DNA from: Umbilicaria muhlenbergii
Taxonomy: Eukaryota; Ascomycota; Lecanoromycetes; Umbilicariales; Umbilicariaceae
Assembly (NCBI GenBank): GCA_000611775.1
Contig: KK106982.1
Location: 5,850,938-5,914,937 of the forward strand
Direction: 5' to 3'
DNA length: 64,000 bases
Below the pieces are notes generated by a model. That model worked only from the letters and a program-made list of their open reading frames with translations, did no database searches and was not told the DNA's origin. The translations under genes and the position numbers were made by a program. Of the stretch, positions 1 to 64,000 are shown in pieces (the stretch's first letter is position 1; every line of letters begins with the position of its first letter).

Positions 1-1426
1 GCGTCGACCTCGGCGGCGATATTGCAGGATCTCCTTCCAGTGTATCTGCGTCACTAGTAGCCAAATAGGTACACTATTCAAGTCGCTATTATAAAGGGAC
101 GTGATCATCCAATCAACGTAGTGATCCTGATCTATCAAATTTTCTGAAAACAAGTGCGAAGACAATCGTAACCTTTGAAAATCGTCAGCAGATTTCTCGG
201 GGGTTGTTAGATTCGGCAAGCATTTACGCATAATTAATCAGGTCTTTCCAGTTCGCAGTGCCGCAGCTATCAATGGTTGATTCGACAAACTGCTCGACGT
301 GTGATGTCCATTCCCTGATCCATTTCGCTTCACCACCCACCGCAAAAGCACCGCTGGTACCCTTTCTTTTGAAGGCACGGATCTCGTTGGCACCAACGCA
401 TTTGGCCAGCCAGACCGCTCTCCCTGTCGGAATCTCTTTGTGAAGGCAATGGTCGAGGAGAACCTTGCCCCGAATTCCGTGGGGAATGGTTCGGCTCAGC
501 CGGCGTAGTGGAATTGTGGGGTCGGCGAGATCCCTCAACCACGCTTCTCGCTTTGTATCGGTCAAGGTTACTCGCGGCGGAGGTTTAAATGTGGAGTTCG
601 CTGTGACCGTGCCATGCGCCTGCCGTTGGTCGAGCGCGGAGACAAACAAGGATGACAGGATCTGCAGGCCGGACTTGTGTTTGAGGCTGGACCAAATGGA
701 TGGCCTTGCAGTATTCGTCTCGTTCTGGGCCACTTGGGTCTTCTCGGAGAATCCATGCTTGGTCGTTTGCTCCGTCAGGATATCCTCCGGGTGATTCCCC
801 GTCCAGGGGAAGAAATCAGCCGGTCCTGACAGTACCGTGACACAAACATCAGCATTCGCATCCCTTATAACTCGATGGGCGGTGATTGAATACTCACTGT
901 CTGGCGAGTACTGTGGAGCAGACGTAGGGATGCTTAAAACGTAGGGCTTGACTTGGACATCGCCTCTTGTCGCGATTTTGTTGAAAGGCAGTCTTTTCGG
1001 TGGTCTCGGGGCATACTTGCCCGGTCGGATGGGAAACGGGAGAGACGAGCGGGATCTGTCCTCGACCCATCTGGGATCCTGAGCCCTCGGTGAGTTCAAA
1101 GTCGCGGTGTTGATGTTCAAAGACGCCGGGCTCCCGACGATCGACCTTTGCGAAGGCTGATGCATCGGCTCTCCATCACCCAGCAGCGGAGACCTGAGGC
1201 CAGCGCTACTGGTGCCATCATCAAGCTTCTGCCTCTTATATGTCGGGCCCGATAGATCTCGTGAAGACGTCGGCGCATCGGTGAGATCGATCACCACTTG
1301 CTGCGAGGCCAGTCGGGGCACCTGTGGGGAAGAGTGAGAGGTCGCGCGACTGGGGGGCCGCGGGAAGCTCGAGCTGGGCAACGGTAGAGGTGGGCGACGG
1401 ATACCCACTGAGGGATGACTGGTCAT
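1..1426 (-). CDS. srb8: Mediator complex subunit 12 (Srb8), N-terminal part, cut by window edge
   Basis: MED12/Srb8 belongs to the CDK8 kinase module of Mediator and regulates RNA polymerase II transcription in the nucleus. Exon 1 (1426-228) starts at ATG 1426 and encodes about 400 residues. A low-complexity Pro/Ser-rich head carries VVIDLTD near residue 45, which resembles a SUMO-interacting motif. It is followed by the conserved Med12 block with LRRLSRTIPHGIRGKVLLD and VWLAKCVGANEIRAFKRKG. An intron at 227-173 (GTAAAT donor, CTGAC branch, AAAG acceptor) joins exon 2 (172-1), which continues in frame with HYVDWM and WLLVTQIHWKEIL, as this family does. The rest of the protein (normally over 1000 residues) lies outside the window. 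The product is assigned by family recognition of the Med12 domain. Confidence 0.93.
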
Positions 1427-4400
1427 CGTTCAGTCATGTTGGCCGTGGGATGCTGTTGTCGAGACGCAGGACTGCAACGATCGGGCACAGAATCTCGATG
1501 ACGCCGTCGAGGGCCGGCGGCGGGCGGCGACAGAGGAGACGGGCAATAGGAAGAGAAAGGAACGAACGGCAAGGGCGTGTGCAAGACAGTAATGATGATT
1601 TGGCGAAGCTCGCACCGTGAGACGAATACATGAAGCAGCCGGCGACTGAGTGAGGTTGTACCGATTACCCTACGGCCATGCCCACAGGCCAAGGCCAAGC
1701 CGATTCTGGGCGCTGGGCCCCGGGGGAGGGTTGCCTGGGTCCAGGGAAGAAGTGTCCGGTAGCCGCTGTCACTGCTAATGGGCGGATTGCGCTCGGGCTT
1801 TTCGGAAGATCTGCTGGTAGGTCCCACCTTGCACGTCGCAGGAGCCCTCGGCCGCACAACGAGCAGTGAGCACAGTACTCCCTTGCCGGAGTGAGCACAG
1901 TGCGCACGCCCGCCGTGACACTGCGCACAGCAACCCTGCCGAGGCCGTCGAGCCCGCTTCCCAGTGGTCGCCCGTTTTAAACATCTGTACAATTATTTGG
2001 CATGGCATCGTCAGACCAATGACCAAACCGCATTGTCTTCTTCCATGGCCTGCATGGCTCGCACGATTTACGCTGGAGTGGCCCGCCTCGGCTTACTTTT
2101 CCTCGTCTTCATCCTCCTCTTCCTCTTGCCTGGAAAGATAGACGGTAGATGTACAGCACTCTACAGAAGATACACACTCATATCGCTCCCATTTGACTCT
2201 TCCACATCCCTTGCGCTTGTCAGCCTGAGGAGCCCCCCCGCTGTCGGATAAACCCATGTCGGCCATCCTTGCCTCCACACCCAGCACACCATGGTTGTCC
2301 CATGTGCTGCCCTGCTCATCCAGTACGAGTACCTGGCCTCACCGTGCCTTACCTGACTCTACTCCACCCGACTCTCGACGCTTAGAGTTTGGTACTCCCG
2401 TGCCGTAATGGCTAATGTACTCCGTAATGCCAATTGACGTGCCAGCTCAGTGTGAAACTTACTGGAACCTTTGTTCTTTGATGATTCCTCCGATCATACC
2501 AATCGATTTCCGGGGAGTCGGGGACTCTAACCCTGCATCATGCAACATCACTCGCAGTGCTCCGTATCTCTATTCCCTACCTCTAATATCTTATCTTATT
2601 ACGGGAATGTAAGCGTCAGAGGAAGCTCGGGGCTATCATGCTCTGACATTGCCTATAACTTCTGACTAATATTGATTCAGCTACTGCTCCTCTACCAGCT
2701 AATCAATTTCGTCCCCTCCCTGGCCAGGATATTACGATGTTCCATGAATCCTTGGCCAATGGAGTCATGAGGAGGTAATTCTGCGCATGTTGTTCTCACT
2801 CACTGTCCCATCCAACCGTTGGCGCTTTATCTTTTGACCAAGCATGGGTGGATTGCAATCCCTTCCTAGTTCTCATAGAGGCTCAGGTACCGGCTACCCT
2901 AGTATTGTAAACCCTCTTGATTGTCGTTTTTGATGTCCAAGGCCGAAGGTCAGATGCAGCGTTCTCGCAGCACACATTCACTGCCCGGAAAGCACTCCCT
3001 CGCCCAATGTCGCTCAGCACCAGCATATTTCAGCTGGTTCAAGGCTGTCCTCTTAGCATGCGACAATCTACTCGCATTGCCTTCACTCATATCCGGTCGG
3101 AGTGGCGGGATTGTTTCATCCAGCAATTGCACGGGGGAACGCTCACGTGCTAGAGCAGGCGGAGGCGACAGTTACGCTAAAGAGGGGGCGTATTTACAAA
3201 TCACGACGGAAATTTGAGCGGCTCAGGAAAGTAAGGTACTTGTCGCCGATGTGGTGTGGATGCTTAGGCTCGACTTGGATAGATTGGGCCTAACGCAACT
3301 TAGCGTTCGTTTTCAGGAACAGCACGACACTCGTATCTTTACATGTTCCTGATCAAGCGTGAAGTGGCGATATGAAATCAGCTCGACAATTATTAATTGT
3401 TAGAGGGTCAAGAAATTGAGGCACGGGAAGCCTTGGACCAACAGATAGACACAGCAGATACTGGTCGGCAAGGACCCGTCTGAAGGAGGATAGCTATTGG
3501 TGGACGCACATCGCAACAGCGCCGTTCAGATGTTGCTGTTGAAAGACAGCGTACGCGCAAGCGTCAACGAGACGCAAGGAAATAAGAAATGTACTCAGCA
3601 ACGTGTTCAAGGCGCCACCAGACTACAAGTAGTGGTAACCGAAGCCTCGTCGAGCACCTCGATATCTGCCTTGACGATAGTCCCAGTATCCGATCACTGA
3701 GGCAATGAACAAAGTGATGGAAGACCTCGATTCGGCGCCGCTGAACCAGAGTGGCGGACTTTTTGTGTGACCAGCCAAGGATGGAAAATCAAAGCTGTGT
3801 CGCTTCGGTTCAAGGATGGATTTCACGCGGACTTAGACGGATGATGAGGACGAGGCCTTATATAGAAGTGATCTGCCTCAATCCGCGTTCGACCAGATAA
3901 ATCTGCCCGGGGAGATGCAGGTAAGTGGGTAGCGACCTTGACCGTGATCATCCGAATGGATCTGCGGCACACATGGGAGAGACGCCGGACAGTGATTTCC
4001 GTAAGTGAAGAACCAAAATCGAACGACGGTACTCAGGCTAGTTTTACCGGAGTGCCCAAACAACCACAAGAAGAATTGTGGTTTTCAGGGGATAACTTCC
4101 CGGCATGAGCAGATAGCAGGAAACGTTCTACTGCACAAATGTAGAGCTATGTGAGCATTACAGTTGTACAGCTGAAATTTTTTTTAATCTGGTGGTATTG
4201 TGAAGTTATTCAGTTGTCAAGTCTGATAATTGACAGTTCCAAAAGCTCGCTTCTTGGGCACTCCGGTAAAACTAGCCTGGCACGCCTGGGTACATCATGA
4301 CGGATCTGGGAGAGCCCTCATCGAGACCCGATGGCACCATGCTAGCGAGTGTCATATGTCAAATGTGCATGAGTATCAGAGCACGGGAGCAGCAGGGTCA

Positions 4401-4541
4401 ACCCTAAGTTCTGTTGATTTTAATTCGTGCCTTCTTCCGCGACATCAGACCCGGACCAAATGTGCGGACGTACAATGGTAGTCCATTCTGTCAACTCTAT
4501 AGCCAAGTCTATGCAACTTTGAAGACCAGAAACACCGTCTA
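1427..4541. other. 3.1 kb intergenic gap without a convincing gene
   Basis: The interval lies between the 5' end of MED12 and the 3' end of the DUF89 gene. Short open frames occur on both strands, but none has a recognisable domain, a coherent splice pattern or a family match. A pyrimidine-rich tract stands at about 2097-2130. A TATATAA-like element on the minus strand (about 3856-3863) could drive a small minus-strand transcript, but no good protein follows it. The only clear structure is the inverted repeat at 4034-4279. Confidence 0.6.
4034..4279. repeat. Perfect 26-bp inverted repeat flanking about 194 bp (possible MITE)
   Basis: The arm at 4034-4059 begins CAGGCTAGTTTTACC and is matched exactly, in reverse complement, by 4254-4279. 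The 246-bp element has the size and terminal-inverted-repeat form of a miniature DNA transposon. The internal part is AT-rich, codes for nothing, and contains a small hairpin (AACCACAA / TTGTGGTT, about 4061-4083). No target-site duplication is visible in the immediate flanks, so an old insertion or a simple palindromic duplication is equally possible. Confidence 0.6.
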
Positions 4542-5987
4542 TCATGTTTTGGAGTCCCAAAAGCTGATGATGCCATACTGGCCACTGTTACACCAGCCTT
4601 GTGGTAGTGTCTCTTCCACGCCAGGTCGCAACCCAACGCACACATCTGCTTTGCACGTCCTCAACGCCAGGATCCTCACCCCTTTCCCTTCCCATTTCCC
4701 TGCCAAGGGTCCGAGAGCCTCCCCGAAAGAGAGGGTACGAGGCCAATTTCCGTCGTACGTCAACCTCCTATAGTTGAGGTCGCCCTTGAACAGCACGACG
4801 TCCGCCGCAGCCAGCTCCGTGTAGAGTCCAGGCGCAACATAGGGCATGCGACCAAACGAGTGTTGTGTCGTCCAGAATGGGTCTACCTTAAGCTCCATCC
4901 TCCCCGAGTCAATCAAACGCTGCCAGTACTTTCCAGCTTTCGCAAGCTCTTGCTTGTCAGTGGAATCTAGTTCGCCATACAACGTCCCGTTCACAAAGCC
5001 TTGGATTAGATCTTGCATGTCTCTCGTGTTGACATCAGACACGAACCATGGCATGCGCTTCCCGTGTAGAACCACTTTGGTCGCGAAACCGCTTTCAAGC
5101 AGATACCCAACGAGGACCAGATCCGCAAGGAACTCAAATCCAGCGTTGTCCAGGACGATGTGAATCCTCCCCGTTCCAGAACCTTTTTGCTTCTGTTGAC
5201 TTAGAAACTCCCAGACTTTCCCGGTATCATCAGCTACCACGTTGGCCTTTGAAGCCTCTCGAGCCGCCTTGCCTTGTCGGCTCTGGAGGTCTTGTGGAGT
5301 GAGAGAGGAAAGCAGTGAGGGATCTGAAGCATTGCCCCGCAAGCTAATCTGTATCATCTCTTCGAACAGAGCCCGTTGTGCCTCCTCGTCTTGAGTTGTT
5401 CCACTTCGCAACGATTTGAATAAGCTCCATGAAATGCTTGACAAGTTCTAGAGCCCCCTTTTTGCTAGCAACCAAAGAACCATGCTTGCCGCTATGGAAG
5501 ACGTCGTAGTTGGCCCAGAAGTCGGTGGACAGTGTGAAGAAAGTGTGTATCAGTCTGTACATATAGCACTCCAAGTACAGCCATGGTGACTTCACCCACG
5601 TTACCCCCCTAGCACAGCCAATTCCTCGTTGTAATTGTCAACGTCTGAGCCCCCATCATTGGGGATTGGTTCTACTCGTGCTTTGTTTGCTATGGCGGAC
5701 TTGATGGACTCGAGCTGAGCCAGTACCCTCTTCCCGGCAGTCACATCCGCTGGCGACAACCCACCAACTGTAAGTGTGAAGTGGACGGCGTCGAGCGCGG
5801 TGTTGATGACTCTCGGCCAACGAAAGCACGCCGTTTCATTTGCGAAGGAGCCCGGATCCCCGGTGTTGGCAACAGCTATGTCATGTCAGCATCGTCCATG
5901 CGGGGACAGCAGCAGTGTAGAGTACTCGGAGCGAGATAAACACTTACAGACTTGCGGATCGGTATTCCTGAAAGCTGCCATGGTCAT
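4542..5987 (-). pseudogene. DUF89/ARMT1-family phosphatase-like gene with two apparent frame breaks
   Basis: The sequence matches the eukaryotic ARMT1-like DUF89 family of metal-dependent damage-control phosphatases (yeast relative YMR027W). It starts at ATG 5987 (or 5981). A short exon 5987-5948 and an intron at 5947-5876 lead into SFANETACFRWPRVINTALD. Later blocks include SPWLYLECYMYR, TDFWANYDVF, VLDNAGFEFLADLVLVGYLL, VLHGKRMPWFVSDV and the family signature VLFKGDLNYRRLTYDGNWP. The C-terminus is SGQYGIISFWD. The frame changes twice: in a run of six C (5604-5609, six G on the coding strand), where a seventh G would restore GVTWVKSPWLYLE; and between about 5410 and 5450, where ELVKHFMEL must pass to FKSLRSGTTQDEE. 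The spacings are too short for introns. Protein conservation on both sides suggests a recent lesion or sequence error rather than long decay. Confidence 0.75.
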
Positions 5988-6681
5988 GGAGGAAAGTAAT
6001 GCCTGATGACAGATTGAAAGCTGGTCGTTTGAAAGACGCACATTTTACTTTGGAAGCAAATTCTTGAACTTCCAGTTACTTTCCATAGTACGAGAGCTAT
6101 CACAATAAACAGTGGACCGGTGGCAGCTTCGCCGAGGATCGCCTTATCCGAAACTACTGGTAGGTAGACGTGGTAGAGACCGACGAAGTACATTGTGCCA
6201 TTGAGAGATCGGCAATCGCAGCATTAGACCGGGAAGCGATGACAATGCTGTGCGGTGTGGTAATCCATGAGCAGTGAGCAGGAGTTTGATGAAGCTGGGG
6301 AGTGAAAGGGGAAGGTTTGACTCTCTGTGTTCCACGCAACGATAGGGTATAGATTACGAACTACATACTGTTACCTTATGCTGCAGACAATTTAGGAATT
6401 CGGCAGCACGACTTTACGATGCACATTAGTACATTAGTACTGTAGTTGAGAGCCTGAGGCGCCCCTCGAGCTCGCGCTGCGGAGCAGAACGAACCTGTAC
6501 GAGCAAGCGACGTTCGCTGTGTAGGCGTACATCTGAGACCGTTCTGTGACCAAACCTGACGGGGCAAGCAATACGACCACTACGGCTTGCATGGTAAGGT
6601 ACCACTGATACTCGGAGTTCGATACATAGTAGATTTATCGAACGTACAGATACCTCCTTCCTAAGAGCAATTCCAGCGGTC
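5988..6681. promoter_or_regulatory. Divergent intergenic region between the DUF89 gene and Asterix
   Basis: The 694-bp interval lies between two gene starts facing away from each other and must carry both promoters. No gene or unambiguous core promoter element was seen. A short direct repeat (ACATTAGTACATTAGTAC) lies near 6422-6440. Confidence 0.5.
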
Positions 6682-7474
6682 ATGGCTTCTAAGAAGGATA
6701 TGAGAAGGGAGGACCTTGGTAGATGACCCCTACGAGGCCAATCCAGCCATCAGGCCATCCAACTGATCTGGAACGCAGTCATACCATATGTCAGTCCCGA
6801 GAAGGAAAAGGATTCGACAGATATGGCCAGTAAGTTGCAAAAAGCAAACGTTCATTTACCGCTGCTGGACATGTGAAACTTACACCACGGCGTTTCTAAG
6901 GCACCATGGCCAGCACTTTGCCAATGGCGGCGGTAAGCAGTTGGTCCTTTCCATCATCCCCGCATTTTTGCTCATACTGTTCAGATGTTCACCAGAAACA
7001 AGTATGCTTTGTTATGCCTAAAGCTCGCAACTCGGCTCTTGAGCGCTGATCCGTTGTATCTTCCTCTAGGATGATTGGCTGGTAGGCAGTATTCCCGCGG
7101 CATTACGTCTCTATGCTGACGACTTCTAGGTCTGCAGTCGTGTTTGCTCTACAGACCTGGCTCGCTGAAACGCCGGAGCAAAGGAAGAATGCGAGTACTC
7201 CGAGTTACTACGGCGTCGGAATGGCTTGTGTGTTACTCTTGACTACTCACCTTAATAGCTGCCTTGGACTAACGGTTGTTGACTCTGATTGTGTTCCAGT
7301 CATGTCACTTGTAGTTGTAAGTGCTAGTCTTTCATATGGCATCATCGATATGTAATTGAACTGCTCCGTGCTAAGAGTCTCTAGACATATGTACCGCTCT
7401 TTTTACCCCCCCCTCCTCAGGCAGGAAGAGTGGGCACAAGCACAGGAGCTCCGCCCGCAGCACCGGCACCATAA
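6682..7474 (+). CDS. PAT complex subunit Asterix (WDR83OS/UPF0139 family)
   Basis: Asterix is a small ER membrane protein that, with CCDC47, forms the PAT chaperone for nascent multi-pass membrane proteins. The gene was assembled from eight exons: 6682-6718, 6779-6829, 6901-6932, 6985-7001, 7070-7081, 7130-7227, 7300-7316, 7385-7474. All junctions are GT-AG and the frame is preserved (354 nt, 117 aa). The protein starts MASKKDMRREDLVIPY, contains TLPMAAMFTRNKMIGW, then a membrane segment (SAVVFALQTWL), the family signature LAETPEQRKNASTPSYY, and a second segment ending VVTYVPLFLPP. The C-terminal tail is Pro/Ala rich. Exon 5 is only 12 nt. The length is slightly above the animal protein (about 106 aa) because of the tail. 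Confidence 0.9.
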
Positions 7475-7981
7475 CCTGGAAACTCAGGTAGCAAACGTTT
7501 GACTCGGTTGCTTCTGGATTTATCACCACTACTGGATGACCCTCTGTATCATTAATACCCGTCAGGAACAACGGAGCCGAGAATGTTAAGAAGGCACCAT
7601 TGGAGCGTCGTAGCTAGATTCCCAAAATACCCCAAAACACCGTTATAACTCTGTTGCATTGAAAGATCCTGAATGTGACTCATTCTAGGTAGGGTTGTGG
7701 CGCGTATCGAAGCGCTGGGGGCAACACATTCGTTGTGCCTCAGATACTTGTACATTTCCGAACGTTCAAATTAAGCGATGAAGATTAGTCAGCTTGGATT
7801 CATTCTCGCGGGACAAACACGGCGCTGCACTTCGACTCAACTACCTCACTCCAACCAACAGCAGAACCATCTCCACTCCACCAGAACAAACAAGAAAACA
7901 GACAACGCCCTCATCGAATCACTCGACATCAGTTACAGATCACAGACACTTATCCCGAAGTCCCCAGAGAAACACGAGTTT
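7475..7981. other. Intergenic, 3' end of Asterix and leader of eIF1
   Basis: Nothing coding was recognised. The part upstream of the eIF1 start (about 7840-7950) is rich in CA and CAACA-like runs, as is common in highly expressed fungal 5' leaders. An ATG at 7778 opens a short frame that ends before or over the eIF1 start; whether it is in the mRNA is unknown. Confidence 0.5.
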
Positions 7982-8787
7982 ATGTCAATCGAAAACCTCA
8001 AGACCTTCGGTGAGTGACCTTGCCGCAATAGCCCCTCATTCCCACTGTTCGACTACCGATTCACACTGTATCGCCACAAAATCATGCAAATTTCAGTCCT
8101 CTTCGAGACTTGACGTCGGATAGACGAAAAGATTCCTTTACAGAAGTCGAATATATCAACAAGCTTACAGCCGTTTCCTTCTGCCCAATCTAGTTATGGT
8201 GGGGTATCTGTGACTAACGGAAATTCTTCCTACAGACCCCTTCGCCGAAGCCGACGAAGACACAGGGGAGACAAAACAGTCTCAGAATTATATCCATATT
8301 CGGATCCAGCGTACGTCTCCAATCCATAATATTTGTCGATTACCGGAAATAATGTCGCACGGTCGCTTGTGGTGGATGACAAGGAACAAACAAAACGGCG
8401 GCTAACACCATACTCTATAGAGCGCAATGGTCGTAAGACCTTGACAACTGTCCAGGGTCTCCCAAAGAAGTTCGATCAGAAGAAGATCCTCAAGGTTATC
8501 AAGAAGAAATTTGGTAAGTATCAGCCACTGATGTCCGACATGGGTCTTCGGTCTCAAAATCTGACGAGATTCTGATGTCCAGCTTGCAATGGCACCATCG
8601 TCAACGACACTGAGATGGGCGAGGTGATTCAACTTCAAGGTGATCAGCGCAAAGATGTTCAGGAATTCTTGGTCGACAAGAAGGAAGGGCTGGAGCTTGA
8701 TGCCAAGACCATCAAGGTGAGTAAACCGTGGCACTTGATAGGGGAACAAGGTCCATCTAACACAGGCAACAGGTCCACGGGTTCTAA
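7982..8787 (+). CDS. sui1: Translation initiation factor eIF1 (SUI1)
   Basis: eIF1 binds the 40S subunit near the P site and enforces accurate AUG selection. There are five exons: 7982-8009, 8236-8310, 8421-8513, 8583-8716, 8773-8787 (345 nt, 114 aa). The protein begins MSIENLKTFDPFAEADED, includes IHIRIQQRNGRKTLTTVQGL and the SUI1 core PKKFDQKKILKVIKKKFACN, GTIVNDTEMGEVIQLQGDQR, and ends in the typical VHGF. The length matches fungal eIF1. The first intron (8010-8235, 226 bp) is longer than its neighbours, a pattern often seen just after the start of highly expressed ribosomal or initiation-factor genes. The last exon is 15 nt. Confidence 0.96.
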
Positions 8788-9213
8788 ACTCCCCGAGCCA
8801 CGCCGCGCCCACCCCCCTTCCGTGGACCGATAGAAGATTTCCCGATAAGCGTGCTCTTCTCTCTTCTTGCCGTCTCCTCTGGAGAGTGGGGCGGGTCAAG
8901 ATTTCGGCGTGCAGTGGGGCGTTGGTTGATACCCTTTGTTTGAATCGGACAGCATTGATGACACGGGCGGATGGGTTTCTTGCTACTTGATTAATGACGG
9001 ATGTATACTGGGATTCAGCGACAGGTTACCCTGGCAGAGCCTGTCACTCGTTACGAAGTTAGGCTCGGCAGCAATGAAGATGGTGCTCCTAGAATAATGG
9101 TTCCCTTCATAAATACGCCACTCCTGTGACCTTTGCTTGACCAATGCGTGCCATACATGAGCTGGTGCAACGAAATTCATACCAAAGCTCTGGTCAGCTT
9201 GTGTGCCAGCCGC
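8788..9213. other. Intergenic between convergent eIF1 and EOS1
   Basis: The 426 bp hold the two 3' untranslated regions. No gene, repeat or RNA was recognised. Confidence 0.5.
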
Positions 9214-10223
9214 TCAGGGCGTCCTTGGTCCGTACTGACACACGGCTAGATCCCGGACGTACTCCCACACCATGCGAGCCAGAACAAAGAACGGGACGAC
9301 GGGGTCATTTTCGCGGGTCAAGTGGAGCTGCAACAGCAAGGTGCACATGGTGATGAAGCTGGCGATCGAGAAGACACTGATGGATGCGGAAGTTTCTTTT
9401 TTGATGTTGATCTCACGTTGGGAGAGGTGGTAGAATACAGTCAGAGTCTGCAGGCGGCATTAGTGCTTCTCCGTCCACCAGCCCTCCAGTGCTAGCCCTC
9501 GACCCACCGTGGCTATGGACACCCAAGCGGGAAGTAACATGCGCGGATCTTCGGAGGCGCCGGAGAGGTACAACACCCAAGAGGTGATATAGGCAATCAA
9601 AGCGTTGGTGGTGAGAAGTCGCACCAGAGTCGCAGAAGGGGTATAGTTCAAGAGCCTTGGCGGGCCACTGTCAGCACTGGCAACGTTGGGTAGACGAGAG
9701 GACAACGTACCAACGCGACATGAGACAATCAGTAAAGAAATAAGAGAGATAGGCAGACGCAGAACACTACGTCGCGTCCCGACGGTCAGCCAAGGATGCA
9801 TCATTTGTCTCTCTTCCCGGCCAGCCAGCCCGCCCAGGCCTGTGCCCCGCCTTCCTTTGCTCTGCCCGAACGTCAAGCACGTACCCATAGAATGGCCAGA
9901 AAGACTTCGGTCACCCTGAACCTCTTCTCCGCCCCCCACTGCTCCGCACCGGTGCGGCCCAAGTCATGGTGCAGCAGCAGTTCGCCGAGGAAGGTGAGGG
10001 CGCATCGCAGGCCCCACCAGGCGGCCGGGGCGGTGCTGAGGGCGCGGCAGACGAGAAGCGGTACGTGCCAGTGGGCGTGCACCCCGAGGAGGACGGCGAC
10101 GCGCGGGTGCAGGGCCGAGACGACGACCTTGTTCTTGTCGAGCTCGGTGCTGGGGGGCTCGATGGAGGTGTAATCTGGCGGGGGAGGATCTAAAGACGCC
10201 AGATGGAGGGTGGGCTACGGCAT
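9214..10223 (-). CDS. eos1: EOS1-like ER membrane protein (N-glycosylation/oxidative stress), start interrupted
   Basis: Matches the fungal EOS1 family of ER multi-pass proteins linked to N-glycosylation and oxidative-stress tolerance. Exons are 10223-9885, 9766-9711, 9655-9508 and 9447-9214. Spliced products read SALHPRVAVLLGVHAHWHVP, FRVTEVFLAILW, CSASAYLSYFFTDCLMSRW, LLNYTPSATLVRLLTTNALI, ITSWVLYLSGASEDPRMLLP, LTVFYHLSQREINIKKETSA and LLLQLHLTREND. About four hydrophobic segments are visible. The reading frame is open through the conserved part. Its only in-frame ATGs (10235 and 10223) are followed at 10217-10215 by TAG, so the frame begins Met-Pro-stop-Pro-Thr. Either this strain has a nonsense change (CAG to TAG), translation starts at a non-AUG codon, or an undetected splice supplies the start. 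Confidence 0.8.
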
Positions 10224-10942
10224 GTGCTGCCGCATTGCAATTGGGGGGTTCGAGGTTCGCTCAGAGATACAAAAGGGGATGACTCGGGTTCGGCGGCGAC
10301 GGGGTTTTATAGGAGAGGCATGGCAATGGCAATGACGAGGTTGTGGCGTGGGTGTGGGCATGGGCATGGATGATGGCGCAGTCTCGAGGAGGCCGATCTG
10401 CCCTGGCTCAGCCTTCCCCGGATTTGGGGACAGTCCAGGGTCCAGGCTGGCCGGCTGAGGGGCCGGCTGAGGGGCCAGTGGTCGGGGCGGAGCAGTGCAA
10501 CACTCGACTCGTACCTTAAGCATGCCGTTACTAACACCTGTACGAGTACGAGTGCTTTAATGATGCGCCCAGATGACCAAGAAATGCCAATGACGTCGCG
10601 AGATCGCCGCGATGAGTGGTCCATCCATCGATTGCATGAAGTCATGAAGTCGAGAACCAGGCTCTGTTGCTGCTACGGATTCAGAGTCTCATCGTCAGTC
10701 CAATCCTGCAGGGCGGAAAGAAATCATTGGCTTGTCAACGATCCCATTGCGCTTCCACCGTCGCTCGCGTGCGGACTGCATACCGTAGGTGCCAGTAATC
10801 CCACCACTTCCGTACTGGTGATGATCTCGGCACAATGGTCGGGCCGGCATGATGGAAAGTCGACCTGCCAATCCTCGTACTCGTACAGCTGGAGCATTGC
10901 CAAAGAATTCCTAGCCAGCAGCCGTGGACACCATTGAGAAAG
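10224..10942. promoter_or_regulatory. Divergent region between EOS1 and the mL45-like gene
   Basis: The interval carries both 5' regions. A TATAAAA element on the minus strand (10305-10311) is well placed upstream of the EOS1 start. A short duplication GGCCGGCTGAGG / GGCCGGCTGAGG lies near 10449-10475. No gene was recognised. Confidence 0.5.
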
Positions 10943-12012
10943 ATGTCGCACCATGCTCGACGGCCGCTGTTGTGCGCTTTTCTGTATCCATCAAGATGTC
11001 TTCCACGGACGTCAATCCGCCACTACAAAGACCAATCGAACCAACGAGGGATGATGCCGGTAGCAAAGCAACCCCCAAACCCAAGTCTCAAAGCCGCTAT
11101 GAAAAACATGGCTGCCAAGATGGACTTGCCCTCCGATCTTGGACTTCTGGAGCGTAAGTGCCCGTACTGCTTACATTAGACTTGGTCCGGACTGATTGAC
11201 TGACGAGCTCCAGAAACCTTTATTATGCCTACCGGGGCGAACAAACCCTCACTCTTCCGTACTCCGCGACTAAGATTAAAACTCGAATGGCATAGACTGA
11301 AGAGCAGAGTGACAGGTCTCGGAGGGTAGGTTCGTTGCATCGCATAGGCCTCTTCTCCTGGGCCGTCTATCCTTCGCTTCAACGGATCTAACCTGCTATA
11401 CCGTACAGAGTGCTATACTACAAATACGGCCTTATCAAGCCTCGACCGAAATTAAAACGTCGACAAATACCCCCCACCGCAGTGGCACTGCATCGGCAGA
11501 TGTATACTGCCTTCGCCGAGTAAGAGGAGCTTCCTCTCCTTCCCCTTCAACACCAACACTCATATATGATTGGTGATCTTGGATGATTCACTAACAATCG
11601 TCTCAGGGGTGACATCAAGACCCTAAGCACCATTTGCGCCGACGGCCTCAACGAGTCTTTCCGTTCGCGCATCGCTGCCCGCCCTCCCACCGAGCGTATC
11701 CGCTGGACCCTCCATAAGTACACACGCTCTGCCCGCGTCGTCTCCCACCGAGCGATGATGCTTCCGGTCAAAGGAGCCGGGATGCGCCAAGCTGTCGTAC
11801 GAATACAGTCACGGCAGAGTCTGGCGAGAATCATCGGCGTGGGCCCCGATGGGCAGGAGATAATTGCCAAGGGCACGGGCCAGGAGAAGGAGGTCCGGGA
11901 GTACGTGGTGGTGCAGAGGAGGATATGGAAAGGGTCGGAAGAGCCGTGGATTGTGTGGGGGACTACGGAGGAGACGAGCTTGAGCAAGATCCCCTCGTTG
12001 CAGGACGTGTAA
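10943..12012 (+). CDS. Mitochondrial large ribosomal subunit protein mL45 / Mba1-type (Tim44-like)
   Basis: Members of this Tim44-like family sit at the mitochondrial ribosome exit (mL45) or dock ribosomes to the inner membrane (Mba1). Exons are 10943-11153, 11214-11325, 11409-11519 and 11607-12012 (840 nt, 279 aa). The start MSHHARRPLLCAFLYPSRC is a basic, hydrophobic probable mitochondrial presequence. The body reads MDLPSDLGLLEQTFIMPTG, LRLKLEWHRLKSRVTG, PTAVALHRQMYTAFAEGDIK, TLSTICADGLNESFRSRIAA, YTRSARVVSHRAMMLPVKGA, GMRQAVVRIQSRQSLARI and EYVVVQRRIW, then WGTTEETSLSKI. The gene tails toward the convergent transporter gene 186 bp away. I cannot separate mL45 from Mba1 orthology by eye. 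Confidence 0.85.
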
Positions 12013-12198
12013 TATTCGACAGAGGTTGTTCATACGTACATGCATGGTTGCATAGAAGAGGACACATGTACAGTAGCTTCGAGAGCGAAGACCACTGAAT
12101 AAAATGTGCATATATTAAATAGCCCCCTTTCCAATCTGTCACGGTTTACGACACTATTCACTCCAAGATCTTGTGCCCGTATCGGTCTTCAATAGAGA

Positions 12199-14626
12199 CT
12201 AGAAGAATTTGCCTTTCATCGGCGATGCCTCGACCCTCGTGACCCCTTCCCTGTCTTCGTCGTCCCTATCGATATCACCGTTATAGAAGGACGGCGGTGC
12301 TGGCGCAGGACGGTCAAAAGCATCGAAACGGTGGCCCTTGGCCTTGGCCATGATCAAGTGGTAGCCGATGCGCAGGGCAAACGCGCCCAAGGCCCAGAGC
12401 AGACCGCCGACGGGTGCCGCGACGAAAGCGCCTGGAAACGAGTCAGTTGGCACGGTCTCATGTTCGCCTATGCAGAAGGGCGTACCAAAAGCGCTCCAAT
12501 CGTTTGCATAGAGCCCATTCTCCAATAACATCAGATTTGCTCCGTCCTGAGCATTACCAAAATAGATCGTCCCGAAGATGAACACCGTTAGGAGGCCCCC
12601 TAAGCCGCCAACGACGACTTCGAATCCACGCCAGTAGTAGAAGCGGTCGCTCAGCCCGATGACGAGCACCGGGATCGAGCTGGCGCTGACCAAGTCGGAG
12701 ATCAGATAGATCTGCAGGATATCCGGACTCTTCAAGGCGACCACCACGACCGGGAAGATGACGAGCACGACCGCCAACCGGATCCACCAAAAGTTCAGCT
12801 TGTTGCGGAACAAGTCGTTGCTTCCGGTGGAGACCATAGCAGACTGCAGGCTGTCGAAGGCCGCCGTGCTCAACGACACGACCATGACCAGCACGATACC
12901 CACGACCCACGCCGGAAGTTGCCCAAGCAGGAGGAAAAACGAGATGCTCCCGTCCTGAGCTGGGTCACCAGGCCAAGCGCCTGTCCACGCGGCAAGGAGG
13001 CCCCCAGCTCCAACGAGCGTCAAAATGATGGTTACAGCCACCGTGGCAATGCCAACGCCAATGTACAGATCTTTGTCGGTCTTGGAGGCAAAAGTGCGCA
13101 TCCAGAAACCGGAAATGAAAAAGTCGTTTGTCAAAACAGCTACGGGCAAGATATAGATCAACTGCCAGCCTAGGAGGCTTGAGTCGAGCAATCCCGACGA
13201 GTGGACCAGAGCTTTGTCGACATGGGTTTCCACGCCGACTGTGATTACTCCGAGGACGATGAGGCCAACAACCATGGCTCCTTGAATGTTGTCGGTTACG
13301 AAAGAAACACGGAAACCGCCCAGAGCTAAAGTCGAATTAGTGATTGGTTGTTTTCGACTTAAGAAACTGCTTACACGTATAAATGGTTGTTATGGCGCAC
13401 TCAACAATCACTGCTGGCAAGCCGTTGAGGCCGGTTAATGCATTGATAATCTGCTGTAGCGCGGAGAGCTCGGCGACCATGTACAGAAACAGGGTGATGA
13501 GTCTAGGGAAGAAGCAGCAATTCAGAAGCCGGCCATGGTGACGAGGAGGAGCAGGGCTTACGTCAACAGACTCAAGTACAGCGCGGTAACCAAACCATAT
13601 CGCTGCCTGGTCCATTCGGTCAAGACGAAGCCTTCCGGACACTTTCTCCTAATGATTGGCCCAAGAAATCCGAACACGAGGAGTGGTAGGGACGAGGATA
13701 AGGCGTAGACGACCAAGCCTTGTACACCCGCAATGGTGGAAATTTCCGGGTAAGAGAAGAGAATACCAGAGCCGAGTGCTGTTCACGATGAAATATGTCA
13801 TCCCTGGTCAGTAAAGTCAATCTCTTGTAAAGTAGGGAGAGGAGAAGCGGCGGCAGCACGTTCCCCACGCAAGCATTAACTTGATCGAGTATTTACGGTG
13901 CAGTCTCAGCTTCATGCCAGCAAGGACCACGAATCTCTCTTGACATACAGCGTAGAGGTGGATCCGCAGCGTTTGCCCACAATCCGCGCCCGTAGTGAAG
14001 CCGCGCAGCATCGACGCCCAAAGTCTCTCCGACCACGCCCCATCCGCCAGCACGGCCATGGAGCGCGCGGAGAGACGTCAAGATCGAGACCCGCGTTGTT
14101 CTGCGCATACGAACCTGGTCATGATGCCTTCCTCATGAACTCGACTCAAGACTGCTTCCGGTGGTATATGTTATGTGGCTTCTATCGATGCGCCATGTGT
14201 ACCGCTGCCGCTTCTCGTTCAGGAGGTCGTGGCGCATGCGCTGATGCACTCACCCGAAGCAATGAAGTTCAAGGCCAGTGGTATTGCTACAAAATCGTTA
14301 GCATCATAGATCTCAGACTGACACGCAACGATCTGAGCTTTGGACGGATCCGAAGCTGGTGAGCTCGCTAGCTGTCGATCATTGCGCGGGCGACAGTATA
14401 TCTGACCCTGCTGTGTCCGATTGCTTGATAAGAACTCGGATTTGGACTGATGTCGAAAGCGCCAGGCAATGTAAAGACCAGTAACGCTGGTACAAAACGC
14501 TTAGTGTTAGCATCGCGCTCATACGATGAAAAGTTGAAGAAGCCACAAAGAGTTGCATGCATACAGGAAAGCTCCATAAGTCAGGTAAATGATGGCGTTC
14601 GATGCTTGCGTAGATGGAACACCCAT
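12199..14626 (-). CDS. Sodium:solute symporter family transporter (DUR3-like)
   Basis: The protein is an SSS-family (COG0591) plasma-membrane transporter; fungal relatives include the urea permease Dur3, but the substrate here is not determined. Six exons were assembled: 14626-14565, 14486-14407, 14286-14254, 13778-13562, 13502-13375, 13325-12199 (1647 nt, 548 aa), all GT-AG with phase kept. Motifs include ALNFIASALGSGILFSYPEI, GPIIRRKCPEGFVLTEWTRQ, LYMVAELSALQQIINALTG and TIYTSLGGFRVSFVTDNIQG (the conserved SSS block), followed by many hydrophobic helices and a charged cytoplasmic tail. I count about 13 likely membrane segments. Intron 3 (14253-13779) is 475 bp, far longer than the other introns (about 50-120 bp). 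An upstream in-frame extension of the start is possible. Confidence 0.88.
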
Positions 14627-15608
14627 TGCGACTTCTTTGGCAAATGAGAGACCCCACCCTCTTTTGTGTCGTAGGCTGCAGACTGCGACTTCCAATCCCA
14701 GGAGGAAAGCATCAAAATATTTTCTCCCCACCGCTATCCACCCTGCTTATGTCATGTATAACGATAAGAATCGAGTGTAGCCCGCTGGGCCCCTGGCGCG
14801 CTCGGCACGTACTCGTACCGCTGTCACCAATACTCAACGCAGTAACGGGCTATTCAAAGGACACTTGCCAAGCAAGGTTGTCTTGTTGCCATGCACCGTT
14901 CCAATGATTGCTTCTCGTGCTGAAGTGGAAGTTGGTTTGGTTTGCATGTGAATTTATTGAGCTATTGCAAAGCGCTGATCTAGTGATCTATTGATCTAGA
15001 TATCTATCATATCCGAGCAATTGTTGAGTAGTTATCGTCCTACACGGTGGCAGAAACAGAAACTTGATTGAGCAAGATAGAAAAGATCTGGAAACGACCG
15101 CCATATGGAAAACGACTATGCCTGAATCTTAGATTTTCTTTCTCGACCGCGCGCTAAAGCCAACGACAGCGGTGACAGGTTCAAGATTTCAGGAAATAGA
15201 CCGATTCCGATCGCCAGAGCGAAAGAAAAGGACAAGACACTAGAGCGAGTATTAAGTAGCAATACAACGGACAGGGTGTACGACAACAGATCTGCGAAAA
15301 AGCCAGCCCCCTTGATAAAGAGGACGACAGTGACGCGCAGCTGAATGCTTCAACCTTCATATGAAGGAATTGGCACGTCAGTACAAATTAACGTCGGTTG
15401 TGTGGAGTAGAGTGGTAAGCAAGCAAGAAGAACGAAGCGCGTTTTTGGAATGTAGACCTAAGGGTGCAGTGAGCAAGAGAAGGTCGAATAAGACTATGGG
15501 GCTACTTACGGACAAGAAGAAAATTGTGAAGCTCAGCTGGCCGAGTACGGAGAATGTACAGCATACTTTAGCAATCGAACTGAGTTCTTGCGATGCTTTG
15601 GTCATGCT
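14627..15608. other. Intergenic between transporter and RRM gene
   Basis: The 982 bp hold the transporter promoter and the 3' region of the RRM gene. The part 14930-15350 is relatively A-rich on the plus strand. No conserved protein or RNA was recognised. Confidence 0.5.
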
Positions 15609-18149
15609 CTAATGAGTTCCCTCAGTACCATTGGCATTACCGGTAGTGTCGGCAGCTGGGCCGGTACTATTGATCATGCTATTCTGCTGGTACGTATATG
15701 GCAGAGACTGATAGTGGTGGTAGTGAGGGTATGACACCGGCCCTTGAGGGTACTGGAAGTGGCCCATGGCCTGTTGGGTTATGTCCTGAGCATTGCCTTG
15801 CATGCCGGGAGAGCCGGAGGTGCCGTTAGAAGCTCCAACGTACGGATGGCCATATCCATATGGATTTCCATAGTATGAGTAAGGTGAATACATAGGTGAG
15901 GTCATCGGGGTCCCTAGGCCAAGCATGAGGAATGGGGCAGCAGTGGCTGCATCGAAACCCAAAGAGAGGGCATAGTCATACAGCAAGACACGAGGGTCCT
16001 TTTCTCCATAGCGATCAACATTGGCGCGAGGGCTACCGCTCGATGCAGCTGGAGACACACGATGCTCGGCAGACTCCTTGAGCTCGACGCGAAGACGCAC
16101 GCCCTCAAAAACGTGCTAGAAAGCTGGTCAGTGGGCGGCTCCACATGGTGTGGAACACACGTACCTCGCGTGTGACTGCAGCTCCGGCTTGGGACTCGGC
16201 GGCGAATTCAATGTAGGCAAAGACACTAACACCTTGTGCTGCCAACGTGTGAGCAGTTGAATCTACGGACATGTCATCTGCGAAAAACCAACCATTGGCA
16301 GACCCCTTGGAGATCAACTCGCAGCTTCGAATCGAACCGTATGGCGCGAAAAGTGCCTCTAGGCGGTCACGGCTAACATGAGGTGGTAGGCTGCCAACAT
16401 AGATAGTGCAACGGTCTCTAGCTCTCTGAAGCACGCGCGAAGGTGGGCTAGGCGAATTTCCTGACCAGCCTGCCTGCATCGGTCGATTGGCACGACGACG
16501 ATGAGCATCGGTTGGTAACGCCGGCTGCTCCAGATGGAACCTAGCATCCTCGCGGAAGGCCTGCAACGGGGCGGTAAGAGGCTGCGACATACTATGGTTG
16601 GAGCTTAGACTTACTGCTTGCGCATCGCGACAGTCTTGGTAAAAAGCAAACGTCACCCAGATTCCGTCTGGAAGACGATACATCTCCTTATCGGTTGGAC
16701 TAGAGTACCAAATCTTCTCGATTGCACCGTAGGGAAGAAGCATACGGAGCGCTTCGGGCTCAGAGATGTGACGACCAGATACCTCGGACAAGTAGAGAGA
16801 TCCTACGACCATTTTAGAAACCAGGAAATACCTTCCGGAGGAAGACGAAGCCATCTTACGGTTAACCTTTGCTCGCTCGGTACGGCAGGGACGGTTATCG
16901 ATGGTGATACCACGTCCCTGTTCGATAGCGATCTGTGCGTCGGCGACGTTCTGGAAGCGTTAGTCTTGTTCGCGGTCTCCTTGTTCATCCACTGACCTCG
17001 TATTGGCAGAACGCGAAAGGCATGCCGTGGCTGTCACGTCGGATCTTGACATAACAGCTGCCAAACACTTCGAAAGCACGGGTCACGGAGTGTTCGAGCT
17101 GATCGTCTGACCGGGCCGCCGAGAGACTGCTGCCTGTGAGTTTTACGCAGCGGTAGCCAATAATAACAGACTTACTTGGCAACGAAGACGCATGCATTGG
17201 GCGGCAGCAATGCCTGGGCAGTATCTCCTGTCAACTCAAGGTTTGCTCTATCCACACGTGGGAGGAAGCGATCGCCGCCTACAAGGGAACATCCCAAGAT
17301 GAGTATAATATCGCAAATTACGTGATACTTTCAACTGACCTTGTTTTACCGCACTCTTCGGACCATTACCAGAAGTCGTGAATGGGTCTTCAGCTTGGCC
17401 GTGCTGACGAACGAAGGTCTCGCGACGCCATGATGGACTCCCCAGAATATGTTGGTAGCGATGAACACTAGGAGAGGAACCTGCGGAGACAGTGGTGAAG
17501 GCAGTATTACCAACGGAGCCGGTCTTAGTTGGACTAGGGGATCCCTTGGCAAACGTGATATGGGTGATATCCGCCAGACGGTCTGACTGTGCAGAGCGCT
17601 TAGCTTGACGAGATACTACCGGAGACTCCACAGTGGTGTCGTCGGAGTCGTGGATTTGGGCGGCTCTGACGGAACGCATAATGGCTGCGACATCGTCTTC
17701 AAATCGTCAGCCAGATCAACAAACGTGTGACGGGAGATGTAGGCTGAACTAAGAGCAGGTAGAATGATGGGAACGCGTGCAATGCTGAGATGCCATGGGA
17801 AGAAGGTTACCAGCATAGTGTGCTGGAGTCCAAGATGAAGATCTTCGCGGTCGGGGAGATGAAGCGAAGAAAAAGGATGCGAGAATCAACGCGCGGCCAG
17901 CTTTGGGATGATAAGCCAAGGAGGAGAGGTAGCAGACTTACCATGGCTATGAACTACGAGGGGAGTAACTGGAACACTGTCTCCAGCAGCAGTACCTCCA
18001 TACGTGCTTGCCGGCGACGGCTCTTGTGGCGAACGCTGCTTGCCTTTGGCGCTGGAGGTCAGCTTGTCGAGGTAAGGGACCGCAACCTTGGAGGCTTCGT
18101 TGGAGAAGGTCTTGTTGGATTTCTCCGGTGTAGCTGGTGATCTAGTCAT
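15609..18149 (-). CDS. Multi-RRM RNA-binding protein (Mug28/Rim4-like)
   Basis: Six exons: 18149-17942, 17696-17340, 17278-17176, 17129-16997, 16950-16165, 16115-15609 (2094 nt, 697 aa). After a disordered Ser/Thr-rich head come two or three RNA recognition motifs: CVFVANSLSAARSDDQLEHS...VKIRRDSHGMPFAFCQYE, a middle region VVGSLYLSEVSGRHISEPEA, and RCTIYVGSLPPHVSRDRL (RNP2) with FAYIEFAAESQA (RNP1 region). The tail is rich in Tyr, Gly, Pro and Gln, typical of low-complexity assembly regions. The layout recalls fungal meiotic RNA-binding proteins (S. pombe Mug28, yeast Rim4), but I cannot assign orthology. Intron 1 (17941-17697, 245 bp) is the least certain junction; a 33-nt GTAAGT...CAG stretch near 16610 keeps frame and is probably not spliced. 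Confidence 0.82.
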
Positions 18150-19700
18150 CTTCAAGTGTTTGAAGTACTGTCTGGTTGACTTGTCGTTTTCGGTGGGTGA
18201 AAAAAGGTGGATTGAGGCCTGGAAGCTCGTTCCGAAAGTGCAGTCACGCAAAGATGGAGATGAAGGTCGACTGTTTGACTTGAGCGTTGAAGTGCTGGAC
18301 AGCAGAGTGCAGTACAGACTGAGCTTGGATGCTGTCGATGAAGGACTGCAGCAATAGCTGCGAGACTGTGGAGGTGGGAGTGTGTAGAGGAAAAGGAGGT
18401 TCTGGTCCTGGGGGTTTGACGACTTAAATGGTCAAGCTGAGATGACGCTAGGGAAAGACGCTATCGAGGCCAGCTACGCTATTTTGAGGTGCAGGAGCAG
18501 CTACACCGTTTCTGGCCAGGGCCTCGTCGATTTTACATTACCTGGTGTACTTCACATCTCAAAGGACTGCCCGGTGTGCCTTCTCGCGTCGCTGTCCTCG
18601 TTCGGCCGAGCTCCTCAGGGCATTAGCGTCATCGCGAGAGTCACGCCGAACGCGGTGGATGATAGCGCTTCGTCCATTCTCAGAGCAGAGGACGCTATTG
18701 GAAGGGTCTGAGCTCACAGTCTCCATCCCATTCTTGATTCACTTGCAGCGGAGATTGGAAACCCAGCAGCGGAGATTGGAACCCCAGCAGCGCTACTCAG
18801 TTTACGGCTAGTTCGAGTCCCGAAAAGGACGGCATGGCATCGGATATCTTAGTTTTCAAAGGCCGAAGTCATTGGAATCAAGAACAGCAAGCCAATGGGC
18901 GAAGGTAGCGCTCGGAAGCGTGTGGGTATTGGCTTGGGACTTTGATATCTTTAGCGCCGATCGATTAGGTCACGCAGATCACGATTACGGAGCGCAAGCC
19001 GACTGGCTCGCGTAAAGCGGCTCTGCACGCTTATTTGTACCTCGTACCTCGCACGGCGGTGACACGTCCTGTGAATCAAACAGTGGAACGGTGCGGGCAG
19101 ACGAAGAGGCGTTCTGACCTGCAAACAGACAGTTACGTTCATGGATGTCAAGCACAAGGGATCTCGTTTGAACGCATTATGAATTATGCAAAGCTCGGGC
19201 TATGCAGCAGTGCTAACTTCCTCGGAATATTCTTTAAGGCTGAGGGATGACCAATGTCTACGTCATTTGGAATCGCATCTCAAGACAATGGAATAGATGA
19301 ATCATGCTTCGTACCCGCCCATTTTCTACAAACCTCTCCCTCGCGGAAGTCTACGCGATTAGAAAAGGGTACTCCCTAATGACAGCGATCGAACCGTTTG
19401 AGCCAGTATCGTAAACTTATACCTTACCATGGCACGATTGGGCCCTTTAGGCTTGGAGGTAAGGCAGGCGAGCGTGGAGCTTGCAGTGTTGTCGTTGCCT
19501 TGACTAAAGTCGGATGCCAAGAGTCACCAATAGGATGTCATGATGCTCTGAAACGCTACATGTACTCAAACATTGTACCCTCTGATAGTCCTCGTACATA
19601 AATACACGAAACTTCCACCCCGCAATTAGTGCAACGATCTCCCATTTCCATTCGATGTACCTCTGTAGTCCACATCATATAAGCTGTCGACAGACACACC
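18150..19700. other. Intergenic 1.55 kb, divergent RRM gene / CIA30
   Basis: The interval contains the 5' regions of two genes facing away from each other. Apart from the short tandem repeat at 18745-18792 nothing was recognised. A GTTCGAGTCCC string near 18807 resembles a tRNA T-arm but no tRNA fold could be built around it. Confidence 0.5.
18745..18792. repeat. 21-bp tandem repeat, two copies plus a partial third
   Basis: Units 18745-18765 and 18766-18786 share GCAGCGGAGATTGGAA and differ by one base near the end; a third copy starts GCAGCG at 18787. It is non-coding. Confidence 0.8.
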
Positions 19701-20514
19701 ATGAGGCCCTCGCCGCAGCTGCTTCAGCCCGGTTTCCTAAGGCGCAGTCTTGATGAGTTCAAGAGATTATCCAATATTGGTGAGCATCATGCCCTTCACA
19801 TTCGCCCCTATTTTATACCACCGGGCATGTAGCAGTTGTTTTGCCGGCAACAGCGCAGCTGATTTTCGTGCATCAGCCATAAAGCAGGAAGGCATTCGGA
19901 CGCCCACAACCCCCTGGCGCCTCCTCGACTTCTCCGACCCCGCAACGATCTCAGCATGCAAGACCATGTCCGACGTCGACATAGGCGGCTTCTCCCAAGT
20001 TTCCCTCGACTACGTTCCTAAGACCGCCGAAGAACCAGCACATGCGCGTTTCCACGGCAAAATCTCCATTGAGCTTCCGCCGAACCGACCGCATATCCAG
20101 CGGACCGGTTACGCAGCCTGGCGGAATAAAGACAGACCGGCAACAATCTTTGGAAAGAGCCTCTGGGATATTGATCCATACGTGTACCTCGCACTTCGCG
20201 TGAAATCCGACGGCCGCAGGTACTTCGTCAACGTCCAGACCGAATCCATAGTGCCGACGGATCTACATCAGCATAGATTGTACGCGCGAAGACCGGGCGA
20301 ATGGGAAACTGTGCTGATAAAGTGGAACGATTTCGTGCGGACAAATCATGGAATGGTGGTGGAGCCGCAATCTGAGATGCTAAGGCAAAAAGTGCGGACT
20401 GTGGGTATTGGATTGATCGACCGCGTGCCGGGGCCATTCGATCTGGCGGTGAGTACTGTATGGGCGACCAACGGGCTGAGTGATGGAGAGAAGAAACGGG
20501 ACAAGAGGGTGTAG
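19701..20514 (+). CDS. cia30: Complex I intermediate-associated protein 30 (CIA30/NDUFAF1)
   Basis: CIA30 is a mitochondrial assembly factor for respiratory complex I. Exon 1 is 19701-19779, the intron 19780-19858, exon 2 19859-20514 (735 nt, 244 aa). The acceptor at 19858 is chosen because the nearer AG would bring a stop. The CIA30 domain covers about residues 40-225: TPWRLLDFSDPATI, MSDVDIGGFSQVSLDY, ARFHGKISIELP, GYAAWRNKDRP, YLALRVKSDGRRYFVNVQTE, WETVLIKWNDFVRTNHG and VGIGLIDRVPGPFDLAVS. The N-terminus is basic (FLRRSLDEFKRL) and compatible with import. It stands tail to tail with ADE1 (158 bp). CIA30 next to SAICAR synthetase is part of the conserved Dothideomycete MAT flank as I recall it. 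Confidence 0.94.
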
Positions 20515-20672
20515 AGGGAAGGGGGGGTAGAGAAGAGACTGGAAAATCGGTGCGGGCGAAGCTGAGTACGCACTGGGGTGGCATATCCAGGATTGGAGTT
20601 CGGCGCTTGCGAGGTCTAGGGGGAAGCCGCGCTGTTATGGACATTACAGTTGAGTGTTCTGCGATTGAAGGG

Positions 20673-21771
20673 CTATAAAATCCAACGGTTCGCTAAAACA
20701 TCCTCCCACCTCTTGCCAACCAGTCTCTCAAAAGCCTCCCGATACTTTGCTTCTGTATTCTGTACCACATCGTCCGGCATGGAGACGCCTTCCTTGCCCT
20801 TCAAACTCTGACTCATCAACCAATCCCGCAAGTACTGCTTGTCGAAGCTTGCTTGCGCCTCGCCCACTCTGTAGCCAGAAGCCGGCCAAAAGCGTGAGGA
20901 ATCCGGGGTCAAGACTTCGTCAACGAGGACCACTTCGTCAGTCGCGGTGTCAAGACCAAATTCGAACTTCGTGTCAGCGATGATGATGCCGCGCTCGAGT
21001 GCATACTCCCGTGCCTTGAAGGTTGTCAGCAGGCAGGCTACGCTACTGTACACATTCACTCACTTTCGAATACAGCGAGAGCGACAGCTCCTCTATACGT
21101 TTCGCATATTTCTCCCCAACTATCTCCGCAGCTAAAATTCCTATTTGAGCAGAATTCACCAGCGGGTTGGAAAACGGTCCACCAACCTTTCTCTGGATGT
21201 ATGTTTTCATCGTTTTTCCCCGCTTCTGCCTTGGTACTCGGTGTATACATTGGCCCGCCTGGAAACGCCTCGCTCTCTCTCAAACCCTTTTGGACCTCCA
21301 TCCCATGCACCGTTCCACTCCTCTGATATTCTTTCCATGCGCTGCCCGTGATATATCCGCGTACGATTGCTTCTATTGGGAAGATGCGGAAACTTCGGAC
21401 TTGCATGCTCCTGTTCAGAAGCTGTTTGCGGAGTTCATGTGGAATCTGAGAAGGTAGGTCGAGGGAGAGGAAATGTGTGCGGAGATTTGGAACGCTCTGG
21501 GTAAGAACGGCGAACCAATGCGCCGAGAGCAGGGTCAAAAGGATGCCCTTTTTTGGGATACCCTACTGCGCATGTCAATGCATATGGTATCAGAAAACAG
21601 CAGCAGAGGGTACGCTACATTTTCCATGATCACATCATAAGCCGAGATGCGATCTGTTGCGACGAATAGTAGGGTCTGGTCATCTATCTTATACAGATCC
21701 CGGACCTTGCCTCGAGCAACGAGGGGTAAGGCCCCTGGCAGGTCCGAGTGCGTGACTATAGAATCAGACAT
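20673..21771 (-). CDS. ade1: SAICAR synthetase (ADE1), purine biosynthesis
   Basis: Phosphoribosylaminoimidazole-succinocarboxamide synthase joins CAIR and aspartate using ATP in de novo purine synthesis. Four exons: 21771-21619, 21562-21187, 21140-21064, 21014-20673 (948 nt, 315 aa, the usual monofunctional fungal length). The signature [20 protein letters not shown] lies at the N-terminus, followed by [76 protein letters not shown] and [16 protein letters not shown]. The three introns are 44-56 bp. It is transcribed away from APC5. Confidence 0.97.
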
Positions 21772-22212
21772 AGGCACGATAGCTTTGCTGGTCCAATGCG
21801 CACAGAAGAGCAGGACGGTTGAACAGACGAAACAAAATTCAGTGGGGTACTCCACGACAAGTGACGGCACCTTAGTGGGGCAGATCTCAGCCCTACGTTC
21901 AGGTACCAGCAACGCCAGAACGCCAGCCCTACAGCTCTGCCTCCCCAAAATGCGAACAAAGATGCTTGTAGAGGAAGGTAGTGACCTGCCTGGGCCACTG
22001 GAATAGCGAACGCTTATGCACCTGACCAGCGAGTCCCTTACGGAGTTGCAGGACTCTTCTACTGAAGCAGTCTAACCCTTGCCAACACTCTTTCATGTAC
22101 ACCGGCGCGCCGCAACGCTATTGATCTTTCACACTGCATCTCTTTATGCCGGACACTGGGCCGCTCTCTTTCATAGCGGCGTGAGAGGTAATGTAGAGTG
22201 GGACGCCACGGC
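21772..22212. promoter_or_regulatory. Divergent ADE1/APC5 promoter region
   Basis: The 441 bp between the two ATG codons must carry both promoters. No specific operator could be named by eye. Confidence 0.5.
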
Positions 22213-24838
22213 ATGGCTCGTTACTTGACGCCCTCAAAGATCGGTCTGCTTGCTCTGGTCGCTCTGTATACAGACTCTGTGGTACCAACGGCTGCAACCA
22301 TACCCCTTCTTTCGTTCCTTGTTTCCCACCTTCTACCAAGCGAGCCACCAAAGCCTCTGAATGGCTGCGATGAGCCGGCTCGCAAGTTCGCACTTGTCAT
22401 CGAAGATTTTCAGAAAGCCACTATAACGCATGCCTCTGGGATCCCAGGTCGAACCCTCTGGGATTTGTTTCTTAAGAAGTTATGGGAGATTAATTCTCTC
22501 GATGCGTTACATGTCTTCTTCGATACCCTCTCCCTGCTACTTGCCAAGACTCGGGAAGAGCTCCAGAAAGATGCCGAAAGTGGTATTGTCCAAGCTACCG
22601 ACAGAGTGCTACTCTCTAGGACCTCGCCGCTGGGTGCTTTTGTGAGAAGAGCCCAGCTCGAGTTCACGAGATTGCAGTTTCATGGCCGCATAATGTTATG
22701 GAAAGCATTCGTTACGTATCGTGAACCTACACTGGGCATGTGGAAGAGGAGAAACCCTGCGGCAGGGAAGACGAGCTTCGACACCAACCTGCGAGAAGAC
22801 AATCTTCTCATGATAGATCGATTGATTGACGTTATTTACAGCGATCTCACAGACGAGGAAAGACAAGAAGCCGAGGTTAGCACCGATGATGTAGAGAAGA
22901 TCCTAGAGTTCCAGGTGAACGAGATGCAGAGTACGTTGGCAGAAATAGATCTAGGCTAGGCTCCTACTGATGTACTGCTCAGAGATGGGTACTAGGATAT
23001 CGGAGGATATGAAATCACAGTTCAGGAACATGTTAGAGGCAGGCGTGACAATCCCAAGTCTGAACCACTACGTTAAGTATGCGAGAAGCCCGCACTCCGC
23101 AAGTTATTGTCTTACATATGACAGATTTCTCGACTCGTGGAAGGCCGGTGACTATCCTTCCTCATTCGACAATCTCCACCGATATTTCGACTATACTATG
23201 CACAATCGTGACCGTACCTTCTACCAGTATGCACTACTTAACCTGGCAATTCTGCAAGCGGACTTTGGCTGTTTTACGGAGGCCTTAGATGCCATGCATG
23301 AAACGATCTCGACCGCAAGAGAAAACAAGGATATGGAATGTCTGAACTTCAGCTTGAGCTGGCTATACCATTTTGGCAAAGCGCATCCACGAGAAATCAG
23401 TCAAGTTCAGAAAACTGGGGTTCTCGGAGGAGAGAAGGAGGCTTTGGTTTTCCTAAAAGCGAAAGCAAAGGATACGGGCATGTGGAGTCTCCTAAGCACT
23501 TCGCTCCTGAGCGAGGCAAAACTGGCCCTGACTAATGTGAGTATGCGGTACCATGGTCTTTGAGATGCATGAAGCTTCACACTGAACTATATGTGATTGC
23601 GTTAGGGGGACAGCGTAACGCTGGCATTTGAGAACATCACGAAATCCTCGCATCTGAATGTCACCAAGAATATTATCAACGTCATTGGCAGTCAGATGAT
23701 GATGCAGGCGTCCGTATTCGCCAGGCTTGGTACATTTCCTGCTTCTGTTTGAGAAATAGAACGATCAGTGTTAACTCTCGAATAGGAGTGACCAGCCTAG
23801 CATGGTCGTACGGAGAACTTTTTCTGCAATGCTACGCTGATCAGTCACCAGCCGAGGATGTACTAAGTTGTATCTGTAAGAGTGCATACTCGGTAGGTGC
23901 TTTCGAAGTTCCGCCGCTTCGTCTAGCGCTGACCGTTGTGGGTAGCTTGCTCAGAGGGGTCGATACGACGAGGCTATGGCGAGAATAGACGATATTAACC
24001 AGGACACGTTGCGGATCTTGAAGCACCATCAGTATTGGATGGTGTACTCTGGCTTACTGAAGCTCCAGAGACAGCTTCATAAGTCAGTTTTCAGACCTCT
24101 CAAGCCCAAACAGTCACACTGATATGTCCAAGGGACCACCTAGTGGCAGCAGAACACCTTCTTGACCAGCTCCGCGGCAGCTCGTCTAATCTCGAGATGG
24201 ATTTCACCCTTGCCCTCCTTGAGATCGACCTGTTGATGCGACGTGGGGACTATTCGACAGCCATGAGCACGCTCGAAAAGCTTTCAACAAGACTCAACGA
24301 TGAAACAGCAGATATATACCAAAGAGTCAAGGTCATGACTCTGAAGGCCCGTCTCCTCGACAAAGCGGGCATACCACAGAAAGGATTCTCCGTGGCTTTG
24401 CGTGCTGCAAGTCTTGCCCACAAAGCCAGACTTCTCCCAGCTCTATGGGAAGCAGTAGGAGCGGTCAGCAGAGTTCTCATTAGCTTGGAGGAATTCGAAG
24501 CATCCGCCAAACTGCTTGCGAGTATCATGCCGCAAGTACTCGAATGCGAGGACTGCGACCTGTCCGCACATATGTTCACATATCTCGCCGATGCGCATAT
24601 GGGAATGGCGGGACAGGCCAAGGCGGAGACGCCGAAGAGAAAAGAGCAGCTGACAAAGGCGTTGGAGTATCTTGGCCGGTCGTTTGATGAATTCTCCAGG
24701 ATTGAGGATGTCAAAGGTCAGTGCGAGATGTTGGCTAAGAAAGCTACAATCATGCGTCTTAACGGGGATATGGTGCTGGCGAATGACTGCGCGGCTCAGT
24801 ACCTCGATATCAAGAGGGCCGCCAAAGAGGACGTCTGA
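22213..24838 (+). CDS. apc5: Anaphase-promoting complex subunit 5
   Basis: APC5 is a TPR-containing scaffold subunit of the APC/C ubiquitin ligase that drives mitotic exit. The first ATG followed by the family start MARYLTPSKIGLLALVALY is at 22213. Six exons: 22213-22930, 22983-23536, 23606-23729, 23786-23892, 23946-24082, 24133-24838 (2346 nt, 781 aa), frame kept throughout. Conserved blocks include TSPLGAFVRRAQLEFTRLQF (residues about 140-160), the Apc5 TPR block YPSSFDNLHRYFDYTMHNRD then FYQYALLNLAILQADFGCF, VTSLAWSYGELFLQCYADQS, RGRYDEAMARIDDINQDTLR and LKHHQYWMVYSGLLKLQRQL, and further helical repeats to the C-terminus. It is a standard gene of the MAT flank, on the same side as COX13 and APN2. 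Confidence 0.93.
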
Positions 24839-25398
24839 GGTAGAGTTCATCATGGTCTGAGTCACTTCTCAACGCAGCTGCAGATAGGCCTTCGGCTCAA
24901 CTTAGTAGTTGCTCAATACCCCGGCATCTAAATTAGAGGATCACTGTTGGCACACCGATGGCGCTATCGCAACGCGGTCTTTAAAAAGCCTCTTGACGAA
25001 CACGATATTGTAGCAATTGCCTATCTCACAGAACACCAATAGTCTTTGTTGCCTCAAAAACAATACACTCACACCTCCCACCAGACCGATTCCACTTCGA
25101 TATCAGGTTCCTTCCTTCCTTCCCTTCTACCTCCAAGCTCCTCACTCATCCTTCTTGTGGTAATTGACCTTGTCGTTCCAGCTGCAAATAACGTTAGCAT
25201 TCACGTTCTATAAATGTCCACCCCTTTCCCCCCACCGCCCCCTCCTTGATTCCTTCCTTCTTCTTTCCTCCTATGGTTGCTTCTCTGCTACGTCTGATAC
25301 TCCTCTTCACATTCCTCTTCTTCGAATGGGTGCAGCACCTCGATGGTGTTTCATTTCTACTACACAATATACACGCTTCGAGAACAAGACGCAGCCAC
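24839..25398. other. Intergenic between convergent APC5 and COX13
   Basis: The 560 bp contain a CT-rich plus-strand tract (about 25075-25330: many CCTTCC and CTCCT runs). No gene was recognised. Confidence 0.5.
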
Positions 25399-25958
25399 TT
25401 ACAATAGGGTCTGTGGATCACATCCGTATCAGTAAGTTCTTATCCGCTAAACATCCAGGGCTGAATTGACTGACCTTATCACCATCGCCCCAAAAGTAGT
25501 TCTTGGTCCGGAGGTTCTGGTACGGATACTCCGGACGCTCATCCAGCGGTGGCATATGGTCCCAGTGCTCCCAATGCTCAGTCCATAGGTTGTAAGCGTT
25601 GACACTTGCTATGATCAAGCATGGAATAGTGACACTGCCAGCGGTGAGTCTTTGAAGAGGGGTAACAGCTGAGAGTTCCATAACGACTGACTAGATTGAC
25701 AGTTTCCGCCAAAGGTCTAGAAGGCTTATTAGTACACCTGCTGAGTGACTCCTAAAGGACAGACACCGTACCGCTTGTCGCCGCAGCGTGCGCTTTCACT
25801 GCCTGCCGTTCCCTATTGAAGGCATTGTCTGCGGGCCCGCTGAGCTGGGGGCCGGAACTGCTGGCTAGCCGCCGTTGGAAGCTCGAGCGGATAGCTGGAC
25901 TCTGGACTTGTTGGCTGACACGCTGGGAAGCGCGAAATAGTGATCGTTGCGCAAGCAT
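25399..25958 (-). CDS. cox13: Cytochrome c oxidase subunit 6A (Cox13)
   Basis: Cox13/COX6A is a nuclear-encoded accessory subunit of mitochondrial complex IV. Four exons: 25958-25772, 25716-25692, 25634-25475, 25410-25399 (384 nt, 127 aa). MLAQRSLFRASQRVSQQVQ followed by RRLASSSGPQ is a clear mitochondrial presequence. The mature protein has DLWRKLSIYVTIPCLIIASV, a membrane helix, then YNLWTEHWEHWDHMPPLDER and PYQNLRTKNYFWGDGDKTLL, the hallmark of COX6A. Exon 2 is 25 nt and the last exon only 12 nt (Thr-Leu-Leu-stop). Head to head with APN2, the most widely conserved gene pair beside MAT in Pezizomycotina. Confidence 0.96.
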
Positions 25959-26217
25959 AGTGGGTGGTTTATCAGGTCGGTTGTCGTTCAACCTCGGAGC
26001 CGGTGACGATGAGGTCCAAGGTTCGCTTGAATACATAAGGCTGATTACGTAAGCAGCATTGGCCTCGACTGCCCAAAACGGGAAAGAGCTATGCGGACCA
26101 CTGTCGCAGCAGAAGAAGACGCGCTGCTCACTGAGGCACCAGGCCAAGAGCTGTCTGACTCTATCTTAGGGTCAGAGGTCGGGAGATATGAAGCGTCGGA
26201 AAACTTGAGAGGAAACA
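25959..26217. promoter_or_regulatory. Shared COX13/APN2 divergent promoter
   Basis: Only 259 bp separate the two start codons, so the genes share a bidirectional promoter. A weak TATATAAG string lies inside APN2 intron 1, not here. No binding site could be assigned. Confidence 0.6.
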
Positions 26218-28511
26218 TGGGTCTCCGCATAACCACTTGGAACGGTAAGGCCACCCCTCCCCCCCTATATAAGCTCTCGCTGATCCTTGTGGAAGTCAAT
26301 GGCATCAGGTCAGTTCCCCGAAGCTACTCGCTCACATACAAGTCATGCTGGACTGTGTCGCGAGAAAATCCTCTGCTAAACGTGCACGATCAGAAACCCA
26401 TTCTCCTATCAGCCATGGCGGGACAAAAAGACATTCGCAGTATGTCCAGGCCATGAAGGTCGGCTATTCCAGTTTTGTTGACCAGAATCTAGTCCATGTT
26501 CGACGTTCTCGAGGCGGATATCGTCATTTTTCAAGAAACCAAGATCCAACGCAAGGACCTGCGGGATGACATGGTGCTTGTTCCGGGCTGGGACTGCTAC
26601 TTTAGTCTGCCGAGACATAAGAAAGGTATAATTTGCAATCGCGCACTCCAATACACTTGGCTGAGCTATGTAAAGGATACTCTGGGATAGTAATATACAC
26701 CCGACAGTCGGTATGTGCACCGATCCGCGCCGAAGAAGGCATCACCGGTATTCTATCCCCCCCGAACTCCTCCACCAAGTTTGCGGATCTTCCAGAGGCG
26801 GAACGAATAGGCGGATATCCTACTCCCAATCAACTTGCCAATTCTCCCATCGACGCTACCACTATAGATTCCGAAGGACGCTGCGTTGTCCTTGAGTTTC
26901 CAGCGTTTGTCCTTCTGGGCGTGTACAGTCCAGCCAACCGCGACGAGTCAAGAGACGACTTCCGTTTGGGCTTCCTCGATCTGTTAGATGCGCGCATTCG
27001 GAACTTGGTAGACATGGGCAAACGAATTGTGCTGACTGGAGATCTGAACATCTCAAGAGAGGAGCTAGACACCGCGAATGCGGAGGCATCTATGCGCAAG
27101 AGTGGTTTTACGGAGCAGGAGTATGCTTCAACACCAGCCCGCCGCCTATTTAACCAGCTTCTGGAAGGTGGCAAGGTTTTTGGGGAAAGAGACGAAGGTA
27201 GAGAGAAGCCAGTCTTATGGGATACCACTAGGGGTTTCCATCCTTATCGAAAGGGCATGTTCACATGCTGGGAGCAGAAGAAGAATGCAAGACCGGGGAA
27301 CTTTGGTTCTAGGATAGACTATGTGCTATGCAGTCTGGACATGAAGAACTGGTTCTGCGACTCAAACATTCAAGAAGGATTACTGGTCAGTGAGAATGGC
27401 TGGCTGTATCAAGCCTCGACTGACTCAGCTGCAGGGATCCGATCATTGCCCCGTTTATGCGACCATGAAGGACAGGATCGTGGTGGATGGCAAAGATATT
27501 GATCTAGTCGATGTGATGAATCCTCCTGGCATGTTTGTCGGCGGGCAGCGACAGCGGGATTATTCTATGAAGGATATGCTTCCGATGTCTGGTAAGCTCA
27601 TTCCAGAGTTTGACCGTCGGAGGAGCATTCGCGATATGTTCTCGAAGCCTTCCCTGCCCAGAGGCCAGAGTACCGCATCATCGATGGTAATACAGGAAAA
27701 CACACCCATAGCTGCGGAAGCTGATGAGTTTGACGGTCGTCGCCCGGTTGAGAGAGAAATAGGAAGTTCGCAGATAGATGGAAGCGAGCCTGCATCTCCG
27801 ATACCGCCAACACAGGCTCCGAATTCTTTTAAAAGTGCCAGTCCAGCATCAGTGCCTGCTGGAAACAAACGGCCCGTCAGCGAGATGTCTACCAATAGAC
27901 CACTGAAACGTGTGAAGTCTGGGTCGTCAGCGTCGGCTCCTAACGGGGCAGGGAAAGGGCAGCAAAGCTTGAAGGGCTTCTTTAAGCCAAAGGCAACAGT
28001 GCTAGTAGACGCTGTTGGCAATGGCATCGCTGATGTACCATACTTTGCCCAGAACGGCAACAGCAGTGCCGCGTCGTTGCAGCCAGTTGCGGAAACAGTC
28101 GAACGACATCAGACTGTAGATGCGACTCAGCAGTCCCTGACTCCGGCCCCTTCGCAAACCCCTTCGACGCCTCCCGTCGCCGGGCCAAGTCCTTTGAAGG
28201 GGTCCAAGCCCACCGGCACATCCCCATTAGCCATCGGCCACGGCAGCGTTCACGACCAGGCGGAGGTGCATGATCCCATCGAAAGCAAAGAGTCCTGGTC
28301 GAAGCTCTTCACCAAACCCGCAGCGCCGCGATGTGAGGGTCACGACGAGCCGTGCATCAGTCTGTTGACGAAGAAGAGCGGGATCAACTGCGGCCGGTCT
28401 TTTTGGATGTGCCCTCGGCCACTGGGACCGACGGGGGCCAAGGAGAAGAATACACAGTGGCGATGTCAGACTTTCATCTGGTGTAGCGATTGGAACGGGG
28501 GCGTTACATGA
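26218..28511 (+). CDS. apn2: AP endonuclease 2 / DNA lyase (Apn2)
   Basis: Apn2 cleaves DNA at abasic sites and removes 3' blocks in base-excision repair. Six exons: 26218-26245, 26296-26308 (13 nt), 26394-26439, 26493-26625, 26676-27385, 27435-28511 (2007 nt, 668 aa). The exonuclease III-type fold shows MGLRITTWNVNGIRNPFSYQ (catalytic Asn), VIFQETKIQR (metal-binding Glu), LLGVYSPAN, VLTGDLNIS (Asp, Asn), GSRIDYVL and GSDHCPVYA (catalytic Asp-His). The disordered linker carries QQSLKGFF near residue 485, a good PCNA-interacting motif. A C-terminal GRF zinc finger (about residues 608-660) shows CEGHDEPCISL, GRSFWMCPRPLGP and WRCQTFIW. It is the left border gene of the MAT interval. Confidence 0.95.
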
Positions 28512-29941
28512 GACATGGCGCAGGAAGGAATGGGAATGGGATATCAAACAAAGCGGGTATCGGCCGCCGCGGACGGCGTATATGAGCCAGGAGGCATTCG
28601 GGGCATGTCGGAAATTCATCGCATCTTGCTTGTAGGATATTAGATATTTGGCTCGTGTACAAGAGTCTCGGATATCCCCCACTCGTTCCTAAACACATGG
28701 CAACTAGATGATGCGCCAAAGCTACTTCGAACTACGATACGGCTCCTTGTTCTTTGTTGCTGCTGCTACTTGAAGAGGTTCTCGTGGACGTCGTCCCGAG
28801 ACATGCACCATCCGCATCACGGAGACCATTGAGCTGCCGAGTTCTTTCCAAGACAAGCAGACTACACGTAGATATCTGAAAGTAATGTCCAAGAGCAAGG
28901 GCTCCGTCGAAGGCGAAAGGGACATGGCAACACGCTATGATGGCATTGTGGGAACCCCATTGGGGACAAGGCAAGGGGAGTGAATGTGATCCAACCACGA
29001 TCTGCAAGGAACCGATGACGATATCCGATCCGGCACAAGACATTTTAGCGGGGGCTCGTCCAAAGCTCTTTTCGTTCTCGTCCCCCACCGCAACGTAAAG
29101 GCCGTAACCTTAGCGGCGTCCGCGCCTTCGGCCTTCCGGTAAAAGGCGAGCTCGAACTCATTCACACAACACGGCTGGGGAACAACACTGACAAATCCAT
29201 CCATTTAGCCTTTTCTCCACACAACGGCTGGGAACAACACTGACAATTCATCCATTTAGCCTTTTCATCGTCAAGTGAAAAGCGGTCCGAATGGGGTCAA
29301 GCTCGACCGTTGCCATGGCCGCGGGCTGGCTCGGCTGGGGTGGTGACGGGCTAAGCGAGCCAGAAAAGCGAGGTGGCTTGGGACGATCCCAGCCGATCGG
29401 GGCGTCTGTGCGCAAACCTCAACAACACCTCACCTCACCTCACCTCATTCCAGCACGCACGGCCTTGGTTCCCTCGGGTCTCGGAGCTTGGAGTGTGGAC
29501 ATGGAATGGAATGGCCTTGGTGTCTCATTGTCACGCAATGCGGCTACGGCATAGAGGAGAGACAGCAATTGGAGTAGAGTGGATTTCATAGCTGTGCGAT
29601 CTATCTGAGTGTGATCTACTACTACAAATGTAATCCACCAAACTCGCTTTTTTATGTGTGCTGCACATGTGTAAAACAGTACAAGGATGTACAATGAAAC
29701 GTGTTAGGGGAGAAAAAGGTACAAGGAGCTTCTTTCGAAAACGAGCCTCCCTGTCGGTCTTGACTTTCCCTCCCCCGAGTTTCCCATGTAAAAAAAGGTA
29801 TCTGTGCTGAGTGCTGTGCATGAAAAAAGGGGTTCCAAACCAGGTACACGCTCTTGGAGAAGCCTTGGCCGCCCACCACCTACACCGAGCTAAGCAAGCT
29901 GTGCCCAGTAAGATGCTTGGACGTGTCAGTGCTGGAGATGC
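28512..29941. other. Intergenic 1.4 kb at APN2 side of MAT interval
   Basis: Only short frames without family likeness occur. It holds a short tandem duplication at 29164-29266, a repeated CACCT run near 29428-29446, and a pyrimidine-rich stretch. The idiomorph edge may lie here. Confidence 0.5.
29164..29266. repeat. Imperfect tandem duplication, about 50 bp per copy
   Basis: Copy one (29164-29217) and copy two (29218-29266) share ACAACACTGACAA and CATCCATTTAGCCTTTTC and differ by small indels. Confidence 0.8.
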
Positions 29942-30763
29942 CTACGCAAAGCTGTAGTTGCCATCCATGAAGCTATTCAGGTCAAAGTCGTCGTCCACCT
30001 CGGTGTCTTCCACGTTGGTGTTGGTGACAACGCTGTCTTGCCCGAAGCTCTCCTGCGCAGACATTTCTTGTTCCAAGACCTTCTGTCGATTAACGTGTCC
30101 ATCAGAGTAGGCACCAACTCGAAAGTGTCCGCATTTGTATAAGTCAAACAATATGGTCTGGTGGTTCGGAGGGAGTGCATTCCAGGCATTATCAGTGTTA
30201 ACGGCGTTATCGGCAGGTGCGGCAATCGTGGCCGCGGTCTCTTCTTAGTCTCTTCGGTCACTTGCTCCCAGTCGATTAGAATGCTGTAAAAGTTCCTGCC
30301 GCTCACCGAGACTATCTCCTCCTCTGTGTTCATAGAAGGGGTTAATAAATCATTAAAGAACCGCGTGTTTAGGTCATCATCGCCGGCTGAGGCTTGTCTT
30401 CTGTGTATAACGTTACTCACAATTGTGCTGTCGATAGGACAGTGTCCCGAAAGGCGAATGATTGCGTTGCCAATCTCAGTCTTCCAAGGTTAGCGATGGC
30501 CAAGCAAAATTCAGCAATAGGAAGGGAGGTTTACCAAATAGAGACTTGACTAGATGACCGCCGACTGAGCCGTATATCGGACGGAGGAAGATGAAGTAAC
30601 ATGTATTTCAGAGATCCCGACGAGTACAGCCACATTATGGCGAGAGATCATTAGCTTGTTGTGGGAGTTTCTGGGGGGCCAGCGCGAATTAGAGTGCGTA
30701 CGACATATTGATCTTCTCTCTAGTCTTGACAAAAGGGTATGTCCAGTATGGGACAATATCCAT
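29942..30763 (-). pseudogene. Disrupted gene with HMG-box MAT1-2-1-like pieces (tentative)
   Basis: Minus-strand pieces fall in the order expected for an HMG-box MAT1-2-1 protein, but in different frames. A start-like MDIVPYWTYPFVKTREKIN begins at ATG 30763. It is followed by HNKLMISRHNVAVLVGISEI, then in another frame YFIFLRPIYGSVGGHLVKSL before a GTAAAC intron donor. Next come an HMG-like stretch with SYRQHN in one frame and PSMNTEEEIVSVSGRNF...WEQVTEETKKR in another. The acidic C-terminus is VEDTEVDDDFDLNSFMDG, ending at 29942. I could not find introns of normal size that join all pieces, so at least three frame changes remain. The N-terminal pattern (aliphatic run, V...GI..I.) and the PxMxxxEI...G..F...W spacing are what suggested MAT1-2-1. 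Similarity is by eye only; an unrelated or badly modelled gene is possible. Confidence 0.35.
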
Positions 30764-31129
30764 CGCACAAATCTTGCCTTCAAGATGATACAGAAGAGTA
30801 CGGTCTACGACCCTGATCAGCTTGAGATAGATGGGTGAATGAAACAAGAACAAAGACCATAATTCACTCAAAGCTAAGAAACTTACGCCTTTTAAATGGC
30901 TCGCGCCAAATCTGAATCTTGTTCTGGCACTAGCTAGGGGCGTTGCACAGCATTGTTCCAATAACACTTCAGAGCTCACAGACCAACCTTCATCACGAGG
31001 TACCAGTCAACACTGGTCTACAAACTTATCCTGCCAAATCCACCTCTTCTCCTACACCGTTCAGCCAGATCCACGATCTATCAAAAACAGTTCCGTTCAC
31101 GAACTTCACAGCTAGGAACAGGACGAAAG
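30764..31129. promoter_or_regulatory. Divergent region between HMG-like relic and the 291-aa gene
   Basis: The 366 bp separate two start codons facing away from each other inside the MAT interval. No motif was assigned. Confidence 0.4.
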
Positions 31130-32287
31130 ATGTCGGCCGAAGACCAAGATGAATGGGATTCCAATCTCGAAAGCTCCGCCAACAGCAGTGAAATTGAAGA
31201 TTGGGAAGTTCTTGGGGTCCACGCTCTCTATCTTGATAGCGATAAAGGCTTGACCGCTGGTATTTGTCCAAGAGCTTCATCTTGGTGGTAGTGCTAATTG
31301 TGACAGCTCACCCCGGAGACTCATTCCACTCTTGTTCACAGGACTTTCTTCAAAGCCTGATAGACGATCTGCTGGAAACCAGAGCAATTTGCCTAGCCAC
31401 CAGAGATTTCGAGGATGCTGGGCTCGATCACGATGAGGTTGAAGAGTATCTAACAGTGTTCAGTGAGGAGTTGGACCGTCTAGACAAACACCCTGAACTC
31501 TTTCCAAGCGAAGACATGCGCCACCAGTTTTTTCGTGCTGTCCATCAGATCCTCCAAGGCTGGGATGCGGCATTCGACAAAATCAAGGCAACGCAGATGG
31601 CACTTAAGGACATAGCCCAGGAAGCTGTCAATGAGGTAAATGACCTTGCCAGACCCACGTATACAGTGAATCGAAAACCCTGGCAGCAATATTTGCACAA
31701 CAAGGCTCCAGGGAGTGGTATTCATACCAGCGAAATGGATCAAGAGGGATCCACCCAAATTTTCACACCAGGAGCAATGAGACTTTGTGGCAACTGGGAC
31801 AGAGTGTGCTACAGCATCATGAAGGAGATCGACAAAGTGAGTACAACATCCAGGATTTATCTCCTGATGAACACCAGAAACTAATAAACATGCATACGGA
31901 CCAGACCCACAAAGGTGACCCTGTCTATCGTCCAGTAAGTGTTCTGGAGACCTTATGCCAGAGTCCAGCTAATAGCAGTAAAGGGGCTAACTATCAGGCC
32001 CGGCCACCCTGGCATCGCACCTAACGGGCTTTTTCGCAAGATTCGGCTTGTGAGTATGTGATCGCTCTCCTAAGACTTCGTACTCACTTCACTCAGATAT
32101 CACCTAGACTCACCATCCCTATTGTAAGAATCTTTCATTGCAGCGAAAGCGAACACTCTTGCTAATTACAAAGGTTTCGGATGAATCCCGTACGAATGAC
32201 GTATTTGGGGAAAAGGAGCTGGCGGAATTGAACCTCGACTTTGGTAAGGCGGTGAAGGGTCTTACAGAAGAGCTTGACGCTGATTAA
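31130..32287 (+). CDS. Unknown protein inside MAT interval (291 aa)
   Basis: I do not recognise this protein. Five exons give one open frame: 31130-31259, 31307-31836, 31915-31934 (20 nt), 31998-32049, 32144-32287 (876 nt, 291 aa), all GT-AG; branch-like CTAAT and CTAAC sequences stand before the acceptors of introns 1-3. It starts MSAEDQDEWDSNLESS, is rich in acidic and amphipathic helical stretches (FLQSLIDDLLETRAICLA, EEYLTVFSEELDRLDKH, AFDKIKATQMALKDIAQEAV), and ends FGKAVKGLTEELDAD. There is no signal peptide, membrane segment, zinc ligand set or HMG/alpha box. It lies 523 bp upstream of MAT1-1-1 on the same strand. Dothideomycete MAT idiomorphs often carry extra genes of unknown function, so an idiomorph-specific gene is plausible. 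The intact splicing frame argues that it is functional. Confidence 0.75.
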
Positions 32288-32810
32288 ACATACTAGGGTT
32301 CTTTCAAGCAACGCAAAATCGGCGGCTGGTGAGAAATGCTGGTACTGGTGTACTTGTGCATGACGTTGCAATCCCTAAGGTCTAGGCTCCGGGCGTAGTA
32401 GTTAGCCTAGGAATGTACTCAAGGTGTCCCTTACGTTGAAAGTAACAATAGCTCAACCATAAATCTTGCTCAAGAAATACAGAATGATCCCTTCTTTGAA
32501 ATTCATTGTTGTAGACGACCAATAAGATTGAAAGCCTTGAGCGTACTAGTTCTTTGTTACATCCAAAAGGTTAATCCGCCAGTGTTGACCAGCCACCCGA
32601 GATTGTCTCATAACACATAAATACATCATTTTGCACTCAACCATGTAATAACAACCACCTCGATCATTGTTCTCTTTCTTTCTTTCTCACAACTGCAACC
32701 TCCACCAAAGCGTCGCTCAAGCTTCTTTATCTTCAGGATCAGACCCGTCATAACTCTTGAGGCTTGCTTTATCGAGATACCACTTTCCACAAGACAACTC
32801 TCACCTCACG
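32288..32810. promoter_or_regulatory. MAT1-1-1 upstream region
   Basis: The region upstream of MAT1-1-1 contains a CT-rich tract (about 32668-32690, TTCTCTTTCTTTCTTTCTC) of the kind that precedes fungal transcription starts. Nothing else was recognised. Confidence 0.5.
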
Positions 32811-34206
32811 ATGTCGCTTTCCGCTGAGAATTCGATGCCGGTGCCACCAGCTTTTCACCAGCTTCTCCATAGTTATTCGGCTGACCAAATCATCGCAATG
32901 GTCCACTCAGCTGCTCGCGTTAACGGTCAGTCTGGAACAACCGAAACCAAAGTCACCAAGCATTCTTTGATTGCACACCCAAAGAAGAAGACCGCAGCTG
33001 TAGCTGCAGCTTCGAAAGCAACGAGGCCGCTCAACTCTTGGATCGCCTTCCGTAGTAAGTTAAGCGCAATAACATTGTGTGCCTTGTTAATCATTTTCAG
33101 GCTATTACTCCCCGATGTTTACTAGCGTCCCGCAGAAGGAGATTTCCGGATTTCTCACGTACCTCTGGCAGACCGATCCTTTCAAAGCCAAGTGGAGCAT
33201 CCTCGCTAAAGCGTACTCCCTTATCCGTGATAGTAAAGGCAAAGAAAAAGCTCCTCTCGACTCCTACCTGGCTACCAATGGCCCGTTCATTGGCATTATC
33301 CCCCCCGAGAACTACCTGGAGATGCTTGGCTGGAAGATTGTTGCCGGTAACGACGGCGAGAGACTCTTGCGTCGTGACTTTGAAGTCGACGTCTCTTCTC
33401 TTGACCAAGATCTGCTCACCAGTAACGTTTCCGTCAATGACATTATCGAGTACAGCTATGCTTCTGGTTACATCGCGGCAGACGAAGCCAACTTGATCGT
33501 ACCAGACAACGAGCCGGTGATGACCATGGCGACGTCGGTGCAGCTCAATCTCCCAACCAAATCGGCATACTCCGCTCCAGTGAATATGGCCATCTCCGAT
33601 GCTTCGGGTCCCACAACTGCAGTTACTATGGCCGACGCTAATGACGCATTTGAGCAAAACCTTTCGCGCGCTTTGAGAGCAGAGGCAGAGAAAGACGGAA
33701 TTGGGAGCGAGCACCAAGACGAGGAGCCGATGGAAGGGTCTTCAAACGACGACGATGACAATGGGATCGCGCATGCGGACTATGAAGCCACAGAGGAGAC
33801 ACCGTCCTTGAACGAGATGGATACAAACACGCTAGATTCCATGGATACCTACAGTTCATTTGTTACTGAAGCGGTACTGGACGACTCTGAAGTTGGTGCA
33901 AACACACAGACTGCTCTGACCCCGCAAGTCAGCATCCCTACCGGGCAAGTCCTCGGGCAAGCTGGGCAGGCTACCGTATCGAACCACACTCCGCCAACCT
34001 TCGATATCGACATGACACTGCTCCCAGCGGTCAACCTCCTGAACAACAACGCCTTTGCGTTCGCCGAGGATGATCATTACCCGTTCAACAGCCTTTTCTC
34101 TCCAGAAAACAATGTCCTCGAGTTTGATCCTTTCATGGGAGATTCTTTCAATGCCTATGACTTGAGTGATTACTTCGGCATCCTGTCCTACCCATATTTG
34201 GGCTGA
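32811..34206 (+). CDS. MAT1-1-1: MAT1-1-1 alpha-box mating-type transcription factor
   Basis: MAT1-1-1 encodes the alpha-domain transcription factor that specifies MAT1-1 mating identity and controls pheromone and fertility genes. The ATG at 32811 gives MSLSAENSMPVPPAFHQLL. Exon 1 is 32811-33054, the intron 33055-33100 (46 bp), exon 2 33101-34206 (1350 nt, 449 aa). The MATalpha_HMG box spans about residues 70-130: RPLNSWIAFRSYYSPMFTSV, PQKEISGFLTYLWQTDPFKA and KWSILAKAYSLIRD. The intron splits the Ser codon of FRS, a splice position I recall as conserved in alpha boxes. A second conserved patch follows (GPFIGIIPPENYLEMLGW). The C-terminal half is acidic and disordered and ends DLSDYFGILSYPYLG. 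The gene looks whole. Confidence 0.95.
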
Positions 34207-36848
34207 TGGTGAGTGGATATGCGGTGGTGGTTGTACAAAGTGGCGGCTGACTTCCGACTAGACACTGGCAGTCCTCTTCGACGCACATAGTGACATGGGC
34301 ATGACTGCTAGGGCTCGGCTGCACTATCTTGGCAGATGCGGTAGGCAAGCTGTTCAGGATGCTGTGTGTAGCGAGTGCGTCAACATCGGTGTTCATTCCA
34401 TGTCTTTATCGTGCGATCAGGCAGAGGCGGCCAGCGAGGGGATAGCAACGGGGGATTGGGCGGACCGAAGCAGCGGCGATGAAAATGTTTTCCCTGGACA
34501 TGCTTCAACAGCACAGCTTTGCACCCAGCACATGTCTTTTACAGCACAAACTTGCGAGCACACACTTCCCCCAGTACATGTTCTTGCCACCGAGTTAGGA
34601 TAGCAGAATGAAAAGCACGAGACAGTAGATAGAATGCAGCAAGAACATGTCGAAACGAAGAGGGCGCAAGGAGATGTGATGGGGTGAAGTCCAAGTAAAG
34701 ATTTGAGTTTGCCTGCTGATTTGCAGCAGCCCCTGCAGCTTGGCAGTCCCGCCGCGGTCACACGCCTGACGCATGACGCCTGACGCCTGACGCCTGCCCC
34801 GGCCGGAAAGAGCGCCAAGAAGGTCGGCGGCACGCCCAGTCTCCAGAGTGCGCTGCCCACCAGTCCCTCCGAGTACTTACGAGTACAGCGGAGGGAATCC
34901 TACTGCGTACCACTTGCTATGATCTAGAGTATAATCTAGAGTATACCAAATCCAGTCGTGCCCATATCTAAGTCTTCTTCCCGTGTCCATGTTCCGATTG
35001 ACATGTTCATGAGCCAAAGGATACGGCCAATGTCGGGCTTCAACTGCTTCCTGCCTTTGCACTTGTCGTCGCTGCGAGTGGGAAACACGTATCTTTGGTG
35101 ACATATCCGAGCCCGCGTGTATCTATCTACAATGTTTCCCAGTACGAGCGGTCTTCCATCGGTCCCAGGGCCAGTTGTATCTTTCTTAATGACCTTCTGA
35201 AGCCTGCAACGCAAAGAAGTCTCCCTTTGATCGTCCTTGGCATCGTCCACTACGTGCCCCAACCTACATTGATTGGGAAGTTCTGTACATTATAAAGTAT
35301 TCGTCTCGATGATTTCAATAGGCCAATTACGTGACAAGCGTTTCTCTTTTACCTGTACAGATTCATTCTACTGGCTGTGTACTGCTCGCGATTCTACCGG
35401 GTCATTTTCCGGCAGTAACTTGGCAGCAATTCTGTTTGAGCTTGAGTAACTCGCGTCGACGCCACCAAGGTACATTGTTCCGCACGCCAGGCCCAAGTGA
35501 GAGTGCTGTGTGCGATTTAGAGCTAGCTAATGTACATCCCTTTGTATCCATCATAACCATCTGCAGCGACTTTTTCGCTCTGCCGACGCTCTTGGCCCCA
35601 AGCATCCCTCTGCATCCATGACAAAACCTGCCTTTGATGAACCCTCCTCGAACAGCAGATATAGAAGGATTACGTTGCAGGGTCACAAGTCTATCACTCC
35701 AAACTCTCGATGGACCATCCTGAAGGTGGTTGGAAAAGACGACCTCGCACCTTGTCTAATTAAACTATCGTTCCGCGGTACTTCATGTGTTCTGGTAAGC
35801 AGAGACCGGGCTCTCCAAATCCCCCTTTACTATTGCCCCGTTCTTTTTTTGGTCTATCAAGCCTTTGCTCATTGTTGCCAAATCTACTCCGAGCGCAAGA
35901 CCCTTGACGGGGCACCAAGGCCGTTACAAAGCTACAATCTCTACAGCAAAGGTCGAGATTCAACCCCAATCGCCCACCGTACATGGCCGCCATAATGCTT
36001 GAAACAGGAAGACAGTGCCTCCAACAACACCAACGAGCGGTTCCCTAGCGAACGCGCCTCCTCCTGCTTCACGCCGGCCGCCTCCGACATCCCAAAGTAA
36101 CCCCCAGCCTTACCGACACCAGCCCTACCGAGCCAAACACCACAAAAATCCCAACCTCTCCGTCCAAACCCCGCCACTTCCAGCCCCTCCGCCCCTCCCC
36201 GAAACCCCAACCACATCTCTCCAGCCCCTCATCCTCCTCCAGCCCCCTCTCCCCAACCACACGGATCCACCCCCGCCCACCCCAACCATCCACCGCCTGC
36301 ACGAACCCACCTTACGAACCCACACCGGGCGACGCGGCAGAGAAAGCAGGGCGAACACTCCCAGCAGAGCGTCCATCAAGGATGACATCCCCTAGCCAAC
36401 CTCCTGTGAGAAGGATAGGAGTACTACAGCGAGCATCGGCTGGTGGGCAGGAGGATACCAGTGGGGAGGTCGAAGCTGGTTATCTACAGGTCCAGAGATG
36501 GAATTCCGGGTTCCAGCGCTCTCGTCGTTCTAGCCATAGCTTCTAAAGTCCTACACCAACTGCACACGAACACATACACAACACTCTGCCCACTGCGCCA
36601 CATTCGTATCGTCAAGCACCGCGAGTCCCAGTCTCCGACATCCCAAGTAGTTTCGGATTCTATTCCCGTAGCCAGAGGCAGTACCATGTACGCTAAAGTA
36701 GCAAACGACTTCCAACCACCATCGTACAAAGCCAACCCGCTCCCTCTCCCTACTCTAAGAAAACCCCCCGTCCCCGCCTACAAGCAGCCCAGCTACTCCA
36801 TCCCCATCCCCATCCCCATCCCCATCGTCATCATCATCATCATCATCA
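34207..36848. other. 2.6 kb between MAT1-1-1 and SLA2
   Basis: No gene was supported. A frame from ATG 35618 (MTKPAFDEPSSNSRYRR) and a proline-rich frame at about 36015-36395 lack family likeness and, for the latter, an ATG. The plus strand is strongly C-rich at about 36020-36310. Repeats are listed separately. One idiomorph border is expected here. Confidence 0.5.
34762..34796. repeat. Five tandem copies of a heptamer (ACGCCTG)
   Basis: Five head-to-tail 7-bp units run from 34762 to 34796; the second reads ACGCATG and the others ACGCCTG. Confidence 0.9.
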
Positions 36849-36852
36849 TCAT
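36798..36852. repeat. Hexamer then triplet microsatellite at the SLA2 stop codon
   Basis: About four to five CCCCAT/ATCCCC units (36798-36826) pass into eight TCA triplets (36828-36852). The SLA2 stop codon (TGA, 36851-36849) is one unit of the triplet run, so expansion would lie in the 3' untranslated region. Confidence 0.85.
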
Positions 36853-39800
36853 TCCTGATACGAAACCTTCCGCATCTCACCCAACCTCTGCCTCGCCTGC
36901 GCCAGATTATTCTCCAACTGCAGAATCTCAACCTACACCGCCACGTACCCAGATATTAGCCCACGCAAGCCCCTCAGCGCACAGGAACAAAAGACTACAA
37001 AAAGGGAAAGCACGACGAACCTGTTGCTCCATCTCGCGAACCTTGAACTCATGCCCGCTCAAAGCCGCATAATCGACATCCTCCCCCTCCTCCCGATTCC
37101 GATTCTTGATAATCTCCTGCACCTGCCGGACCAAGCCCCGACAAGCCTTGCCGACGGCCTTACTCGCATCCTCGAGTCGGTCTTGCGTCTTACTCCCAAA
37201 GTGCGCCTTGACCCTCGACGCGGCGACCAGCTGCGCCGTGCTGGCCGCCACGTCGTTGCTCGCGACGATCAGCTGCTCCGGCGAGTTGCGCCCGCTGATG
37301 ACGCCGTCGGCGGTCTCGATGAGGGTGTTGGTGGAGGTGGCGACGGCTTTGGCGGCGCTGATCAGACCCTCGGTCCAGCGGTTGTTTTTCTTGTAGAAGG
37401 CCGTGCGCGACGAGGAGCCGCGGCCTTCCTTGACGATTTCTTGCTGGGAGGCGGTGGCGGCTTTGATGAGTTGGGCGATGGCGTTGGTGACGGCGATGGC
37501 GGCTTCGAGAATGCTGTCGTGGATCTTGAGTTCGTAGGTCGAGTATCCGTCCCGCGGTTTCTTCTTGAGCTTGTTGAGCCGCTCTGCGGCTGCATCGATG
37601 GCGTTGGCGGCGTTGGTTAGTTCGCGATCTACCAAGTCGCCCAGGTCGCCGACCGCGTTTGTGATCTTGCCTGATTTCGGGGCGAAGGCGTCTGCGAGTT
37701 TGGAGAGCTTCTGGAGGTTCATTAGGACTTCGTGGTTGTTGTTTATGACCACGTCTGTCTTTTGGGTATCTTCGAGACCTTTAAGTCGGAATGATTGGAG
37801 AGCACGGAAGAAAGTAATAGTTGCTTGGGCCGATTGACGACTCGCGTTGATCAGTTGGTCAGCCTTCTTCTCCTCTGTAGCGAACCGCGTAAGACCCTTA
37901 GTGTTACTTAGGACATCGGCAATCGATCCGGCAAAGACGCTGACGGTGCGAATAATCTCGGCATGCGTGCTATTCGGCCCATCTGCGATGAAGTTGTTGA
38001 AGGCCGTAGAGAACTCCGTTGCGCTTGACGATGCTTTTTCGATCTGTGACAAGACATAGGGCGCAGAAGCGTTTTGATTACCTGCCTGCATCGTGGAGTC
38101 TAGCTCATATAGCGCATCGTCCACACGCTGGACACCACTTTGCAGCACCGAGTCGATAATGTCGTTGATCTTCTGGATATTGCTAAGAAGGACTTGGTCG
38201 ATCTGCTCGTCCAAAGCCTTGTCGGTATCTCCACCGTTCTAAGCAGCATTAGCGACGGCTAATCAAACGCTTGCCGTGTGATCGTGACGTACCATCTTCA
38301 GCTCGTTCAACTCTAGCAACGTCTGATCCATACCAGACTTGTAGATCTCTAGCTCCTCCTCTTTCTCCCTCAAAGCACGATCCAAGTCCCCGTCCCGTTC
38401 TCCATACTTGGAGTGAATATCCTCCAGCGCCCGCGTCTTGTTCTGTTTAGTAGTCAGCACCATCCTAAACACTCATGTTCCACAGCAACGAACCCTAAGA
38501 GCTTCCTCCAGATCCGCCATCTCCCTGTTGTACTTTGCCAACATTGACGAGAGCTCCGAGCCCTTGGCGCGCTCGGCGTTGTCGGCTTTCTCCAGTGCAA
38601 AGCGAAGCTCGCGCTTGAGCTTTTCGACCTCTTCTCTGTTGCCACCTGTAACCCGATCCTTCTCATGGAGGGCTCGGTCCCTCTCCCGGATCATATCTGC
38701 CAGCTCTAGATTCTTCGTCTTCATCTCCCTTTCCAGCTTTTCCCGCTTATCTATAGCTTCCTGCGCTGATGCAGCCTTGAGCTGTACCGACTTGAATTTT
38801 TGTAACAGCTCTAGATGCTCGTGGCGTAGCTGAGAGTATAACTTGGCGAGTGCTTCGTACTTTGTCCGCCACGTGTTGACCTGTTCTTGCAGCGCTCGTA
38901 TTTGATCGTCCTTTGATGCTGTTTGCTGGCTAAAGTTATTGTTGAGCTGATTCAGCTGGGTTTCGAGGTCCTTCATTCTCCTGTCGTACTGCTCCAGCAT
39001 AAGCTGGTCTTGCTCGTACTGTGCCCGAGCATTGAGATTCTCCCGCTCAAGCTCAGCCATGCGACCTTGTGTCTGCGCCTGGTACTGGTCCCGCATTAGC
39101 TGCTCCTGCGCCAACCTCTGTTGTTCAGCTTGTAATCGTCGTTGCTCTTCAAATTCTCGCTCTGCCTGCTGCTGAGCCAGCTGCTGTTGGTATTGCTGTT
39201 GGTTCCATTGCTCTTGCAGCCTCCGCTGCTCAGCATCGTACTCATCCTGCTGCCGCTTTTGCTCATTCTTCCAGAACTCATTGATCGGCTCAGGATCCGG
39301 AGCCGCTGCTCGTGATGGCATAGGCGTCGGCTCCTTTTCCTTCGGCTTCTCGAGTTCTTTGGTCGGCCGCCGTGGCAATGCGGGTCGTTCGTCATCTTCT
39401 GCAAGGAGATTGGGCGGTTCCTGAGGTAGTTTAGGTACAGTAATTAGACTAGTAAGGTATCGTAGGTTCGAGCATTCATAGTAGAATTTGAGGAGACGAT
39501 AATGTTGTGTATCGTATCTTCCCCGCAAAGGCTCCAGAGCGTCGTCATCGCCAGTCGCTAGAGTCAAGTCAGATGTATCCCAGTAGACTCCCCTAGAAGA
39601 GAGAGAACCCACTGGTATGCATTGCCCGAAGCATGCTCGTAATGAACTTGTAGATCCCATAGCTTTCTTGCACTAGTGGTACCAACGCAGATATCCTACA
39701 TTCGTTGTTTGCCCCACTTCGGAAGTTCGAGAAGATGAGCCTTTGGAAGCTGTCGATTTGGTCTTGAAGGGTCATGAGGTCGGAAATAGTCTCGTAGCTG

Positions 39801-40755
39801 TTATTCGTTACTAGAAACTCTGGGGTGCATGCAACGAGAGGCGGAGCCTACCCTTCATTGGGATCATTAATGGATTTCAGACTGATGTACTCCTCATATT
39901 CGAAAAGACCTGAGAGTCCATGTCAGTTGCTACGTCATTTCTGTATGACCGTGGAACATACCATTGAACTCAGGATGCTGCTTATGGAAGGCCAGCTTCG
40001 CCAATAGGAAGTAGACATACTCCCGCAGCAAAGGTCCATACCCTTGATCCAGTGTCAGTCTCACCTCCCCCGAAGAACGAGCCCCTTCTCTAGGTGAAAC
40101 AGGCCGCACCCCTGTGTACAACCATCAGAGACGACTTACCCCTGAGTCCGTCACCAGAAATTCCCCTTGTCAGGCTCTCTAACCAATTTATATTATTCTG
40201 CGCTTCTTTGACCGCAACAGGATGTCCCTCCTGCAGCACTTTATGTATGGTGATAAGGGCTTTGAAGGTCTGAACTTCGTCTGCGAGGATAGGTTGCCTA
40301 GAAGAAGAGTAGTCAAAGCGTCAGCTTAAAGTGGCACCGAGAGACATCGGGGTACCCAACAGAGTCGAGTGTTCGTAGACCCACACTTTCATGCCAGCCC
40401 AGAAGGATTGCGAGGACTTGTGGTCCCAGGTGTAGACGATGCATGCTCGCACATGTTTGCCTTTGAGCTTGTAAGAAATTGGAGCGTAGTAAGGAGAGAT
40501 CGAACGGTGCCTTACGTTTCGGGGCCGTCTCCTCTGAGGCAGATTAGCGAAGCTGATGTGGAGGGTGAAGTGGCTGAGGCTCACCAATGCTAGTAGCTTT
40601 CCGTATATTTACGGCTAGGTCTGATTCTGATCTGTGCAATGGGTGAGAAATGGAAATTCTGAGAGCCCCTTGGGAGATGCCATGTGCCAGCAATTGACTC
40701 ACCTGCTCATATCAACATTGCGGGTGGTGTTGGCCGCCCCATATGGGTAGGACAT
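36849..40755 (-). CDS. sla2: Sla2/End4, actin and endocytosis adaptor
   Basis: Sla2 links clathrin-coated pits and PIP2 to actin; it is the classic MAT border gene. Twelve exons: 40755-40703, 40631-40585, 40533-40516 (18 nt), 40460-40385, 40297-40140, 40042-39962, 39909-39852, 39797-39613, 39557-38494, 38442-38293, 38238-37021, 36932-36849 (3192 nt, 1063 aa, usual family length). The N-terminal ANTH domain (to about residue 270) shows SDLAVNIRKATSIEETAPK, KHVRACIVYTWDHKSSQSFW, QPILADEVQTFKALITIHKV and CSNLRYLTSLITVPKLPQEP. A Gln-rich coiled coil follows (about 330-650). The C-terminal talin-like I/LWEQ domain (about 750-1040) includes RDGYSTYELKIHDSILEAAI and WTEGLISAAKAVA, and the last exon ends GEMRKVSYQE. 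It is convergent with MAT1-1-1. Confidence 0.96.
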
Positions 40756-41350
40756 AGCCTGGTTCCCTCTATTCCCAACACGCCACTGTTGATCAGAGTA
40801 TGATTAAGAGTTGGAGAGAGCAATGAAGAGAAAATGTTAAGAGGAAAGGAAGTACTGAGAGAGGCGTGTCTAATACTGAAGGTCGAGGCGCATGAGAAGG
40901 CCGAATTGGAGCTCTCCGCAGATCCCTGTCGTCGCCGCCTACAAGCTTGGCAGCGGGTAACGTCAGAAGTCGATGAGGCCGCGTATGCTCTACAACACTC
41001 CCCTAATGTATGCCTACTTCATGTGGAAGTCGAAAATGGGTAGATAGAGTAGCTGATCTACATGTCAGAGCTACTATACACCGTGGTCTTCGCTTTCACT
41101 TGGATAGTCACCATTCATCGGGCCATGAACGAAGATTGATGAGTTGTGAAGCTCTCTACCTGGACGCGACCCAGTCTGTTCTCAGATAGCCGTCCCTAGT
41201 TGTTGCCCTTAGAGTGCGCCAAGCTTGGAGACAGAATTCGCATGCACTGTCCCTCCCTTCCCATTGCTGGATGCTGCTTGATGCAATGTAACGCCTTAGA
41301 GACCTTGACCCAACCTGCAAAGAGACAACGCCGCCGGCAGCACAAGTATA
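40756..41350. other. Intergenic between SLA2 start and Nvj2-like stop
   Basis: The 595 bp contain the SLA2 promoter and the 3' region of the next gene. No other feature was recognised. Confidence 0.5.
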
Positions 41351-44134
41351 TTACACCTCCCCATGCCCGCCCAACCAAACACTTTTCGACCTTGCTTCTT
41401 CCTCCTGCGCCGCCTGCCAACTTGAGAATGCATCCTCGTCATTGTCAAAAGTACTCGAAGTACGCCCGGTACGCTTCGAGGAGGATCCCACATGAGTCGA
41501 AGATGGCGAATCCGCTTTGGCAGGCTCGGGTAAGTCATCATTATCGTTTTCATGGCCAGCCGCCACTGGTTTTGTGACGTCCTTCCGAATATCTTCTAGC
41601 GGACTCGCTGGCTCCGAGTCTGGTGGCGCTTCTACTACCAGCAATTCTTCGTCGTTGGCATCGTTAACGGGAGCGGCATCCACTCTCCTCCTTGCCGGAA
41701 GAGCTGGTGGTGGAAGTGGCCGCGATTTCGTTTCGTCCTGCCGACGGTTAGGTAGCAATGGTGGAGGCAAGGGTTTCCGCTTCGGTACGTTGATAGGGGC
41801 CGTCTTCGTGCTAGGTCGTTCAGGTGGCGGTAGAGGTTGACCAGGAGGCGGAAGAGGACGGCCGCGCCCTATAGGATGCTCCGGGGTGCCTTCTCGCTCG
41901 GAGTATTCAGTGGCAATTTTCTGTTCGTTGCGACTGAGAACACCCCATCCCCATTTCTTCGCTGCTGCAGTTGCGGCACCGATGGAAGGAATGGACTGCC
42001 TCTTCTCCGACGGAGTTAGCGATCGCGCTATTGACTGTAGCGCTGTTTGGTGTAGAGGTTCGTTTGGAAAAGCAGACTTGGCGGAGTTCGAGCTGATGCT
42101 GGTGGGTGTTGTGGGGAAGGAGGCCTGGCTTGAGTTGTTAAAGCTTGATGGCGTGACTGTCTGCTCCATGATGCTATCGGCTTCGGAAGACGTTGACGAG
42201 AAGCTGCCGCTTTTACCGAGCTGAGACATGTTAGACGACTCAGGAAGAGAGCCGATAGGAGTAGCTGTGGGCGATGTTGGTTGAGAACGGTTACTGATAG
42301 CTATCATTGCACTCGCGGCATCTCGCTTCTGTTTGGCTTTCGTCTCTTGTTTTGCCGCATCAACGTTTGCGTTATCCGTGTTGACAATGGGGTTGGCTGC
42401 GGCCGCAAATGAGTGCGCTCGCATCATCCTTGGTGGCTCAGAATATTTCTGTACACCAGAAGAAGACCCAGTATCTGTAGTATCCACCAGGTTGTGGGTC
42501 GATTTCGACGCTTTGCGTGCAGTCAAAGATTGTTCAGAGGCATCCGGAAGCACTGACATGCTCATCGTTCTCTCATCCCGAGGACTTGGGGGAGCAGGAG
42601 AACTTGAGCCTGACTGCATACTGGCCTCGGCTTCGTCTTCGCCCTCTTGATCGGGCACCTGAGTGGCGGAGGGAGAAGACTCTGCCACATTCCGCTCCCA
42701 GATACCGCCTCTGAATTGCTGATCCACGGTGCTCAGGAACGGACTGTCATCCCAATTCGGATAGACTACGGTCTCAGCAAAGACTTCTATGATCCTCTTC
42801 TCGATTTGTGAGAGGATGAAACCGTACGTGATTTGCATAGAGCTAACGATAGGCTCGATAGTCATCTCCAGGGTTGGCATCGTCTCAAAGGTAACCCAGA
42901 GGCGATTACTAGGAGGCGGCTTGAGCCGTAGGAGGGCGTGGCCTTCGAGCTTCTTCACCACCACAGCCAGAACCAGATTGACTTCTCGAGCCTTGATCCG
43001 AGATCCCAAGTCAATGCGGGCAGTAGTAGCAATTTCGATTCGAAAATTGCCGGTATACGTGAAGTCTGCCTCCGCGACACAGTCACCGTCCACAGTAAGA
43101 TCCTTCAGCTTAGGGTTCGTGATGTACGGTGCCCCCTCGCCCATGTCGATTTTCTGTAGTATGATCCCTGACAGGAATGTGGGTTTCTTAACACGAGCGA
43201 TCTTCTTCGTGATCTTCTTGCGGACAAAGTCTTCGATATCCTTTGTCTTGTACATAGCCAAAAAAAGCCGACCAACAAGCCCATTTATCCATCTTGTCTG
43301 TAAATGTTCCTCGGAAGAATGTAGTCGCTGTACGAGACCAATGATATGCTTTACTTCGAATTGCTGGGGCTTAGGAGGACTGTCTGCAGCGTCGGGTGTC
43401 TTCTCCTGATTTTGCAACAGCGCAAAGTAGAAATCTTCCTTGTCTGAGCAATTATCTGAAAACAAGTAGAAAGGCTTCGACGTTGACGTAATGTTTCCCA
43501 GGTTCGGTTTCCTCATCAGGCATATAGCATGCCTCTTGATCCACAGTTCCCCTTCAGGTATCTCGTTTCCTCCACCATAGACACTCACATCGTGATGAGC
43601 CAAGGATATCACATGCCGTACTTCCACCTGTTCCTTGTCGTCGTAAAGCATCAGGTGCCCATGCCTCAATACCACGTAGAACCAATTCCTCGCTCTCCTC
43701 GCTGTCTTCTCATTGCCCTTCCCAGGATCTAGACTCGAGCCTTTGTTTCTCTCGAAGAGACTGCTGTACATGCTCTGGTACACGCTTGGGCTTTTCGTTC
43801 CGACTACTGTTCCGGCTGGCGTAGTCCTCTCCGGCGGCTTGCCATTGACACCCCCTGGTACGTACTCGCGGCATACTATGAACCATTGTGCGGCGACGTC
43901 CGGCTCCCTTCCTCGCAGAAACTTCTCAGGAATAGTGTCTGAGCCCGACCTTAAACTGTGCTCATCATCACCAGGACGACGAATGGAGCCTCCTGCGTGA
44001 GGAGGAGTGTTGGAGCTTGAGGAGCGTGTGGGCAAGGTGAGGTAGGCATGGAGAAGAAATAGACAGATCAGGAGGGGAAGAAATGTCAGCCCGCCGACAA
44101 GATAGATGGACAGGAAAACGGAGAGGGTCCCCAT
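41351..44134 (-). CDS. nvj2: PH and SMP domain lipid-transfer protein (Nvj2-like)
   Basis: The protein matches fungal Nvj2, an ER membrane protein whose SMP domain moves lipids at organelle contacts. A single exon encodes 927 aa from ATG 44134. The N-terminal anchor is LSVFLSIYLVGGLTFLPLLI (residues about 4-30). A PH domain follows at about 100-240 (NWFYVVLRHGHLMLYDDKEQ, IKRHAICLMRK). The SMP domain (about 260-480) shows RWINGLVGRLFLAMYKTKDI, LKDLTVDGDCVAEADFTYTG and LEMTIEPIVSSMQITYGFI. The long tail is disordered and Pro/Ser-rich (PPPGQPLPPPERP, PRPLPPPALPARR), suggesting SH3 ligands. A 'pleckstrin homology domain' gene beside MAT is a known feature of several Dothideomycetes. Confidence 0.92.
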   Translation of the reverse strand: MGTLSVFLSIYLVGGLTFLPLLICLFLLHAYLTLPTRSSSSNTPPHAGGSIRRPGDDEHSLRSGSDTIPEKFLRGREPDVAAQWFIVCREYVPGGVNGKPPERTTPAGTVVGTKSPSVYQSMYSSLFERNKGSSLDPGKGNEKTARRARNWFYVVLRHGHLMLYDDKEQVEVRHVISLAHHDVSVYGGGNEIPEGELWIKRHAICLMRKPNLGNITSTSKPFYLFSDNCSDKEDFYFALLQNQEKTPDAADSPPKPQQFEVKHIIGLVQRLHSSEEHLQTRWINGLVGRLFLAMYKTKDIEDFVRKKITKKIARVKKPTFLSGIILQKIDMGEGAPYITNPKLKDLTVDGDCVAEADFTYTGNFRIEIATTARIDLGSRIKAREVNLVLAVVVKKLEGHALLRLKPPPSNRLWVTFETMPTLEMTIEPIVSSMQITYGFILSQIEKRIIEVFAETVVYPNWDDSPFLSTVDQQFRGGIWERNVAESSPSATQVPDQEGEDEAEASMQSGSSSPAPPSPRDERTMSMSVLPDASEQSLTARKASKSTHNLVDTTDTGSSSGVQKYSEPPRMMRAHSFAAAANPIVNTDNANVDAAKQETKAKQKRDAASAMIAISNRSQPTSPTATPIGSLPESSNMSQLGKSGSFSSTSSEADSIMEQTVTPSSFNNSSQASFPTTPTSISSNSAKSAFPNEPLHQTALQSIARSLTPSEKRQSIPSIGAATAAAKKWGWGVLSRNEQKIATEYSEREGTPEHPIGRGRPLPPPGQPLPPPERPSTKTAPINVPKRKPLPPPLLPNRRQDETKSRPLPPPALPARRRVDAAPVNDANDEELLVVEAPPDSEPASPLEDIRKDVTKPVAAGHENDNDDLPEPAKADSPSSTHVGSSSKRTGRTSSTFDNDEDAFSSWQAAQEEEARSKSVWLGGHGEV

Positions 44135-44510
44135 CACGTCACGAGCGTTAGATATTGAACTGCCATGGGAGTTGGTTGCAGCGCGTTAAATTGAGAGCTA
44201 CAAATGGCGGTGACACAGGAATCCGCGATATAGGTTTACCCGAGGCACATTGCTGAGCCTCCGACGATAGGTAGTACACAAAAGATCACACTACGTCAGG
44301 AATTCTAATCCAAGAAGATATGTTTGGTTTGCCTCAAGAAACGTTTTGGTGAAAGCTGTCCAAATACAATGGTTTGTAGCCTTCTTCATGCGATGATCGA
44401 CTTAACTTTATCAATGACGCCACGGATACGCCGTCGCTATGCATCTATTGGTATCCATCACTTCTGCGCCAGAGCAGTGGGCTCAACCCCTGAACTCCGC
44501 AACTGATGTC
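44135..44510. other. Intergenic between Nvj2-like start and REV3 stop
   Basis: The 376 bp hold the promoter of the Nvj2-like gene. Nothing else was recognised. Confidence 0.5.
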
Positions 44511-47500
44511 TTACCATTCCAAAGCACCGAATCCTGCTTCCTCCAACACCTTTATGACGGGCTCTGTGACAGCCCTTGTGCTCCCTAAACTAGCCATATG
44601 TCTAGTCCTGGTGTAGAAGACCGGACAGTCTTTACTATCGCACTTGACCTCATCTCCCCATGGGATTCCAGCACAAGACCTGCACACCTCTAGGAGGTTG
44701 ACAGCCCTTTTGTTCGCCTTGTTCAACTTTGTACGTAACGTCAAGAGCGAGGTCTCCGCATGTTGCAGACACCTGTTGCAAATTGGTAACTCCGCTTCAA
44801 GCTTCTCCCGGCACACAAGGCATGCTGAAGACTTCATGTATGACTCTAAAGTCTTCTTTGACATGAGAAGATTCCTACCATGGGACAGAGCTTCGGCTTC
44901 GACGCGGCGTATTCGCTGGAACTTAGGCATCTCGTCGTACCATTGACGGACATTGGCTCCAACGAGATTGAAGATACGCTCGAGAGGGGGGATCAGGTTC
45001 TTTGATATGTAGTATTCCGCGTCCAGCTCGTTGTGCTCGTTGCGTAACAAGACATCCGGCGCTACGCAGCGGTCGATCAGTCTTGCACCGGGCGCTCCTG
45101 TTATCACCACGTATGGTACTCGCTCTCCATACTGAGGCTCTGCTCGAGGGTCCTCTAACATCCTTTTGCTGCTGATGAGTGCTCCCGGTGGAGGCGGCCC
45201 CTTGTCACTGTATGTACCGAGCTTGACCTCTTTGGCGAAGCAAAAGTCTTGGATCGAGACTTTACCTTTCATGATCTTAGTGCATTGCTTCTGGAAATAG
45301 CTCTTTACTTGACTCAAGTCTGCAGTCCGGAAAAGGATCTTCAATGCTTTCTCTTCGATCTTTTGCTCAGCTGGTGTGCCGTCGCGGCGAACAGTCTCGA
45401 TGCCTTTAGCATCGAATTCGGGTTCTTTCTGCGCCCTGCTTTCGTACTTGAAGCCGACGTAGCGCTTTTTGGCGAGGAGGACACATGGAAAGTACACTTT
45501 CTCGAACTTGAGCTTGACCGGCCTTGGATTCATTTTCGTGATTGTCTTGGCTATTTCTTCACCAATATCAAAAGCCTCGTCCTTGGTGCGCCCCTTGAGG
45601 TAGACAAACAAGCTGTCGGTGTCACCATACACGACTTCGGCACCCCATCGTTCCACGGAATGAATTAATGCAATGGCTTTCTCTAGCGTCTCACGACCTG
45701 TCTGCACAATGCTATCTGCTATCTCGGAGCACGGCATGCGCCCAGAAAACGAGGCCGAGGTATACCCGTACGTCACATTGGCGATCAACTTGAGCGCAAG
45801 TTGTCTGTTGTTTAGGAGGCGCTGCAGCGTCTTGTCCTCTTTGTCGACTTTCATCCCGCTCTTAACCATGACTCGAGTCTCCAAAATCTCGCCTAGCATC
45901 TTGGCTAACAAACTCTTACGAATCTCAGGCTTGACGTACATGATTCCGTTTGGAGCGATGTTGATGTAATCTTTCAGAAGTTCTAGCAGTCTCTGTTCCC
46001 GCTTGAAGTCCGTGAAGCCCATTTTATTCTGACCACGCCAGTTGACTACCCTTCCAAGGAACGTAGAATAGCAGTAGTTGTATGCGATCATTACGCTCGG
46101 ATATAGCGACTGAAAGTCTAGCACGAGCAGAGGGCTGTTGTAGAAGGCACTTTGCGGTTCCATGACTAAAGGTAGACACTCCAAGGCGTTCTGTTGACCC
46201 ACTTGTCTTCGACTGGGCGATACAAGAAGAAAGTTCTCTGGCTTCGCGATTCGGAACATGAGGGACTCAACCTTGAATTGAGATCCTCTGGAAAAGACAG
46301 AGAAAAAATCCACGCCGAGAAGTCGAGCCTGCTCGCTTGTTCTAGGGACAAGCTCGTTCTGCTCAAGAATCTCGAGGTCCAGTTGTACTCTCGAAACATA
46401 ATAATCCAACATCTTAGCAAGCTCGCGGGGTTTGTTGCTGCTGTACCAGGCCGTCAGATCTTGGTGTGCATAATGAGGTATGCGGCGGTGAAGCAGATGG
46501 AAAACAACATTTTCCATGGTATACTGCAACAAGTTTAGCTCGCCTCGCATTGCACGCCAAATGTTGATCATGTGCCGCCCAGTGACTCGAATGGTCGAGG
46601 TGTGATTGAAGCCCCATCGATCATTCTCCTTTCCAAATCGACCGTGTGACTGTGATTTCATGCGAGAGAATTCATCGCATAGATTGTAGTCGTATTTACA
46701 TCTCGCTCGCTCAATCATGTAGCCCCAAGAACCCCCATGAACCTCGTAGCCTGTCAGAATATCAGGATCGTAATGCCGAACAATGTCCACCATGCGGTTG
46801 ATTAGATCCAGTTCGGTCGACTCATGCTCTACTTCCACGGTGGTCTGCTGAGAGATCTTCCGGGCCAAGTTATCCTTGCCAGAGAGCGCTAGTATTCCAA
46901 CGTGCGTCCCTTCATTGACACCGTTCACCTCAAGGTCTTCGTCGTCGGACTGCAAACACCAAAACAGGCAAGCAATCTCATCCTGTTCCGGATTTGGAAG
47001 AAGGTTGCCACGCGTGTTGACATGGATCTCCAGGCCCATAATGCTCATGTACTGCGTTTCGTGTCGTACACTGGTAGACCTCTGCTTTTGAGAGTATTTG
47101 AAGCCATGGCGATTCTTCTGAGTAGGTCCATCGATTTGAGAGATTACGCTCCTGGATGCGCTATCACCAGCCGGCAGCGAGATTGCTACTTCGCCGAGTA
47201 CTGGACGCTTCTGTCTGAGCCAGGTCTCGACCTCCATACACGAGGGTGGAAGTTCGGCGATCTCCCAAGTCCTTAGCCCACACGCTCTTCTGCGCTTCTC
47301 GTAAGTTCTTCCTTCCACGATCTTGTCCACAACAACCCCCGGTTTCTCGCCAATGCTAGCCGATGAAGTTCCCGTGGGATCAAAGTTCGGTAAGTAAGGC
47401 ACGGTGTTACTACCGAGTTTGAATTCTCTACCTGCATACTCTCTTGCACGTTCCGGTACATCTCGTTCATCGCCGTAATAAGCTTCTTGGTAAATGACCG

Positions 47501-49704
47501 GTGGGATCTTGACATCGTGTATCATGGACGAGATCTCCAACGCAGGCGGAGGACCCTGGGCCAAGACGATGATACTTGTGTGGCTAGGTAAATCGAATGC
47601 TCCATGGATGCGTGAAGACAGCTTCAAGTGTTGTGAGTAGACCTCGTTGACTGCCATGGCTTGCTCCGTAGAATCGCTTTTCAATGATTCGCTCTTTGGG
47701 TTGCTCCAGATCTGTGAACCACTCTCAGATGATTTGCTAAATGAGACGCTTTTATTTTTGGAGTTCTGAGAGCCCTTGCCCGGTGAATTACTTCGTTGAC
47801 TGAGTCGCAGGATAGTATTAGGGTCCTGCGGATCCTTGACGACAGGGAATACAAAAGTTCTGTTGCGGTCAATGTTGCTGAATCTTGATGTCTGTTGGGA
47901 TGACGACTTCGGCGCGAAAGCGTCGCTGAGACTCTTGGTCCTCGGCCCAATCCCATCCACAGACTCCCCGTAAATTCTTTCTAGGTTGTTCGGGAAATTG
48001 TCCAACACCGGCGACGGTTCGTCATGAATGAGCTTCCGTCTTTTTTTCGGCGGCTCGGACGGAAGCGACAATGGTTTTGCTCGCTCGTGGCGTGCAATAA
48101 CAGCGGTAGTATCGCTAGCATATTCCAAGGGTATCTCAAAAGCGTCTTCCTCAATATGACTATAATCACTGGCCTTTCTGATTCCTACTGCTTTAAGTTC
48201 CTCGGAACTTATAGAAGCTCCGGGCTTAGCTGAGGGCGCTGGTTCTGTTGGGCCTTGAAGATGCTCTCTATCGTTGTCGCCGTTGGTCCTCGCTCCATCG
48301 TCGCACTTGGTCTCTATGTTTTCTCCGTTCACGTACTTTCCCTCAGCATGTTCTCCCTGTTCCCGTTGTGATGCATCTAGGTCCGGAGCAAGCTCTTCAT
48401 CGACATCGTAGAGGAAACCATCGCCCTCGAAGGTCGTAATACGGCTCTCATCCACGTCCACGATGTCATCCAGGGAACCATCTACCGCGTTTTCGTCCGA
48501 TTGTTGCGATATCTTTTGCGATACGTGGAGATTGAGGAGATTTCTAGGGAACAGATCTTCCACGCTTTCCAAGACAGTCTTAACCTGCTCTTCGAATGGT
48601 GGCTTCTGAACGAAACCATCGAAGGTGATATTCTTGCCGTCACTGTTTGTCTTCTCCTCCGCTATGATTCCTAACACCTTTTCCATGTACTCCTCTTCGT
48701 GTATCCAGCCACCGCGTTGAGAATTCCTACTCTCTGCAGACATTGAAATCATGACCTCAGGTGGAAAGGGGCTACTGTCGGGATCTGTTTCCCCCATTCT
48801 AGCTTTCCTTCGCCGGGTTTCATCTCGCCAGAGGCCTGCCATGCTATGCACAAGCTTCTCATCTGGGGCCAAAGGGTTGCTTCGCTCGATGAAGTCATGA
48901 TGCAACGGCCTAGACTTGATCTCAAGCCTGTTCAAGATGTCTTGGACACATATATCCACTTCAATTGAGCAGTGGCTCTGCCGCGGCAGCTGTTCCTCAT
49001 CGGAGATCATCGAAGCAGGTATGGTCAGGTCATGCCATTGATGCACCGTACTGGTCATTTCGAGGTATTCTGGCACCGGGCTTCGGAACTTGACGTTACT
49101 GCAGTCGAGATATGCGCAGCCGTAAAGATTGTAGTCACACATCCATTGCAAGATGTACTGCATATGACTTTCGTATGGTTGCATGACCTTCTTCATAACC
49201 GTGCCTTGCTGCAGAAGGTCTGCCAGGCGAGTCATGTGTAGTGGGTTGAGCATGTAGATCTTCAGGAAGAACTTATAGCCGACGTGATATCCATAGAACG
49301 GTGTGCCCTTGACAAGGGTGATGTGAGCAACAAAGGCGGTCTTGCCGTCGTATAGGTTTCGCCTGTAGCTAACAGCGAGAGCATGGTCGATGGAGAGGTG
49401 AAGGCGATGGATGTAGGCGTCCACTGCAGTAGATTAGAGATATCCGGGTTCATGCCAACCAGGATTGCTGACCTTCATCAGGCGTCAGGCCACCATGGTA
49501 TTCGATGAACAGGTAAGGGAATGCGCCATGGATATGAGCGCACACCTTTTGACCCGTCTCGGTGGCGCCGAAGACGCGGATAACAGGAAGCTTCGGGAGG
49601 GCTTTTTGAGACGAGCCATTATCTCTGTAGAGTTGGGGATCGAATTCTGTCGGAGATGCTTGATAGTGGTCAACACAGTTGAGACGTACGCGGAATAGTT
49701 CCAT
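44511..49704 (-). CDS. rev3: DNA polymerase zeta catalytic subunit (Rev3)
   Basis: Rev3 is the family B translesion polymerase that extends from damaged bases. Exon 1 is 49704-49473, the intron 49472-49424 (49 bp), exon 2 49423-44511 (5145 nt, 1714 aa). The N-terminal domain begins MELFRVRLNCVDHYQASP and includes FGATETGQKVCAHIHGAFPY and DAYIHRLHLSIDHAL. A long disordered middle follows. The polymerase core has LVLDFQSLYPSVMIAYNYCY (motif A, about residue 1178), NVTYGYTSASFSGRMPCSEI (motif B) and VYGDTDSLFVY (motif C, about residue 1340, with both catalytic Asp). Two C-terminal cysteine clusters, CLVCREKLEAELPICNRC and CRSCAG...CDSKDC, form the zinc and iron-sulphur modules that bind Pol31-type subunits. 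The gene looks complete. Confidence 0.97.
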
Positions 49705-50881
49705 GGTGGAGCAGTGGAGGCGAGGGGCTCATGGACGAGCAAGACGAAGCTGGTCGCATGGTGAAGCTATGTCGGACGGATCTAGGTATTAGAAGAGTAT
49801 GAAGCGCAAAGCAAAACTGGTGTTGAGCAGCTAGGTTGAAGTACACCAAAGTATGGAATGTGATGGCTGGTTAGGCCATCAAGCTATCTCGGGTGTTTTC
49901 CAGAGTGACGCGATCGGCATGTTCAGCGCGATCAAGCACGTGGCAGTGTACTTTACGACCGGGGATTATTTATTGGCTACCGCAATACGCACCTAAGTGT
50001 ACATGCTGACTGCCGATGACCACTGGGATCAACAATAAGGATGCTCTGGGTATGAATTCTAAGTAGTGGTAGTACCCGGTCCTCAATTAGTCATGGCAAA
50101 CATAGATCCACGAGCTATACAATGTATAACCTTGCTCCCTCCAAATCGCCTTTCTTCGTCCAATACAACATTCACCGAGAGTGTAGAATTCCAAGCTGAA
50201 TTGTTCTATTACTACGCGAGTGAACTGAATACTACTACACGAGTGAGGTAACGTGACTGCTTAATAAGCCTTGGTTAAGCCTGATTGCTACAAGAGCTTC
50301 CCTCGCAGTCACACACCACATACCTTCTGCCTCCGCCAAATGCTTCGCCGCACGGGCGACACCGGATTGATTGTGCAAGAGTCGAGATCCATGCTTCTTC
50401 TTTCGAAATGGTGACATCGAAGGAGTCTGTAGAACAAAAAGTTTGCCAGTTCTAACATTTCCGGACATGCAAAGTACTCTTGACGGAGAAGCCAATGAGA
50501 CTCTGAAGCATTTCAGCCCGAAGCCCTGTTCGCATCAATGCGGTAAATGCGGAGGAACCATGTAGGAAAATCATGCCATGAAGGTGGATCCTTTTCGAGA
50601 ATGGGTTCTACCACCGGAGGCCGTGAAGAGTCGTTCTGCTAAACTGTTAAAAACGTGCCTATATTCCTTCAAAGGCATTGAAGGAGCACCGGAGAGGACC
50701 CTTGGGATCGCGTTGAGTTCAATAACATATATTGTATCGTTGTACGAGTACAAGCTCCTTTGTATACACCCAGCGGCCCCTGCTTTTTCCACTGTACCCA
50801 TCAACGATTTCGGCGAAGAACCCATATGAACGCCGCATTCAACCAGCTATACACCCCTCATTCTATCCCTACCTCCCCCCT
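49705..50881. other. Intergenic 1.2 kb between REV3 and SNX3
   Basis: The interval includes the REV3 promoter and SNX3 3' region. Small frames (for example 50578-50829) have no family likeness. A direct repeat TACTACGCGAGTGA / TACTACACGAGTGA lies near 50210-50246. Confidence 0.5.
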
Positions 50882-51456
50882 CTACCACGAATTCCGGTCC
50901 CAATTCGGATCTATCTCCTCGTTAGCCCTGGCCCATCCACCACGTTCCCCTCTCCCCCGGCATTGGCACCACTCACCCTGCACAAAACTCGCCAACACCT
51001 TACTCCCCGTCTGCAGCAACGGATGGCCGACCACAATCTGCAAGAACCTCTGCAACCCCTCCCTCCGATGCTCAATCACATCATCACTGAAGCGATTCGT
51101 AAACACCTTCCCCGGCAACGGCGGAATCGTCACCCTCGCGCTCTCCCGCTCCAGAATGTCGCGGAAGTATTCAAAGTCCGAGTAGCGGCGGCGCACGCTG
51201 CTATACAGCAATTTGAAGGCGGGGATGTTGGTTCGGCACACGATTTCGTAGTCGGTGTACATGTTGCGCGAGGTGCCGTGGGTTTGTGGGTTTTTGACCT
51301 GGGGGAGTAGGAGGGCTTAGCAATTGGCGATGCAAGGACGATGATGAAGGGAGTTGTAAAAAGGAATGGGAAGCGTACTTCTATCTCTAGGAAGTTTTCG
51401 GGAGGGCCGTATATCTCTTCGAAGCTTTGTTGACGGGCATCGGGCATGGCCTGCAT
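50882..51456 (-). CDS. snx3: Sorting nexin-3 (Snx3/Grd19), PX domain
   Basis: Snx3 binds PI3P on endosomes through its PX domain and recycles cargo to the Golgi with retromer. Three exons: 51456-51379, 51298-50977, 50910-50882 (429 nt, 142 aa, typical length). The protein starts [20 protein letters not shown] with the conserved [13 protein letters not shown]. The PX domain contains [36 protein letters not shown] (the RRY..F PI3P-binding motif), [15 protein letters not shown] and [19 protein letters not shown]. It ends [12 protein letters not shown], the family tail. The ATG has a good CACC context. Confidence 0.96.
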
Positions 51457-52505
51457 GGTGGCGGTACTGGTGGGGGTTGATGCCGCTGTCGGGCCTGGTG
51501 GGGGGTTTGTAGATATGTGTAAAAAAGCTCGGCGCAGTATCAGGAAGTCGCGTAAATTCGATGAGCCGGTCCGAAGCTTAGTAGAAGCTTTGATGGATGT
51601 GTAATGCGATGTGCCGAAGAATTTCCAGCTGCTCGCGTGGTTGGGGACTTTTGAGGAGGTGGGGTGGCGTGGGTGGGATGACGAGGCTCATAGAATTACA
51701 CCGAATCAGCGGTCCCGGTTATAAGACAGCCAGCAGAGTAGAAGCTAGCTACTAAATTATGAGTGCTGAAACTGTAAGAAACACAGCGGAGGGTCCTTTC
51801 AACTACTCAAAGAACCGAGACAGATTGTGCAGGATATCTACTATCTCCTGTGCGGCCATCTGCGGCTACATAACCAGGGCGGCCCTCAGTAAGGGTAAGG
51901 GCTGGCTACCGACTGGTCAGAATTCCTTGATTTGGATATGCACATAGCGGCCGCTTTAGCACATGTAAATCTGGCAGCATAAGAGATAAAGATGACAGAA
52001 GGCCCTCAGATAGATGTTCATATTTTCCCTCAAATGATTGAACTTACAAAAACAATTCGCAAAATACTACGAAAAAGCACCATAAGTTAAACAAGAGGCC
52101 CCTCCGCAGCTCAGTATAAATTTGCTGCATGCACTGACTACCTTGTGGACAGCTGTAAAGTGTAGGGAACTAGCAGTTAACTTGCTGAACAAATGTAGAC
52201 GAGGATCCTCCAGTTAAAAGAATGTCTATTTGATTGATGCTATTGTACACGGTGTGTGCCGTTAACGGCTCCTAATCTACTGTTTGCTCTCCATGAGTCT
52301 AGGGTACAGCCTCTAGTCCAAACATCAACCCCCAAAACTCCGTATCCAATCCCAAGTTCTATCGTTGCGCCCCGAGGGCTACCCACAAGTCCGATCTTCT
52401 ATCCGCGATGCTTACCTCTTAGCACAATCCTCCTCTCCTCGCACTCCGTATCCAATCCAAGTTCCTACCTTTCCGCCCTCAACGGCCCCCCCCGTTCTCC
52501 ATCTT
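51457..52505. other. Intergenic 1.05 kb between SNX3 and DUF21 gene
   Basis: The SNX3 5' region is followed by an AT-richer stretch (about 51950-52200) without coding likeness, then the tandem duplication at 52337-52549. Confidence 0.5.
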
Positions 52506-52549
52506 CTACTCGTTGCGCCTACCCCTGAGCACAATCCTCGTCTCCTCAC
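52337..52549. repeat. 106-bp diverged tandem duplication covering the DUF21 gene 3' end
   Basis: Copy A (52337-52442) and copy B (52443-52549) each start ACTCCGTATCCAATC and share AGCACAATCCTC and CTCCTC blocks; the next sequence begins ACTCCGAG as if a third unit started. Copy B contains the stop codon and last 14 codons or so of the DUF21 gene, so copy A is a downstream, non-coding duplicate. Confidence 0.8.
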
Positions 52550-54870
52550 ACTCCGAGTAGTCGGTGAAGCGCTCCGCTCTCACCGTTCCACTCTCACTAT
52601 CGAAAAACTTATGCACGGTAACCCTCTTCGTGGACCGGCTCTGCTTCCGATAAATCTCTGTCGGACCGGCCTGCGTGGAAGGATTCAACGCACCACTGAG
52701 AGTGCGCCACGCCGTCACTGCCAACTCGCCCGTACTCGCCGACCGGGGCGTTGCCGGCGGGGTGTGGGGGCCTGAGCTTCTACCACACCCGTCGTGAGTC
52801 CTGGGTGGTGAGAGGAGTGTGGCTGGGGAGGATTTGGGCCCTTCGTTAGGGGTGCGGCGGCGGAGACCACGAGTCTTGCTGCTTCCCCTTTTTTTGGGTA
52901 CGCTGAGCGCTGCCGGCCCTTCCAGCTCTTGCTCTAGACTTGGCCGAGCGTTCTCCATACGTGATGCGGCGTCGAACGAATCTCCGCCATGTGTGCCGCT
53001 GACATCTCCGCTGCGCTTCCGACGGAGAGATGGTAGATACTTACCTGTGACTAGGGCGGCAATGCCAAAGCGCCTAAGAGCGCGAAGGTTGTGCCCTTTT
53101 CCGGGTGGGTTGACTCCGCTGTGGGAGATTGCACCGATAGTAGAGAGGCTCTCTTGGCTCTCGTTGTCTGTGGCTTGTGTATCGTTGCCTCTGCTTTGTC
53201 TGCGACTGCTTCCGCCTTGCCTTTCAGTGTCGCGGGAGTTACGACACCATCTATGATCTAGCTCGTTCTTGGGACTAGAAAACAAACTTTTGAGGAGGAC
53301 CTCGTAAGTTAGAATACCCAACGGCATCTGTATCGAAGCTGTATCGGAGACAGTAGGGATACTCATATGATCCTCGGAATCCGACAGTGATGTCGAGGAT
53401 ACATTCATACCGCTGGTCCATTTGATAGAGCCTGGAGTGCTGACGGGTTCATTCTTTACGGGAATGACGACAGCAAACCTGCTCCAGTTCTCATTAGTAG
53501 TTGCCCGGTTTGTGTTACTGGGGTAACCATTACGTACTTTTCATTGGTCTGCGCGAAGGTCGCCAGTGAAGAAAACTTCGAGTAACCTGCCCGAATAACC
53601 AGAACGGGATGGATAGGAAGATCTCCAATACATTGATCTAATGTCGGTATGCATAAAGCATTGTACAGGTCCTGTTGGGTCTACGTCAGCTTTCCCTAGA
53701 CTTCTGGAACCCTAGTTAAGGCGGTCCAGGGTTGACGTACCATGACAGCCAAGGTACCGATAACTTTTGGAGGTACCTCGAGCTCACCATGGCCAGCGGC
53801 CGTCTCCGTAATCAGGATGCGGTCTAAATGCCAATCCATTGCGTGCTTGACCATTTCATCTGAGATCTTATCACTCAGTTGTAGAGTTCTGATTGAGTCC
53901 CATGCCTGGTCCACATGTGCCCCGATCGTTTCATTCTGGTTCCTAATAATCCCTCTGGCAACTGCTCCAACCTCGCCTTTCACCTCCCCGCCGAAGCCTT
54001 CGTCAACCTCGTGTAGTTTGATGAAAGCCTCGAGTTCGTCCATTTGCAAGATCGATTCCAGCTTCCGGTGGCCATGTTTGAACCTCCACTCCTTGCCACT
54101 TTTGAGGAGCCATGCTGTCGGCACACTTGCCGGAGCACTCAACCATTTGAGCATTTCCAGGAACCATGTCATCTGTCCCGCGGTGCGGAGGATGTACATC
54201 GGCATGATCGCGTATGGTACAAATTGGCCCATGAAAGCGACAATGAGCGTCGAGAGCACAAAGGGTAGCCAGTAGCCTGGCCTGAAGATGTGGCTCAATA
54301 CTAGGGGAAGGGCCTCGGAGATGGCAACAGAGGTGATGATGAGTGAGGCAAGGAGCCAATTTGGATGACTGCGAACTTTCAACAGCTTGCCAGCATACTC
54401 CCTGTCCAAAATCAGCAGGTTTCTTAACCAGATCCAAGGATGAACGGTCACTGCCAAAGGAAAGGATCTCGCCAGTGTACGTACTTTTGTTTTTGATCAC
54501 CTGTATGCACCCAAATCTGCAGACGCAGATCGTCCACGCCCATAACACCCGTTGTCAATCCGGAGAGCACGGTGGTCAATATGATCAGTATTACTGCTAT
54601 CGCGTACATGGACGCCTGCAGAGCGCCATGAAAGCGAGGATCGGGTCTGCATATAATAGCCGTAGGCCCTGATGGGTCCAAGGTAGATGTCGTTGTTGCT
54701 GCTGGGGCACCAGCGACAGGAAACTGTTCATTGAGGTATATGATTGTTGGAGGGAAGATTTGGGATGAGGGCGTGATGCTGCGTTCTGGCAAGGGAAGGG
54801 CTAGTGTTTGGGCAATGAAGAGGAGGCAGAGAAGACCGGCCGTAGCACAGAGAGCATTCCGTCGCTGCAT
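52506..54870 (-). CDS. CNNM/DUF21-family membrane protein (divergent Mam3-like)
   Basis: The protein has the layout of CNNM/Mam3 proteins, which influence metal-ion balance at membranes. Four exons: 54870-54485, 54401-53741, 53671-53538, 53478-52506 (2154 nt, 717 aa). It starts with a signal-peptide-like MQRRNALCATAGLLCLLFIA, then a lumenal segment. The DUF21 domain follows (about 85-260): VLSGLTTGVMGVDDLRLQIW, SHPNWLLASLIITSVAISEA and a membrane region with GQFVPYAIMPMYIL. The first CBS-like part is weak; ALCIPTLDQCIGDLPIHPVL, FAVVIPVKN and MPLGILTYEVLLKSLF match CBS-pair edges. The tail is long, basic and disordered. The usual GExxPQA of DUF21 is GQFVPYA here. The 3' end overlaps a tandem duplication. 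Confidence 0.8.
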
Positions 54871-55544
54871 AATGTGAAACAGAGAACACAATGAGGCCAG
54901 CCTACCGCTGCACTGGTAGTGAGGATGCTTCGAAGATAGGTGCTGTTGCACCGGTAGTGAGGATGCCTCGTAGATATGTACTGTTGCACTGGTAGTGAGA
55001 ATGTTTTGTAAACACGTGCCGCTGCACTGTACAAGAGGCTGCTGATGCTTCAGACAGCTTTATGAAAAGGCGTGTGGTGAATGTGGATGGAAGAAGTGTA
55101 GAAGAAAACACAACAGAGATAGAATTTGAGCTGTTCTGCCTTCCGCTTTGCATGCAGAAGGAAAGAGCTATCGCCGGCCTATGCAACCGGAACATACTCC
55201 ATGATACCTTCCTAAAATAATATATCCAGACCAACCATGCCTTCCGCGCATCCGAACATCAATCGGAAAGTATCTCTTGTTGTGCCGCAAGAACGAAACT
55301 TTACAAAACAGAACTGCGCAAGCAGGCATCCTTGCCGAACTAGGTAGCCGTAGACGCCCTATTGCCGCTGCACAACTTGGAGCTGACGAAAGATTCTCCA
55401 TAGCTACCCCATAATGGAGTGACCATCGGTTTGCGTATTCGCCGGCGTCCACGGTGCGAAGAACATGTCGAAGTCATAGTTGGAGGTCCTTTCAAGTGAG
55501 GAACGATCGGGTATGCGAAATGAATTCCCAAACACTTGATAGGA
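54871..55544. other. Intergenic 674 bp, DUF21 gene leader and CPSF6-like 3' region
   Basis: It contains the three-copy repeat listed separately. No gene was recognised. Confidence 0.5.
54906..55030. repeat. Three-copy tandem repeat, unit about 37 bp
   Basis: Copies begin near 54906, 54942 and 54981 and share TGCACTGGTAGTGAGGATG or a close variant; a partial copy (GCTGCACTG) follows at 55021. They lie just upstream of the DUF21 gene start. Confidence 0.85.
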
Positions 55545-57204
55545 CTACTCTGGTCTGGGACGTTTTGCACCGTGAGGGTTCCACGCAGAATCTCCAGCCA
55601 CACCACCAGCAACTTGCTGATTCTGCTGTTGAGGGAAGAAAGCAGGATTGTAGTGTGCCTGGGGTCCGCCTTGGAATCCGCCTTGACCTGGTTGTGATAA
55701 ATTACGGTTTAGTGAATTGTTCTGAGAAGACAACATGGGATTTGTTGATGTAGATGTAGGCATAGGAGAAAGAGATTGCGATGGGTAGCCCATCGTATTT
55801 GCGACAGCAGCGTGAGGGAACGGGCTAGTTCCAGGGTACTGGGCCGCATTTCCACGAAGCCAGCTTGCTAGGGAAGGACTTGAGGTAACGGGTGTTTGGG
55901 CCATGTATTGTCCAGGCAGGGATGCCTGAGCGACAGCAGGACGATTATAAAAGCCATGCATACCTTGCATTCCCATCGCTCCACCCATTTGAGGCATACC
56001 CATGCCCATCCCACCCATTCCACCCATTGGGCCAGCCATACCTCCCATACCTGCCATTCCCATTCCACCCATCGGCATACCCATCATACCATTGGGGCTC
56101 ATACCTCCTCTTCCTCCACGCATACCCATCGAACCTCCACCACGCATGCCTCCCATCATACCTCCCCGATTTGGTTGAAAGCCGCCGTATTGCTGCATGC
56201 CTCCCATCGGTGCGCCCTGGAAGCCACCCATGGGAGCACTCTGGAATCCGGTAGCCATGGGGCTTTGAAACCCACCTCGGTTATACCCAGGCATGCTGTT
56301 CATTGCCCCTCGGTTGTTGAACCCACCTCGACCGCCGCGGAAACCGCCATTCGAGTTATTCATATTGTAATTCATTTGCTGCGGTGGAGGGGCAGTCATA
56401 CTCGCTGGAGCTCCATAGCCACCAGAGGTAGATCGGTTGTTGTTTTGGTTGTTGTTGTTGCGCATAGGCCCGTCTTTGGGAAGTGTGCGGAAAGGGTTTG
56501 TGAAAGGGTTGGTGAAGCTGACTGTGAACTTTTTGGTGTACTGTTGGCCTTCGCCGAAGGATTGGATTTTGTGTTTTGCTGCGGTAGCTGCTTGAGGTGA
56601 CTTGAATACGATGTAGGCTTGTCTGGACATCATGGACATAAAACTATCAGTCCAGAAATCCACAAATCCAACCGGATGTGGAATCTCACCCTTTGCTCTT
56701 GCCATTCACCTTGTGCTCGCTGAACGTAATGTCCTCAAGCTCGTCTTCGCATTGGCTTTGATTCGCCCAACCACGGATATCATCGTCAGTGATCCACCAT
56801 TGTAAATCGGATATGAAAAGGGCGGTGGTTGCGCCGGGATCGACAGGCCTATCATCTGATCCATCCTTGCGCTTCAAACCTTGTGTTTGGGGGGCCTGCT
56901 TGGGTAAGAGTAATGGATCTTGGGTAGATTCGTCGGTGCTGGCTATCTTCTGTGCTACGTCACTTGTATGCTCGTTGCCTTCTTCCTGTTTCATGTCGAG
57001 ATGGGACTCTTCCCCATTCGTGGGAGCTTGCGTAAGAGTGTCTGGGCTCTCCGTGGCCTTGGCATTGCTGTCCTCAGCCCTGGGCGCTGTATGGTCGGCC
57101 GTGTCCTCCGCTTTTACTTCTGCGTCGGCTGGCTCATCCTGCTGATAATCCTCACCGCCGTCCCCATAAATGTCAATGTCGAAGTTATCTTCTTCAGTAG
57201 CCAT
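55545..57204 (-). CDS. RRM protein with Gly/Met-rich tail (CPSF6-like)
   Basis: Two exons: 57204-56690 and 56622-55545 (1593 nt, 530 aa). The acidic N-terminus (MATEEDNFDIDIYGDGGEDY) and a single RRM around residues 125-210 (ATTALFISDLQWWITDDDIR, then CEDELEDITFSEHKVNGKSK and GQAYIVFKSPQAATAAKHKI) resemble the CPSF6/CPSF7 subunits of cleavage factor Im, which bind pre-mRNA before polyadenylation. The intron falls inside the RRM just before RNP1. The rest is Gly/Met/Asn-rich low-complexity sequence (GGMGMAGMGGMAGPMGGMG, RGGRGG boxes) and ends WNPHGAKRPRPE, an RS/KR-like nuclear signal. Orthology to CPSF6 is likely but not proven by eye. Confidence 0.85.
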
Positions 57205-58225
57205 GGTGAGTATCAGAGAACTAATAGTTCAGCCTAGTGAACTCTGACTTGAATTGTTTTATGCACACAGGTGTCTCGAAGAGCTTGGAGTAGAGTACAA
57301 GTCTGCGGCGTAGAAACAAATGAATTAGCGTTGAAGAAGAGTTTGAGGTTGGCCAACAGTAGCTATAGCTGAACCTCTGACGCTGTGAGCAAGAGATGCG
57401 CCTAAAGATGGCTCGCTGGCCGTTCTTCGCCAGTAGTACGACGCGCGACAGGGAGCAGAACAGACATACGTACGATCGAATGAAGCTTGGTAAGAGAACA
57501 GATCTTGGACTGAACGCTTGGCACTCGGAAAATAGATGTCTCGCCTGATCGCCTTCTGTGACAGATGCAAAGCTGTGTACACGTAAGGTAGATAGACAAT
57601 GGTACAGCTTTGGTAGTCGGGCCTCTCCCCCGTAGACAGACTTGGGTACACCTCGTCAAGTTCCAGGCAGAACAAGAGAAGAAGAAAGCAGGCCAATAAT
57701 TAGTAGAGCGAAAACAAGAACCCCCAGGGTAGAAGCTTCCACCTCTTCCACCTCACAGCCTCGCGGGTGATTATTGGCTGAGTGTATTGAAGTGACGCTA
57801 TCAGTCGCGATACCTGTTGTTAGCGAGAGTTAGAAAGGAGGAGAGAGTGAGGAGAGAGAAAAGGAGCGTAAGAGGACAGTGATGTGATGTGATATGGGGG
57901 AGTGGTGGAACTTCTAGGTAAGGAGGAGGGAGAAGTGAGGTTAAGCTTGCAGGGTTCAAGCTCGGCCAGTCGTGCACTTGAGCCTCAGTGCTCCAAAGTT
58001 CGCGCAGTAAGAGCAGATCAGATCCCAGCTACGTCGCAAGAAGCTGCAATCCCCGTCCGCACCAGATTTGATGACAGGAGGTTACGTTCTCTACAAACAA
58101 GCCAGATATCCAACTCCGACACTCCTTCAAAGTCCTGGCTTGCCTCCAGCTGCTGGACCTACGGATACTCGACCCAACTTCAGACTTCTTCACTTAGCAC
58201 CACCGCTGCCACTCCCACTGCCAAA
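57205..58225. promoter_or_regulatory. Divergent 1 kb region between CPSF6-like gene and SSS1
   Basis: No conserved coding sequence was seen. GA-rich runs (57830-57900) and a CT-rich leader (58150-58220) stand before the SSS1 start. Confidence 0.5.
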
Positions 58226-58670
58226 ATGGCCGACCAGTTCAAAGAGCTCGCCGACATCCCCCGGGACTTTCTACGAGATGGCACCCAGTTCCTAAACAGA
58301 TGCACAAAGCGTACGTTCCTTCACCTCGCTGGGTCCCGGCGGAATGTCTAGAATGTGCCTTGCAGGACTGACCTTGTAAGCACAGCCGACAAGCGCGAGT
58401 TCATTAAGATATCTCAGGCTGTCGGAATTGGATTTGTGGTTATGGGTGCGATTGGATACGTTGTCAAGCTAAGTACGGGCCCTTTTTGTTCATTTCTGTG
58501 AAGGACGTCAAGAGGGCGATGAGAAGAGGGCGAGGTGTGCCGCGCTGGAGACAGAAGAGAAGGACTTGGATCACGGGCGTTTCAATACTCGGCCATGCAC
58601 AATTGGCTAACGGTAGACCATCTCGTTAGTACATATTCCCGTGAATAACATATTGGTGGGAGGAGCATGA
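58226..58670 (+). CDS. sss1: Sec61 gamma subunit (Sss1)
   Basis: Sss1 is the small tail-anchored subunit of the Sec61 ER translocon. Three exons: 58226-58310, 58386-58472, 58630-58670 (213 nt, 70 aa, normal length). The start MADQFKELADIPRDFLRDGT is followed by QFLNRCTKPDKREFIKISQA, the conserved SecE/Sec61-gamma signature, and one membrane helix (VGIGFVVMGAIGYVVKLIHI) ending PVNNILVGGA. The second intron is 157 bp; its acceptor at 58629 is chosen because it gives KLIHIPVNN. Confidence 0.97.
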
Positions 58671-58956
58671 TGGGAGCCGGAGCAGAGTTCGGTGAGGCAC
58701 GGGCACGGCATCTCACAGCATTTGCATAATTCTTGGAGAAAGGCGCCCGTTTAGGTCATGTATTATATCCAAAACTCCAAAAGCGAACTCCCCAAAGAAC
58801 TCCTACGCCCTGGACGTCCATTCTCACTGATTGAACTACGCCATGAAGTTGAATTTGCTGGATTTCTTCCTTCGGACCGTATGAGTAGCCACCTTGTTAC
58901 GCCAGATGCACAAAAGAATGAGTGAGCACGTAAATGTTTGAGCATCAGTCCAGCCG

Positions 58957-61330
58957 CTACCAGTCATCCTCGTCATCGTCAGCGGCAGCTGGGACTCTCT
59001 GGCTCCGTAGTCGTGACCTGTAGTTTGCATCTCCTCTACTAGTCCTTGACCGGGGTTCATCGTATAGATCTTCGTCGTGGTCGAGTTTTTGATCAACTCT
59101 GGTACCCATCTTCGGCTCCCCTTCGTCGTCTTCTGCCCCGTCGTTCCAGCTATGTAGAGTGCAGGTGCCGGTGGACAAGTTCCACCCGTTCCACGACGTT
59201 GCTAGACGGTGTCAGCAGTGGCGGAAGTTGGTGTTGTGTAGTATTGGTGCTTACCAGCTATCACAGGTGCATTAGGATGCCAACTAGCATCTCTGACACA
59301 TGTCTCCCAAGCGCCCTGATTCCTTCGGCCGCTTGACGCGTACGCACTGGAGTAGAGGTCGGGATCTCGGGGTCGAGAGTGGATGGTAGCCTGCCGCACA
59401 TCGACTTTGCCGGCTAGCGTTGCATCCATGTTATAGATGTAGACAGAGCCATCCGCACTTCCTGTATAAACATATCTTGAATTGGTGCTACCTGGAGGCG
59501 AAAAATGGCACCGAATAAGGGTCTTCAATACCCGATGACCACGGAAGGTAACGAGGGAGCAGTCATGTGGATGTGGCTGGTAGTCATTCTCCGAGAAGAC
59601 CATGAAGCGGTAATCGAAACCGGTGGTGAAATTCCTTGGATCAAGTCTCGAGGCCTTTTCTGTAGGCATCATCTTCCGCAAGTCCCACAGCTTCATGGTC
59701 TGGTCTTTTCCATTGCTAAGCACGTATCGGCCGTCACCTTTGCTGTCGACATATGTCAATCCCTCTGTATGACCCATGAACACACCAGCCTCGCGACTAT
59801 CACCCATACTTCGCCGGTCCCAAACTTTGATCAACGTATCGTCTGAGCCGGAATATAGAATATGGGGCGATGAGGTGTCGCCAAAACAAACGGCATTGAC
59901 ATCCTCGGTATGACCTGGAATTCTGAGAATGCTCTTTCGAGACTCGATATCGTAGACATAGACAGAATGATCCTGGGTACCGGCAACGATTTCTCGGCCA
60001 TCACCAGAGAAACGTATTGACCAAATCTGCACAGCCATCAGCCCAAGCGTCATTCACAGATCTACGCTATGGATATACATACACCAAAATGGCTGTACCC
60101 ACTCCACCCATGCCTGCCCCCACCTTCGTTCATGGTCGCGAAATCGAGCATCCATGGTTCTGCGCTCTCGTTTGGATCCGTCGGCGCCAAACAAACGACA
60201 CTCCTGATAGAGCTGTAAGCCAGATACCGATTATCAGGACTCAATGTGGCATCAGTTATCGTCCATTGACCGTATGGATAATTGACAGTCTTGTAATATT
60301 TCCATTTGTATGGATTTGAGGTGTCGTACATTCGTACTCTAAAGTCTTGAGCGCAAGAGAAAAAGAAGTTGCCGTCATCAGAGAATTGACCTGAGTAACA
60401 TCGGCTGTTGTAATGAATAATGGTATCCGCGGTGGAGGAGGGAATAAGTCCCTGGAGTCAGCTAGTTTCAGCTATAGAACAAGACCCAAATCCACAGGTG
60501 TATATCGTACCTGTGACATCAGTCTGTTTGTTCTCTTCAACCGCGAACCGTCGACACCCAATTCTCTTTGCATCAGCCTCGTAGCCAAGCGGGGTTTTCT
60601 CTTCCTGAGAAGGTCGCGATAGTATTCATTGCTACCAAAGGTGCCAGAATCCATCAGCTTCTTGCCTTGTTCACTCGGCACCTTGGGAAATTTTGGTCCA
60701 GAGGTTCGCCGCCGCCTTCGCCGCCGACCAATTCCATAAGTGCCGTCGTCATCGTCAGTGAGGATCGCCTGGACTCCAGAGGCACCATGGTTGGCAAAGA
60801 GCCGCTGGAGACCAGCATGTCCAAGGAGCTGCAGTAGCTGCGCTGAAACTATCACTTTGTAAGTAATCCGTACGATCGGGGCTGGGCCTCGTGCTTACTC
60901 TGTATGGGTGCGCGAACGGTCGCAGCTGGTCGGGCCTGCCCTGACCCTGTCTCTGTCTCCTCCCCCGCATCGTCATCCTGAGCCCGACTCTCACCGTCAT
61001 CCATAGATAATTCGATTTCGACACCGCTCAGTCCATCATCGGCATCTAATGTCGAATAAGAGGTTAATGTATGTCTAGGACGGGGATGTTTGATTTCTTT
61101 CTTGGACTTATAGATCTCATACCTTGATACTCTCCGTCCTCTTCATCATCCTCCGTTGTCTCAAAGAAATCGACGTCTTCGCTGTCATCTGTTGTTGGCT
61201 CATAATCCATGCCGTCATCATCTTCTTCGTCCACCCAATCCTCTTCCGCAGCGTCATAGCTATTCAACGAATGGCTCGACGGATCAGGGGATTCGTTGCG
61301 GCCGGGTGCCGTTCCTTGTAGAGAGCTCAT
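58957..61330 (-). CDS. WD40 protein, DCAF11-type
   Basis: The sequence matches the DCAF11/WDR23 family, substrate receptors of DDB1-CUL4 ubiquitin ligases. Six exons: 61330-61123, 61045-60899, 60854-60511, 60451-60083, 60026-59255, 59201-58957 (2085 nt, 694 aa). An acidic N-terminus (YDAAEEDWVDEEDDDGMDYE) precedes QLLQLLGHAGLQRLFA and a basic stretch with seven Arg. WD repeats follow: CAQDFRVRMYDTSNPYKWKY, TITDATLSPDNRYLAYSSI, IWSIRFSGDGREIVAGTQD, SILRIPGHTEDVNAVCF, LIKVWDRRSMGDSREAGVFM and QTMKLWDLRKM, then YVYTGSADGSVYIYNMDATL and TCTLHSWND. WDR and WDLRK ends include the WDxR box used for DDB1 binding. The tail is acidic, ending DDDEDDW. Confidence 0.92.
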
Positions 61331-61827
61331 AGTAAACGTGATGCTGCTTAGGAGAAGAAAGCTCGACGGTGATATGAAGCAGGAAATCTGAATATGTTGA
61401 TCCCCCCCTCATCGACCGGCATTAGGTCGGTAATATGCCGAGCTTATCGATAGTTCATTTCCTATTACCGGACTTAAGGTAAGGCTTTTTCCGTCGCAAC
61501 AAAGCAACTTGGTATCACAGCAAAAGGTAGAACAAAGGTAAGGTCACGAACTTGCTACTTTCTGAATCTTACATATATACATTGGGCTCTATCTGCTTTA
61601 GATATAATACAGTCTATGTACCATGCGGAGTATTTGTCGGTCGGTACGCCGCTACATGCTCCACCCTCATCAACAAGAGCTATGGCTGGGAAACAGTATT
61701 GTTACAAGATAAAGAGCGGGCCCAACCGCGGACGAAATGCCACCGGGCGGTCGGTTGGGGCGATGGACTCAAGCAGGTGCCCAAGCCAGCTGTTCTTAGA
61801 GTGGAGAGTCAGGCACGTACTATGTTG
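61331..61827. other. Intergenic between DCAF11-type gene and RIM2
   Basis: The 497 bp contain the WD40 gene promoter. Nothing else was recognised. Confidence 0.5.
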
Positions 61828-63106
61828 CTAAGCCTGCGTGCCGAACATTCGAAGTATCGTCTCATACCTGCCGCGTCGTCAGCGTAAAAGTATTATCACT
61901 AGGAGAAGAAGTAAAGCTCACATTCCGAACATGATGGCAGCACTTGGCACGACTCTGAGTAGATGCGGCGTCAACCCGCCATACAGAGAGGCCATGCCTT
62001 CCTCCTTGAAGATTGTAGTGAAGCACTGAACAAGTCCGGTGTACTTCAGGCGACCATCCTGAAGAGGCGCTTGCCGTAACCGAGTCCGTACGACTTCGTG
62101 CGGATAAGTAATGATTGCTGCGAACAGCTTTGCGCTTCCAGCTGCCGTGAGCTTGCCTCCCCAATCGACCGTCTGATCCCATACGGTTCTCCTCCTTCCA
62201 GATGCTACAAGCTTTGCTTCCCTCTTGCGGAGGTAAAGCTTCATTTGCTCGTACAAGACCCACTGCAAAGTGCTCTCGGTCACGCCGAGGTAGCTCGCGC
62301 TAAGCCCTCTGTACAGACCACGTATGCCTTCTTGGCGAATCGTCTGCATGGTACAGTCAAGTGAATTCTTGTATTGCCGGCTCGATTGCAGCCCAGAACT
62401 CTCAGCTCTGGACTTGTCGAGCTGCAGCCTTGTTTTCACAAGCCAGATAGGATTTGTGGCCGTACCCGTGACTATACCTGCCGTTGCAGCGGCACAGAGA
62501 TGAACCCATGTCGCCTCCTGTCCATTGTTGAATGTTTGGCTTATGATCCGTTTGCCATTCCCATAGGTATAGAAATTGATAGCGCGAGCTGGGACCACAC
62601 CGACCAAATTGGGACCGAGACCCTTGAAAAGAGCCCTCCAGCCCTCAATTCTATGAATCGAGAACAGGATCTGGAAGGTTTCACTGAAATGAAGAAGGGC
62701 ACTACGCGCGAATGGTAGTTGGGATGGAGGAGGTATGCCACGAGCGGCGCGAAAGGCAGCAATTTGAGATTGATAAAAGTCGGATTGTAGGCGGGTTTTG
62801 AGGACATCGAGTGGCGAAGTGAGAGTTGCTGCGGTCATTCCACCAATACTACCCAAAATCAGCATGGAAATTCTGGGCTCAGCTCGTCTGGAGTGTTTCA
62901 AGAATGCAATACCCTCCAGCGACAAAGTGCGCCCAAGGCTTTGCCTCAGGGGCTTCCGGCTTCGTTACCGATTCCCCATTAATACCATAGCTAGGTACTA
63001 CCCCGCCAGTCTCCCTCGATTGCGTCAAAGCTGCCCCGTGGATGGATCTCGAAGTGTCGCGGATCTGCGCCTGCGCTCGATTTTCTGATGCCGAAGGGAA
63101 GGTCAT
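61828..63106 (-). CDS. rim2: Mitochondrial pyrimidine-nucleotide carrier (Rim2)
   Basis: Rim2 exchanges pyrimidine nucleotides across the inner mitochondrial membrane. Three exons: 63106-62913, 62848-61922, 61867-61828 (1161 nt, 386 aa). Three carrier repeats show the PxD/ExxK/R motifs: SPLDVLKTRLQSDFYQ, NPIWLVKTRLQLDKS and YPHEVVRTRLRQAPLQDGRL. Other landmarks are WRALFKGLGPNLVGVVPARA, GIRGLYRGLSASYLGVTEST and GLTPHLLRVVPSAAIMFGMY. The N-terminal exon ends KPWAHFVAGG and splices to IGGMTAATLT. The last intron is required: without it the protein would end at IMFGM, whereas the spliced form ends YETILRMFGTQA like its relatives. Confidence 0.95.
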
Positions 63107-63857
63107 GAACAAGAGTATGTAGCAACTTTGAAGGGATTAGCTACAGAACAGCTAGGATTACCGGAAGAACATGACGAGGTCTGAAATAAAGCGTCTGTAT
63201 ACCAGTGTTGTAGTACTCGTGATGGCGTGACGGCAAAACTACTGATGAAATCTACGAGAACCAGCTGTCGACTATTATTTTTCAATCTGGTTTAGACCCG
63301 GAACTCCCAGACATAACCTCAGCCTTACAGGGCGCATGTCCAGCCCTACCAGAGTCCCCTCCTCCTCTAACCGTACGCTGATCTCAATGAGAGATAGCTT
63401 ACTCACCGACTCATTGAACCCAGCTTCACCAGTATTGCCCGTTGACAGTGATACAAGTGCGACTACAGGCACGAGTCAGTGGCATTACCTTGAATGATCT
63501 CATGGTCTACCTGTACGCTACGATTGGTTATCCAAACTGTTTTACTCCCACTTGGGTTAAATTGATAAATACCATCTCACCTCAGATAGAAGAGGTCAGA
63601 GCAAAACCCAGACGCCTTACTGTAACATGACAAGCCAGTTGAAACCCTAATTATCTTCTATTGAAACAACTTCCTCCGTTGTAGGCATCTTTCATTGCGA
63701 AACACATTGGGTTAAACTTGACATCTTTACAATGTCCAGCGCATACTCTTCTATTTATCTCAAAGCCTCATACCTTACCCAAGTTTTCATCTCTTGACAA
63801 TCGACTGATCCAATCTTCCTTTCGCTCTAAAAATACAGCTCCTTCCCAGCACTCAAT
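63107..63857. promoter_or_regulatory. Divergent region between RIM2 and the edge gene
   Basis: The 751 bp separate two starts facing away from each other. Only short frames were seen. Confidence 0.5.
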
Positions 63858-64000
63858 ATGTGGCCCATGGAGAAAGAAACGCAATGTGCAAAGAAGGCCA
63901 TGACAGCGGTCGAGCACAGCTTGCCGGGTCTCCTCAGAATCCCTGGCGAGATTCGCAATCAGATCTGGTCATACTGTCTCAATTTCACCGACCGCGCTCA
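63858..64000 (+). CDS. 2EXR-like protein, 5' part only, cut by window edge
   Basis: From ATG 63858 the frame reads MWPMEKETQCAKKAMTAVEH and then LLRIPGEIRNQIWSYCL, which matches the LLxLPxEIRNxIY start of the fungal 2EXR domain, common in large families of Pezizomycotina proteins of unknown function. Only 47 codons are visible, so neither length nor function can be judged. Confidence 0.6.
   Translation, partial: MWPMEKETQCAKKAMTAVEHSLPGLLRIPGEIRNQIWSYCLNFTDRA

Follow-up and report, generated by a model that had tools for sequence, protein, structure and literature searches.

An alpha-box MAT1-1 mating-type locus between APN2 and SLA2 in a probable Dothideomycete

Genes such as APN2, COX13, APC5, ADE1, CIA30, SLA2 and a PH/DUF2404 gene have been reported in various combinations at ascomycete mating-type (MAT) loci (PMC3744574, PMC8905617, PMC8629976, PMC8454179, PMC11195213). 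In the Dothideomycete Coniosporium, a MAT locus between APN2 and SLA2 has already been described (PMC11195213), and the MAT region of Aspergillus niger includes both CIA30 and SAICAR synthetase (PMC8454179). In Cladosporium fulvum, SLA2 and MAT are 1.43 Mb apart (PMC9453070), and in Aureobasidium their distance is 70-500 kb (PMC4227064).

Here we analyzed a 64-kb stretch of DNA, termed the window, and the features found in it are listed in Table 1. The window very probably contains a MAT1 locus with a MAT1-1 idiomorph, and the filamentous ascomycete that carries it is most likely a Dothideomycete. The identity as a MAT1-1 locus is well supported, because PF04769 is matched over almost the whole profile, because the two-exon frame of MAT1-1-1 is intact and codon-biased, because APN2 and SLA2 flank the locus with COX13, APC5, ADE1, CIA30 and PH/DUF2404 further out, and because no HMG-box match was found in the scanned parts and the G+C content of 29942-34206 is low. 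No tRNA gene and no Rfam family at the gathering threshold were found in the entire window.

Table 1. Position and evidence of the features of the MAT region (coordinates of the window).
Feature	Position	Strand	Evidence and remarks
CIA30	19753-20514	+	PF08547, E 1.6e-41; inner ATG at 19966 may be the coding start
ADE1 / SAICAR synthetase, 306 aa, 3-exon model	20673-21771	-	SAICAR_synt PF01259, E 5.3e-40, 203-aa part
APC5, anaphase-promoting complex subunit 5, 6-exon model	22213-24838	+	ANAPC5 PF12862, E 4.1e-38, first 424 aa
COX13 / cytochrome c oxidase subunit VIa, conserved core only	25475-25615	-	COX6A PF02046, E 4.3e-24
APN2, AP endonuclease ("DNA lyase")	26496-28511	+	Exo_endo_phos PF03372, E 2.9e-13; gene start provisional
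Coding-like stretch, apparently broken	29942-30480	-	Codon bias, frames; no Pfam match
Multi-exon gene of no known family (second core gene)	31130-32287	+	Gene models, codon bias; 3' part provisional
Second core gene, exons 1 and 2	31130-31259 and 31307-31836	+	Exon 2 by manual reading; from 31364 in scripted model
MAT1-1-1, alpha-box transcription factor, 449 aa	32811-34206	+	PF04769, gene model, codon bias
MAT1-1-1, exons	32811-33054 and 33101-34206	+	Gene model
Spacer MAT1-1-1 to SLA2, no gene found	34207-36848		Gene models, shuffles, Pfam
SLA2, cytoskeleton assembly control protein	36849-39775	-	Partial model without N-terminus
PH / DUF2404 (PF10296) membrane protein gene	41351-44134	-	PH_11 PF15413, E 1e-16

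The product of MAT1-1-1 matched the Pfam family MATalpha_HMGbox (PF04769) with 146 bits (E 1.1e-42; curated cut-off 28.1 bits) over profile positions 21-183 of 194, which confirmed the intact alpha-box gene proposed in the initial annotation. All 449 codons of the two-exon model are open, and the single intron is predicted from the sequence to comprise 46 nt (GTAAGT...CAG) and to follow residue 81, i.e., to lie inside the alpha domain, as the Pfam match covers residues 52-215. For the shuffle tests, the codon table was retrained on gene models outside the interval with a score of at least 55, lower-scoring models being left out; the codon bias of MAT1-1-1 was equalled by 17 of 1000 shuffles for exon 1 and by 0 of 1000 for exon 2. 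Apart from MATalpha_HMGbox, no Pfam family exceeded its cut-off, and Orthopox_A36R, the sole further family listed at E ≤ 1, reached 12.9 bits and thus stayed under its cut-off of 25. A PDB sequence search with residues 1-220 returned a single match at E ≤ 10, with an E of 0.56 at chance level. A better score of the alpha box to non-MAT proteins, which would have refuted the initial annotation, was therefore not observed. The AlphaFold2 single-sequence model of a part of exon 2 (mean pLDDT 39.9) was too poor for use. Alpha-box MAT1-1-1 proteins activate the genes for pheromones, receptors, and development that belong to one mating type; in the compatible partner, the same site is occupied by a sequence unrelated to it, which contains the HMG-box gene MAT1-2-1. 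The MAT1-1-1 gene of the window encodes an alpha-box DNA-binding protein that, judged by its family, would turn on the genes of one mating type.

The interval 28512-36848 is bounded by APN2 and SLA2 as in the MAT1 locus of Pezizomycotina, and its previously proposed borders agree with our gene models, in which APN2 stops at 28511 and the terminal exon of SLA2 is reached at 36849. All flanking genes named earlier showed the expected Pfam domains, for which chance is no explanation, and their order was correct when read outward from MAT. In APN2, the PF03372 match begins at profile position 31 and a GRF zinc ribbon scored below the threshold. SLA2 contains I_LWEQ (PF01608, E 3.6e-51) on the C-terminal side and ANTH (PF07651, E 4.5e-31, profile positions 153-272 of 276) on the N-terminal side. 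The second gene after MAT, past SLA2, encodes a protein with a clear PH_11 domain, for which PF10296 reached 17.7 bits, which is under its cut-off of 21.9; this gene is probably the "PIM" of Dothideomycete MAT loci.

The initial annotation had missed two units within the interval, the gene at 31130-32287 and the broken-looking stretch on the opposite strand. In the former, a 47-nt intron was predicted, and the codon bias was equalled by 8 of 1000 shuffles for exon 1, 1 of 1000 for exon 2, and 0 of 1000 for the last exon; for the piece 31854-31934 the count was 497 of 1000. No Pfam match above the cut-off was obtained for this gene, the better of the two matches listed in a PDB sequence search had an E of 0.41, which is chance level, and the AlphaFold2 single-sequence model of exon 2 (mean pLDDT 54.4) was too poor for use. 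In its placement, the gene resembles MAT1-1-10 or "Unknown-1" known from other fungi; it may have a mating-related role. The spacer that separates MAT1-1-1 from SLA2 gave no gene model even with relaxed penalties, and none of its 11 scanned segments had an above-cut-off Pfam match. The ORFs 35618-35794 and 36003-36392 were rejected as genes, their codon bias being equalled by 765 and 745 of 1000 shuffles, respectively. A search of 25000-40500 for inverted repeats able to flip the locus yielded one weak pair only (30013-30039 / 36009-36035; 27 nt, 78% complementary), which we ascribe to chance.

The core of the idiomorph probably extends from about 29.9 to 34.2 kb. The G+C content of 29942-34206 is 0.483 compared to 0.518 outside 28512-36848, a weak signal; when the same length was slid along the sequence in 1195 overlapping windows, those overlapping 29942-34206 included, 0.7% of them had a value as low. 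From this window, the mating type of the strain would be MAT1-1. The same statement in the initial annotation holds for the window, but a MAT1-2 gene could lie elsewhere in the genome. Were MAT1-2-1 present at another site, the fungus would be homothallic and the strain self-fertile rather than simply MAT1-1. We consider this improbable, although homothallism is known in Dothideomycetes, namely in four Aureobasidium species (PMC4227064), in Laburnicola (PMC8629976), and in the genera Botryosphaeria, Neofusicoccum, and Dothiorella (PMC8905617). Only one recognisable MAT gene is present between APN2 and SLA2, and no HMG box or MAT1-2-1 was found next to MAT1-1-1 in the scanned parts of the window, which were selected stop-free segments of the interval and the minus-strand frames of 29850-31130. 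A tblastn search with an HMG consensus had its best match in the whole window at 3787-3867, where it crosses a stop (E 0.025), and inside the interval it reached an E of 0.41; both were regarded as chance. Scans of viral contigs for SLA2 and MAT1-1-1 and of genome contigs for SLA2 yielded no confirmed locus, these collections being viral and prokaryotic, not fungal.

The minus-strand stretch 29942-30480 is strongly codon-biased in its 3' part (0 of 1000 shuffles for 29945-30231), the frame of this part runs into a TAA (30245-30247), and upstream a different frame is open. With its coding-like 3' part, the stop in frame, and the shift of frame upstream, the stretch might be a relic of the gene for the opposite mating type, or of some other MAT gene that was lost, remaining from the reduction of a two-gene locus to MAT1-1. 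Position and orientation also resemble the Aureobasidium locus, in which MAT1-1-1 and MAT1-2-1 are oppositely oriented and an unknown ORF lies between them in three genomes and is a pseudogene in the fourth (PMC4227064). Nevertheless, a MAT relic is unlikely: the pieces upstream lack a clear coding signal (123 of 1000 shuffles for 30268-30477; 246 of 1000 for 30536-30595), and no Pfam family was found in any of four sequences of the minus strand of 29850-31130, i.e., three frames with stops as X, covering 253, 238, and 303 of about 427 residues, and one joined sequence over the 3' part. The stretch also lacks significant similarity to MAT1-1-1 and to the plus-strand gene 31130-32287, and no homologue supports its identity. 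Further upstream, the ORF 30692-31006 (-) is likewise not coding-like (443 of 1000 shuffles), although an open frame of this length is rare in shuffles (fraction 0.002). The broken unit and the provisional 3' frame of the second gene could alternatively be signs of a non-functional remnant in an asexual lineage. This is very unlikely, as MAT1-1-1 is open across its entire length, with domain and codon bias. It is also improbable, to the same degree as homothallism, that the core consists of three units, MAT1-1-1, a second mating gene with no known domain (31130-32287), and decaying remains of an opposite-strand MAT gene, as the trace of an ancestral self-fertile locus cut down to a single mating type, the lineage having kept SLA2 beside MAT and PH/DUF2404 beyond. 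We retain the MAT1-1 locus as the preferred reading. It is a good, if ordinary, example of a well-known locus, in which the second gene and the opposite-strand stretch in the low-G+C core 29942-34206 are new; it shows which mating type one sequenced strain has and offers a starting point for typing other strains.

The assignment to the Dothideomycetes is plausible, its main basis being the PH/DUF2404 gene, since in Aspergillus, too, CIA30 and SAICAR synthetase are neighbours of MAT. Of the Dothideomycete-like context proposed initially, the CIA30/SAICAR synthetase pair is no marker; the probable PH/DUF2404 neighbour appears to be the better indicator of this class, in view of Botryosphaeriaceae (PMC8905617) and of the PF10296 neighbour in Hortaea (PMC3744574). 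In A. niger, CIA30, SAICAR synthetase, APN2, COX VIa, APC5, and SLA2 are all part of the MAT region, but the spacing differs, additional genes are present, and a MAT1-1 segment is inverted; the word "pleckstrin" does not occur in the available text (PMC8454179). In the MAT1 locus of Botryosphaeriaceae, APN2, COX VIa, APC5, and CIA30 lie to one side, as here, and the other side has a gene for a PH/DUF2404 integral membrane protein, to which the PH_11 gene of the window probably corresponds; SLA2 is absent from the available text (PMC8905617), whereas here it lies between MAT and PH/DUF2404. Coniosporium and Taxawa likewise have MAT flanked by APN2 and SLA2, but these strains are MAT1-2, and one gene of their locus is given as "rRNA adenine demethylase" (PMC11195213). 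The MAT1-1 locus of Hortaea werneckii is similar in that APN2 is found together with an unknown gene on one flank, a PF10296 gene is found on the other flank, and an intron interrupts the alpha domain of MAT1-1-1; its MAT1-1-1 has two introns and 358 aa instead of one intron and 449 aa in our model, and SLA2, which adjoins MAT here, is not mentioned in the available text (PMC3744574). The MAT1-1 idiomorph of Teratosphaeria also contains two genes, MAT1-1-1 and MAT1-1-10 (PMC7513301), the latter being a possible counterpart of the gene 31130-32287. Our locus joins the general ascomycete order APN2-MAT-SLA2 with the probable Dothideomycete neighbour PH/DUF2404, an order that is useful for MAT locus evolution, yet unsurprising. 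In view of the distant SLA2 in C. fulvum and Aureobasidium, the window may preserve an arrangement that existed until SLA2 was relocated.

The MAT locus in the window is a real, intact MAT1-1 locus, ordinary in kind. The initial annotation had recognised it as MAT1-1, and this is borne out by the two-exon, 449-aa model of MAT1-1-1 and by a MATalpha_HMGbox match of 146 bits in its product (Pfam, E 1.1e-42), which covers residues 52-215 and profile positions 21-183 of 194. No other Pfam family scored above cut-off in this product. The intron of MAT1-1-1 comprises 46 nt and has the borders GTAAGT...CAG. When 1000 dinucleotide shuffles were made of each exon, 17 equalled the codon bias of exon 1 and none equalled that of exon 2.

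The interval containing the locus (28512-36848) begins directly after the stop codon of APN2 and ends at the modelled terminal exon of SLA2. Up to the MAT core, the gene order is CIA30 (+), ADE1 encoding SAICAR synthetase (-), APC5 (+), COX13 (-) and APN2 (+); past the core it continues with SLA2 (-), a PH/DUF2404 gene (-) and a gene for a B-family DNA polymerase (-). The names of these neighbours were assigned from Pfam families together with position, and the DUF2404 part (PF10296) of the PH/DUF2404 gene scored under the Pfam cut-off. Judged by its domains, the polymerase gene is probably REV3. Ordinary genes lie further out, and across the whole window neither a tRNA nor an Rfam family at gathering score was found. 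The spacer on the APN2 side contains an imperfect direct duplication at 29178-29266 with a spacing of 51-52 nt.

Features of the MAT core and of its wider surroundings in the window
Feature	Position	Strand	Remarks
Med12	227-1426	-	Pfam; ordinary gene further out
ARMT1-like phosphatase	4545-5357	-	Pfam; ordinary gene further out
Coding-like, apparently broken stretch	29942-30480	-	Codon bias in part; in-frame TAA
Multi-exon gene (plus gene)	31130-32287	+	No known family; in MAT core, between APN2 and MAT1-1-1
MAT1-1-1	32811-34206	+	Two exons, 449 aa; self-trained gene model
B-family DNA polymerase with C4 zinc finger	44511-49704	-	Adjoins PH/DUF2404 gene on far side
Mitochondrial carrier	61921-62865	-	Pfam; ordinary gene further out

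The context of the locus had also been described as Dothideomycete-like, CIA30, SAICAR synthetase and a PH-domain gene being MAT neighbours in some Dothideomycetes. CIA30 and SAICAR synthetase cannot serve as markers of this class because, according to an excerpt of one paper, the MAT region of Aspergillus niger includes them as well (PMC8454179). The PH/DUF2404 gene would be the better marker; the available part of another study reports APN2-COX-APC5-CIA30 together with a PH+DUF2404 gene for most of its Botryosphaeriaceae genomes (PMC8905617). MAT loci flanked by APN2 and SLA2 are described in an excerpt for two Coniosporium species, Taxawa and Aureobasidium (PMC11195213), whereas a passage of a different paper places SLA2 of Aureobasidium 70-500 kb away (PMC4227064). 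Similar excerpts put SLA2 of Cladosporium fulvum at a distance of 1.43 Mb (PMC9453070) and draw Laburnicola as homothallic, with sla2, apn2, cox13 and apc5 (PMC8629976). The arrangement seen here falls inside the variation already known for MAT loci, and we do not claim its exact gene order as previously unprinted. The loose ends of the locus are the two unnamed coding units of the core, i.e., the stretch on the minus strand and the plus gene.

Together with MAT1-1-1, these units span 29942-34206, and the G+C content of this core is 0.483. For comparison, the G+C content is 0.526 and 0.538 in the two flanking spacers and 0.518 in the rest of the window outside 28512-36848. In all, 0.7% of 1195 overlapping windows of equal length, the core's own neighbours included, were as low in G+C as the core. 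This hints that the low G+C content marks the idiomorph core, without proving its borders.

In the plus gene, codon bias was equalled in 8 of 1000 shuffles for exon 1 (31130-31259), in 1 of 1000 for exon 2 (tested as 31309-31836) and in none of 1000 for the last exon (tested as 32177-32284). The middle piece (31854-31934) lacked such a bias, as 497 of 1000 shuffles equalled it. Manual reading gave a 47-nt intron with a branch-like CTAAT site, joining exon 1 to position 31307. Under its strict penalty setting, the scripted gene model took the stop codon at 31884 as the end of the gene; under the relaxed setting it placed the start of exon 2 at 31364, an intron at 31837-31914 and the end at 32287, yielding a product of 272 aa. 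These exon structures are candidate models, especially after 31836, and the 3' half may be either mis-modelled or damaged. The product showed no Pfam family above cut-off and had no relatives in the PDB. Parts of two published studies describe a Teratosphaeria MAT1-1 idiomorph composed of MAT1-1-1 and MAT1-1-10 (PMC7513301) and a gene named 'Unknown-1' on the APN2 side in Hortaea (PMC3744574). By its position, the plus gene might be akin to MAT1-1-10 or 'Unknown-1'.

A coding-like piece lies on the minus strand at 29945-30231; its codon bias was equalled in none of 1000 shuffles. The pieces upstream of it, 30268-30477 and 30536-30595, are less coding-like (123 and 246 of 1000 shuffles, respectively). 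A TAA at 30245-30247 interrupts the coding-like frame, and the upstream piece is open in a different frame. We read this stretch as a broken gene or a gene fragment. Possibly, it instead has a splice pattern that was not recognised; the relaxed script turned part of it (29942-30333) into a two-exon gene for 95 aa. The stretch showed no significant similarity to either of the other core genes, MAT1-1-1 and the plus gene, and the four sequences taken from its strand for the search yielded no Pfam family. The broken gene or fragment could possibly be the relic of a MAT gene, the one ground for this being the layout of the Aureobasidium locus. There, according to the part of the paper at hand, MAT1-1-1 and MAT1-2-1 are oppositely oriented, with an uncharacterised ORF between both MAT genes in three genomes and a degenerate pseudogene of this ORF in a fourth (PMC4227064), a layout that resembles the core of the window with its fragment on the minus strand.
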